This document shows, in pieces, positions 1 to 64,000 of a stretch of 64,000 nt of DNA. Source of the stretch: Paramacrobiotus metropolitanus. Taxonomy: Eukaryota > Tardigrada > Eutardigrada > Parachela > Macrobiotidae. The translations under genes were made by a program, and so were the position numbers. The notes under the pieces were generated by a model that was given only the letters and a program-made list of their open reading frames with translations, made no database searches and was not told where the DNA came from. Each line of letters opens with the position of its first letter. The stretch's first letter is position 1. The stretch is taken from positions 496,001 through 560,000 of the forward strand of contig NW_026570260.1 of assembly GCF_019649055.1 (NCBI RefSeq). The letters run 5' to 3'.

Positions 1-354
1 TACACAGAAACCAACGAACACGTTAAGAAAGTTTACTATCAAGTATGTATTGTGTTTACTCCGCACCCTGGCACATACAACAGAGTGTAACAAGCAGCGA
101 CCGGCAACAGTATTATCCGACCCATGGAAATTGAAGGTGCATGCATCCGGCGATATTCCGCCAATCCAGCAGATTTCTCCATTCACTCCAACCAAAGCCC
201 GGCTTATTCTGCTCACTTCAGCAGGCTGCACCGCGGCAAGACAGCAACAGTCTTAAACATTTACAACCGTCCCACCAACTCGAACAGCCTGCAGGTTTTC
301 TTACATTCCACAAATTAAATATTTTATTATCATTAAGAAAATCCGTGTGCCAGC
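1..354. other. Sequence upstream of the copper monooxygenase
   Basis: No gene is supported here. Frames are open for short distances, but nothing resembles a known protein. The stretch just before the first ATG is AT-rich and probably holds the 5' UTR and promoter of the following gene. No TATA box or initiator could be singled out. Confidence 0.4.
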
Positions 355-3300
355 ATGCTGCGCTGGATTGTGGCGGTGTGGTTACTGTGGGCGGAAAGGG
401 CAGCCGGACAGGCGCTGCGCTACAGCAGTTACCTGGACCCCGAACGACGCTTCCATCTGGCATGGGATTACAATGCAACGCATATTCAGCTGGAGTACAC
501 GGCCGCCACAAGGGGCTGGCTGGCGCTGGGTATTTCGCCCAACGGTGGCATGAATCAGTCCGATGTTATTTTCGCCTGGATAGATGATACCACCGGATTG
601 CCGCATGTCCAGGTATGCGTATATGTACAGAGGTGCGCTTAGTGTACGCCTTGATTTTTAATTCCGAAACTACTTTCTTTAGAAATATTACTCTGCTTGC
701 TTTCGAGCATTTTTAAATGGTGGTATTACCCTTTTTAGTTACGACTAAATTTCATATTAAAATCCATCACTTTTAATTGCGCAAAGCGCAGTGAGCGCTC
801 ATAATTATTCAATCAACAATATTTAATAAAATGCATAGGATGTGAGGATGTTTTCTGTTGTACTCGTTTTAAAAAAACTGCTCACGAATTTATAATTATG
901 TTTATTAAATTGCTAATTAATACTGAGACTGGCTGTAACTGAAAATAAATATAGGACCGTTGGATTGACGTGGGCAGTTCGGGCGTGAACCCAACACTAG
1001 ACGACAAACAAGACTGGACACTCGTATCCGGCAAACAGAACACCACCCACTCCATCGTTCGCGTTGCGCGTCTCCTGACCACCTGCGATCCACGTGACCG
1101 CCCCTTCACCGTACGTCACTTGTCACACAGTTTGATGTCGGCTTGCATTATTGACTGTTATTAATCTTTTTTATTTGTGCGATATATGCAAGTCGGCTGA
1201 TCATAATGGGCGCCTCTTAATATGACCCTGACAAATCCAATCAGAATATTATTGACATTCAAAAAACGTCTGTTTGCCGATGCCGGTAACCGACACAAAG
1301 ACGATACCGTTATTCTGCTTCATCAGCGGAATCACTCAGCAGCGAGCGTTTTTTGCGAACCGAAAAATAAACAGGCGCGTTACAAGAATTGTGCTGTTGC
1401 AGAACGACACGATGCGGATAATCTTCGCGGCTAATCCACGTGACCCGGCTGGGGAGGCGGCCATGATTGAGCAGCACAGTATGCGTGGCACTAAAAGTGT
1501 CGTTTTCTTCACCGATGCCTTCCTCACCGAACGCGCGGCCTCCATTCTCGGCGGCGGCAGTCTCCTGCAGATGGATGTCCGTGTCGATAACGTTCCCATT
1601 CCCACCGGCATCGACACGAGCTACCACTGCAAACTGATCAAACTGCCGGAAGTCAATAAGAAATACCACATAATCGGAGTATGTGCATGCAGCTGTCACA
1701 AAGCTTAAAAATTATGAAAATATCACAGTAGGCGATAGTTAAATGTCATGTAACATACAATTAAGTGAAACTGTATGCACAGTAGTAAGCGGTCACAACC
1801 CTATACAACTGCATCAGATCCCTGCAGGACATTAGTGGTCATTACCGGCATACACTAGTCTGGTGTGGTTATTAGGTGCGGCCACTGATCCAACGTGGAA
1901 ACGAGCACATCGTGCACCATGTGGTGGTCTACTACTGTGACAGCACCGTCAACGACACCGTGACGCCCAAGGAATTTGAGTGCGCCGGGGACAACGTCGA
2001 CGAGGAGGCTATGATGAACATCGCCGTGCACTGCCACTCCAATGTGCTGGCCGTTTGGGCCATCGGCGGCTCTGTAAGACCATTCATCGCGATTACAGCC
2101 CTATACTAATGGACACTGGACGTGTATTGCACTGTTCATTAATGCAGGACATGTACTTCCCTCCTGAAGCCGGTCTACCGCTGACCCCCGAGATGAGCGA
2201 CCGTTTCGTCATGGTGGAAATCCATTACGACCTTTCCATGCGTACCGATCAGGGTACATAATTATGCATGATTTTGCTGTGTAATCACTACCCGGTAAGA
2301 AGGATGATTCCCGTGTAAATTAATATTAACTGTAGCCGACGTGCAAGACAGTTCGGGTATGAGTTTCATCCTCACCGAACAGCTGAGACCCAATGATGCT
2401 GCTGTATTAAGCACCGGCACCATGGATTTTAACTGTGAGTTTAACGCCACATCGTTATTTATCTAACACAAGTAATTTCATCAAATAACGTATTTGTGCA
2501 CTGCAGTTTTAATTACCATTCCTCCCAATGTGGATGACTTTGTCGTCTCTTCGTATTGCCACACCCAGTGTACGAGCATGGTAAGTAATATAGTATATGC
2601 GTCACTGCAAGTATACTTCAAGTATGGTACAAGAACTGTACCTGCTGAATTTATGGTACACACACAATTATCAAGAGCTTGGATGTGGTGGCAGTTTCCG
2701 GCCGACGGCATCAACATCTTCCAGTCCTTCCTGCACGCCCACACTCACGGTACGCAAGGGTCAACCAGCGAGCTTGTCGGCTGCATTATAAAGGGTTGAC
2801 TGGTTTGGATGTGCTGATAGGACGAAAGATAATTCTGCGGCACATTCGTGATGGAAAAGAACTGCCGCCCATCGGCAAAGATGACGCCTACGATTTCAAC
2901 TACCAAGAATCACGAAACGTCCAGCCGTACCGTACCATACTTCCGGTTAGTTCTTTTATTCCTTTTTTATGGAAACTTTAAATATGGATTCGAATGCCGC
3001 TGAATTTGACAAACTTTTATAGGGTGATACATTGAAACTGGAGTGTACCTTTTCCACGGCGGGCATGTCCAAACCGGCATATGTACGTTAAGCCTCGCCA
3101 GTGCAGTACTTACGAATTACTTAGGCGCTTCTGATCTTTTCCTTCTGTACGTGCTCCTCTAAAATTATTTTTGGTGAATTTAATTACTGAGTTTATTTGT
3201 ATGTTGCACTGGCGAGATGAACAGCGCTTTGTTTGTGCCTTTACGAATTTGGTGTGACCTGTGTAAAGGCTGTACATGCATAGTTACAATGTCCTACTAA

Positions 3301-4098
3301 TTAGGGCGGATTCAGTTCGCACGACGAGATGTGTCTAGCCTACCTGACCTATTACCCGGCTACTCCGCTGGCATCATGCGGGACCAATGTCAACTTCACC
3401 AATTATTACACCACCATTAACTACACGTTGCCGGCCGAATACTCCCTCACAGATTACCGCTCCATCCAGATCGCCACGAAGGACTTTCTAAACAGCCAGA
3501 TGCAGTGGGACACCACCAGCGTGCAGACACTGCAGGGATTTTATAACGGCGATACATCTTCCGAATGCGTCACAATCGACCTGGTAAATCCTGGCATCCG
3601 TTGTCTTTTCCAAGCAAATCTAATAATTTCATTTACTTTAAAATTTAAGAAATTGTGTAAGTGTAAAATGTTTATATAAGTACATGTATGTATATATCCA
3701 TTTTTATTACTAATATAGATATTACTTAATAATATCTCGATAAATTTTCGTTTAAGCGTAAATACTGATATAAATAAGCATAAATCAAATTCAATTATTG
3801 ACAGTGTTCATCGTGACAACTCAATAGATAAAATTCACAATTACGGTGCGCTTAGAATCGGACAGCCATCCCCACCCCACCTTTGGAGTATACTCCCTAC
3901 GATGACCCCGCCACCCGGATGTGTCCCAATTTAACACCGAATCAACCTTCGCAGCGTCTGCAAGCCGAACCCCCCAGGAAACCGGCACCGACGGCTGCCA
4001 ATTCCACACAGCACTCTGTCGCTAGCATAACCACCGCGGGCGGAAACTTGGTTTCTGTCATCGTCATTCTGCTGTTGTGCGTGTGTCAACGAATATGA
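355..4098 (+). CDS. DBH-like copper monooxygenase (MOXD1 family), membrane-anchored
   Basis: Twelve exons join in phase to about 642 aa: 355-612, 955-1110, 1403-1678, 1876-2073, 2148-2253, 2336-2434, 2507-2580, 2695-2749, 2821-2945, 3023-3082, 3305-3583, 3856-4098. The order is signal peptide (MLRWIVAVWLLW), DOMON domain, then the N- and C-terminal copper type II ascorbate-dependent monooxygenase domains. Visible copper ligands are the His-His pair near residues 244-245, a His in the CHSNVLAVWAIGG segment, the HAH pair at 403/405 and the methionine of DEMC near 478. The protein ends in a hydrophobic stretch (VIVILLLCVC), so it is probably tethered by a tail anchor or GPI. The family hydroxylates amines or related small molecules in the secretory lumen; this paralogue's substrate is unknown. 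All ligands are present, so an active enzyme is inferred. The length matches MOXD1 (about 610 aa). Confidence 0.93.
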
Positions 4099-4785
4099 GC
4101 CTAGTTTCCTGTTGTTCTGATTTCCGCATTGAGCCGTTTATGTCGGTTTCCGCAAAATGCAAATATATATTCAGCGTTAAAGTAGCGCTGTGCGCTATTG
4201 CCGTGATTAGCAATTATATTTTTTAGCATCACATCCGAGAGTACGCGTATATGACTCATGCTGTACATTAGCGGTCGATTCAGCGAAAACGGCCAACACC
4301 AACAGGATACCGGTTGACTATACAGTGTGTCCAACGTATTACTGTATATCAACAAACACCTGTTAAATGCATCCAACACAATACCGGTGTTCCGTATGCG
4401 CTGACAGTGAAAAAAACCTGTTTATCAGCGCGTGTGTCGTTTCTCTTGCACAGTAGCTGATCATATTGGCGTTAGCAATCGGGGCTCGTCGGAAAACGAG
4501 TGAATTTCTCTGCTTTTTTCTATTATTTCCTGAAAGCTGCATTACGAATACATCTATTTCTATAGCTTGTACCTACGCTCCTCGAGGGTATGAGCGGTGC
4601 TGAGCATTACACAGTGATTGTGTCGTAGAAAAAAAACACTGCACACCGGCGTTTTTCATATACAGTTAAGGGGCATGCGTGTGCTGATCAGCTGCTGTAG
4701 TGCACTTTGTCGCTGGATCAGGCGCGTCAAAATCAGGTAGTTGGGCTGAACGTAAGGGTCCTTGGTCTAGCGCCTTTTTGTCAGG
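4099..4785. other. Intergenic, monooxygenase to astacin
   Basis: There is no supported gene. The stretch should contain the 3' UTR of the monooxygenase and the promoter of the astacin. I did not find a canonical AATAAA close to the stop codon. Confidence 0.4.
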
Positions 4786-6750
4786 ATGTTGGCGATTGGG
4801 TTTATACTGTGTTGTTTGCTCAATGGATTATTACGGATGGACGCGGCGCCCGCTGCGCCAACCGGCAACGATTTGCCGGCCAGTAAGTATTTATAATGCA
4901 AGTAGTTAATGTTTACTTCTATTAAAGAGTTCCTACGCCATCCACGTATTCGAACAGCGTCTAGCTTAAAACGCAAATCATAATTAAAAATTTCTGTTTA
5001 TTACGGGTGCATAGTGATGTATTTATAGCATGTCGTACTGTAGATAAACGGTTCATGAAACTGTTGTGCATATTCCTTATACTGGTACCTACTGCCTGCA
5101 TTGCCTAAATTCGGGGCATTTGTTAAGCGGTCTTCCTTTGGCAGACTGGCAGGATTTAATTGGGAACAGTCAAGGCCAGGGTCAGTCACACGATTTACTG
5201 CAGAATGGCGGCGTCTTCGAGGGGGATATCAAGGGCATCGACCGATCCGCCACCAACTCGGTACGCCCACTGACGTCACACGCAGTTGGCGAATTTAATG
5301 ACGTCCGAATGTTCCACGAATTACCCGAAGTTTCTTACCGGGATATAATTATGAGAAAGTAGAAATTCTCACCGATCGATTCGTCAGTTTTTTCCAGCAA
5401 CGCATTAACTGTACGGTAAATACGTCACCATATGACCTGACATTTCATAATATTGGGTAGGACGCCTTGTCAAACATGGCGCACAACGCCGTGATGGACC
5501 GCAGCCAGTTGTGGCCGAACGGAATTGTTCCCTACACCATCGGCAGCGGATACAGTACGTTCACCAGCACTTTTCACTGCAGTAATCCTCTGTTGACATC
5601 GTAAGAATTATTGATCTGTCACTGCAGACAGTCAGCAGAAGCAGGTGATACAGGGCGCCCTCAACGACATCATGCAGAAAACCTGTGTGCAATTCAAGCA
5701 GCGCACCAACGAGCGTGATTACATCACCTTTGTCAACCGCAACGCCGGGTACGTCTTAACGCTTACTCATCAGTAGCCACCGCCCCGTGTGGACGTTGTG
5801 AGATAACTCACTGACCGGTTGTGTGCGTTGTGCAGTTGCAGTTCGTATGTGGCGCGCGTTGGCGGTCAGCAGCTGATTGATCTGCAAGAAGGTTGCATTT
5901 ACGAGTTTGGCGAGGTTCAACACGAGACTATGCACGCGCTGGGCTTCTTCCACGAGCAGAGCCGCAAGGATCGCGACGATTACGTCACCATCGTCTGGAG
6001 CAATATCCAGCGCGGTCAGTAAGGTCACGACGATTTTGTTATTCGGTCTCATAAGTTTTTCTTCTTATAGGCAAAAAAGCAGACTTAAATTTGCGCAAAG
6101 AAACGGTTATAAAAAATTCAGTGCAAAAGCTTTAACAAACTGACTACCGAAATTTTACAGATCGTAATTTTGTTCAACCATTATTAAATGACTGCAAATT
6201 CTAAACTGGGAAAATTTGGTGTTATACAGAGTAAATAAAAAAATTAGATGCTTAATATAAAATTCAGCGTTTTTCAGATAACTATGATCAGTTTGAGAAA
6301 TACCAGTCAAACTTGTTGGGTTTGCCGTACGACTACGACAGCATTATGCACTACGGATGGAACTACTTCGCCATCAACCGCGGCAAGCCGACCATCGTGC
6401 CCAAGAAGCAAGCCACCATCGGCAACCGTAAAGTAATGAGCGCCACCGACGTGCAGAAGATCAACCTCCTCTACCAGTGCTCAGGAGCCAAAGCACCAAA
6501 GGTCACCTCCTCCCAGGGTAGCGGCTCCTCACGACCCTCCAGCCCCTCCCAAGGCTCCGGCTCCCGGGGCACCTCCATCCTGGATATTCTCTTTGGCGGC
6601 CTGGGCGGAACATCTTCCTCCGGCCGCGATGAGGCGCCGCCGCCGCAGGTGGTCACGCGAACGACCACTACGACGCAGGCTCCGCAAAAGAGCTCTGGCG
6701 GGATTACCGGGGCTATTAAGAGCTTCTTTTCCGGGCTGTTTAACGGATGA
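4786..6750 (+). CDS. Astacin-family zinc metalloprotease, secreted
   Basis: Six exons (4786-4882, 5145-5260, 5461-5554, 5628-5748, 5836-6014, 6278-6750) join in phase to about 359 aa. The first exon encodes a signal peptide (MLAIGFILCCLLNG), which decides the start. A propeptide-like region follows, then the peptidase M12A domain. The zinc site is HETMHALGFFHEQSRKDR with ligands H172, H176 and H182 and the catalytic E173; the Met-turn is SIMHYGW. After the catalytic domain there is no EGF, CUB or ShK module, only about 90 residues rich in Ser, Gly, Pro and Thr ending in FFSGLFNG. Astacins cleave extracellular proteins in hatching, moulting, digestion and growth-factor processing; which applies here cannot be told. 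The gene is convergent with the WD40 gene, about 200 bp apart. Confidence 0.95.
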
Positions 6751-6946
6751 TCGAGGGCTGCGCCGTCGCTTCGATTACTTAAGCTGTGATGCAGATTGTG
6801 AGCAGACAAAATTTCCCATTTGTTGTATTCGTTTTATGTATTAACGAAACGAAGTTTTATCTTAATGGAACTCGTATTTGTTCGGCACTCGGCAGTATAT
6901 TCTACAGTTACGTATACAGTAACCGTGCATAAAAAAAACAAAATTA

Positions 6947-9900
6947 TCAATATTTTAGTACCGGTCGCGACAGTATATTCAAGATTTTCGCGTAATGTTC
7001 GTCTTTGACGGTACGCTCCTCAAAAACCGGAGAAACTTTCTGGTGCGCCGTATTATCTTTCTGGTGAAAACTCTGTGCGATGAACTTGCTTTTAGACATC
7101 GGTGCCCGGTGAACTGCCCGCGGCGGAAATGCAGTTACTTTGAATTTTCGAGGGACATCTTCTTCCCCACTATCCGCATCATTATCCAAAGCTGCCATTA
7201 CTTTGACCCCCTCCGGAAACGGTCGACCTTCACATAAGATTTGTTCGTCCGACATCGGACAGGCCACCTCGAGCTCTTTCAGTACATTATCTTCCCGCTT
7301 CTCGAATTCATCCAGGTGGAATTCTCCTTTAGGCGTCTGGTTTCCTCCTTGTTCGCCGTCAAGACCAGTTCCACCGGCTGGACCGGCCGTTTCTTTCTTC
7401 GAGCTGTCTTTTCCACCGCCTGGATGTCCGTCAGCATCTCCATATTCCCCGAAACTACTGGCACCGCGGTGGTGGTTCGCCGCTCCTCCTGGCTGACCAC
7501 CTCTGTCGACGAAGACTGCATAGTCAACAGCGTCCCCACAAACTCAGAAGCATCCGGCTCCAGGAGAAAGTCCACTAGCGTCTGGCGGCCCGTCGAGCCC
7601 ATTCGAGCCAAGGTCTTTTTCACGTGTCCCACGTCGAAGCGAGACTTCTTCGCAATGTGTTGCATGTGGCGAGCATGGACAACGCGGACCAGTTCGCGCA
7701 TTTTATCCCCGTGAAGCGTTCCCTCCCGTTGGGCCTTGAGAAATTCCGGTCGCTGCCAAAGAGCCAGGCGGTCGATAAAGTCATTCTGGACTTTCTCTAC
7801 GTTATAATTGTAAATACACTCCGGGACGAGGTTTTCTAGATTCCCGAGATTTTCTAGCGATTTTACGGTGAAATTCCGATATACCGCTAAATCGTCTTCA
7901 ACCGGAAACGGTTCTGGATCCTCATTACCATCCTTCGGTACAGTGACCATTCTGTTGGTTTCTTCTGATTTCTGCACTTGTGGTTGTGGTAGATCGGAAT
8001 TTTTCATGTCCTGAATGACCTGAAGCGTCAGGGCGGATGCTCTTTCGGCAAGATCTTGTGGCACGATGGCTCGAGGTTTCAGAATGATTTCGTCCATGGT
8101 GTCCTCAGCAAAGATTTCTTCAAACACCGCGTGTTCGTCCTGGTTTTGGGCACTGGTGAAATTATAATGTGGTACCGGCGGTACATCCGTACTGATGTCA
8201 ATGAACAGGGGTTCCGACTGTCCCAGTGTCCCTATATACAGTCCTCCGAACGTCCATAGACGGACGGAGCAATCTCTGGATGACGTAATCACCACCTGTC
8301 GCTGCGGAATCACTGTGATGTGCTGAATTGCCGACAGATGTGCTCGGTAGACGTTGAGGATGATCGGCATGGAGAAGTACGCTCGGTGGCGGCTGTCCAG
8401 TTTTGGAAGGACTTCTTGCATTAGCCGATTGCGTAGGTGCGCCAAAATGGGCGCGAAAGTCTTATATTGGCGAATGGCCGGAAACGGACGCGGATCGAAG
8501 TTGTGGTGATGGTCGGAAAGGTCACCGTTGGCCCAGTCGCACAGTAAGTAAACCGTCATGTATCCGGCGTTGTCCCCGGTGAAAAGGAGCTCATTTTCAG
8601 GGTCGGTAGTCATGCAGCGGATGTAGTGATGAGCGGTCTTCCCGCCGTGGAACACCGCACACAGTCCCCGGTCTGACCAGCCGCGGATGAACCCGTCCAG
8701 TGACGCGGTTAGGATCGTAGCCGTTTTGGGATGGGTGCTCCGCGCGCTCAGATGGATCATGCAAGATACAGCTTCCCCCGAGGCGGCGGCCAGCGAGGGG
8801 GTCTTTTCTCCGGTGTTGAAATCTACTGGAATATCGTCTCGGACGCTCCGTCTGTTGATCTTCCGCACTTTGAGGGGCGAGTGGATAAACTGTAGAAAAT
8901 CAGAAATACTAGACGATTCCGGTTGAAGACGGGGAATGTGGGGCACGCCGAGGATGTATGGGGAAACATGCAGATTCCGTTCGGAAGGCGTAAACGCAGT
9001 GATGGAGCCGTCTGTGTTCAAAAATCGCAGCGGTGTGCCGGTGAACACGTCCCAGACGACTATTTCTCCATCAAAGCTGACAGAAATTAATTGCGATTCG
9101 TCGTCCGCCAACTTAGAATCGAGGGAAGAACTCCCAGACATGGATATAGATTCATCGGATGTCGTTTGCAGTGTTTTCTTGTATCTTATTCTGATATCTG
9201 TGATATCTGTTCGATGGATTACCGGGAATTTATACTCTGTTGCTTCAACGTCATCGTCTCCTCGCGTGTCTCGAACCATTACTACTCGTTGGCCACACCC
9301 TCCGGCGACCACTAAATCCCGGTTCCGGTGATACTGCACCGCACTGAGCGGTTTTCCCGCACCCTGATCGAATGTCGACAGACAGGCTCCGTTATTGAAA
9401 TTCCACATTTTGGTCAGCCCATCCTCTCCCACCGTTAGCAAGCGTCGTTGATTGCTGTCGAAGGTCATGTTGCGTATGGGTACCGGCTGGGTCCCCATAA
9501 TCCCGTCCTCTACATGAGCGTTCGCAAAATGAATTATCTTGTGACCGTTCTGGAAGTTCCACACCATTATTGTCGACCCTTCACATCCAGTGACCACGCA
9601 GTCAAAAAGGTCATTGTAAAGCGCCGCAACCACTGGGAGGTCGTGCGTCTTCACTAAGATGTCCCGCTGCCGGCGGTGCACCAACCGCTCTATGGTCAAC
9701 AGCTCACATCCACCATAAACAAAGTGCCTCCCTACGGGGTTATAAAACAACGTCCCGATCATAACCTTTCTGAAGTTCCCCACCGGGCTGGGGATCTCCT
9801 GCCACAAGGCGTTCTCTCGCACATTGAAAACCCGGATGGTACGGAGCGCATCGACTGTCACCACGGCGACAAAGTGCGCTTCATGGACAATCCGTACCTG

Positions 9901-11838
9901 GTCCACACTGGCGGTGTGGACGGCAAAGGTTGCAGTGGGCGTGGTCAGTTTATCTGGCTGCCACAATTTAAGCGATCGATCGGAGGAACCAGTGGCAATG
10001 AGGTGGACGGCCGGCTGGTAGTCAAAGCAGTTGAATCCGTTGGGAGCATTAGCGATGTATAGGGGTGGTCGGTGCGACTGCACCGGGAAGAGGATTAGCG
10101 AATGCACCGGTTCGTTGGTGGCAACAATGACCTGTCTACAGAACATCCGCTTTAAACGTGCCAATTAATTATGTGAACCGTTACAAGATTGCTTTCAGAC
10201 TTCTGTTACCGCGTTTATATCCAGGCAGAATCGGATCTGCAGCACTGGATTCTGAGCGGCCACTGTAACCCGGTTTATCTCCATGCATTTCCCGGCTTTC
10301 CGAAGGTCCGCCCAAGCAACCAGGTTGCTCGAACGTTGACTAACCCCGGCTGACGTCCAAAACCCATCGTAAAACAAATTTGGAAATTTTACAGCAAACA
10401 ACCCTCCGACAGCGTCCGCGAAAAACAGAATCCCGAGATATTCGCGGAAGACATAGTGCATGCACTCTGGAGGTGCCGGCATGCCGTAGATGGTGCAGAC
10501 CCTTTCCAATCGCGCTTCATCGTAGTAATACAGCTTAATCAGCCCCGTAGCGAACCCGATACCCAGGGCACGGATCTCAGGGATGCACACCATATCGGTG
10601 ACCTTTTCGTGGCAGCCAGCCGAACGGAACTCTGGGATGAGGTACATCGGATCACCATTGGGAGCTAAATCCAGAGTCCAACACTGGACGATACCCTCTG
10701 CAGTCACGGAATAGTAGCGCCCACTCACCCAGTCGATGGTACTCTCGGAAGCGGCAGCCGCCTGCGGGGACCACACCACCGCTTTGATCTGTTTTGTCCC
10801 TTGGTATTTTACCACGGCCGCTGGCTCCAAATACATCTCCCGTGCCACCTGAGACATGGCGTCCTGCTCCTGATACTCCCGCAGCGTGTAGTCCAGAAAC
10901 TCGTTCCAGTCGACATTCCCGTCGCAGTTGGCATCCACCTTCATAAAAACCAACGCTATCTCCCGCTCCGTCATAGCGTCGCCGCTGATACGCCGCATCG
11001 CCAGTTTGAATTCGCCGATATCCAGTCCAGGCTCGTCGTCCATGTCGGATTCCTCGAAGATGACGCGTAAACGCTCCAGGCGTTCTTTGGCCAGACGAAC
11101 AGCCGGGTCTTCTTGTTGTTCGCTCACCATCGAGCTGTGGAAAGTCTGTGGAGTTTGCTCTGGCTGTGGAACGTCATCGGGGAACAGTATGGTTTCCACG
11201 ATAGAACTACGGCGTGGATGGCGCTTAGGGGTTTCCAAAATTTCCTGGGAAAGGTCACCAATATTTTCGTGACTAGTAGTAGTGACAAAGGTGCCAGCAA
11301 CTTCTAACGAATTCTGCAGCTCATCAAGAGCTTCTTGGTTTTTTTTAAAGGCAGTCAGCCCTTGCAAATTCCCCTCAGACTTCAGCCTTAAAAAATCCGG
11401 GAAGGTCAGTCCGAACTTTTTCCGTAAAAGAAAAAGAACATTGCGCGGAGTTTTATTCTGTAGTATCACTCTCAAGATCTTCCAGGGATGGTTGAACATA
11501 CACAATCGTGCGAAGACGTCATCGGGCCGGGGCGCGGTCACCAGATCCTTTAAAAGCGAAAAACTGGGGCGGGATATGTGGGAAGCATTTGCTCCTGGTG
11601 GGGGCTCCTCATCTGGACGCTGCTCCCAGGAGCGGGCAATATCCATCCAGAAGTGGCGATTGGAAATGTCGAAGGTCTGCAGCGTTTGAAAGAAGGCAGC
11701 TGTCTGGCCATGACCTTTCAGTGGAGAGAAGCGCGGGGGCGGATGCAGGCGTGGCTGCATGAGGCGGTGACACAGACGGGAGTATTTCGGAGGGTCTGTG
11801 TCTTTGATCTGCTGTAGACGAGAAACGATCGATTCCAT
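6947..11838 (-). CDS. WD40-repeat protein with EF-hand (WDR49/WDR64/WDY-like)
   Basis: The start is the ATG at 11838 in a good context (accATGG). Exon 1 (11838-10210) runs into a 60-base intron (10209-10150, GT-AG) and then one very long exon. Residues 1-250 have no domain I recognise. An EF-hand pair follows: a degenerate loop (DMDDEPGLDIGEF) and a canonical one (DANCDGNVDWNEF). After that come WD40 blades, including SSDRSLKLWQPDK, CEGSTIMVWNFQNG, GEDGLTKMWNFNNG, FDGEIVVWDVFTG, LDGFIRGWSDRG and SRDCSVRLWTFGG. The EF-hand-then-WD40 order is typical of WDR49, EFCAB8, WDR64 and insect WDY proteins, often linked to cilia and testis. The frame changes near 7290-7430: the WD frame stops at 7279, while a coding-like tail continues in another frame to 6947. 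The tail may need one missing base or a 47-base mini-intron. Total length is about 1,600 aa, longer than usual for the family. Confidence 0.85.
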
Positions 11839-13628
11839 GGTCGGCAGTAAGATTTGCAGCGATAGTACAGGAGGTCACAACTGGCCCAACAAAAACAAAT
11901 AAAGGAACTGCTTCAGTATATCAGGTGCGTCATTTATTACAAAACTAATCAAAAGAACGCTGTAAACACAATATTATTACGCAGTAGTCAGTAAATGTAC
12001 AGGTTGATCAGTCAAGCGCATTGAGTACAGCACAGGTTACAAGAATAGTACTAGAGCAGGCTGTTAGTTGTGCCCCACCCAGGTGTCCCATGCCCCAAAA
12101 CTAACCTTGTCACGTACAGTAAGGTCCAGATGCCTGCTTAACGAGTACAGTATTTAATGGATCGCTTTAAGATTGTTTAACAGCAATAATTATTCAAATA
12201 CTCGCATCTGTAATTTGTATTTAATAAGAGATTATTAAATTTTGCTTTGAACTCATATTCCATGCAACAGACATCCAGAATACGTAGACAGAAAAGGACC
12301 TTGACATATACAGATAATTCGAAAAAGAACGTCGACAGAGCTTGTCAGGATTCTGGAATATTTATTTATCTCTAAATTAAGCATGCGGTTGCTAGAATAA
12401 GACTACCCTGTACGTCGTAATCTCTTCAACAGCCCGGCATCTCGTCGTCGCAAGCCAGCTGCCAGCAACATCAATACCTATCTGCTGGCGATGGGGCGGA
12501 TGCTTGGCAGTCACCACACAAGAAAGGTAATCGTTCCTTGCTATAACGCACTGGGAGCTGTATGCGTTATTGCGTACTAACGACTAACGAGCACTGTAAT
12601 GCAGTATGCTCTATCTGAATCCGAACATGCGGCGTGGAGTGTCAAATTCTTTATCAAGTTTTTAATTTTATGTACGTAACTACTTTACCACATCTTAGGG
12701 CGGTAGCATTAAAATCCCTTACATTTGCGCCTGATAAGCTGCTCGCACTCCATAATTTACGCCGTGCAAAAATTTCTAGATCTCCAGGAAATAAACTCAT
12801 TTGCGCATTAGTCTTTTTTTGTTGCAGCTGCTTAGTGATTTTGCTGCATCCAAGTTAGCCATTTTTGTTAGTTAGCTGCTTGGCCGTATCTGTTAATCAA
12901 GTATCGTACAGTACGCGTACATCAGCGTGGTCATTGTCTTTGCGAGTGTACGGTATAACTATTCCGTCTATTCGTATTGAAGTGCACCATGTCGGCTGCG
13001 TTAAATGTCGCGGTTGCAGAGTTAACCCGCGAGAATAGTCTGACGGCAAATAGTCCCAGTTAGCAAATTGAATTGTTTGTTGTATAAATAAACTGCCTGC
13101 GAAAAAACTGCCATGGCTTTTTAGTTCGAAAATCCGTACAAACAGCTCGCTGTAAGCAGCCGTAGAGGCAGTATGTTACACCTGTGCATTACTCTTCAGG
13201 AAGAGATGCCCTACCAATCGGTGCAAAAAAACTGCAGTAGCCAAGGAGTGATCAGATAAAAAAATGTTAAAAGTAAAGCGAAGAAAGATGCTGCCGGCAC
13301 AAAAAGTCAGCAGAAAACTACAAAAGCGCAAAGTGATATTATGAAAAAGCGGATCAAACGCCTTTAGGCTAACACTGCCGCAGACGATAGTTAGTTGCCG
13401 CGCGTAGTTAACTGCAGTTGGCTTATGATCAGTTAGGCTGAGTGTGGGGCGAACCAAATTACTTGCGGTGCGGTGCATCTGGCGGAATCAGTGTCTGCTA
13501 CATACAACTTTTCTAATCCTTTGGGAGTACCTTCTTATCTATCCAGCATAACACTATGACCACCTACACCGCCGATCCTTTCTTCTCCAGCATCACCGAT
13601 CTCCACAAGACGCTGACCTTCCTGCGCA
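11839..13628. other. Intergenic between divergent WD40 and sulfotransferase genes
   Basis: This must hold the promoters of both divergent genes. Only a weak two-exon candidate at 12401-12679 looks coding. A short frame starting at 13556, MTTYTADPFF..., runs directly into the sulfotransferase start in a different frame. It may be an upstream ORF, or the true N-terminus if one base is extra near 13646. Confidence 0.4.
12401..12679 (+). CDS. Possible two-exon peptide-coding fragment
   Basis: Two segments (12401-12536 and 12605-12679) are joined by a clean 68-base GT-AG intron that keeps frame. They read through a strongly basic stretch with RRR and RRRK cleavage-type sites, a segment NINTYLLAMGRMLG, and end at a TAA. 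The composition resembles a neuropeptide precursor, but there is no visible start codon, no signal peptide and no family I can name. It may be chance. Confidence 0.18.
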
Positions 13629-15591
13629 ATGTCAAGCCGCCCAAAGGTCTACGCCGATCCCGATTATCTGTAAACGCCGAACTTTAGTATTGATTCCGTA
13701 ACGTATATGTGATTCCGTATTCGGTGGCTTGCAGAGTGGATTACAAAGGATGCAAGGTCAACTATCCCTTCTATCTCAATCTGGACCAGCTGGACTCTTT
13801 CCAGGCGAGACCGACAGATGTCTGCGTTGCGGCCTTCCCCAAAACCGGTATGGCATTGCTGCACTATCAGAGAGACGATTGTGCAGCCATGTAATTTTGT
13901 GGGAAATTTCCTAACAACAACCTGTATTAGTGATCGTTGTCGTTTTGTTATGGTAAACAAGCTCTTAATTGTTCCTCCTATTCCTTAGTTTTCTTTGCTT
14001 AAACAGTTTTTAAAGCAAATAAGATACTTTCGCATTTTGGGCATGTGCTTCCACAAGCGAACCAAATGAACGCTAAAACAGCGACCAAGAAATACTGAAC
14101 AGTGTAATCAAAAGCTGGTAAATTTGATAATACCGCAACGATAATACGATAAATATGACTGAATATCACTAGAAGTATGAATACAATGAATATTGAATAT
14201 CATTGAATAAGCATATGAGCATCATTTTTTGCCCAAATAGGTACAACCTGGCTGTCAGCGATCGTGCATATGATCCTGCAGGACGGTGACTCGGCCAGTA
14301 TCCTGACTGGACCGCCGCTGAAGTTCAAAGTGCCCTATATCGAGATGACCATTCCATACGGCGACGAACTGGAGCAGGAGATGAAGGCGCTGGACTTCCT
14401 GGCCGCGCAACCCACCGACACCCCGCGTGCCTACGTCACACACCTTAACGCCGCCGCAACTCCCAAAAAGGTCATTGACACCGCCAAGGTAATGCCTAGT
14501 ATTTGCGCGTATGTCTTTCGGTGTTGCTGAAGGGACTAATGCCAATGGTTTGACCTTGGTTAATGACAGATAGTGTACATCTACCGCAACCCCAAAGACA
14601 CCATCGTCTCGCTGTACTTCTTCATGAAGGCCTCCATCTGGTTCGGATTTAGCGGGACTTTGGAACAGGTCGTGGACGATGTCATTCGCGATCATTGCAT
14701 GAATGCGCCTTTCTTCGAGCATCTCGAAGGATTCTGGAAGCTCCGCCATCAGCCCAACGTCTTCATTACCAGTTACGAGGAACTCATTAAGGCGAGTAAG
14801 ACATAATTATTGTGCCATTTTAATTACATATTCTTAGTCACGTGAAATGCTTGAGGTGAGATGATGTTTCCTTGAGGTAAGCTAACATCTAATTGGTAAA
14901 GGGAATTGATTTTCAAGAATCTCTTATAACTATATATTCACGTATTGCCTGCATAGTTCGTTTACAATGAGCTATGCAATAACCAACCCAACGGTCTTTA
15001 TTAACTGCAGAAACCAAAGACGACAATCCAAAGAATTAGTAAATTTTTTGGACAAAGACCTAACCAATGCCCAGATTGACAACATCGTGACACAGAGTGA
15101 ATTCAACGCCATGAAGAGAGAAATCCATTGGCCAACCTGGCTGAACTGGAAAACATCGGCATTATCAACGGACGCATCGCCCGTTTTATGCGCACCGGTA
15201 TGTGCGCACCGTATTTGTCCATTCGGAATATTATTGTTCATACGGAATGAATTACGGAATAATTGTTCATACGGAATAAATTACGCATACTTCTATAGTC
15301 ACCATATTTTAAATCTACATATAAATATAAGTGATACAGTAGTTTGCACCTGTATACAGTATAGACCTGGATAGCTGACCGATGAGCACTCAATACGTGA
15401 CAAATGGCGGTAAAAAATATACCGCACAATGAACTGATATGAGCATTGCAGGGCAAGTGGGCAACTGGAAACAGCATTTTACACCGGAAATGAATCGCAA
15501 AGTGGACGAATGGATCAGCCGCAATTTCAAACAGCGACCGGGATTGCAGGGCCTCGTCTTTGAATACGAGCACGACTATGACCTCGACTAA
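13629..15591 (+). CDS. Cytosolic sulfotransferase (SULT family), frame broken in exon 5
   Basis: Exons: 13629-13669, 13735-13847, 14241-14488, 14570-14795, about 15011-15197, 15452-15591. The protein (about 318 aa) shows the 5' phosphosulfate loop of PAPS binding (AAFPKTGTTWL), the catalytic-His segment RAYVTHL, the 3' phosphate motif RNPKDTIVSLYFF and the C-terminal motif RTGQVGNWKQHFT. SULT enzymes move sulfate from PAPS to hydroxyls or amines of hormones and xenobiotics in the cytosol. The start used is MSSRPKVYADPDYL, which has an in-frame stop just upstream. Exon 5 is not open in one frame. ELVNFLDKDLTNAQ and the following MKRE lie in one frame, while NPLANLAELENIG and the motif before the next exon lie in another; the break is at about 15112-15125. 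A second shift near 15033 is needed unless a weak internal acceptor is used. Two inserted bases would restore a 319-codon frame. Confidence 0.9.
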
Positions 15592-18239
15592 GCTGTTGTT
15601 TTTCGTTTGTGCACAGTCTGCTCGGTGATCCATTGGAAAATTTGCATTAGAAAATAATGATGACCAACGGACTGCTCTTCTTCATTTCAACGCAGTCGCA
15701 TTTCAAGCACGCATTTAATCGCTGCTTCTCTGATAGAAATTACATTTATATTACAGTATAACTGTTCTTCTTTATACAATTTTGTTTGTACGGTACAGTC
15801 TATCCTGTCAACCTTGCTGATGTGCCTATCCGATAACCATACCGTCCATGTGTACAATACGTACAAAGTGGCATCATTACTGTATTGCGTAAAAACTTAC
15901 ATTGTATTCATGGCTTGATAACTTTGGATATTCATTAATCACCCTTGCGGCAGTCTCACTTGACAAGAAATTTTTTTGCTTAGTTTATTAATGTAAGGGG
16001 AAGCATCGAAGTAACCTTTAAACTAAATGAAATTATAAAAATGTTACTCCAGCGGGAGAAACATGTGCTCAAAATTAATTTCGTTTCTCACGTGCAAGCA
16101 GCTTACCGGTTAATTTGAAAATTTGTTCTATTCATTCGTTAACCGTTTCATTAAATTCTAACGAAAAAAGCTGTACCACCACTGCCTTCACAAGGCGCAA
16201 TTACGGAAGGCAGTGTTCAGGTGTATTCCTGGTGGTGAGATGGGGCGACATCGAAGCTCATGCACGAGAGACTTACTGCAAGTTCCTTGCATTACTCCCA
16301 TTTCGACGCGCTATACCCCGACAGAACAGCTTGGGATATAGTACTCGTTTCTAACAGCAACACGTTGCTTGTATACTGTGAATGCGAACCATGTAGGCTA
16401 AGATCACGCACCACCAGGATGTTGAATCGGTCGGAATGCTTGCAAGCACATCCGGTTCCAAAATACTGGTCTCCAAACCCGGAGCGCGAACAACTGGCCG
16501 CAAGACTTCGTACCATACCGATGTCTCCGTCGCCGGCACAACCAACACCTGGCTGTACCAATCCAGGAAAGGACCAGCCAGCGTTCTGTAGATATCTGTT
16601 GATCGGCAATCCGTCACCCTGCTTTAATTTAATGTTGGGTACGCGGCCAGTCCGCTGGTTTCGCTTTGCTGCCATCGCCCTGACACCTCGTGCACGGGCG
16701 GGAAACACAGCCTTCACAGTGACTCTCATGACGCTACCGGGAAGAAACAGTTCGCGCTTTGGCTGCCTTAGTTCTATGCTCGATTCGCTGATAGGTGCAT
16801 TGTATCTTAACGTCGTCGGCAGTCAGCGGTAAAGTAATTCGGCCATCGGAAGGATGGACGACCTGGGTGGTAAGGTGTCATGACCTTGTGGTCCGGATTC
16901 ATGCGTGGCCGCATAATTTCCTCTGAAGTAACCGGAAGATTTAACTGTAGCAAAACCACGGTATATATAGTAGATAGAGGGGAAACCTGCCGCTGCAACT
17001 GAACGGGAAAATCAGTGAGCATTTTTTTCCACTACATTTCGTTATACGTTTCGCAAAAGATACTTATCTATTTATATTCTATACAACGTAGCTACCGAAA
17101 GGAATGGCGAAATTGTTAAAACGAAAGGCCACCCATCACATGCAATATTTCGAAGGCGCTGCCTGCTGCCTCGTCATCTGTTTGGTGTGCCGCATACGCG
17201 AAATCGCGCATGCTTTTTTGCCGTGACAGTTATTACACACGTGACCGCGGACGTATAAGGTAAGAGGAGCCGAATGATAATCAGTCGACCACACTCGATC
17301 CAAAGCGGACGAGAAGAATTCCAATTCCAAATGTTTAGCTCGAAGACCGTTATATTTTTGCACGGGCACGTTCAACTCAGGGTTCCTCTGACGGTGCCTG
17401 CTGGCAATTCAACGGAAAAGTACTGTACGTCAGCCACTCTCGGACTGACGGGAGCAACTGAGAACTTGATCGGCTTTTGACAAAAACACTGTTATGTATT
17501 TGTATACATACTGTAGTCTAGCCACCGAACCTTGCCAGGAATGTCCAGGTACATCGAAAAACGCAAACTGTGGAACATCACATTATTTTGTCGATGAAGT
17601 GATTTTTATAGCATTGTAATATTAAATTATTACAAACGAGAAATAACCAGGAATAACCATATTTACTTATCACTTTTTTAATACTATATTTATTTATCTA
17701 TCAAACTGTAGTTCCCTTTATTTACGTAATTTATTAGTACTTAGTACAGCCATATATCCTGTCTCTTTAAAGTAATTGTACATAAAGCATGTGATTGCTG
17801 TAACAACTGATTGCTGTATAAACACTAACAACTGATTATGAATTATGATGTGGATCTGGCTGTGAAATCCCAGGAATTCTGCCGTGTTACAATACTCGTA
17901 TGTACTGTAAGTGTACAACAAACAGCTCGCGCCACCAGATAGTAGTGAGTCATTGTGCAGGCAGAGTCGGCAATGGTGACTCATCGTTTAGCCAACCTAG
18001 CTTGAACATTTTTTTCGGGTAGCACTTTAATGTAGTCACTCATAATGGGATTGGTTTGGGAATGACAGGATAGTCTACCGACGCGTCATGCATGAGTAGC
18101 GTAGCCATACATTTCTCTTAAAAACGTTTGCCGGCTGTGTATAGAGGCGTCAGTTGACATTTTCCGGTTGATAAAAATTATATTCTCATTTTTGTTCACT
18201 AGGGTAGTACTTCTAGCATTTATATAGCTGACATTTAAA
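15592..18239. other. Intergenic, sulfotransferase to TPK homologue
   Basis: The first 700 bases and the last 750 bases are AT-rich and show no gene. The middle holds the coding-like minus-strand stretch listed separately. A short hairpin (about 16182-16213, stem with actgccttc against gaaggcagt) lies before it. Confidence 0.4.
16351..17480 (-). pseudogene. Coding-like stretch broken across frames, unidentified
   Basis: The minus strand shows a chain of protein-like segments in changing frames. In gene order they include FSVAPVSPRVADVQYFSVEL, ELPAGTVRGTL, NVPVQKYNGLRAKHLELEFF, LLQLNLPVTSEEIMRPRM, ITLPLTADDVKIQCTYQRI, LFLPGSVMRVTVKA and VLVVPATETSVWYEVLRP. The beta-strand-like alternation recurs (LNLPVTSEEI against ITLPLTADDV), as if domains repeat. 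No start, clean splice chain or family could be assigned. A decayed gene, or a gene of many short exons with consensus errors, would both fit. I do not recognise it. Confidence 0.3.
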
Positions 18240-19247
18240 ATGGGACTGAAATTGTTCAAGCGCAGTAAAAAGCCGGTAAGTGTCAGCGAGTCTCCCACAC
18301 CACCTATTTCCGACGATTCCCCGACACCGCCAAAGGTCACAACTGAATCCCCGGTGCCTCCAACTGCCGTAGAAGATGATCGCGCTGTTTCTACGCCAAC
18401 ACCGCCGCTGCGTGCGGGTTCGAGCGACAGAATATACCACGTGATCCCCGTATCCGACTATCTTGATCTATACGGCCCCCAGAAACTAGCCTTGGTGGTG
18501 TTGAACACCGTCTACGACTCCGACGTCGTCCCTAAACAGCACCCGCTCCTTACCACGCTCCTCTTCAAATCCGTTTGCCGCGCTGCCGCCAACGGGGGCG
18601 CCAACTTCTTTCATGATTGCTGCAAGCACTTCAACCTGGGCACGCGGCATCCGACCATCATTTCCGGTCACGTTCACGACTCCATCCGGCCGGACGTTTT
18701 GGCCTTCTATCAATCCCAGAAGGACATCACTATCGATTACACCCGCCACCTTCACGAGACGGCCTTCTCCCATGTCCTGCGCCTGCTTCTCAAAGACATC
18801 CAGACCGGCGCCGCCCCAACGGTGGACGCCATCGTGGCCTTCAGCAACGAGGCCGGGCGGTTCGATCACCTCATGGGCGGGATCAACACCCTGTACCAGG
18901 TGCAAAAGCTGACCAGTATTCCCGTTATCCTTACTTCCGGCAACGACCTGCAGGTCGTTCTGGGAAGCCCGGACGTTGGGAGTTGCGGGTGCAGCCCGGA
19001 GCGCATTGTGGCCTGATCCCGCTGGACGGGTCGGCCACGGTGACCACCGAGGGACTGTGGTGGAACTTGCACAACCAGGTGGTTCAGTTCGGGGGAAATG
19101 GTCAGCACTAGCAACGAGGTGGTGGCCGAACGGGTGGTCATCGAGACCGACAAACCGCTGGTGTGGACTATGACGGTGAAGGCGAAACACATTCCCATGA
19201 GTACCTATTATGGACACATCGTCAACGAGCAGCAGCCGGCAGCTTAA
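18240..19247 (+). CDS. TPK1: Thiamine pyrophosphokinase homologue, metal ligands lost and frame broken
   Basis: This is a single-exon gene of about 336 codons. An N-terminal extension of about 60 residues with SPTPP-type repeats precedes the TPK fold. Family landmarks are NGGANFFHD, HDSIRPDV, AGRFDHLMGGINTLYQ, then CGLIPLDGSATVTTEGLWWN, FG, MVSTSNEVV and ETDKPLVWTMTVK. TPK transfers pyrophosphate from ATP to thiamine to make the cofactor ThDP in the cytosol. The acidic metal-binding positions are altered: the DGGAN aspartate is Asn, the GDFDS motif reads GHVHDS, and the DxDxTD region reads RHLHETAF. The frame breaks twice: at about 18965-18985 (one base missing) and at the GGGGG run at 19091-19095 (one extra base); net length is in frame, with TAA at 19245. 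It may be a pseudoenzyme, a decaying retro-copy, or a gene with consensus errors. Confidence 0.85.
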
Positions 19248-19366
19248 TTTATCTCACTCTGCTACATTTAAGCATTGTAATCAAATTTAAACAAGTAATG
19301 CACACGTTTAACGTTCCCGCATGTTTTTTCTCACTTCCTAAATACTCTCTGAATAACTGATTGAAT

Positions 19367-19372
19367 TTTATT
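19367..19372 (-). terminator. Possible polyadenylation signal AATAAA
   Basis: This hexamer sits about 60 bases after the stop of the candidate minus-strand peptide gene. It is also 120 bases past the TPK stop, on the opposite strand. Confidence 0.25.
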
Positions 19373-19429
19373 TAGCTAATTAAATGCTTTTGATGGCGTT
19401 TTCGTGCGTTTGTTAGTTATCCTTGCGTA

Positions 19430-19722
19430 CTAATGGTAGCCGTTGCTGTGCAATATTAAAACAGACCCAGATATTTGCCCATTTTTTAAAAATATATTTT
19501 TCAGACAAGAGTTACCTGACAAACTCAGAGGTATTCGCTAGTCGGGCCCCTAATGCTTCAGACGAATCTCCTACTACGAGTATTTTAATTTATGAAGCAG
19601 TTGTTTTACTCGCATTTTAACGTTCTGTATTCCCCCGCAAAGATCACATCTCCCATGAACACCAGCACGACGGCACAGAAGAGAGCAACACACAGCCGCG
19701 AACCGCTTTCTTGTAACGTCAT
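19430..19722 (-). CDS. Candidate small secreted peptide gene
   Basis: The ATG at 19722 opens MTLQESGSRLCVALFCAVVLVF and continues for about 40 residues, a good signal-peptide profile. Downstream a segment reading GDSSEALGARLANTSEFV ends at a GT donor. A following CAG acceptor restores frame to SNGYH and a TAG at 19430. An AATAAA on the minus strand lies at 19372-19367. The junction between the first two segments is only about 36 bases with a phase mismatch, so the model is weak. Confidence 0.22.
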
Positions 19723-20814
19723 CGTTCGGTCGCCGGCTTGATTACCACTGACCAGCGCTTCGGCAGTTGCGATCGGTGTTATCCGGCAACTATATCCCTG
19801 GCTCGCTGATGATCCTTAAAGCCTAGCTAGCTGTGACCAAGTTCCCAAGACACTTTCGACCAAGCTAATGCACAGTAATTTGCGAGTGCGGCACAGTGAA
19901 GGTGTGATGTTGAATAGTGGTTCGCTGAGGGATGTTGGGCCCGGATTTGTTGCTCGATCCTTTGGTAAGTACCTTAATGCATGGATGTATCGTTTTACCT
20001 TCTAGATACGATCTTGAACTGTTTATCCCGTTGTGATTGTTAATCGATTTCCAGTCCCAGGTGTCTTCCATGCAACTCATGGCTAAAAGGCTGGCCATTT
20101 GACAGCACTGGTCACTACCGGTCACTTTCTTTATTTTTTTTTGGTGCATACGAAAAATGCCGCGTATGTTTTGATCGATTTGCAGCGCCAAGCTGTTGTC
20201 ATTGAACTAGACCGAAACTTTTTCCAGTGCGGTGTTCGTTGTCTCATCGGCTTGCGAAACCAATGTTAACTGCATGTACGAGTAGTTTTGTTAGAAGGTT
20301 TTAGTGCACCAGCCCGCGGACGTCATTGCTTTGATACGGCCATTTCCCGGTCGGTGCCATCTGATCCATGTGACATGTACGTACGTAATTTGCACCGAGC
20401 GCGAAGCGCGAGGTGCTGCAGTAAGTCTTCGTCAAGAGCATAAAATTTGTCTGACGCCAAAGAAGAGCGTACGTCACGCTTTTCCAATTCCACAATCCCA
20501 ATAAAATTTCCCAATGGTATTGGCGCTCGCGCTCGTGCAATAATGTGGTTCGCAACCACCGCTAGTGTACCGGTATAGTTACGTTTTATACTGGTATAGT
20601 TCTAATGGTAAGTTTACATAGACGTACAGTACTTACTTGTGTCTCTATAGATTGCAAATCCTGTTTTGTAAGGTGCACTAATGGTAAGTCTTGTTAGTGT
20701 GCAGTGTGCACACGTATTCATTACGTGCTTGCGCGCGCGATGATAAGTAATAGTATCCCAGACCGGAAATTTGTAGAGAACGAACATAATAGTCGTACGT
20801 CTTCCGTAAAATTA

Positions 20815-20961
20815 ATGCGTTTCGCTCTGTTGTTGGTGTGCGTCCAGATGGCGGTGGTAATTTGGATTGTGGTGAAGAACACAGCTGACGTGTTTCACGG
20901 GTACCGATGTACCATTTTGAACGGACAATATGACAGGAAATGCTGGCGCCGTTTAATGTAA
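20815..20961 (+). CDS. Small ORF with a hydrophobic N-terminus
   Basis: The frame reads MRFALLLVCVQMAVVIWIVV and then a short basic tail with two cysteines (YRCTILNG...KCWRRLM). This could be a tiny secreted or membrane peptide. No conserved family, splice site or promoter supports it; chance is likely. Confidence 0.15.
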   Translation: MRFALLLVCVQMAVVIWIVVKNTADVFHGYRCTILNGQYDRKCWRRLM

Positions 20962-21324
20962 ATGACTATATATTATTATAATTATCCAGCTTGGGCTGTG
21001 CGAGGGCAAACCCGTGAACTGTAGTGCGAGTACACTTAAGAAAATCTTAAATTTGGGATAGTATTATTTGGCATTCCGATCACGATTGACAAAGGGCTCT
21101 GGAGCAAAGCATGGATATATCTTCTCCATTGTACAAAAGCATTAAATCGAATTCTCTTCAAAGTAAATTTAAGCGACTCATAATAAAAATAACGGCTTTG
21201 AACTTTATGGTATATGTATATAATACTGCATATATATACAGTAATTTGCTGTGGTACCGGCACCAACGCAGGTGCCGGTAATTAGCGGGAATAACAGCGC
21301 GTATAACGGTTTTCAATAACCCAT

Positions 21325-21367
21325 CAGAATGGTCACCGGTGGTAAGTTACCACTGGTAACCATTCTG
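21325..21367. repeat. Perfect-stem hairpin
   Basis: Inverted halves (cagaatggt...accattctg) pair over about 20 bases with a short loop. It may be the remnant of a small fold-back element or a structured RNA. A second small hairpin (accggcacc/ggtgccggt) lies 60 bases upstream. Confidence 0.6.
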
Positions 21368-21892
21368 AAAGACTGTAATAGAGTAATATCTATATTCGTA
21401 TTTGTTACGCATGCAGGTACAGCATATCTGTAAAATAACATGTAGTTATTATTCCATAATCCATAAAAGCAGGAAATTTACCGAAATCAAGAGTATGTAC
21501 GAGCGACAAACGTATGACTGTGTCAATGTGCAAAGCTATTGTAAAACAGAACAGTTTATGTATGATACACTGACATGAGTAGTATTGTGGCACCCTGCAA
21601 CAAGTTCCCGCAATCGGCGAACAAATTCCGGTTTTCTACCGGCGATAAACAGCGATTTGACCCACTTCCGCCGGCAGCTGCGTGTGCGCGAGTAGCGAGT
21701 AGTACAATCAGTACATACACGGGCGGTATCGTGTATGTACTACGGTAGGTGGAAACAACAGCTGCTGGTGATCTCAGCCTCCATTAACGTTTTCGTCAGT
21801 GGCTACGTCACAAGGCATTCATTGGTTGTCAGCTGGAAGCTTCGCGTACACCCGCCCCTTACGCTACAACTGCAAAATATCGATAAAGTAGT

Positions 21893-21918
21893 TTGTGTGT
21901 GTGTGTGGTGTGTGTGTT
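21893..21918. repeat. GT microsatellite
   Basis: A near-pure TG run is interrupted once by GG. It is followed by a GA-rich tract (about 21950-22000) and another TG run near 22115 in the presumed 5' region of the receptor gene. Confidence 0.8.
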
Positions 21919-22221
21919 CGCTTTTGCACTCGTTCATCACATGACCCACAGTGCAGAGAGAAAGTGCGCATTCAGCGAGCAGATAGAGAGAAAGAGAGAA
22001 GAGGCAGAAAGATTGGCGTACTCGATGTACTGCAAGGTTTGGCCTCGAGTAAGAGCGAGTTGACCGTGTTTCGCACGCAGTGGCATGCAAGAAACGGTTC
22101 ATAGTGTTGACTGTTGAGAGAGTGTGTGTGTGTGATCATTTCTGGAAAAGAGCGAGCCGTTAGTTCAGCACAGCGATTTGCAGTACTCTGACGAAATCTC
22201 ATTGGCGTTTCATTCACAAAA

Positions 22222-25200
22222 ATGTCGGGACTTATTGTTGGCCTGATTGTCGTATCCTGTTGGTTGCCAGTATGCCTGAGTCTAAGCTGCCACTGCAACT
22301 TCTGCGAAGGCGGCGTCTGCACACCCGAGGGGAATGGACGCTGTTTCACCCGCTCCCGCACCGACCGCAACGACCAGATCAACACCAACTGGGGCTGCAT
22401 CAACGAGGAGAATCTCATGCCGCCCCAACGGCCCTTCCTCTGCGAGGGCAATTACGTAAAACCGCACCTGAACACGGTTAAGTGCTGTAAGGAGGATTTC
22501 TGCAATCCGCGCCACCATTTGATCCATCAGCCTACCCCCGGCCCCGTTAACACTACCACGCCCCTGGCGCTGATCGACAACCCCGACACCCGCGCGGTGT
22601 TCATCGCTGCCGTGGCCGTCATCGCGGTGGTAGGGGTGCTGCTGGCGGTGGGGGTGCCGTTCTTCATCATCCAGCGACGGCGCCGCAAGAGGAGGATCAT
22701 GGGCGGCCAGCGCGTGGGGGAGAGCGATAAGCTGATCGAGGGGGGCTCCAGTGGGGGCGACCAGTTGGCCTTCTCCGGGTCGGGATCGGGATTGCCGCTG
22801 CTGAGCCAGAGGACAGTGGCTCGCCAGATTACCCTGTCGACGGCGGTGGGGAAGGGGCGCTTTGGGGAGGTGTGGTTGGGCAGCTGGCATGGAGAGAGGG
22901 TGGCGGTCAAGATCTTCAGCTCGCGTGACGACAAATCGTGGAGTCGGGTAAGCCATCCCTAATGTGTTATTTAACCATAAGTTATGCTGTTATAGTATTA
23001 TTTACGACGCTGTTTTGAAAACTTCGTGATTTCGTTTAGTTGCACATTATTGTGAAAATATGTTCTTTAATTGCACAGTTTTTCCCTTTTCGTGCATTTC
23101 TGCTTGTGATTTAATTTGTACTAAAGTAGTAGTTAAAATGACATGAGTCGACTGTTTTATAAATTCCTCGTTACAATTTGATGCTTTCGATGGTTTGGAA
23201 AATTGCCGGGCATTGTAAACTTTGTTTATCCGCTATCGATGTCGGCGAGTTACTAGTACTGTTTGCGGATTCGCTTATATTCGATTATATGATAATTTTT
23301 CGAAAAGTATTACTTACCGCCGGCTGAGCGAGATGCGAAAGAGCATCCCGCATGGTATCGAGGAAAAACAACGTTACAACGAGCTGTATTATCATGCGAC
23401 GAAACATCGATGGGTGAGTATTTGTGTAGTACGCGGTGCAAATAAACAGCGCGCTGTTCCTGGCTGAAGCAGCTGATTGTCAAAGAGATCGGTAGTTCGG
23501 TACATATGTGGCGGATTAGCAGGCTAATTCCGTGATATGTGACTGTGTCATCTGCGGGCTGTTGTGCTTTGCTCGGGTTTCGCTCGGGCCGATCGATGAA
23601 AATAATACGCTCACTGCTCAGTAAATAATACATAATTCCAGTTGGTCCCCAGAAATCACGGTGTATGGGGATGTTTTCCCTTCGTAATCACGGAAAACGG
23701 TTTTTTCCTTTAATTGTTTTATTTTCTTTCAAGATTACTCTATACTCGTATTTATCGAAGCAGCGGAAATAGAAACGTCCACACTTTATCGGGGAAATAG
23801 AACTTACGTTACGCAGGGTTAGCGTTGAAACCAGCTAGACGTACTCTTAGTTGAGCAAAAAAAAATTCGGCAGTTGATAAATCGCTACCGGAAAGATGAA
23901 TGTTACTTCGACTAGCTGCACTCCTTAGTTGTTGTTACTAAAACGTAAATGTACTGTACACTTTTTCGTGGAGTTTTGGCTTTTGAGCGGTGACTTATCA
24001 GTTTGAAAAACTCACGGTGCATTGAGGATTTGGGCTGGTTGATGTAGTCGTGACAATCTGATTGGCGGTACGGCATTATCGGTGGCATGTGCCGCTGACA
24101 GGTTTTTTGTCTTGTCGTTCTTCGCTAACTAACGCGCTAGCCAGTCATGCTGAGCGGAGAAAAGTATTTTTAAATAGCCTGGCTTTTGATGCCATTGTTA
24201 TTAGCCGGAGCTCTCGTGTATTTGGATACAGTTGTTCTTATCCTAAAAGCACATTACTGTTTTGTGCCTGGCGGGCGCACTTTGTCGTTCTGGTGCCGTC
24301 AACAACAACGATAAACAAATAGATTTTCTGTTAGCTTTTTGTGGTTTTCCTTTGTTCGCGCCGGCTGAGGTCGTTAAGATTTTCTGTTTGTTTAGTAGCT
24401 TTTCGTCATTGAGCTTAATTGGCTTAGGGATGCATCGTCAGTGACGGAGTTTGTATACCGGTATCTTTGTGGTTTTGTTAAATAAATAAACTTCAGAACT
24501 GTTGGTTAGGCGAGGAACTTAGGTGTGAACTGAAGGGTTTCGATTTCCTTTATTGCCGATTTGTTCAATATTTCTCCTCAAATTATTTTCACCGTGTTGC
24601 TTAACTGAATTATGTTAACTGAATTATTAACAGAAAATTAATTTCATTAATTAAGTGACAACAGTAGGCGGTAATATCTGTACGCAATACGCATGCTCTT
24701 ACTAACACATTTAATTTAATTCCTTACTCGTTAATACGAGTATGTTGGTGATCTGTTATAACTGCTCTATCGCTAACATCAACTTCACGGCCCAAAACAT
24801 TCATTCCACAGATTGAGATGACGTGGTTGTGTAATTAGGCACAGGTCCGATCTGCAAATCAGTTAATCAGAAAGATTTTATCGATGTATTTGTGACGAAC
24901 ACGAAAATGAGGGGCCGAGTGTTAGAAGAGCACGTCAGCCCGGGAATTTCCCCCTCCGATCATTAAGGAGTTGACTGCGGAAACGTGAGAGATGCTGATG
25001 GAGATGGTGCGAGGTGTATTCTTTCGGCTGTTGCTGCTACTCACCAGCTGAATGGTGTGGCCGGCATTTGGCAAGTGTTGTTTGTTTTTGGCCAAATGTG
25101 CCTGGCCTAGGGCAATCCTCCAGCATCAAAGTCCGTTTGGCTTTACTTTGACACTCCGATCCGATTCATCCGATCGGATCGCGGGAACGCGCTGGAATGT

Positions 25201-28200
25201 TTATGCAGCAGCGTTTTCGTCACACTTGAGCAGTGACTGTGCGGGAGAAAATACGCCACTATTCAGATCATGTCAAGTGCGCCACTTGCCTAACAAAGTG
25301 CACAAGGGATTTATGTGAAACCTTTTGATACAATTTTTCTGATTACACCCATTTTTAAACTTTAAAAATTCTGCACTGAGCGATACTAGATGCAGTCCTG
25401 TTGGAAAATATTTCGCTGAAGGTTTTGGATTGTGCCGTAATCAGCATCACACTGTGACAGTAGCTCCACAGAAGGTTTAAAACTACCGCAATTTATTACT
25501 GTATTTCGTTTGGCTTGCTTGTTTTCCTGTTTGGAAAACGAAGGCGTCTTGAGCAAATTGTGATACGAGTATGTAATTTTAATCAGTTTGGACTTGGCCG
25601 CTCAGCGATGTTCCTGAAGCACTTCTCCGATGCTTGTATTAAAGTTGAATTAATGAATACATCTTAGAATTATACGAGGAGGGGGTAAATACACGGGATA
25701 GACAGAAAAAACGGCAATAATAAGGGATAACCATTTTCGTGTTGAGCAGCGCGGCCAGCCACCAAGGGCAGGCAGTCCAGCGGCATTACACAAAATTCAG
25801 GCTTTGAGACCCGAGCTGCCTTCTTCGTAGAATCCTGTGTTATATTCAAACACCAGCGTCTTGGACATTTCAGAATCAAACCGTGCAATTGATATCTTAA
25901 AAGAACAAGAAATAATTAACAAGATTTTCGATACCACGCAAGCCGTGATCTATGAGAAACACGACAAGTTATAGCCAAATTACGTTTCCCATAGACAAAG
26001 CATAGGAGCTCCGTGGAAGCAAACCATCCAACTCCTATGCTTAGTCTACGAGAAACTCAAATGGCTCAATCTTGCCTCAGTTTTAATAAGTGGCGAGTAG
26101 TTTGGTATCAAAATCTTGTAAATTGTCCCTGTTCTTTTGAGCTATCGATTGCGCGGATTAATTCTGAAATGTGTGCAAAGACGAATTAAGTTTAACATAG
26201 AAGTCTACGGAGAAACAGCTCGAGACAGTAGTCTCAACGGCTGTTGTGCACTGTGTCACCGAACTGCCTTCACTTGGTGGCTGGCAGTGTTGCACAACAC
26301 GTGAATGGTTATCCTTATTGCCGTTTCTGTCTATCCTTTATTACCTCCTCGTACTTCTATTGCTTGCGTTTTGGGAGCGGTTGTCAATAGCTGGTGGAGA
26401 GCTGATCGCTGCAAATACCGAACCAAATGGGAAAGTGTCTGGGCGTTGGGGCGGAACACGACGCTGAGATTTGATAAGTGGGTAGAAAGTGGGTCAGGTG
26501 TTCGGACAAGCTGCACAGGGACGATTGAGGACAGTTGTGATTTTTGAGTGGCGGGAAAGCCGTAAGATGCGCTGCCATTACATTAGGTACTCCGTACTCG
26601 TATCATGCATGCATGGCATGGTATGCGACTATTTGTATGGGCTGTGTAAGCTCTGGATTGTGGGTATGCCGTATGCCCAAGAAAAGCAATAATAATAAAT
26701 TGACTGTTGTGGAAAAATAATGGCGTGATTAAGATGACCGCATGTGTGTGTTGGTGTGACGGATATACTAATTGATAATTTGGTTGGGAAAACGCCGCAG
26801 CTACGCCAGTGCGGTTTGGGCCCCGGCGAGCGTACTCATGATCGATTTGCGCATTTGTAAATCGATATTTAATTTCCTCGGCCAGCTTTTTATAGACCCC
26901 ATTCCCCACCGGGTGAGCTGCCTGCTGGAGATGCTGTCTCGCCCCAAACGCACTATCATGCTTCAGCGCATTTCAAAACGCCTTGCGCACCGCAAATTAC
27001 ACACACCAGCCTGTAATTGACGCCAGTTGTGCTAAATGTTGTTTCAAATTAGTAATTTTCGTTTGGTCAGTATTAGCAATGAATACCTTAGTTTTTAAAA
27101 CGTATTAACTTTTTTTTTGTAAGGTGCCTCTAATTTTCGGCACGGTGATCGAGTGCAGTATTGGTCTTTCTGCTTTCTCATTGAATTAATTTTCTGAACC
27201 CTTGTTCCTTTATTTTCTGACATGATTAGCTTCAGTTTTGCAGGCGGTTTATTGTTTTTATTTAATTTGCATATTTCCATTAGGAAAAAGTTCGGCAATC
27301 AGCGGACTGTAACGAAGATTCTTTGAATTTCGAAAATGCGAGTGTTAATTTGTAGCGGTTTCGGGTGCGTGGTGGCGATTGACTGATTAATTAGGCAGAT
27401 TGAGCGTGCTGTCTGGCTGCTTGTCAGTGCCCGGCTTGACCTTAATTGACAGAGGCTGATCGCGCGGGTCACAGAGTGCCTGCTGACGTCCTTCTTCCGG
27501 GGGAAACGATTAGTTTTTATCCAGTCGTTTTGGCATGTGCACTGTGCAGTGCCCTGTGCCACGACATATCAGTGGTGGATCAGTATGTAATGTTTTTGTC
27601 TGTTGGCTGCCAGCGCGATATGAGCGCCGGCAGCGTTGGTGTGCTAGTGTGCTACCACACGAGCCTGACTGGCGGAGTGGCATTTAATGACGCTTCATTA
27701 AGCGGTGTGGGTTTGGCCGGCGTGTTGTTCATCCATTAATTTCAATCCATTAATCACTATTAAATTTTTGTGTGAAATTTTCTGCGTGCTGGAATGCTTT
27801 GCCGTTAATCGGAGTGCGAGCACGGAACTGATTGTGAGCTACTTGCGTTTGCGGTTGTGTCGGCCGAGCACCGCGATGGCTGTTGAAAGGCGCTACATGT
27901 TTTCGATTTGATTGCGTTGGGGCTTGAGTACGTACCCTAGTGGTTGTAGTTAAAAAGCTGGTGAAACCATCTCTAATCAACGATTTCTGCAGAACACTAA
28001 ACTTGATCGATCCTGTATCATTAATTTGCGTGATGAGGCCGTTGTGTCAAGAAATGATTGGCACATTTTGCGTGCTTTACCCGAACATGTTTTTCGACTA
28101 AATAAGCAAAATTAAGGAGAAAAATCTTTTGAAAAGACATACAAGCACAAGCACTTATCAGTTGATGCAATAATATTGCCTAAATAATGGGACACTCATA

Positions 28201-30147
28201 ATACAAGACAAAAGTGTTGCAAGTACGGTATTGTAAATCTTACAATTAGAGTATTGTAGTCGTTATGGGCGCTGTTAATCTAATCAACGATTACCCAGAA
28301 ATTGCTACAATAAGCTATGCGCACTCATACGTATTTTGAAATTAACTGATTTTTTAGCAGAAAGTAGGGTAAGGAAAAAGTACGAAGATATATTAATTTA
28401 AAATGATAATGTTTGTAGGAGACCGAGATATACAACACAACGATGCTGCGCCATGAGAATCTCCTGGGTTTTATCGCCTCGGACAACAAAGACACAGGGA
28501 TGCTGACGCAGCTGTGGCTGATCACCGAGTACCATGAGCGCGGTTCCCTCTTCGACTATCTGTCGGAGAACCGGGTGGCGGACGCCGCGGCGCTACTGCG
28601 CCTGACCTATTCGCTGGCGAACGGACTGGCCCATCTGCACATGGAGATCGTCGGTACCCAAGGTAAACCGGCCATTGCCCATCGCGACATCAAGAGCAAG
28701 AACGTCCTCGTTAAGCGCAATGGACAATGTGCGCTGGCCGACTTGGGACTGGCGGTGCGTTTTGATTCCCTCACGGGACTCATCGATATCCCAACGAACG
28801 ACAAGGTATGTTTGGGCTAGACTCTATAGTTATTCGGAATTAGTTTAGAGATAGTTTTGCAATATCGAAAATCGAACCTTTCAGAAGTTGGTTTCAGAGT
28901 GATATGAAATTTGGTTTCAGTATAATCTATTGAAGGGGAAAAACTGTCTCAATGAACCACTTATTTTGAGTTAGGTAATTGGATACTTCTAAGTTAAATT
29001 TTTTTTAAAATACCACCGCAGAGGCAGCATCAAGCAGGTACATGAAGAAATATGTAGAGATTTTTGCTTCTGTGTGAGCCCTTTGTTTTGACGGCATACG
29101 TTTCGCAAAACGACTGCCCGCGAGGGAGACCAGTGTCTTAACTTTTATAAGCATATGCGAGATGCATCATAATACGAACTACGAAAGCCAGTGAAAAGTT
29201 GTTGGTTCGAATATTGAACAGATTTTAGTCTTTTTCATGACTTAATAAAACGTACCATGCTGCTTGTTTTCAGTTGGTCATGCAGAAAACCTTAATTTGG
29301 TATTTATACTCGTACTGTATCTGTTTCAATAGTTAAATAAGAAGTGGTGAGCTGCTTTGTGTTTAACCTGAACTACGACTTTTTTCGCTTTCCGAATACT
29401 TTTATAATATGAATTCGTTGCACCGGACGGCAGAGACACGGTGTTCTCCGGGTTGTTCCATAATTATGACGAAAAGTTTTTAGAAATTGATAACGTGGTA
29501 ATTATTACTAATAATTATTGCTTTTATACAAGATTGTATAGGATATTAATAAAAAAGTATCGAGTTTTCTAATGCCGGGTAACGCAGAGGATGCCGTTTC
29601 TCTGATGTCCGGCACGCGAATTCAAATTGTGATAGTGTGCGAAACGGGAAAAACGTCGATGTACGCAATCAAAATTAATAGTACAGTCGTAATACCGTGC
29701 TTGGCCAGTCAAATACGCAGCATGGATCGGTTGCAGGTGGGCACGAACCGCTATCTGGCGCCGGAAGTCCTGAGCGACGCCATTAATACCAAGAACTTTG
29801 AAGCCTTCAAGGCTGCGGACCTGTACGCCATGGGTCTGGTCTTCTGGGAGATTTGCCGGCGGTACAGTCCGCGGGAGCAGGACTCAGTGGACGACTACCA
29901 GCTGCCGTACTTCGACATGCTGCCCTCGGAACCCAGCGTGGAGGAGGTGGCTGCCGTAGTGTGTGAGAAGCGCATGCGGCCCGGCATCGAGGCATGGCTG
30001 AACGCTGAGACGGCGGAGGACGAGGCACTGTCGCTGCTGACGCGGGTGATGCGAGAGTGCTGGTACGAGAACCCCATGGCCCGGCTGACGGCGCTGCGGG
30101 TCAAGAAGACTCTGGGTAGTATGATGGAGGCACGGGATATCCGCTGA
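22222..30147 (+). CDS. babo: TGF-beta/activin type I receptor kinase (Baboon/ALK4-5 type)
   Basis: Three exons (22222-22947, 28419-28805, 29737-30147) join in phase to about 507 aa. The order is signal peptide ([20 protein letters not shown]), cysteine-rich ectodomain ending CCKEDFCN, one transmembrane helix near residues 124-148, GS box [19 protein letters not shown], and a Ser/Thr kinase with [25 protein letters not shown] and DLGLAV. The L45 loop ([13 protein letters not shown]) matches ALK4/ALK5/Baboon, not the BMP-type ALKs, so signalling through Smad2/3-type R-Smads is inferred. The kinase ends with [20 protein letters not shown], as in the family. Ectodomain, membrane helix and GS box all sit in exon 1, followed by an unusually long 5.5-kb intron that contains a fold-back repeat. 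All catalytic residues appear intact. Confidence 0.95.
22948..28418 (+). other. Intron 1 of the TGF-beta receptor
   Basis: This 5.47-kb GT-AG intron separates the GS-box and ATP-loop exon from the rest of the kinase. It is about ten times longer than the other introns in the same strand's genes. Apart from the fold-back element at 25673-26353 I see no gene in it. It could hold enhancers or an alternative promoter, but no motif proves that. Confidence 0.6.
25673..26353. mobile_element. Large fold-back (palindromic) repeat element
   Basis: The two halves of about 335 bases are imperfect inverted copies. The outer ends pair tacgaggagg with cctcctcgta. Further in, cggcaataataagggataacc pairs with ggttatccttattgccg, and caagattttcgatacca pairs with tggtatcaaaatcttg. 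At the centre, agacaaagcataggag pairs with ctcctatgcttagtct. It has no coding capacity, so it is a fold-back or MITE-type non-autonomous element inserted in the receptor intron. Confidence 0.85.
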
Positions 30148-32071
30148 CCGGCTCCGAGGGTGAGCGGAGGGGAAAAATATACGCACAGACAGGCCAAAGT
30201 GGAACGGGAAAGTGGACGGCGTGCTTGCGCTTCAGCGGAAGAAAGTGCGCGAGGGATTGCCTAAGAGTGGATGTGTACAGTGAGCGGGACGTTATTAGCT
30301 AAATATAGTATTTGACGGTTGGTTTTTACTGGCTTTTGTTTCTTCTCTCTCGTTGTTGATGGTATTTTGTTTTAGTATTATTTGTGTTGACGTGCACATG
30401 TACTTTGTTTTGTTTCGGCTATCGTGTTCGGTTGTTATTTTGTTGTTTCTATCTGGGATGCATTTTATGGTGTTCCGATAATCCCATTATCGAGTATGTA
30501 CAAATTATCATGCCTTTAATAATTCTGTTAATAAATTTAACCCTTTGAGACTGGTACTGGAGTTTTCACTTTCGACGTCTTGCGATAGCTTTTGAATTAC
30601 ATTGACAGAATGTCGTGTTCTTTCCTTTTCCTTCTGGATTTTTTTGTTTCCAACGGTGCTTTATTTTTTGGAATAATGCTTCGCATATTGCTACTGGAGC
30701 TTTCACAGCTTTCCATAATTTTAAGTAAGGCTTTTTTATGAAGTGCTTATATTGGTTTATGGATTTTGTGATTTTATACCACTGAGTTACTTAGCAAGCC
30801 ACAAAACGCTCAGTAATTTTTCTGTCTGCTAATTCAGTAAATTCATCTCTAGACTAACGGAAATTCCATTAAGTTTTCTCACGTAAGAAATGACAGTAAA
30901 CATGGCGGAGCGAATAATTTCAACGGAACAATTAATCATTTTTGCTAAAGCGCATTTTTCAGCCGAGGACGATTGCTATTGATTAGCACCGAACAAATGG
31001 CTGGCGATGTTCACGGTTGTCATGGCAACCCATTTGGCCTGGTTTGAACCCTCTGCTACCGCTGAACGAGTTTGTGGCTTTGATTTTAGCTAATCTTGGC
31101 ACTTTTCCGAACGCCGGCTCACAAATACTGCGAAACGATGAGTCCAACCGGCAGAATTCGCTCTCACAATCAGGTGGAAATTGTATAAGGTATGTGTGAC
31201 GCATGGCACACTCGGCTCAGCTGACAGTAAGAAATTAAGAATGCTGATTAATAACCGGAATCTGCTAGAAATGCGCGGCCGGCCACAAAAATTAATAACA
31301 TAAAAACTCGTACGGAACCGGTGCGTTTTGGAAACAAACGTGCTAAATACCGGTACGTTGCAACATTCTCGTTGTACGATTAGTTGTTGGTTGTACCAAT
31401 GGCATTTCTATCAACTTAGAATCACCGAAACTGTCCACCCCCATAAGGCTATAACTAATATTAATACTGCCCTGTAAACTAAAATTAAACATTAATTTCT
31501 TCCGGTTTGCGGAAAAATTTATTGTAAATTGTGAAATTCATTCATTCTACTGATTCTAGAATTCACTGCAAATTCACTGGAAATTCTGAAAACAGAAAAA
31601 CGCCAATTCGGAAACAATTATCATCTTAAAAAATATCTAGCTGTTCAAATGAGAGCAAACTGCAAGTCTAAACCAAAAGAAACCTTTGATAATCAACCTA
31701 ATCAACCAAACAGAGATCATTTAGTTTTTACATACACGAACGGATCGTTAACAGACACACAAGCAATCACATGGTGCTGTTCCCTTGATCTTGCCGCTGC
31801 TCTTCAAAAAATGTCACATGAACAAAGATCAAATCAGCGATCATTTTAAATTTTTAGCCAATGTGTTATTGAAATGTTTCAGAATTCGGAGACCCAGAAC
31901 GAAATCTGCTACAACCAATTAAGCAAAACTAAGCCGACAGAAATAAATTAACTTCACTCAGCAAAATATTAATTTCCTGCGCACCAGAACCAAATCAAAT
32001 GCCGAAGCCTTCGAAGAAAACACAATAAAAATCAAAAAGAACCCTTGTCACACCATTAAGAAAGCGCCGCT
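30148..32071. other. Intergenic between convergent receptor and PRDX5 genes
   Basis: It holds the receptor 3' UTR and the downstream flank of peroxiredoxin 5. It is AT-rich, with no supported gene. Confidence 0.45.
30530..30535 (+). terminator. Polyadenylation signal AATAAA of the receptor gene
   Basis: This is the first canonical AATAAA after the receptor stop codon, implying a 3' UTR of about 400 bases. Confidence 0.55.
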
Positions 32072-33645
32072 TCAGAGGTCATTGACGATGGCATCCGCCA
32101 GGCTGCAGGTAGTTCCCGTGCCGTCCGGCTCCACGTTCAGCTTCTTCACCACACCATCCTCCACGATGGCCGAATAGCTGCTCCGAAGAAAACGAGTTAT
32201 AGCAGAGTAGGATTAGTAACCAAGAAACTCTTCTACAACGATTTGGCAAGGAATTTCTGATACTCCTAATTTTCTTGCTTCTTGCTTAATATCCGCACAG
32301 ATTTTCTCGTTGTATTTATATATCGCATGGAATAAAGTGTTACAACAAGTCTCTGAGTCAAACTGTTCCTTAAATCACAACGCTTAACGGGGGTGCCGAA
32401 AAACAGCAAGCAAAATGCCACAGAGGAGCAGTCGCTTCCATTTTCTTACCGCTTGGAGCGGGCATTTCCCAACACCGGATTGGCGGCCAACTCCAGTCCG
32501 ACGGCCTTGGTGAACTTGCCATCAGGATCAGCCAGCATGTGGATGTTGGAACCGACTTTGTGTTCCTTGCCCCAGGCGTCCATCCTGCAACAAACACTTT
32601 TCAACGCAAAAACAGCCGAATTAGCGACAATCACTCGGTCTCAACCTCAACCGCCCAGAGATGTCTGGATCTTTCCGCAAGAAAATACACATCTCCTTTC
32701 AATAACTTCTTTCATAAATTCTCATTTATATAACGCGCATTGCCACAATTGTATCTCAGTATTTAATTTTAATAACATTTCTACAACAACTGCTTAAGGT
32801 TTTATAAAAATACTCTACACTCTTAAAATATGTAAAAATCAGATCACTTCTGTCCAAACGGACCACGGCATCTGCCATGGGATGCTCTAAAGAAAAATTT
32901 ATTTTTGCAAAACTTTTCATCCAAATTCTAATGACTTCAAAATTCTTATCGTCAATGTTCGCCGACTAAAAACAGTTATTCCATCCGTGCGCACCTAGTT
33001 ACATATAACCAAGCCTTTTCTTAGATGAATATCAAGTGATAGCAAATTCGCAATAAAAAAGTGAGCTGCTGTCAATGGGACAAGACTGTCACAAGAGTCT
33101 ATGGATTTCATTTCACACTTACACGAAGGGATCGTTGACAGCCAGACAAGCAATCACTTCCGCGCCCTTCGCCTTGATTTTGTCGATATTCTTGACATAG
33201 CTGGGCAGGTGTTTCTGCAGCGAAAACCATACTGACACCTGCCAAATGGAATTCGCGAGTAAGCAAACTAACAGCCGAGCAGCCAGGAGTGAAAGCGCCG
33301 GGAACGGCGAACAAAATTCCCTTCTTCCCTTTGAACAGCTCCCGCATATTGATCTTCTTGCTCACATCGCCGTCGAACACCTCCACATCGGGCAGTTGAT
33401 CACCCTCCTACAGAAAACAACGGTGCACCAGTACTCGGATGCTGCGGGGTAACAACATCAGAAAACTAAAATTCGGAAAATCTGAGAGGCAGTTCAGACA
33501 AATATGTCGTCGTCTATTACTTCCCCGTAACCCGCTGTCGGTCTATTAATGGCCAGTACACAGGGAACAATAATTACCGCAGCGTAAGATGACTAAGATC
33601 AGCATTTTCTCTCGAATTTTGTTTACCAACCTTCAATTGAGCCAT
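32072..33645 (-). CDS. PRDX5: Peroxiredoxin 5
   Basis: Five exons on the minus strand (33645-33631, 33407-33273, 33214-33123, 32584-32450, 32177-32072) join to about 160 aa. The match to atypical 2-Cys peroxiredoxins is close: [20 protein letters not shown] with the peroxidatic Cys in [58 protein letters not shown] and the resolving Cys in [10 protein letters not shown]. It reduces hydrogen peroxide, alkyl peroxides and peroxynitrite and is recycled by thioredoxin. No mitochondrial presequence precedes MAQLK in this model, so a cytosolic or peroxisomal form is inferred; the C-terminus NDL is a weak PTS1-like end. The junction after MAQLK can use either of two acceptors three bases apart. Confidence 0.97.
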
Positions 33646-35032
33646 CTTGGATGCAGCGGTACCTTTATAAGAGAGAAGAAAAAATAAAAAAATCACCCAG
33701 AAAAATCTACGGGAAAGGAAACCTAACGAGGAGCAGTCTGGGCGGCGAAGGATCGGTGGAATGTGGCGATGGGGAGAGGTCGGAGAAGGCTGCGGAAAAG
33801 AGGCGCACTGACTGATACGGACATAATTACAGTACCGAGCCCCGGCTTACAACAGATGATTTGGCAGGTTTTATCGCGGAAACCCTTGTATGCAAAATCG
33901 CTGATTTTACCTGACGGCGGGCCTGGGGAGATTTGCGCCGTTTCTTCGATCGATACCCTGCAACTTCAGTTTGCAAACACTGCACTTGCATCATGTATGT
34001 ACGGTGGTGATTCGTCCTACAAGACCGGCGTACAATGTACGACAAAAAGAGGTTGAACCGATCAGTCGGTCCGCGGTTCGAACTATGCTGTGCCTACGAG
34101 AAATCAAAATGGCTAGAATTTGTGCTGTTCGCCATAAACAGCCACAGGTTTAGTATCAAAAAGTGTAAAATTTTTTTCTGCACCTTTTGATATGCAACTA
34201 CTATAGCTGCACTTCGATATTCACGGAGCGCGAGCGTCTGAAAGTAGTGAGTTAGCGTCCAAGTTTTAGTGGTGGCGTGTCGTTGCGAGGTTATTTTGAA
34301 CCGCGGACCGACTGATCGGTTCAACCTCTTTTTGTCGTACATTGTACATGCCGTACAACAAGCACTCTCACAATCAGCCACTCTGCTCGTCAGCTGTTCC
34401 AGTCAACTTCGGAACTTTCACACAGCGGCAGTGGCATGCCGAGCCGATCGTTAACAAAATCGTGGTCAAGGCGTATGGCGTTTTATCCTTTCTTAAAAGA
34501 AAAATTATCATCAAATGTAACTATAACTGCCAAAAGAAAATTTCGGAAAAAAAAACACGTTTCCGCAAGCGTCAGAAAGTTTTAACTTTGACAAGTTAGT
34601 AAAAAGTAAAACGCACGTAAGTTAGTAAAAACGCACTGGCGACATACACTATTCTAGCATTATACCTATCTATATCTATACAATATAATAAATATATTAT
34701 AATATAATATACGTAGTCGGTATTTAACTGGTTATTCACATGAACATTGGTGAGAAACAAAAAATCACACGTAATTAAGTAAATATACAAAGAACTGATA
34801 CTCGTACCATGGCATGCTCGTATTGTACAGTACATAATATTGACAATGCGCGCCGACGTATGCCGATGTGCAGTACTGTAATATCGACTCTTATAATTAT
34901 TATAGTATGGTACAGTACTCATTCCTCGTCGAAATTTTAAAAATTAATATACAGACAGGTATGGTAAGCACTACTGGAGTACTTAATCAATCTAATGCGC
35001 TACACGTTAATTAAGGGAATGGGATAAGCTTT
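33646..35032. other. Intergenic, PRDX5 to carboxylesterase
   Basis: It contains the PRDX5 promoter side, a MITE (34030-34347) and a very AT-rich stretch near 34600-34950. No gene is supported. Confidence 0.45.
34030..34347. mobile_element. MITE with 51-bp terminal inverted repeats
   Basis: The left end (34030-34080) starts gtacaatgtacgacaaaaag and continues through ggttgaaccgatcagtcggt. The right end (34296-34347) is its inverse copy with almost no mismatch. The element is 318 bp with no ORF of note. Its interior shares a core (ctacgagaaa...caaaatggct) with the fold-back element in the receptor intron, so both belong to one repeat family. The ends are nearly identical, which suggests recent movement. 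Confidence 0.88.
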
Positions 35033-37560
35033 TCAAAGCTCGTTGTGGGATTGATTAGCCGTGCGGCAGTTACTCGTAACAACTGAATCCCAAAATGCCA
35101 CTAATCCTTTGAAATCCGCCGTTCCCTCTTCCCACGTTCCATTCTGATTCAGATCGATGTATTTCCCAAATTCGCCAAACAGCGGCCCATCCGTGCGCCT
35201 GCAATGCGGCGCGTAAACATTATAAGGTCATGCCCACTTGATTTGTTGCGAGCTCGCGGTAAATTACACGCTTCGAAGAATAATTATTATAATATGGGTA
35301 ACACTTTATACTTCTACCCTTTATGAACAACTTGTCGCAGCATATGATAGATGCTCTTTTGCACCGGCACGTGCAGCGTCAAATTCAGCATTTTCGCGTT
35401 GACCTCCGCGCCAAAAATGTACCCGAGCTCCATAGCGTGGAACGCGCCTGGTAATATGTTTTATAATTAGTTTATTAACGTTTGAAATAAACATACTTTT
35501 GCAACACAACGTACTCACCGAAATTACTGAAATGCGGATTGTGCGACATAACGTACACCTGGCTCGGAAATCCCTTTTGCGCGTAGAGAAACGCCTCCTT
35601 AGCAGCAGGATAGCCGAAAAGAGCATCCGAGGTCAACTGTCAGGCGAATTCGAACAAATGTCGCGAGGGCGACTTTTTGTGGCTTTTCGTGTTTGTTTTG
35701 ACAACAACCTACGTACATGAATGTACTTGAGCAGCATATCGGCACGTTCATCCGTTTCGCTGATGTTATAGTACTGCATCACCCGTTCCGCTAATTCATA
35801 ATCCAAGAGAGCGCAGTCGGCTTGCAGTGGCAGGTACCAGCGCGCAACGCTCTCTCTTAAGCTCTTCCACTCTAGCGGTTTTGTGGGGTCCATGTAGTCG
35901 GGATCGGTGACTAAGATCGGTTTGATATTACCGATTAATTAATATTCACTCAGTGAAGTAGATTTGCATACTGGTAATCAGAAGAGAGAAGTCCTCTTTC
36001 GTGAAACCGGTTACGAGAGTCGGCTGGGCACCCGATGCCGCCGGCTCCTCGGCTATAACCTGGCGTGGGGCCTTCTTGAAGTGTTTCTGATCGATGACGA
36101 ATCCATAGGGTACCAGATCCTGGAAAGTGGACATGTACACTGCTTGTATAACAGTTTCATCACTTCCGGTTGGATTGCTTTACCGGATCGCCTTTAACAA
36201 CCCGCTTGGAATGCCGCAGCAGTTTCTCAGCCGACGCCTTCTTCAGGCATTCTACCGCCGCTTCGCTTGTGCCATTCGGACAGCCAGTTTTTGTTGCCAG
36301 ATCCAACACCGCTGTCCGCGGGTGACGAATGAGCATACGCTCTAAAAGGACGCTTCCGCTTAACGAAATCGCCGCTTTCATCAAACCTGTAACATATAAC
36401 TAGACCAATGCCAGTGTGTCACTAGTGTGCGCAGCTGATTGTGAGTATGTAACTATAATAGTCAAGTACCGCGGTAATCTGGGTCCATGTATAGAGCGGA
36501 AGTCAGCATTGATCCGGCGCTGTGACCGGCAACGGTGATACGGCGCGGATCACCACCGAATTTCCGAATGTGCTTGATCACCCATTTTAGCGCCAGTTTG
36601 CAGTCTCCCAGACCGTAATTGCCGGGAAGAGCGGCGTCTCCGGTGCTCAGCCAACCAAAGACGGTCAGGCGGTAGCTAATACCTACCACGATGGCCTGCA
36701 CTTCCGCTGACAAAGTTGATCCGTTGAAGATGTCCTTATCGCCAGCTGCAACACTAATCACTGAGCTCATGAGCGTTTATCCATCTAAATTCCTGCTTCG
36801 ACTTATAATTAGTACTAACAGAAGTACCCATGCGCACCATACGATACTTTATACACGAGTATGTACTGAAGTATGTCTGTACATAGAAATGATAGAATGT
36901 TAAAAGAATAACTGCAATAAATTAGCAGCGAATGTACATGCCTTGCAGTGCGCCGCCGTGGATATACATTATCACCGGAAGTTCCCCGGCGTCCTCGCTT
37001 AGTACCGGCACATGGACATCCAAGAAGAGACAGTCCTCGTCCATGACGACCGGTCCATGGTTGCTGGAGGCGATCATGCCGGTGCCGGTAGCTTGCAAAC
37101 ACACCGCACCGCTGCGGCTGCCATTACCATTAATATTAGCCGGCCGCAAGTGGAGGTATGCGAAATCGGTGTTCTCTGTCGCATGCTGTGGGCAAGAATG
37201 TAACACAGTATTAGTATAAGTACTCGTATAAGTACTCGTATCATTTTCAATGATGGACGAACTTCAAGGCACAAATTAAAAGACAGCACAAGCCGAAGTT
37301 CGTCGTACGGTCGACGCAGCCGTGCGGCTTACCTCAAACCGTTTGGCGGTTCCGTAGCGGATTCCATAATAACTGTGCCCAATTACGCGGACATCGGTGC
37401 GGGAATAGAAGGCCTCTCCAAGCAGCGTTACCCGCGACGTTAGATGCACCTGGTTGTTCCCTTGCGCTTCGCTGGTGGCTCCGTACGTTGATAACAGCAT
37501 ATGGATGATCGCATGCAGTATTGTCGTAATTAGGACCGTTCCTCCGCTTCTCCGAGCCAT
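35033..37560 (-). CDS. Carboxylesterase/cholinesterase-family hydrolase, secreted
   Basis: Nine exons (37560-37333, 37185-36938, 36753-36470, 36386-36184, 36119-35972, 35910-35717, 35636-35519, 35447-35318, 35198-35033) join in phase to about 572 aa. A signal peptide (MARRSGGTVLITTILHAIIH) is followed by the alpha/beta-hydrolase fold: GIRYGTAKRFE, the disulfide region with MDEDCLFLDVHVP, the oxyanion HGGA, the nucleophile elbow GHSAGS near Ser237, an acidic residue in GFTKEDFS, and the catalytic His in GAFHAMELGYIFG. The triad is complete, so an active esterase is inferred. The residue before Ser is His, where most members have Glu or Gln. Family members hydrolyse xenobiotic, lipid, hormone or choline esters; the substrate is unknown. 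There is no clear C-terminal membrane anchor. Confidence 0.93.
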
Positions 37561-39981
37561 CTTCTAACTGAACGCAGCTGGACAATCGCCTGAGATGAAA
37601 ATATTAAAGAGCTCTTTCTGGTTCCTGTGTATATTTTTGACTGCGACTGCGCGTAGAACGTTATTACGCGATTCTACCGCTTCCGGTTAAAATATTTTCC
37701 TTTATTATCTGATAAACTTACAGAGCAATAAAAATAGCCGCAGGAATACTACGGACGGGAGACTTAAGAAATTAAAAAGATAAACAGAATTTGCAACTGT
37801 AAGATAACCGCAACACACGCGACTGCCCGAAAATGCTTGCTATCTATCGTTAAATTAAACCACAATCCGGTTAACGAAGGTTCAAACTTCAAAGCTCTTA
37901 ATACTGTGTAATGGCATTTCCCATGCATCCTGGCGTGCTTCTTGAAACTACCGGCATGATTGATTGTTATCGTTCAAGACTTTTAAACAATCGCCACTTA
38001 ACCTCAGTACGATATATGTAGTGTAATTATAATAATTATTGCGTTATGACATTACGCACTGGCACATTCACCTTTCAGTTACTTACCTATCTACACACCA
38101 TCACTTCGATCAGGGCAAAAAGAAAAAAATCAAAATTAAATTAGGATAACACTGCTCTTACTGCATAAATCATTTTCGTTAACCATTTCAGTCCATCTAG
38201 CTGTAACCGGTTTTCTTGTTTTATCGATAAAAGTATCGTTTGTAAGTCTCGCCTGCCGCCAGCGTGACGCGTTCGAAGGACCGGATATTAGCACACTACG
38301 TACGTACATGTACATTTGTAGATTTATCGTTAGGCGGCATCCATAAATTACGTCACGCAAGCTGGGGGAGGTCCTGACTCCTGAAAGCGTTACTGTTGTT
38401 ACAAAGGGGGAGGGGGGTATTAAAAACTTGTTACGATTCTGACGTCACTATGCTATATCTATGGAGGGGTTCTAAATTTGTTACGTAGCGCTCAGGGGAG
38501 GGGATCTAAGTTTGTTAGCCCTGGTGACAAAGGGGGAGGGGGGGTATCAAAATGTCGAATTTTTGCGTTACGTAATTTATGGATGCCGCCTTAGCCACTC
38601 TTTAATTTGTCAGTATTTTTCGGCTATAGGCAACGGCCGGCCGGGTACGGGAGATCCGTCTTGTCGGTGGATACAAATTACAAATGATGTAATTGAGAAT
38701 CGTGTTCGATTGCGGTTTTCAAGCAGCTCATCTTCCGCTGTGCAAAGAAATTCAAATTCGACTTCCGTTGAAACATATTGTAGCCGTACAAATGAGATCT
38801 GTAGTGAAGATGTACATCTCATTGGTGCTAGTTCAACCGGAAACATCTGAATATATTAATGTGTACTTGTACGAAATGACCAGTTCTAACGTGGATTTTC
38901 TAGACTTCTGAGATTGTCTGAATGTTCTAAAATCATTCTTGCTCTTGCCCTTGCCCTTGCTCTTCCCCAATCCCCAATGACTTTTCAGCTGATTAAAAAT
39001 GTTTGTGCACTTTGACAATCGCGCCGGTATCGGTTAACATGTTTGCAATTGCATAACTGACTTTTGGGTAATTCGCTAACTCGTAACATCACCGAGGGTC
39101 ACCGACGAACCATCAAACCTCGTTTTATCGTGGTACGGGTGTGTAACCCACTCCACTAGTGGCAGCTTAGAAGTTGCCGTTGCAATATTGCTGTTACTCA
39201 CAGAAAGTCTTCGCTTGCTTTGCTCTGGCTCTCGCCATTGTTGACTGCACCAAAAAAGCAAAGAATTATGCGTTTAATTAGACATTCGTAAATTTTTCAA
39301 GCTGGTTTATACAGTTTCGCTTGTTTGCTTTAGTTTTCTGTAGTTTTGTTTTGTTTTGAAAACTGTCTAAACAGAGACAAAAACAGCGAATGCTGGTAAA
39401 TGGAAAGGCCAATCTTTGGCATTAACTTTTACAGTTGCTATCATAATAGTACTTACTACTAAACTACTGTAGTAATAATATAATGTTGCTATTTAAAAAG
39501 CGTACTGAGCCAAATAAAAACATATAACTCCACCGGAAAAACTACGGACTGTTTTGTATTTTCGCTCGGTTGGCCAGTGGAAGTTTTTAGCGCAAGGCTG
39601 CGCGCATCTCCCAAGATCGGAGCTTCTGCTGCACATGGCTGCTTGCTCTTTTTGTCTAATGGGCATTCGTCCTCGGCACACTTGGGAAAGTCGGCTGCTG
39701 CATGGGGAAATACACAAAATTGAGGACGATGTTTATATCTATTGACTCTGCACACACGTTGTAAAGTCAGTACAGATTTCGCGCAGAGGCTAGAAACAAC
39801 AGAGGCAGAGGCTACAGTAGAGGAACAAAGGAAGACAATTCAAATACAAAAAACAGAATCATATTTAAAAAATAAAAGTGGCTGCAAGGTTGCAATTGGG
39901 AAAAGTGCAGTGCACCGCGGCATGGTGCTTGGTATTGGAGAAGTGGTGACTGTGCCCCGGGGATGGCTGCACTCCGTCGTG
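37561..39981. other. Intergenic, carboxylesterase to thioredoxin
   Basis: It holds the esterase promoter side, the Harbinger-like MITE at 38330-38593 and a short TTGCCC-type repeat near 38938-38968. No gene is supported. Confidence 0.45.
38330..38593. mobile_element. Harbinger-like MITE with TTA target duplications
   Basis: The termini ggcggcatccataaattacg and its inverse cgtaatttatggatgccgcc are flanked on both sides by TTA, the three-base duplication typical of PIF/Harbinger elements. The interior has several G-rich blocks (gggggagggggg), spaced through the element and preceded by gttac/gtgac motifs. It carries no coding capacity, so it is non-autonomous. Confidence 0.88.
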
Positions 39982-40580
39982 CTAGGATACCGACACGCGG
40001 CGGTTGTTCATGAGGTCAACGAGGGAGCGGCGCAGCTTGTCGTGGACGGTGCCAGTCTGCTTGTACAACAGCTGACCGCCCTTATAGACGACAAAGGTCG
40101 GCAGCATCTCGATGTTGAGCTGACGCGCCACGTCCTTGTTGCTCTCCACGTCCATGCGGTAGAAGGCGAACTGCTCCGCCGGCAGCTCCCCGGCGATGCG
40201 ATTGAAGTGCGGCGCCATCATCTTGCACGCTCCACACCTGCACGCCGCAACACATGTCAGTCATTAAGCGGCTAGCAAGAACACACCTAGTCACATTTCA
40301 AAGGTCATGCAGCTACTTTTACAGAGACAGCGTACTGTACTTAAACCACTGAAAAGGCAGCTTTAAGAAAGCAGAGATTTCGAAATGGGACATCTCCATC
40401 GAAGTATTAAGTTCTGTTAACTGTGGACCAGAAGACAACTTGCAAATAAAGTTACTATTTATGTAATAACAATTGCAGCTCGTACCATGGCGCGTAGAAC
40501 TTGATTACGGTGTAGACCTTGGGATTGGACACGGCGTTCTGGAAACCCTTGTTCCCATCCAGCTGGCCCACGCCCACCAT
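39982..40580 (-). CDS. Thioredoxin, CGAC active site
   Basis: Two exons (40580-40486 and 40237-39982) join within the active-site tryptophan codon to about 116 aa. Key segments are KVYTVIKFYAPWCGACKMM (active site WCGAC), FYRMDVESNKDVARQLNIEM, and LPTFVVYKGG with the cis-proline. The fold is a complete single thioredoxin domain without a signal peptide, so a cytosolic disulfide reductase is inferred. The CxxC dipeptide is Gly-Ala, where classical thioredoxins have Gly-Pro. The buried Asp of the VVDFYA motif is Lys here, so redox potential and pKa probably differ. It could be a thioredoxin-related rather than a housekeeping protein. Confidence 0.92.
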
Positions 40581-42068
40581 CTTAAGAATTGTTGTGGAAA
40601 GGACGGCAATCACCCAACGAAGACTTCAACGAGTGCGCAAAATACTACAAAATTTGAACAGAAAACGCGGGAAGTACGCTGTGGAAGTGCGTTAGGATGT
40701 CTTTTCTTTCATTTCTTGCTGATTGTAAACCATCAACACCCGCGCACGCATTGTCCTTGTCGTCGAGTTCAGTTGACCTTAGCACAACCCTCTTGGCAAC
40801 CAGTGCATCCTTAGCAGCAGAGTGGCATTGGTCCAGCTACTTTGCATTCTTTTTTCCTACTGGTTGTAGATTATTCAACATTACTCTACTTAATCCCGAT
40901 GGCACGTAAAATTACAGTAATGTGAATGCATCTGGTGTTGCAGCTGATGATGAGGAGGACATTGATACCATTGCGTACGTATACTGCGGCACTAATTAAA
41001 AGGTGAAACTAAAACCATTACGGCAATAACTAATGTGCTTACTATAATTAGACTGATTTCTTGGACCATAAAGATAAAACAGACTCCGATGCTATAGATT
41101 GTGAGGATTTTTACGATGTACCTTTTTTGATAAAATTAACTGAGTAATTGAGAACTCAACGTTTTCAGTCATTCATTCTTGGTGGCATTTTTTATTTCAG
41201 AAACAGTCTTTACACTCCACTCCCGATTAAACGCATCCAGTAGTTGCGACAAAGTATCCATTTTCTTCGCAAATTATTTCATTAGAATTCGTCAGTGTTA
41301 CACTAAACGCAGTGCGAGAGACCATAAACATTGTGGACTGTGTTGTAATGCCCGTAACACAAACAGCTGCGCCGGTAGGTTTTGCAGTAATGCCTAATAA
41401 ATCTACTATTGGCTACTGCACGGCGGCATTAGCGGCACTCACTTGTGCGGTTCAGGAGAGTGCGGTATTTATAAATCGGCAAAAAACCGTTTACAAGTGA
41501 TCGTTCTTGACAGGCCGGAATTAGTCGCAGCGAGCGCGCGACCCGGACCGGCACTGATTGACGCTAGCTGGCACGCAGTGACGGCCACGCCAAATACCAA
41601 CGCTCGGCTGCGGTGTACATAATCCGCGGCACGGGATACTCAACACCCGAATATCGCAATTGAATTAACCATGACTAATCTAATCATCCATTTGCGAGAT
41701 TATGAACATCAGCATTCCCACCGCTACTCCGCCATCAAATAGCAAAGACACCGCATCGTTTACACGCTCACACAGATACTTCTTCTCAAAATACATTTAT
41801 AGTCTTCACACCACAGAATATCTATCCCGGCTAAAAACCCTTTTAGAAAAAAACACCAACTGCAAAAATGGCAACAAAGCAGAGACGGGAAAATTAATCA
41901 GAAAAAAGCGGCGACGGTATTCGTCTCCCAACACAGCCCCGGTTCAATCCAAAAGGTCAACTGCAGTCGGTAAAGAAAGAGAAAGAACAGTCGAGCCAGC
42001 ATCACAAATCATCACGACTACAAGTAGAAACCCCTCCCACATAACCGTAATTTGAGCAGCAACAAAGG
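40581..42068. other. Intergenic, thioredoxin to Ly6-like gene
   Basis: No supported gene. Around 41180-41500 a few coding-like fragments in changing frames might be the remains of an old retroelement, but no reverse-transcriptase motif is visible. Confidence 0.4.
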
Positions 42069-44825
42069 TCATCGGTAGCGCCCCGCCATAACTAACAAAA
42101 TCCCCGCGGTTAGTATGGCGTCCGCCCGGGCGCCGGCCACGCCGTGACTGATGCGATGGGCCCGGATGCTGACGGTGTTGGCGGCATCCATGAAGTCCAG
42201 AGGCTCGCTGGTGGTGGGCGGGAGGGGCGCGTTGAGGTCGGCACCGTTGCACTCGTTGTGCCGGCACACGCAGATGGTGGCGCTGACGTTCGCCATGAAG
42301 CGGTGACCCACCTGTTCTTCGCGGATGGATCGGCAGCCCGGTGCCTGCTCGGCCGTCCCGAACATCCCGTACAGACAGCTGCGATATGTGTCACCTGCAG
42401 GATACAGTGAAAAAGGCCAGTGTTAACGCGATTAACAGAAATAAAAATATTGCGTCTTCGTGTAAATATTTAGCGCTGTGCTGACGTACTGTACGTGTAA
42501 GTTTATGCCATCACGTGGGTGTTGTAATGTACTCTAGGGATTCACGTCACTCTGCTGCTGGCTTCCCGGAAGTTAATTAAAAGTGTTAAAACTAGCGTTA
42601 CTTACGTCACTACAGCTGAATGTAATAATATAATTAACAGAAAATTTTTTAAAAAAATAAAGCAGCCATCATTGCAGTTACTTTGTTTCAGACTATGTGT
42701 CTGCTTTTGGAATTTTGATTATGAAACGCGTAAGTGCGTAACAATATTAGCTTTGCTTGGCAAGTATATAGTTCGCGATATGCCGGCCGTTTAGAATGAA
42801 TCGTTCCATAAGTTCTTCGCAAATGTTTGCGTATTTTCCGGCTAGCCTGATGATGCATGCGAGATGAATGTTTCCGAGATATTTTAAAAATGCTGGGTGT
42901 GTCTGGAGTGGCGCAACATAGCGTTCGGTGTCACGCTGCGAATCCGTGTTCAAGACTTCAAGTTAATTAAGATACAGCAACCGGATAGAAAAACACATAA
43001 AAAACCGGTTAAAGAAAACAATCAACGAGTAATTTATAAGAATAATGTCCTCCGCTTATCGGTCAACACCAGCGATAACGCAAAAAGAAGGTTACTTGCT
43101 GCGTACATTTCAGTGACACGATAGCTGTTATGGTGGTGACGATAGTTAAGAAGCCTTTTATCACCACTTGACAACGATAGCAAATAAAAAGGGAAAATGA
43201 ATATGATTGCCACTAACACTAACCGGACGGCGTGAGGACTTTGAGGCAGCCCTCGACGGTGCTTTCACAGGGCTTAACGTGAGATTCATTGCGCACGTAG
43301 GGATCCCGACAGGACGCGTCGCCGTCCGTCGTGCAGACGATGCAGGAGATGCGCCGCGCCCGCTCCAGATCCAGTTCGGGCGTGGCGAAGCGCAGCGAGC
43401 CGGAACCAGCCGACGACCGCAACGGGGAGCGCGTTACCGGCAAATCTATATAGTTCAAGAAGATTCAGTTTCGTTCGGGTAAAGGATTAAATATGATAAA
43501 CAGTAATGACAAAAAAGTTATACGTGCGCTTGCGCAAGCAAAACATAGGAACAAAAATGTCAATAATTCATTTTATACCTATGGCTCGTACCATCGTAAC
43601 TATAAAGCCTTTGCTTGTCAGAACTATATTATACAGTGACCAGTTCAAAACAATCTTTAAATCTGGATTTGCAAAATTTCTAAAAAGACTGGTTGGACTG
43701 GATTACAAAAGTTTGATACAGTTTCAAAACAGCATTTCTGCTGGATTACAGTTTGATGCTTGTGTAAAGATGCTTGACAACACCAAAATCTGTTTTGATA
43801 CCCTAGGGTAATTTAACGGATATGGTAATTTCTCAGTAATCTGTAATGATCGATATAAGTATTTTTTATCCTTGCAGCTGTAAACGAATTAGCCGGTAAG
43901 AGATGGGCCTAATGGGTATTTAACGATGGATATTAATTACACCATTAATTCATCGTACAATTTCTTGAAGATAATAGTCAGCGTTGTGCATAATAAACAG
44001 CTTGCGAGTACGTTGTACGTTTTTAATTTCGACAATATAATGCGCCACGGGTAACTTGCAACTATCGCGCTGAGTTCGAGCGACACCTGACACTGACTTC
44101 ATTCGTGCCTCGCGGCCACTGCCGACTTCTTTTCATTTTGCTTCCCTTCCGAACGGAAATCATACCCCGCTGCACACCTTTTGTGTCCTACCGTACCATT
44201 TATCACAATTTGTAATATATACTCATTGGCGCCTGAGTAAACACGGATGTGAAAATATAATAACCTTCAACAATACACATAATGAAAATAGCCAAAATTA
44301 ATTTTCAAAAGTAGACATAAACATAAGGCCAAGAATTTGCCAAATGCGTGAAGAAAACCTGGCGCACCACCCATTTGGTAATTCGGTTAAAACAAAAACA
44401 TTTGCGCACCCTTAAAAAATGAAATACCGACGTTTCAATGCACGACGTGCTTTTTGAGTGAACACAATTATTAAAAATTGTTCTACTTGTGACTTTGGAT
44501 TTGGGAGATTCTACAGATTTGTTGGTCTGACTGTAACTAATAAAGCAACTACGAAATTAAATATAATTAATATATGGCATCTGTAAGTCAGTTTTTTGCA
44601 TCAAATTGCACGCGCAGTACCTTCGTCGTCGCCGGCTTCGCTGTACAGGTCGACATCAAGGAATCCCGAGCCGGATGCCCATCCCTGGCCCGAGCCGACA
44701 ATGATGTCCTCGTCGTCGCTGTCCGAGTGGAGAATGGTATGCGGCTTAATCCGAGATAATCGCACCAGAGTCATTCGCAACAACAACACCACCATCACCA
44801 TTAGCCATTTCCCCGCCAAATCCAT
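42069..44825 (-). CDS. Ly6/quiver-like GPI-type surface protein
   Basis: Three exons (44825-44621, 43445-43224, 42394-42069) join in phase to about 250 aa. A signal peptide (MDLAGKWLMVMVVLLLRMTL) leads to an acidic, Ser/Gly-rich spacer (HSDSDDEDIIVGSGQGW...). The three-finger domain follows with ten cysteines: ISCIVCTTDGDASCRDPY, KPCESTVEGCLK, SCLYG, GCRS, ICVCRHNECNGAD. The C-terminus is a hydrophobic tail (ILTAGILLVMAG) typical of a GPI signal. The spacing resembles invertebrate quiver/sleepless proteins, which tune potassium channels and acetylcholine receptors; a role here is only inferred. The low-complexity spacer before the domain is unusual, because quiver proteins usually start the domain right after the signal peptide. 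Confidence 0.82.
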
Positions 44826-46721
44826 CACTGATCCGCACCCGACCAACCTTACCAAAACACTGTCGTCCCTGACCACCCGCTTCCCTTCCCCAAAGATCGC
44901 ATATCGCTGTCGTGGACAACTTCCCAAAATACAGTAACACACGTATGCTCGCAATGCGCAAAAAAAATTAACGGCTGAACTGGTAGCTGATGAATTTATC
45001 CACTCATTGCGCTGAAAATGCTGTAATACGATAAAATAATGACCAATTAACCGCAAGTTATCCCAAGTCAGTCATGATTTGCGCTGGTGTGCACAGCCGG
45101 ATAGAACTGCATCCAGTGAGAGAAAAACGCCGAATATGAGTGAGTGAGCGCCGAGAGGACAAACGGAGCAGTGCAATGCAGGCCAATCAGTGGGCTATAT
45201 AAAAAGCCATCAATTGCCGATGAGATTGACAGGACTGAGCTGGCTTATTGCTGCTGCTGCTGATAAGGGAGCGCGCGCGTGTGCCTGCGTAAAGAGATGG
45301 ACGCGGTACAGGGAATCCATATGCTGCCGTATGCAAACAGCCACCGATAAGGAGCGACGATAAAAACACACGCACCTATAGACACGACTAATCGAGACAA
45401 AAGCGATTAACCACGGCAGGCGGGGCCAGTGTGGTTAGCCAGTCCGACATTGGCTGGCGATATCCAGTGGCTCGATTTTGCGCCCGTAAATCCACACCAG
45501 CCGATTCTCTATTCTCCGTGTCTCGTTAATTAATTCAAGTGAACACTTGGCCGTACAAAGTGGAACATGTACAAACACGGACGAAGGTTGCAGCGACAGA
45601 ATGTGTGCAATGAAGCAAGAGATATTTTTGGATGTCAAATGTACGAGTAGTATGTATCTCGTCAGCCGCGTGCTGCAGAATTATACTGTGCTTTTACCGT
45701 TTACGATTGGCGCCGCTCCGTAATAAGCGGTCTCCTTCTAATCATAGGACGCGATGCTATGATGCGGCGTGAGTGTGAAGCACGCACAGCCGTTGCCAAA
45801 AACACATGCTGCTGTTTTAATATAAACCACCCATGTCCGCGGGGCCGCTTTCGACGGTTGTATAGTCGACGATACGGCAACACAGGCGCAAATTACTTGA
45901 TGGCTGGGCTGAGCCATCGTAATCAGTAATTGCATACAAATTGTAGCTTTTAACAACAACAACGTGTCTTGACAGTCGATCTTTATCGCTTAATTATCAT
46001 AACATTTATTTCCCCGCTGCACACAAACACTGTGCTGGGCTATCATCCCAACAAAACCCGCTGGCCTGTACAGCGTACACTGCATTCCTGGCCCAAGTGG
46101 ACGATCCACGTAATCCGATCTATTGAGAGCCATTGTTTGTAAAAGATCGGCATGGTGATTTTTGTGCTGGAGTGGCTGTATGCGAATGACGCAGTGGCGC
46201 CTGAGTTAAGAGTGACCAGTGGCCGGTAGTGTGGCGCGCCAGCCGGCATTGTCAGTTCCGTGTTTGAACAGGCAAACAGAAAAGACTGCGCAGGGAGACA
46301 ACGGATTCCATTAAGGCCGGCTGAGTATCTAGGCTTTTTACCGCGACGGGCGCTAAATACTGGTTGATAAAGCCTGGACTTAATTAACATTTACACCCGC
46401 GCGCAATTAACACTCAACCAGCAGCTTCTGCTCGTCAAAGCGATTTCGACCTAGCTCTGTAACGCAAAGGCAGCCATGACTGCGTGAGCGTTACAGCGGT
46501 TACACGTAGGATGAACACCGGAAGGTCCAGTCAAATTAACCCAGAAAATTTTAATTAAACCGCACCGTTATAAACTCTCGCAAGCGTGAACAAATCGGAG
46601 AGTTCTGAATCTGAATCACTGTTTTATACAGTGTGCATTTGTATTAAAAGACGGGCAGTACAGTACCCAAGGGTAGTCATTTCAACGCTACAGATATACA
46701 CAGGATCAGTTTGGTTGTCCG
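44826..46721. other. Intergenic, Ly6-like to OCIA-domain gene
   Basis: Both flanking genes are on the minus strand. This contains the Ly6-like promoter and the OCIA gene's 3' flank. No coding gene is supported. Confidence 0.45.
45196..45204. promoter_or_regulatory. TATA-like element
   Basis: TATATAAAA lies 370 bases upstream of the Ly6-like start and is the clearest TATA-like string in this interval. It could serve the minus-strand gene (as a TTTTATATA variant) or an unseen plus-strand transcript. The direction is not certain. Confidence 0.25.
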
Positions 46722-47462
46722 TTAAAATCCAGAGGGGACATGACCTTCCGGCCCACTTTTGTGGTTCGCTGTTGAAGAGGAACAATTAGTTTCTGACTGC
46801 GGTGACTGATGCGCAGTTCTTCGTAAGTTGTAGTCTGCTGCGGGCGCAGGCGCCGCCCTTGTCTGACCTGTCCAGGAATCATCGGTCTCCCTTTTTTGGC
46901 TTCCCCCATCCCGCTGCAACTGCAGAGCGTAATCCAGATCAGGATTACTCACATAGTAATCCTCGTCCCACGGACCCTTCCACTCGTCCTCCGCTGGTCT
47001 CTGGTCACTTGCTGCAAGGACGGACTCTTTGATGGGATACGTGCGATAAAGGTCACGGCTTGCGGGGGGATGCCATTCTAGTCCCGGTACAAAATGCGTT
47101 TAAAAAGCTTGGAATTTAAGGTGGGTGCTCGTTTACCAACGTTTACCAAGAGATCCATCGGGGTTCATCGGCGGTCGTCGACTCGAGCTGCGCATCATCC
47201 GATCCTGGCAGCGTTGGTGGACGCTCCAGTGCGCCACCGCGTAGCCCCCCATCCCGGCCAACAGAATAACGGGTGTGGACCCTCCGAGAAGACGCCGCGG
47301 CAGGTAACCGGCATGGCGTCCGTACAAGGTCACGGCGGCCAGGGTCATGCTAATGGGAACGGAGCGACCCACTGTTTCTGCCAGACAGCTAGTCAGCGCC
47401 TCGCTCTCCGCACGACTGAGTCGTCGGCCGGCAGAAGACGCTGGATTGGCAATTTGATCCAT
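46722..47462 (-). CDS. OCIAD1: OCIA-domain protein
   Basis: Two exons (47462-47147 and 47077-46722) are split by a 69-base intron and encode about 223 aa. The OCIA domain spans residues about 15-85: LSRAESEALTSCLAETVGRS, VPISMTLAAVTLYGRHAGYL, GSTPVILLAGMGGYAVAHWS, ending HQRCQDRMM. The two hydrophobic segments and two cysteines are as in OCIAD1/OCIAD2. These proteins sit in mitochondrial and endosomal membranes and affect complex III assembly and signalling. The C-terminal half is hydrophilic with a WKGPWDEDYY segment, again as in OCIAD1. A stretch resembling a 33-base intron at 46952-46920 is in frame and reads as protein, so it is kept as coding. Confidence 0.86.
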
Positions 47463-50400
47463 TTATGTGATGCACAGCTTTTTGATCGGGTCACACATGT
47501 TTAGCAGTACGCGGTGCGAAGAGATGATTTGTGTGGATACATAGCTGCAGCCTGCAGAACATGAGAGTTCGTGCTGGCAGCCTTCCTTGGTATGCATCGT
47601 TCGATCCTTTCCATAGTATGCCGTTTATAAAGACCTGGGCCCGCTCGGTGCTTAGTTTGCATTGTTGGATTTGTGGAAAACGCATCTTGGAAACCTTTAG
47701 GATGTAAATTAATATCACCGCATTAATGGTTTACAGTCGATAGGAGATGTTGCTGCTCATTTGAATTTGCTTAAATAAAATACTCGTATTTACGGCTATA
47801 TACAGATGTTCAAAATCAACTACAATGTCAGTCAATGTGTATTACTTAACTTCACTGAAAGTCTAAAATAATTATTATACTTTGCGTGCAAGGTGGAATA
47901 AGCAATTCTAAAGCGTTAAAGTGTATGTGAAAATGATGAATTATGGCGCAGTGATGCTTAACAGACTGTAAACACAGGATTCCGTACTACAAGTGCCTTT
48001 ATTCATATTTCTTTTGTAATAATTATTGGCTTAACATGACGGAGGTGATAATACGTAATATTTTTATTGAGGTACTGTTATTATCGTTAATTAAGTACGT
48101 ACGAATCAGCACGATTATCCACGAGTACGCACGCTTGGGAAAAATCAGTATTTTGTGGTTCGCTAAAGAACACTACAGTACTTCTACTTTACTTCGTGGT
48201 ACTGCCTTGGTGGTACGTTGAGGGATGCCACTACGCCGTGCCTATGGAAACGCCCTGCGCTTCTTTCAAGACATCAACAGGTACGTATAGTTGTACATGT
48301 AATGTCGATGGTTAGCAGAACGTGGAATCAAGCCTCTTCTTTTTGTGCAAGCAAGCGGACAGTCGCGGCAGGTAGGACCGCGGTGTAGCATGGGACGAAC
48401 CGATACAACCATGTACCCCGTACCTCACCATTCTATGTTAGCGTTCTACGTTTATTCGTAAACCAGCCGCCATTGATTGTGATATTATACTGACCAGAGA
48501 GTGATGTGATTGCGCATTTACGATGATTTCCTTAGTTTGTTTACGCAGGTCGGGCGAACTAGATTGGGCTGCTTGTTTTTGATATCGCGGTGGCAGGCCA
48601 CACCCATTGTCTTCGCTTGTAGCCGTGACATCGTTTGCCGCCGGCAGAACACCGACGCCAATTGCAATTGCAAAGGGATTCAACGACCGGAAGTGGCTTG
48701 TTAACCAAAATAGCAAAGCAGGCGCTTAGTATCGACGCGCGCCGACAAAGGTTACTATTCTTGGATGTACATGTGTGGCAATTTTTTCGAATTCGTATTA
48801 GAAGGATTCGCTTGATGTATGCTTTTCCCCGGAGCGTCATTGTCTCCGGGGTAATTCCACAAACTGCTCCCTTGCTTCGTTGCACTTATGAATCCACTTC
48901 GTTCCGTCGTTTCGATCATCGATGCCTACTTTTAATTCACTGAATTTACTAACAGGTGCGTTGGTGAAACGCGCGTATTACTTGCGTTGCAATATGTAAT
49001 AATGATGCAAAATTGCCAAGAGTCTTATTATTAAACTTCACTTAACAATAAGTACAGTATGAAACTGCCGCGTGCTAATCATTAACAAAACTACGAGTAA
49101 CAGGTTTTCGGAATATGTATTTTAAGAATTAATTAAGTATTTTTTAGTTTCGTTAAATAACTTAACAGTACTATAACAGTTTGAAAGTTACCGTTTAAAA
49201 ATTACTGTCTGTTACAATAGCATAACATTATAATTATGCAACGAAATCAGTTTTAGTGTACAACGAAAAATTAATGAACTTTAATACAGAAGAACGTCTT
49301 GTACAATATCGTATGTAAAGATAGCTTTTATCCAACCTGTACGTATAATTATGGTCTGTAGAAGTTACACGCACATGTTCTTACATGAGTACCTACGTAC
49401 TGTATGTACAGATCCCGCCTACAAGCTGAGCACGGATGAATACAGTATAATAATATTATTGGGTTACGATTGTATTAAGTAGTTTTACCGACTTTTGGAG
49501 TCAATTTTATTGGGACCGCATCGATTAATTGAATGAAATCCTGTAAATGCGTTTTATTTCTTTAATTCATTCCGTAACTCGTACTGTAATACATCACTTA
49601 GATTCTGCTTCGGCATTTGTTGTTGTTTTTGTAGAACTAAGAGTACTGTATAGTACAGTAACTCATCGAAAGTAAGTACTGTACAAAAATAAAATAATAC
49701 AGTAGTTAGAATCAGCTCATATAAAGTCTACGGCAATCCATGACAAAAAAAGTTTTAAATGACCACTGGACTTGAGGAAAGAGATGATCAAGAGCACAAG
49801 AGCAAGTAACCACCGCTAGATGAACAAGATTCTAGCATCTTTTATTCTACGAAAACTGGATGGGTGGAACAGCAGTTAGCGGCAGAGAACGAAAATCCTG
49901 GCACAGATAATTGCTATCCATGTAATTAGAAATCAACTTTAATAAACTACTTTTAGCCGATCAAGACAGGCGATCACAACTTAAGTAAGTACTTATAAAG
50001 ACTTCATTCAATCTTGAATTGTAGGTAGCTGACGTTGGTTTTTAGGCAACTGCCGCAAGAAATTAATTGCTAATCCTGCTGATGCTGGATGGTTGTGTTC
50101 GTATCTTATCGATAATAAAAGCAGGGTACATTAGTGCGGTGATGTTGGTAATCAGTACAAATAGTGACTTCCGTAGATTTCAAATATCGGACCGAAGGTA
50201 CAATAGCATCGCCATCGATTCTTCATGACTGTATTGTACCATGTCATTGCCGATCGACTTTACACAGACCACACGATGGATGGTTTATTTGACTCCTAAG
50301 TGTGAGCAAAACAACTCCACCGCTGCCCGCTCTTGTTAATATCCGGCCGATCATGAAGATCCCCCACCAGTCATCTTTTGACTCGTTGCCTAAATTATTC

Positions 50401-51305
50401 TGTAATGTTCTCGCACCCGCGGATTAGTGCGCTACATGTATGAGGATACCGATCAATCCCGCCGAAGTCCCGCATTCACGCCGGGGTCATTATGCGGCGT
50501 TGCTCTACTTTCATTTGATCATTTCGCCAAATTAAAACAGATTCGTGGCAACACCACCGGGGAGGATGAAGTCACCGGTAATGGCAACAATTCCCCAGTC
50601 GGGCAGCAATCGAACTGGCGGCCTGCACACGGACAAAAGCTTCCGCATATTGTCACGCGCGTCGTCCAAAAATGGTTGGCATTATCTTCTGCTTTTCTTC
50701 CACTGCTGCTAACGCCGCAATTAACGGTCCACAATACATGAGGCTTTTTCCACACGCCGGCCACAATCAACTGACGCGCGGCTGTATTATCTCTGCACAT
50801 TCCCTCGGGTGCACTGTACAGCGGTTGTTGGTGGGAACAAATCAATGTATTAACAAATCCTGGCGGATGTTCAGTCTATACGGTGCACCGGTGGTACAAT
50901 TTGTACGCGGAGCGTCATCGCGCCATGAACGACTGAAGGAGAAGCCGGCTGTATGCATCACAGCAACGCAGGGGAAAGAAGCCAGTGCCGTGGATATCTT
51001 ATGCCGTTGCCACTGCTTTCACTCACGCAACCTGTCAGGCTGCCATACTGCGCACTTCATTATCCTGCCATTCCCAACTTTTACGCACCATTAACACACT
51101 CCCTTCAACACTGGTTACTTCCGCAATCAGGCTAACATTTATATGTATATGCCGGTGGAGAATCTCGACATCCCGCGATTTCATTGTTAGGCTGAATTCA
51201 GTTGCACAATTCGTGTGATGGTTGTGGTTGTTCCGTGATGGCACGGTAGGGTGTATCCATAAAGGTCGAATTAGCCTCATCAGGTAATTTGTCGGACCCG
51301 GGAGG
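47463..51305. other. Intergenic, OCIA-domain gene to GPCR
   Basis: The divergent promoters of both neighbours must lie here. There is an AT-rich block near 49000-49700, a small hairpin at 48827-48852 (ccccggag/ctccgggg), and no supported gene. Open frames near 50430-51280 lack any recognisable protein and are probably upstream flank or UTR of the GPCR. Confidence 0.4.
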
Positions 51306-54300
51306 ATGGCTAACCACAGCAGTCTGGCTTATTATGCGTGGTTCTCGCTGAGCGACTGCTCCGGCAATACATCCGATTCGCTCTGGCTAAACCAGTCGCA
51401 CTGCCGACCGCCCAAGATACCACACAAGGTCATCCAGCGCATTGCCTTGTTGTCGGTGTTCATGGTGTTGGCGTTGGTGGGCAATGTGACGCTGCTGTGT
51501 GTCGTCTGCCGTACCCGGATGTCCAAACAGCCCTTACAAGTCTTCTTCGTCTCACTGGCCGTCAGTAAGTGCAACAATAGAAGTAAGAATACCGACAACG
51601 GTAACAATTAAATGTGGGATCGCCCAAAATCACTACCGGTGAAATAGGTTTACAGGAACAAAGTGCAGGACAGATCGGTAGCGCGTACAAAGAGAGTGCT
51701 CAATCCGCCACTAGTACTCCATAAAGTAATTTATTGTGTCCTTCGGTACCTTTGTGTACGCTGGCGGAATCACATCGTTGACCGGTAATCCCAACTGGCG
51801 GAATCACACCTTGGTTGTTCCTCAAAATACCTACTCACAATCAGTACTCGAGTAGTGATGAATTTAGCTTTCAACAAATTAAACATAGGACTACATGCGC
51901 TTGACCATAATGGCCGTGCTATTTCGTGGCAAGCGGACTTGTACTAACCACTGACTGCCCACACATGTCGGTCCGGCTTCCGAGCTGTCACAATGACGCA
52001 CGTAAAGGAGTTTGCAAAAATCTGTGCAATGCGCACTTGATTGTCACATGAGCACGTGATGCGGCTTTACCGCCCACTAATACTGCAAAGCGTTGATAAC
52101 AGTATTATTTTGTACTTTTCCTAATACAGTATCCTTAATTATATCGTGTATATATCTGTGTATTCCACCGACCAGGAAGTAAACTGGACTATAGCAAGGG
52201 CTGCTGCTTGCGCACAGTATCCCATTGTCCACTTTCCCTGCTACAATACATAAAGTACCGGATATACACACTGCAATACAGTTAACCAACGTTTTTGCTG
52301 CATGTCTGGATAATTATCGCCCCCATGCACAAATAATGGGCTCGCATTAGCCAACACCATGTTCTAATAATTAGAGGGCCCGGCAAAATGCCCGTTGTGC
52401 CCTGATATCATTAAAGACTTCCATTACGTGTCGTCATTTGGTGACCGTTACGTAATGGAGCAGTCCATTGTGTTGTGGGGCTTGTTACCGAAGTGGCATT
52501 ATGCCATTTGATATTGATGGAGCACAGCAAGAATTTGGTGATGGGGTGATGATGGCTAACTGTGATTCTTCACGTTCAGTCTTTAGCGTCTTTTAACGGA
52601 GACAGTCTAATCGTGTAAACTAATCAGGTTAAGCAGATCCGAGCATTCATATTCATGTACCGGCGCATCTACAAGCAGCGCTGCACAGCATCCGCTCGTT
52701 GATTATTAATAATTATATTTCACAAAATAAAGGAAATTCCCGGAAATGTTATTTTTTATTCTCCAAATTTGATTGGCGTCATGCGGACGAGAATGTATTC
52801 AATTAATACTGCTTGTGCCATATAGACCGCAAACAGTATGCGCGAACTTGCTCACAAAATCCCAGCTAACAGTATCTACACAAACCGTTTAAAAATCTGT
52901 CGCTGTAATCAGCACACAAGTTCATCTTATAATGGCTGTGCTTTGAGAGATCAACAGACGGATGATCCCACCGCTAAGCGGCATATGTTGTTTTGCGGTG
53001 CCGCATAATCCTAGCCCCATATCCATTTGATGACAGTCGGAAGAGCACAAACAGTTTAATCCCTGTGGTTTAGTACGTAGTGCATGCCGGCACCGCCTAA
53101 AGTGATAATAAATGCCGGTGACAGGAAGACCGCATCTTACAAGGCCATTCCAGCTTTAAGTAGCATAGAGAACAATTATCTCCCCAATAAAAAAATCCAC
53201 CAAGCACGTGCCCGGCATTTGCAACGCTTGCGGATCGATGACGCGCAGGCACGTCACGACCCGATCGCGTCGTTTGGGCCGGCTAAGCGTGGTGTCCTGT
53301 TGTGTAGCATTTCCGGTTGTAAGGGCTTCTTGCAGACCCGGCTAATCGGATCATTGTTCATGAGACGAGCAAGAAGCCTTGATGTACTCGTATTTACACC
53401 GCCCCGATCTCATAAGTGTTGTCTTGTTTCGGTTTCTCTCACTGCCGGCGTTCAGCGGCAAACAGCAACCGGAAATTGTTGTCTACAACTTGAGCACACA
53501 CTTTCACTTCTGACCTTTTCCTTATCGTGGCTGTGGGTACTGAACGCGTGTAACCTGCATGCGACTGTTCGGTGGTTCCATCGCTTTAATTAAGCCAAGG
53601 TTAAGGTAGCGTTGATCCAGAAGTATTTTGTACAGTAGTGCCCCAGAAAAGAATCAAAATATGCCATTAAAAATAGCCGGCAGTTTCGTTATTTACGCTA
53701 ATACATCCAACCAATAAGGAATAATTTTGCTGATTGTGCATCAGTCACGAAATGTCGATTAGGTCTGAATTTGATTGAACACGGCACATTTAAAACGACT
53801 TTCTAGTTCCTTAGCACGACGTAGCTAAGACGTCGAAGAAACACGAATACGCAATGTCCGTGGCTTCAAGAAATGAGGAAGTCTGGCATTTGGCTTCAGT
53901 ACGGTCCACAAAGCAACGTCAACTGCTGAGCGTTAGAATCGTTGGCCAAACAAAGCGTGTCATTCGGTCAGTAAATGGTGCCTACCGGCATCCAGCATGA
54001 GCCGGCACCTTGTGATTTCCGGTGCAATATGAAGCGCCCGATTGCCGTCCCCTTGCTCGGTCGCGACAAATACGCACAATTCGGCAAAAACCGGTAGACG
54101 CGCCTGCATGCAATTGTTGCATAATGATGTCGACAACTTCCTGTCTGTTGATTAGCTCCATCAGTCGTGCATGTTCTTGCCACCGCAAGGTATCTGCAGC
54201 TGCAGACTGCGCCTAAATTAGTATGATTCCGCATTACCTATCGCCTACAGCAATGCGTTTTCTGCCGAATTAATAATAATTATATCAATCTAAAGAAGTA

Positions 54301-57300
54301 CAATCCTAGCTGTTCGACCCATAAGGAACAGCAATAATTACGTACGTCGCGATCCACATGCCCTTTCCGCTGACAGGCACTACAAAAAATTGCGTATCGC
54401 CAGTGTGGCAGCCGGGAAAACGTACTGCAGATTATATTAATCGAGATGCAATTCCATCCTTTCAATAGGCACTTCTGTATGTACACATAGGTTGACAATG
54501 CTATTCATACTGTTGTTGCCAAAACTGGAAAAATCAACTAAAAGTTCCACCACGAACTTTATTTGCGGCTGGCAGACCGCATAATACAGCCGCAGCATAT
54601 CATAAATAGGAAACCATTTCGTTGTTCCGAAAGATTGTGCATTCGTTATTCGTATTATAATACTATACAATATTATTTAATTAGAATAAACCTGATGGTT
54701 GTGTGTGTAGGCGACATCCTGATTGCGCTATTCAGCATGCCGACGGAAGTGTTCTGGGAAGTGTTCGGCGGTTGGGTACTGGGCGAGGTGGCCTGCAAGG
54801 GTTTGACCTATTTGCAGTTCATCCTCTTCGCCAGCACCTGCCACATCCACATGTGCATCGCCTGGGACCGATGGGAGGCCATCAGCGACCGCGGCAGCAC
54901 CCTGCGACTGCACAGCCCCAAACGCATGCGCCGCCGCTACACCATGGTCGCCGCCTCCTGGCTCCTGGCCACACTCATTGCTCTGCCGCAACTCTTCGTC
55001 TTTGTTCAGGTACGCGCCTTCAGGTGGTCACGCTTTCTTTACAGTTTTCAGTTCGTGGTCAGTATAGTTTATTATTTTTACAATTTGCATCTGAAAACCA
55101 TTTAGAGTTATTTTGTCTTGTCCGGCAATAAAATTATTAATAATCTTTAAAACGGCGTGCTTTATTATTGATTTGCTCGTTTACACAACAACTTTGCTGA
55201 AAACTACATGGTAGTAAGTAGCCAATTACGCCAGTAATACGGCTCCGCACTAGCATTTGCACATTTTCAAAATTAATCAAAACTTTAATATACAGTACTT
55301 TAATTCAAATTCAAAGCCGGCATTTGACTTTCTTACAATACTAACGATAGCTGCATCAACGTTGTATATTACATGTAAGAGTGAAAAGAGAGTAGTGTGA
55401 AATTCGAACATTTGACTAACGCGCGCAGTATAAAGCAAAGCGCACATACTACACAAACAATGCATTCAAGTAAGAAGATTCTTTGAAATGGTACACACTT
55501 GCCGTGTCCTATAGCAGAGCAGGAGGAAAAGGCGGCTACCATTAAGCATTATAACACATCCAGCCGACACCAACCCTTAGTCTGCCTTCCCACGTAATAT
55601 GAAAAGATCAAGTAGCGAAAGGTCACGGTATCTAGCTTCTTTTGTTGTTCGTATTCAGTCTGAACATGCAGAAGGAGTGCCTTGCTTGTAGATACCTGGC
55701 ATGGCTTTCTGACATCTTCTTGGAAAAATCGCTGCAAAAGACGCCCTCTGGCTCTTTGATTTTGAAGTGCCTTCAACGGAGACAAGCGAATAATACGTTA
55801 AAGTGCAGCCGCCCTTGACTGAATTTATCCATTACGCGACTTAGCATAAGAAGACAACTTGGCCACCTTTTTGCATGCGTAACCGCTGAATTACTGTTCG
55901 GCATTAAGGCAAATCCATGATTACTAAAGAACAGCTTTACTGTGTCAGCTTTTGTGCATCACGCACATGTTCCGCAGGCAATAAGCTTTCCTTAATGATT
56001 ACTGTGACCTTCATCTGTCCCTTAAAGAGAAATCGTCAGTATTTGCTCTTATCTTGCAGGTAGACGTGGGCATCAGCACTGACGGCAGCCGCATTAGCTC
56101 CTGTGCGTCCAATGGCTACAGCGCCGCCTGGCAGCGCAAACTGTACGTCAGCTGGACAGCGGTTTACATGTTCCTCATCCCGCTGCTCGTTATCTCTGTG
56201 TGCTACGCACGCATTGCCAAAGCGGTGTGGATCTACGACCGCAAGATGGCATCGGCGTCGGCCGGCCGCCACTGGAACACCCGCTCCGACACACTGAACC
56301 GCAGCCGGCATGGGATGCACAGTGCCGCAATGGGCAGTGCCGCTAATGGAAAACTCTTGCCTAGCCCCCCGGAGGAGGCGGCACCAGCTGGCACGTTGTC
56401 GCGGGCCAAACTGAAAACCGTGCAGGTGAGCCGCTCTACGTAGCTTTAGGTCACCCACCATCGAGCAGCAGGCAGCACCCAAACAGCATTTGCCGGAAGA
56501 GTGTTCGCATGACCGGAAAACCGCGTACTGACCTAAGATAAAAATACGTCAGAGTTAAATGCGTAAATCCAGGACAGAATACACTCGGAAGTGCATGTTG
56601 AACGTTATAAAACTGCACGCAACGACTGGCATTGTGTAATATTCACAAACACGCCTGTCGCTTCTACCACGCACAAAAATGACCTCTTTAAACTCATTTG
56701 TGCAGGTGACGGTGTGTGTGTTGGTCTCGTACACGTTTTGCTGGATTCCTTATTTCACCGTTGCTCTCGTCAACGTCTGGTCAGACTACAGGTGAGCGAC
56801 CTTTAAATAACGTCCCGCAGCGACTGCAACATTATGATTAGATGTTAAGTGGGTATAATAAAATGCAAGAATAAAAAGAATCGCAGTGTTTTCATGTTAA
56901 GTAATAATTAAAAAGAAATTTGCAAAACTAAATTTGAAATTTTCTTGTGTTTTTTTTAACTTTTTGTGTTGCATCTCTTAAGCAGTATGGCTATGGAGCA
57001 AACAACTTGGATTAACAAAGGACAAATAACCCAGTTAGTTACCTTGGCAGGTACAAAGACGCCATCAGCAGCTCCTCGATCGGCGTCCTGGCGCAATGTC
57101 TATGCTGGTTCAGCAGTTGCGTCAATCCTATTATTTACGGCTGCTTCAACCTGTCGGCGGTGTGTCGGTGGCTGGCGGTCAAACTGAAAGCCTGCTGCCA
57201 CTGCCCATGTCCCTGCCGCACCGACAAGCCGCCGCGGTCCCTCACCGTCAACGGCCGCCAGCTGCCCTTTCCTCTGCGCACCCACTCGCCGGCGGTGGTG

Positions 57301-57462
57301 CGCACCGACAGCAGCGACAGCTCCTGGCGTAGCGTTCTCTTTCAGCGGTGGCGCAGTCGTAGCGCCTACGCGCTGCCGGTCAGTTATGTTTCGGCAGGCG
57401 GCTGGCGCGACGATTCATCGGCGCGGGCCGCCCGCCCCGCGTGGTCTTGGCCAGTGGCCTAA
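51306..57462 (+). CDS. Neuropeptide-type class A GPCR (GnRH/AKH/corazonin-like group)
   Basis: Five exons (51306-51564, 54711-55009, 56060-56425, 56706-56791, 57051-57462) join in phase to about 473 aa. The N-terminus has N-glycosylation sites. TM1 carries LVGNVTLL; TM2 carries SLAVSDILIALFSMP; TM3 follows ACKG and ends in IAWDRWEAIS, with DRW in place of DRY. TM4 ends in ALPQLFVFVQ, TM5 sits in VYMFLIPLLVISVCYARI, TM6 has FCWIPYF and TM7 has NPIIYGCF. A C-terminal cluster (CCHCPCPC) is probably palmitoylated. The MPTEVFW segment and the NPxxYG end suggest the GnRH/AKH/corazonin/vasopressin assemblage, but orthology is open. The ligand is unknown; Gq coupling is likely for that group. Intron 1 is 3.1 kb. 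Confidence 0.86.
51565..54710 (+). other. Intron 1 of the GPCR
   Basis: A 3.1-kb GT-AG intron separates TM1 from TM2 within the LAVSD codon series. It contains one long chance-like open frame (53084-53593) with no homology I can see, and no repeats of note. Confidence 0.6.
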
Positions 57463-58176
57463 TATCTGCACCATCCGTCCGCTCACCCTTGCATAATTTT
57501 TCGACTGTTGACCCTTAGGTTCGCTCATGCTTCGCTTTGATTGCTCCAGAACAATACGTTACTGATTACTGCGTCTTTTCTCTTGTTGATACTAAATGGA
57601 GAACTAAATGTACAGTTCTCCACTATCTCTCTATCTGTACTTGTTTACATGTACAATTGATCTGTGCTTGCGTTTCCAACCCGGAGCTTTCATATATAGA
57701 ATCCATGAATTTCGGTAATAATAAAAATTAGCTTGAATATCCACTTGAGCGCTGGCTTTTTCGACTGCACTAGCTTGTTGCACGAGGCTAGTGAATTACA
57801 AAACCAATTATTGCATTTGCGCATTTACGTAGCGGCCGTATGAAGCAGCGTGCACCTTTGGCGTATACTAATACGTACATACGTCGAACGAGAGTCAACA
57901 ATTACTTTTGCTGTCTGTAGTATGCCTCACTGTCAACACGCCATTTAATATGATTCTTCGCTTCGCATTGCTATTAGCCTATTATGAGAATGTCACCATC
58001 ATCAACATACCGTGCCGTTAGTGCCCGACTTCGACAACTCGAAAGTTCTTTTCTGGCGAACGGCCTTTGCGCGTTAGCCAGGACTATATATATTCTAATT
58101 ATAGCGGTTATCGAGAAGAGCATCGCGGGACGCGTGCTGGTAGTGATCAGTACGTGGAACCTCGGTTCGACTAAGA
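57463..58176. other. GPCR 3' flank and hyccin promoter region
   Basis: The two genes are in tandem. Apart from the AATAAA near 57720, nothing specific is visible. Confidence 0.45.
57720..57725 (+). terminator. Polyadenylation signal AATAAA of the GPCR gene
   Basis: The hexamer lies about 260 bases after the GPCR stop codon and is followed by an A-rich stretch. Confidence 0.5.
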
Positions 58177-60650
58177 ATGTCTTCGGCCTTCTCCATGTTC
58201 CACGACGATTCCGTGGCGCCGGCTTCACCCACTGACGCCGAACAGCCGCCAACGGACCTCGAACGGCTTATGATCCAGCGCATCTCACAGCAGTTCGAGA
58301 AATTCATAACCGAGTCAGGTAAGGGCTGTAATACTATCGGTGGACCCGTAGACTTCACTTTCAGCGAACAAATTACATTTCCTCTGCATTCTGAATACTG
58401 AATTCTGAATACCAGTGTCGTGAATACCAGTGTCACTGAATTCTGAATACCAGTATTCTGAATACCAGTGTCGTGGGCACATAGGTACTTATCGCACAAT
58501 CCCAGATAGGCTGAAGTAGCTGCAAAAAAATAAATCTACTTAGCAGACCCAGTTCACAGTCATAAAAACTTACTTACCGGTTAGGTAAGTAATGATAAAA
58601 CTTCGTATTGTGAAATCAAACAAGTGAATAATGGATAGTTATAGACGGTGATTGCCTTAATCATATGCAGTCCTTTGTCGCTGCTAAACCAACATGTACA
58701 GTACAATTGCAGACAATTTATTATGACACTGTGCTTTCAAGTATCCAAGAGGGAAGAAAAGCGAAAAATGATACTTACCAGATAAATAACTAATATCTTT
58801 ACTGTGCAGTTGCAACCCAGGAATTCTGCTTCTGGTGTTCGTAATTATCCAGAACCGTAATGTTAACGAACAATAAACCAAAAATATAACAAAATAAATA
58901 AATAATAGCTTACGGACATACTTACATACAAACAAATTTGCTGACCTGATAATGCGGTTTAATGGCCATACAGAAGCCGGCCAAACGACCATTCCCCCGG
59001 CTTTCCACACAACCGACCTAAGTGGGTGCCCCTCGCATGTGACCTTTCCCCCACCTCCCACCCGTCCCGTGGATCCCCGCCCTCTTACGCCCCAGAAGGC
59101 TTTCGTGCAGCCCGTGGAAGAGTGGTTGGCTATGGCGGGCGCTGAGCCATCGACGCCCGGCGTCTCGGTCGACGAGGCGGCGCTGACCCTCATCACTGAC
59201 TTCCTTCTCTCCGACCACCTCTCCGACCTGGCTTACCGTGTCTACGAAGTGCTGTTGTATCTGCTGCGCTCCCGCGACGACCATCACAATCGCTTTTTCC
59301 TGCAGTTGTACCCAGCACTGATTTGGCGCTACTTCCTAGAGGACGGCCGACCCGGTCATTCGGCGGTGGCGGCGCTGCTGCTGGCTGTTTATTGTCTGGG
59401 CACGACAGACGAGACCGGCCAGCCGCGAGTTAGCACCTTCGTCATGCCCAGCATGAACTACTCCAGTCTATATCACCGCGCCCAGGACTTCCCGCGTAAG
59501 GTCATCAATGAGATTAATCGGGAGGTGCCGACGGCTGGTACCCGGGTGCCGGCCCATTCATATCCGTTTATTGAAGGCGTCAATCGCAGCACTCGCTGGT
59601 TGGTGTTCTCATACATGACGCGAACGCTGACGGAGCATCTGGCGCATTGCAATAAGGCGTGTCATCGCAGCATCATAACCATTACCCAGCGGCTGCTGCA
59701 GAATTCGATTGCTTTCAGGTAGATATAGACCTATCGTCATAATTTACTCACTTGACAGTAATCTTTCTTGGAGCAGTAATATCCTCATTACGAGTATTAA
59801 TATTAGCATGTAAGCTTAATTTACAAATCTATTTGTGGAACTCATTACTGACGCTTGATTCATAGTTATATCGTCATACTATATTACGAGATTACTTAAT
59901 CTTAATTATGAGATTACTTAATTCATTCAATTCACTGAATAATTATTTAAAATTAACAGTTGTTATATTTGGGATTAATATCGGAAAATGTTATTATGGA
60001 ATAATTTGGCTCACAATACTGCTAATTATCCGCTTCTTTAAAGGTTGGAGGACACCGGTAACAAGACAAAACCGGAAGCGAAACGGGGCACTGCCAGTGG
60101 AAAAAAAGTGGAGGCCATCGCGGCAGCCATCCAAGCACTAAAGCCCAACCTAGACAAGTTGTCGGCCCACCTGGAGCAGCTAAAGGAGAAGCTGCTCAAA
60201 ACCCCGCCCACCCCACCAACCCCCTCGCGCATCCACTTCCCCGCCAGCTTCCTGGTGGACTGGACCAATCTGTTGTACGTGCTGATGTACCAGGGCTACT
60301 TCGACGAAGCCTACGCCCTAGTGCAGGACATCCAGCGCGAAGCGGAATTTCGCGCCCTCCCGGACGTTCTCCTGATAACTGGCGCCGTCCTCAATCGCGC
60401 CCAGACGACAGTAGCGGCGTCCAGCTTCGAGGAGGTACTACCGCGGGTGGATGTACACTTAGCGGACGTGGCACGCAAGGATCTGCAAAATGACATTAGC
60501 ATCGTTGCTCAAAATGTCCACCGGGCCGCAGGAGGTGCCCGGCGGAAGCCGCTGATAGGTGGGAAGGCGGCCCGCGACGGGGACGATATCGGAAAGGATA
60601 TTTGCCAGTTAATTGAAGCGTTGAAGATTAACGACAACCAGGTGACGTAG
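58177..60650 (+). CDS. HYCC1: Hyccin (FAM126) family protein
   Basis: Three exons (58177-58318, 58974-59718, 60044-60650) join in phase to about 497 aa. The hyccin fold is recognisable from VEEWLAMAG, FFLQLYPALIWRYFLEDG, AVAALLLAVYCLGTTDETGQ, VFSYMTRTLTEHLAHCNKAC, then HFPASFLVDWTNLLYVLMYQ and GYFDEAYALVQDIQREAEFR. Hyccin with TTC7 stabilises phosphatidylinositol 4-kinase III-alpha at the plasma membrane and so supports PI4P supply. An N-terminal extension of about 90 residues precedes the family start, and a linker of about 50 residues with Lys/Pro-rich repeats (TPPTPPTPS) interrupts the domain. The vertebrate low-complexity tail is short here. A small tandem repeat lies in intron 1. Confidence 0.88.
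58385..58470. repeat. Short tandem repeat in hyccin intron 1
   Basis: A unit like gaattctgaataccagtgtc recurs about four times with small changes and partial units. The variation between copies suggests repl slippage with drift. Confidence 0.75.
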
Positions 60651-60916
60651 ACGTATTTCCTGGGCAGACGTGACCTTTCAAAGGCTTTCGGTCGTCTCTT
60701 GGGCTTATTTATATGTTATCATCTTGATCTCGTGACCTTTGATAGTTTACCTCCAATAGACCGGCATCTTCTCTGATAGCGATTTTATTTCGTTATGTTT
60801 CCTTGTGCCAAATGACCTTTCTTATTTCAGCTATTCGTTCAATATTATTGTTCGAAATATTTTAAGGGTTTAAAATAGCAGCAGAAAGCCCCTACACCGA
60901 AAGTTATGATGACTGA

Positions 60917-63801
60917 TTATCGTACACATTCCGTAATCCATGTATACGAAATATTAAAACCCCGTGCGACAAAAGTCGCGTCAGTGGCGAAAATGATGGG
61001 GATCTTGGGGGTGTTGCGCGGGAAGATGACCTCGCGCAGTTCATTCTTCATGTTGCCGCACAGACGATCGTCGTTGATCTCCAGGTAGTCGAAGGGACAG
61101 GTCTCGCGCGGCCCTTCCAGACTGAATTCGTGAAAGTACAGTTCCATGCCGCAGGCCTCCGTGGGCGGGTACAGGGCTGTGGTGCAGGCGATGTTGTCCA
61201 GGTAATGTCCAGGCTGCGGCCACGGGGAGGTGGGGTGAAAGGGCAAGGTATTGGGACCCATGCTGCTGATGCTGCGTGGGCTGATGCGCAGCAGCTCCGG
61301 ACACTCCGGCACCGCTGAAACCGGCTTCAGTTGTTGACAGCAGTTTATGGTTATTTTATTAAATAACATCACTATTGTCAGTATTTTGTCCTTTTTCTGT
61401 AAGAGAGAAATACATTTCTTCTTTAAGCTTACAGAGTAGCGGCCCGCATATTTCTTGGACAATCTCCATAGTGAAGCGGTTTCCCTTCATTTCCGAGTCG
61501 GTTGAGAATTCCATCTCCATGGGGACGTTGCGTGAATCTAGCAGCCACAATGTCTGTCCATTTAGATCGGTGCCGGTGAACACTTTGCCTAGTAGAGCAA
61601 TTAACACTGTGATGAGGAGACAAAAAGAGTACTGCAGGATCGTATGCAGCTATGTAGTATGTACGAGCAAGAGAGCAAGAGTCTAGGATTCCAACGGAAA
61701 TGCAGCACGCGCAAAGTTCGCAACTTGCAAAGAAACCGTGCTTCTCCATTTGTGGAAGATATTAAGTGCTCCGCGCAAAGCTTGATTTAGTGATACAGCT
61801 CCTGTATGTCTTGGAAAAGTTTATACCTGGCGAAAACAATTTACCTTGAGAGATAAAAGGAGGTCATTCAGACAAAACATTTCTAAATTATTATCTATGC
61901 TAAAGAAGAATAAAGAAAACTACAGTATTTAAAACTGCCGCAGTAAAACGTGAATAATTCAGACACTTGACAAAAGTCAGCAGTAAAGGTTTCGCAATAA
62001 AATGCAGATCAGCGACACAATGATGTAATCAGAACCTAATGCACACATCAGTTATTGAACGCCTGGGTGGTTATCGCACCTCGCTGAAAACATAATAACC
62101 GTGACCGCAAGCCGAGTCATCTTTCCCGCTTGCCCTAGTCCCTACTTGGTGCTTACCGCCAATCTTGAGGTAATCGAAATCTTGGTGGTTAGTTGAAGAG
62201 GGCAGGAAGTTCTGCAGTTTGATGCCGGTCTTGCAGGCGGCATGCATTTTGTCGATGCAGAACTTATAGCGCGACAGGACCGGAAAGGGCTCCGGAAAAT
62301 ACGGATTGGAGATAACTTGATGGTGCCGCGGCGGAAAGGTCGTCTGACACGGAAGAAGTGGTTTGGTGTCTACAAGATTTATAAACTCGTACTTAAATCA
62401 AATTAAACAAAATTTTTGTCAGAGATTAAATTATTTTTATTGGCAAGAGATGTTTATTTGTCGTACTCAGTCGTAGCTTTCTTGAAAACGACTTACTGTG
62501 GCGATCGGCAACACCGCTGGCATCGATTTCACAGACGATACCATTCCCATAAAAACCTTCCATGCACTTACACAGGAATCCTCCCGGCATATTCTCGCAC
62601 AAGGCCAACGGTGAGCACTCCCCGTTGCTCTCCTTACACTCGTCAATATCCAGGCATACTAGGCTCTTAGGATCCACCCGGAAACCGGGACTGCACCTGT
62701 ACGCGCACTGCACATTTGCATTTACATATTCAATTCAAATTATTTATTTCAACACCATCAAAAATACAATTGTGACCTTTACCGGCAAACGAACGAACCC
62801 GGCGTGTTAGTGCATTCGGAATTAATTCCGCAAGCCCGCACCCCCATTTGCACGCACTCATCCACATCCGCACAGCTGCCGCTTCCGGAATTCCACTCGA
62901 AGCCCTCAGCGCATGTCCCCTCTTTATGAGGCAGGAGCGCCTTCGGGTTGATGGGCGCAACGGTGCCCTCGGGACTTTCCGAAGAAGATGGCCGCGTCAG
63001 ACTCTGGGTCATGGTGAAGCGAGCCAGTTTAATTACCGGAAACCGCTTGGTATGGCCGTTGATATAGTTGGCCGACCTCTTAGCCAGGTTCAGTGTCCTT
63101 CCGGGTTTCGGAAGGAACGCCGGGCCTCGGACGGCGGGCTGGAAGGGGTCGTCGAAGGTGATGTTAAGATCGTGGTACTTAGGATCACTGATAACTAGAC
63201 CTCCACGACCGAAGAGGTCGCTCTGGTGGAATACCCGAACGTTCGGCCAAGTGGGGATGCTGGGGAAGATCTTCTCTAGCTGCTTCTGTTTCCGACTGGA
63301 CGTTGGTGCCGGGAGGACGTAGACACTGGGACTGTCGGCGTTCTGCAGGAGCGCCATGTTCGGTGGGGGACCCTCGGAGGTCGTCCCAGATTGAAGTGTG
63401 GAAGTGTAGGTCGGCGGGGTGGAGCCTAATGGGTCCGGGAGGATGAGGTCAGCATCGGTTGGAAGTGTCGTGTTCCGGAGCTCTAGCTGGACTTCTTGGA
63501 GACCAGAGGCTTCTCTGACGTGGGAGAGGATGCGGGTGAGAAGGTCGTTAGGGGCTGTGGATGCAATGACAGCGAATGATGTCAGTGTGTTGTTTTATAG
63601 GATAATCGGCGCATTGTTTGGCGCTTGCAGAGTGTGAAGCTTATATCATGTTAGCTAATCGATATGCCTCGCCGCTTCTCCCTGCTTGCTCAGACGCTTA
63701 CCGATCGTGGCTGGTTGTGCGGTCGTAGTGGTCAGTGGAACGTGTACAACGTGTGGTTGGACAGCTGCAAGTGTGGTGATAACAAAATCAATAACATGCA
63801 T
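60917..63801 (-). CDS. Secreted EGF/CUB protein
   Basis: Six exons (63801-63702, 63554-62783, 62707-62497, 62369-62157, 61588-61433, 61314-60917) give about 616 aa. The start MHVIDFVITTLAAV is a plausible signal peptide. About 240 residues of Pro/Thr-rich and unknown sequence lead to two calcium-binding EGF modules (DVDECVQMGVRACG..., DIDECKESNGECS...). The first CUB domain is split over two exons (VISNPYFPEPFPVLSRYKFC..., FTGTDLNGQTLW...) and the second is CGMELYFHEFSLEGPRETC with FDYLEINDDRLCG. An extracellular-matrix or ligand-binding role is inferred. The joint between exons 2 and 3 is out of phase by one base with the best donor, so a weak donor at the GTTTGC nearby or a consensus error is needed. 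The gene runs tail to tail with hyccin, about 265 bp apart. Confidence 0.85.
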
Positions 63802-64000
63802 TGTAACTTTACGGGACTAACGCTGCGGCAGGAAATTACTCCCATAATGCTGTAAAATAAGTCACGACTAATAATTAAGTAATTAATTTCTACTGGCTTG
63901 AATATACTAGAGACTGATACGCACCCCTTTAAAAATGAAAATCGATGTAATAATTAACTATACAGAAACATGGAGGATAAGCATTATCGACAAGCCAAGA

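Follow-up and report, generated by a model that had tools for sequence, protein, structure and literature searches.

The gene at positions 18240–19247 on the forward strand of the window (the whole 64-kb stretch of DNA that was analysed) encodes a homologue of thiamine pyrophosphokinase (TPK) in which most of the Mg- and ATP-binding residues are replaced, and we judge it, at a probability of about 0.6, to be an old TPK paralogue that has been retained as a pseudoenzyme (pseudo-TPK). The homology to TPK, proposed earlier from motifs, is confirmed by a Pfam match to TPK_catalytic (PF04263) of 44 bits against a cut-off of 30.7 and by matches of the window protein to three distinct PDB TPK1 chains with E values of 4.2e-15 to 8.1e-15. 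Animal TPK1 is represented in the PDB by the entries 1IG3, 2F17, 3S4Y, and 9HJC. The window copy shares with animal TPK1 both TPK domains and the GRFD, CGLIP, W, STSN, and WTM motifs, but differs from it in the replacement of three of the four Mg aspartates, the lysine at the second Mg, and the gatekeeper glutamine, in a metal loop that is one residue longer, in a proline-rich N-terminal extension, and in two breaks of the reading frame.

The coding region comprises 335 codons read across two 1-nt frame breaks, with no apparent intron. In the first frame, the ORF opens with ATG at 18240 and runs to a TGA at 19014–19016, giving a translation of 258 amino acids. The segment CGLIPLDGSATVTTEGLWWN sits in a different frame, within an ORF at 18617–19111, whereas the stretch from STSN through VWTM to PAA is again in the first frame and terminates at 19247. 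A search of the genome with TPK1 as the query reflects the same arrangement, with a first-frame match at 18480–19184 of the window (E 8.5e-44) that has two TGA codons inside and a separate match in the other frame at 18962–19093 (E 2.1e-6). Comparison of the frames places break 1 at a GGG run (18962–18964), where one base is apparently missing, and break 2 at a GGGGG run (19091–19095), where one base is apparently extra, so that the two are opposite 1-nt shifts, each at a G run. The segment between them (18962–19093, forward strand) reads GKPGRWELRVQ...CGLIPLDGS...GLWWNLHNQVVQFG and is followed by the C-terminal part in the first frame (19095–19247), which reads EMVSTSN...WTM...PAA and closes with TAA at 19245–19247. 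The remainder of the 335 codons contains no further stop or frame break. The earlier note had treated 18240–19247 as one gene frame and mentioned neither the stop at 19014–19016 nor the two frame changes; a single ORF over this interval is ruled out by the in-frame stop together with the position of CGLIPLDG...LWWN in the other frame. Removal of the breaks by splicing is likewise ruled out, as the intervening sequence is itself coding and conserved, and programmed frameshifting is disfavoured because the shifts are opposite and about 130 nt apart and no canonical slippery heptamer is seen by eye at break 1. The frame change also divides the thiamine-binding domain, with TPK_B1_binding (PF04265) scoring 35.5 bits against a cut-off of 22 in a frame other than that of the start codon, and its remainder in the first frame scoring 21.3 bits, under the cut-off.

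Immediately upstream, at 18105–18225 on the same strand and in the frame of the gene, lies a 40-codon hydrophobic stretch closed by TAG; this is probably AT-rich non-coding DNA, which yields such segments, and could conceivably be a membrane exon. A bacterial-type promoter scan upstream of the gene, which is ill-suited to an animal gene, gave one site against 0.8 expected, and Rfam and tRNA scans of the 64-kb window returned nothing. Elsewhere in the window are a WD40 and EF-hand region on the reverse strand (7279–11874; two long frames of 961 and 559 codons with about 30 nt between their stop-to-stop limits) and, on the forward strand, an astacin domain (6256–6750), a TGF-beta type I receptor-like gene whose open frames carry activin-receptor, GS-motif, and kinase domains (22192–30147), a rhodopsin-family GPCR domain (54542–56443), and a Hyccin domain (58898–59722), the astacin, GPCR, and Hyccin domains each in an open frame of its own. 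A lipocalin-family search of the genome picked out a fatty-acid-binding-type protein at one strong place and gave weak matches at two others.

The protein begins with an N-terminal extension (18240–18476) that has no counterpart in the paralogue by alignment and consists of a basic start, MGLKLFKRSKK, followed by a Pro/Ser/Thr linker. The repeated SPTPP-type character noted earlier holds, with four SPTPP/SPVPP/TPTPP repeats (18291–18407) recognizable by eye in the translation at residues 18–22, 27–31, 37–41, and 52–56. The TPK catalytic-type N-domain follows at 18477–18962 (residues 80–241; PF04263) and is 46% identical to the intact paralogue over 160 aligned positions, compared with 62% for the C-domain.

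The active site was compared through a MAFFT alignment of the window copy, the paralogue, and human TPK1. In the Candida albicans enzyme (PMC2515308), the first Mg is held by Asp-78, Asp-113, Asp-115, and Asp-142, the second receives contributions from Asp-113, Asp-142, and Lys-145, Gln-138 acts as a gatekeeper, and Tyr-285, Ser-299 to Ser-301, and Asn-302 lie at or near the thiamine. The equivalence between this numbering and the human and window residues is our own and relies on the succession of the residues named there and the distances between them. The motifs NGGAN, GHVHDS, and RHLHETAF do occupy the places of the DGGAN, GDFDS, and DQDHTDF motifs of TPK, as the earlier note had it. Five of the six Mg/ATP residues defined in the literature have been replaced (D>N118, D>H144, Q>L171, D>A175, and K>H178). 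In position, Asn-118 (18591–18593) replaces the Mg-binding aspartate equivalent to Asp-78; HVHD at residues 144–147 (18669–18680) stands for DFD, with His-144 at the Asp-113 position, His-146 inserted, and the Asp-115 position kept as Asp-147; and HLHETAFSH at residues 170–178 (18747–18773) brings Leu-171 to the gatekeeper position, Ala-175 to the Asp-142 position, and His-178 to the Lys-145 position, with His-170 and His-172 in place of two further aspartates, the second of which is Asn in the paralogue. The strictly conserved lysine at the second Mg is therefore absent, with His-178 instead. Asp-147, in HDSIRP, is retained when the loop is anchored on DSIRP, the extra His-146 preceding it, and this right-anchored alignment rules out loss of all four Mg aspartates; only one of the four strictly conserved aspartates is present, Asn-118, His-144, and Ala-175 being the changed ones. 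The earlier claim that the metal-binding acids have been lost thus stands for five of six Mg/ATP positions, including three of four aspartates, but not for Asp-147, and the alignment with TPK1 that had been suggested as a check finds an acidic residue at the same position there and none of the other three aspartates.

The thiamine half is retained, with CGLIP, Trp-275, and the STSN thiamine-site motif (Ser-289, Thr-290, Ser-291, Asn-292; 19104–19115) all present in the alignment. The altered loop also contacts thiamine, through the Gln main chain and Asp/Asn, and thiamine binding by the window copy is accordingly not certain; as judged from these residues, we put it at even odds that thiamine or TPP binding is retained.

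A search of the genome (169,799,020 bases in 533 contigs) with the PF04263 profile at E 0.001 has matches at two places, one being the window copy and the other an intact TPK1 on contig C67 (locus L001, 1198–2016; 272 amino acids), which carries DSGAN, GDFDS, and DQNETDF and matches PDB TPK1 chains at about 6e-51. The loss of catalytic residues in a gene whose genome also contains this intact paralogue supports the status of pseudoenzyme suggested by the earlier note, as far as sequence can show it. The earlier note had also stressed that the gene is intronless and had looked to a second, intron-bearing TPK1. The ORF does lack introns and an intact TPK1 does exist, but the latter is itself a single exon, so the lack of introns is not special and is no sign of decay from a retro-copy. 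Human TPK1 has nine exons (PMC10446836). A retro-copy arising by intron loss is rejected, because the sole other TPK1 found is also single-exon, and a retro-copy on its way to decay is not favoured given this intronless TPK1, the parity of rates outside the active site, and the constraint running through the breaks. The N-domain identity between the window copy and TPK1 (46% of 160 positions) is close to that between the tardigrade and human TPK1 (42% of 128 positions), which suggests that the window copy is an old duplicate, and the two copies agree against human at 41 of 192 sites, suggesting a duplication later than the split from the human lineage.

Conservation was measured at the positions identical in the intact paralogue, human, and mouse. 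The window copy keeps 1 of 6 literature-defined catalytic positions, 32 of 45 other N-domain positions, and 33 of 41 C-domain positions. For the catalytic loss, the Fisher p is 0.017 with the N-domain positions as the control and 0.006 when all other positions serve as the control; when the control is restricted to charged and amide residues, of which 11 of 17 are kept, the loss is not significant (p 0.069). In a relative-rate comparison with human as the sole outgroup and one paralogue, and with the active-site loops picked after the motifs had been seen, the window copy has 20 lineage-specific changes and TPK1 18 at the 192 sites outside the active site, compared with 7 and 0 at nine active-site sites. 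By domain the counts are 12 and 14 at 119 N-domain sites (p 0.69) and 8 and 4 at 73 C-domain sites (p 0.25). Identity to the paralogue by codon position is 95, 112, and 65 of 160 codons before break 1 (p 5e-7), 23, 37, and 18 of 43 codons between the breaks (p 8e-5), and 22, 28, and 14 of 30 codons after break 2 (residues 286–318; p 3e-4). In neutral simulations that assign the entire divergence to a single lineage, no run out of 500 or, in a second set, out of 1000 stayed free of stops (mean about 9 stops), and with about half of it (nucleotide identity 0.77) 1 of 1000 did (mean 5.6 stops). The rates and codon positions point to purifying selection outside the active site, as far as one outgroup and one paralogue can indicate, and these tests give no indication of relaxed constraint across the whole gene of the kind a pseudogene would show. 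We consider it very likely that for most of its history the window copy was maintained as a protein. Most of the Mg/ATP residues are lost while the rest has changed no faster than in TPK1, which suggests a dead enzyme retained for some other function, and since the constraint runs through both breaks, any death of the gene would have to be very recent.

The sequence analysed is probably, in trimmed form, the assembly of Paramacrobiotus sp. TYO (P. metropolitanus), which was made from Nanopore R9.4 reads with Canu, nanopolish, and Pilon (PMC8277472). As a control, HSP70 was searched across the genome, giving 88 matches over 59,583 nt, with 69 of 130 candidates scored. Five pairs of neighbouring matches lie within 40 nt; in the four within 20 nt, all frame changes fit one missing base, and in the fifth (gap 40) the frame changes the opposite way. 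The junctions of the four closest pairs fall at a G run (L005), at AAG(G) (L006), at a C run (L007), and at an unclear place (L008); L006 and L007 are highly conserved HSP70s, and L005 and L008 are divergent copies that may be decayed. At places like these, gene models built on the assembly may be truncated or out of frame. A TCP-1 control search gave 50 matches, many with stops inside, the genes being split into many short exons. That HSP70 genes in this assembly carry comparable 1-nt breaks makes assembly error a good alternative, plausible though not proven, and the breaks in pseudo-TPK are probably not genuine; they would be homopolymer errors left over in a nanopore-based assembly or else, with lower probability, mutations of very recent date. 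Against this stands the measured rate: four breaks in 59,583 nt, or about 1 per 15 kb, predict 0.07 in pseudo-TPK and a 0.2% chance of two or more, making two assembly errors in a single 1-kb gene unlikely, and the HSP70 breaks fit missing bases, whereas break 2 is an extra base.

The same low Poisson expectation favours recent death of the gene, in which a paralogue that used to be functional, whether or not it still had catalytic activity, has just lost its C-terminal third through two real frameshifts, and the breaks and in-frame stops of the assembled sequence are what such a gene would show. A genome search that skipped repeats and common words also found no uncollapsed second haplotype copy with an intact frame. 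We nevertheless regard recent death as unlikely, at perhaps one chance in a few, since the 335 codons have no other stop or frame break, the constraint through both breaks would confine the death to the very recent past, both breaks are at G runs and conserved HSP70 genes have breaks like them, and decay alone does not predict that five of six ligands were lost while the rest kept the pace of TPK1. The assembled ORF, which ends at 258 amino acids and before the thiamine domain, counts against the retained pseudo-TPK as well and could instead be taken at face value as encoding a real N-domain-only product whose C-terminal domain is being shed. That the C-domain is the better conserved of the two (62% against 46%) is the reverse of what shedding would leave unless it were very recent, and we consider such a truncated protein improbable, despite two distant relatives in the genome whose N-domain-like region is not accompanied by any thiamine domain that Pfam detects.

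These relatives, L003 (426–1688 of its locus) and L004 (493–2016), lie on the reverse strand of contig C175 at 153.0–154.3k and 193.3–194.8k, and in each a segment that probably spans the membrane precedes a degenerate TPK-like N-domain. The window protein finds both places in the genome (E 5e-5 and 4e-4), and TPK1 finds one (E 1.05). Their hydrophobic segments reach Kyte-Doolittle values of 2.58 and 3.02 over 19 residues. Pfam sees no TPK domain in either, and a profile built from these two sequences alone matched no TPK structure, giving only two unrelated hits with E up to 10; compared with a TPK1 profile from which the window copy was left out, the same pair scores 49.8, the highest score among 200 column shuffles being 22.8. 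Both lack the DGGAN and GDFDS aspartates, and the Asp of the Asp-142 column is kept in L003 only. They resemble the window copy in the N-domain-like region, in the absence of most Mg aspartates, and in a P-x-x-[DE]-[WY] segment at equal spacing, seen by eye; they are unlike it in the probable transmembrane segment and in having no Pfam TPK domain. They may constitute a small family of membrane proteins that arose from TPK. Whether they descend from the window gene is not settled by site counts (14 against 12 and 13 against 9, window gene against TPK1). In L004, 82 of the 85 genome matches listed cover only the first ~78 residues, some in two frames of one place, which marks a dispersed repeat overlapping the 5' end of its ORF.

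The substitutions also suggest another reading, in which histidines (HVHD, HLH, and His-178) have turned the Mg site into one for a transition metal, and the protein would be a new enzyme or would sense metal or redox state. Residues 80–318 contain 13 histidines, five of which fall within 17 active-site residues (hypergeometric p 9e-4, computed post hoc), and L003 shares with the window copy an Asn in the Asp-78 column and a His in the His-170 column, as L004 shares a His in the His-172 column. The Asp-142 ligand, however, became alanine, and the HxH pattern and HVHD loop are absent from both relatives, so we think a new metal site improbable. A more specific version, with a histidine-rich transition-metal site in a protein that cradles thiamine or TPP, which would act as a new metalloenzyme or as a vitamin B1 sensor gated by metal and would form one branch in a small radiation of non-kinase proteins derived from TPK, membrane-anchored forms among them, is more improbable still.

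For the retained pseudo-TPK, the proposed course is that an old TPK1 duplicate gave up catalysis and persisted as a protein that may still bind thiamine or TPP and act as a non-catalytic partner. The TPK site is shared between subunits, with thiamine between the loops of one and the C-terminal strands of the other, according to the C. albicans description (PMC2515308), and a heterodimer with one working site is conceivable for this reason: the intact C-domain of the pseudo-subunit would complete one working site of a TPK1/pseudo-TPK heterodimer, and its dead N-domain would leave the second dead. Alternatively, pseudo-TPK could hold thiamine or TPP without turnover. It may thus be a prozyme-like regulator, perhaps tethered via its basic, proline-rich tail, although a role as partner or regulator of TPK1 is at present a tentative proposal, less likely than the retention itself.

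Dead paralogues that control living relatives are known for several enzymes. In trypanosomes, dead paralogues activate AdoMetDC and deoxyhypusine synthase, as has been reported (PMC5201418, PMC3663545). Both systems are like the present one in having a catalytically dead paralogue beside an active copy and would share with pseudo-TPK the proposed action of a heteromer that regulates the active enzyme; they differ in the enzymes concerned and in that the pseudo-TPK partnership is hypothetical. Among titles and abstract starts in the open-access literature, none on a pseudo-TPK paralogue was found. Human TPK1 has been covered by a deep mutational map, which is biased towards missense changes that are deleterious (PMC5740498).

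With its ATP half dead, its thiamine half preserved, and the two cleanly separated, pseudo-TPK lends itself to a direct test of the heterodimer idea. If pseudo-TPK is retained and expressed, the activation step of vitamin B1 would have a built-in non-catalytic subunit, in what is probably a tardigrade.
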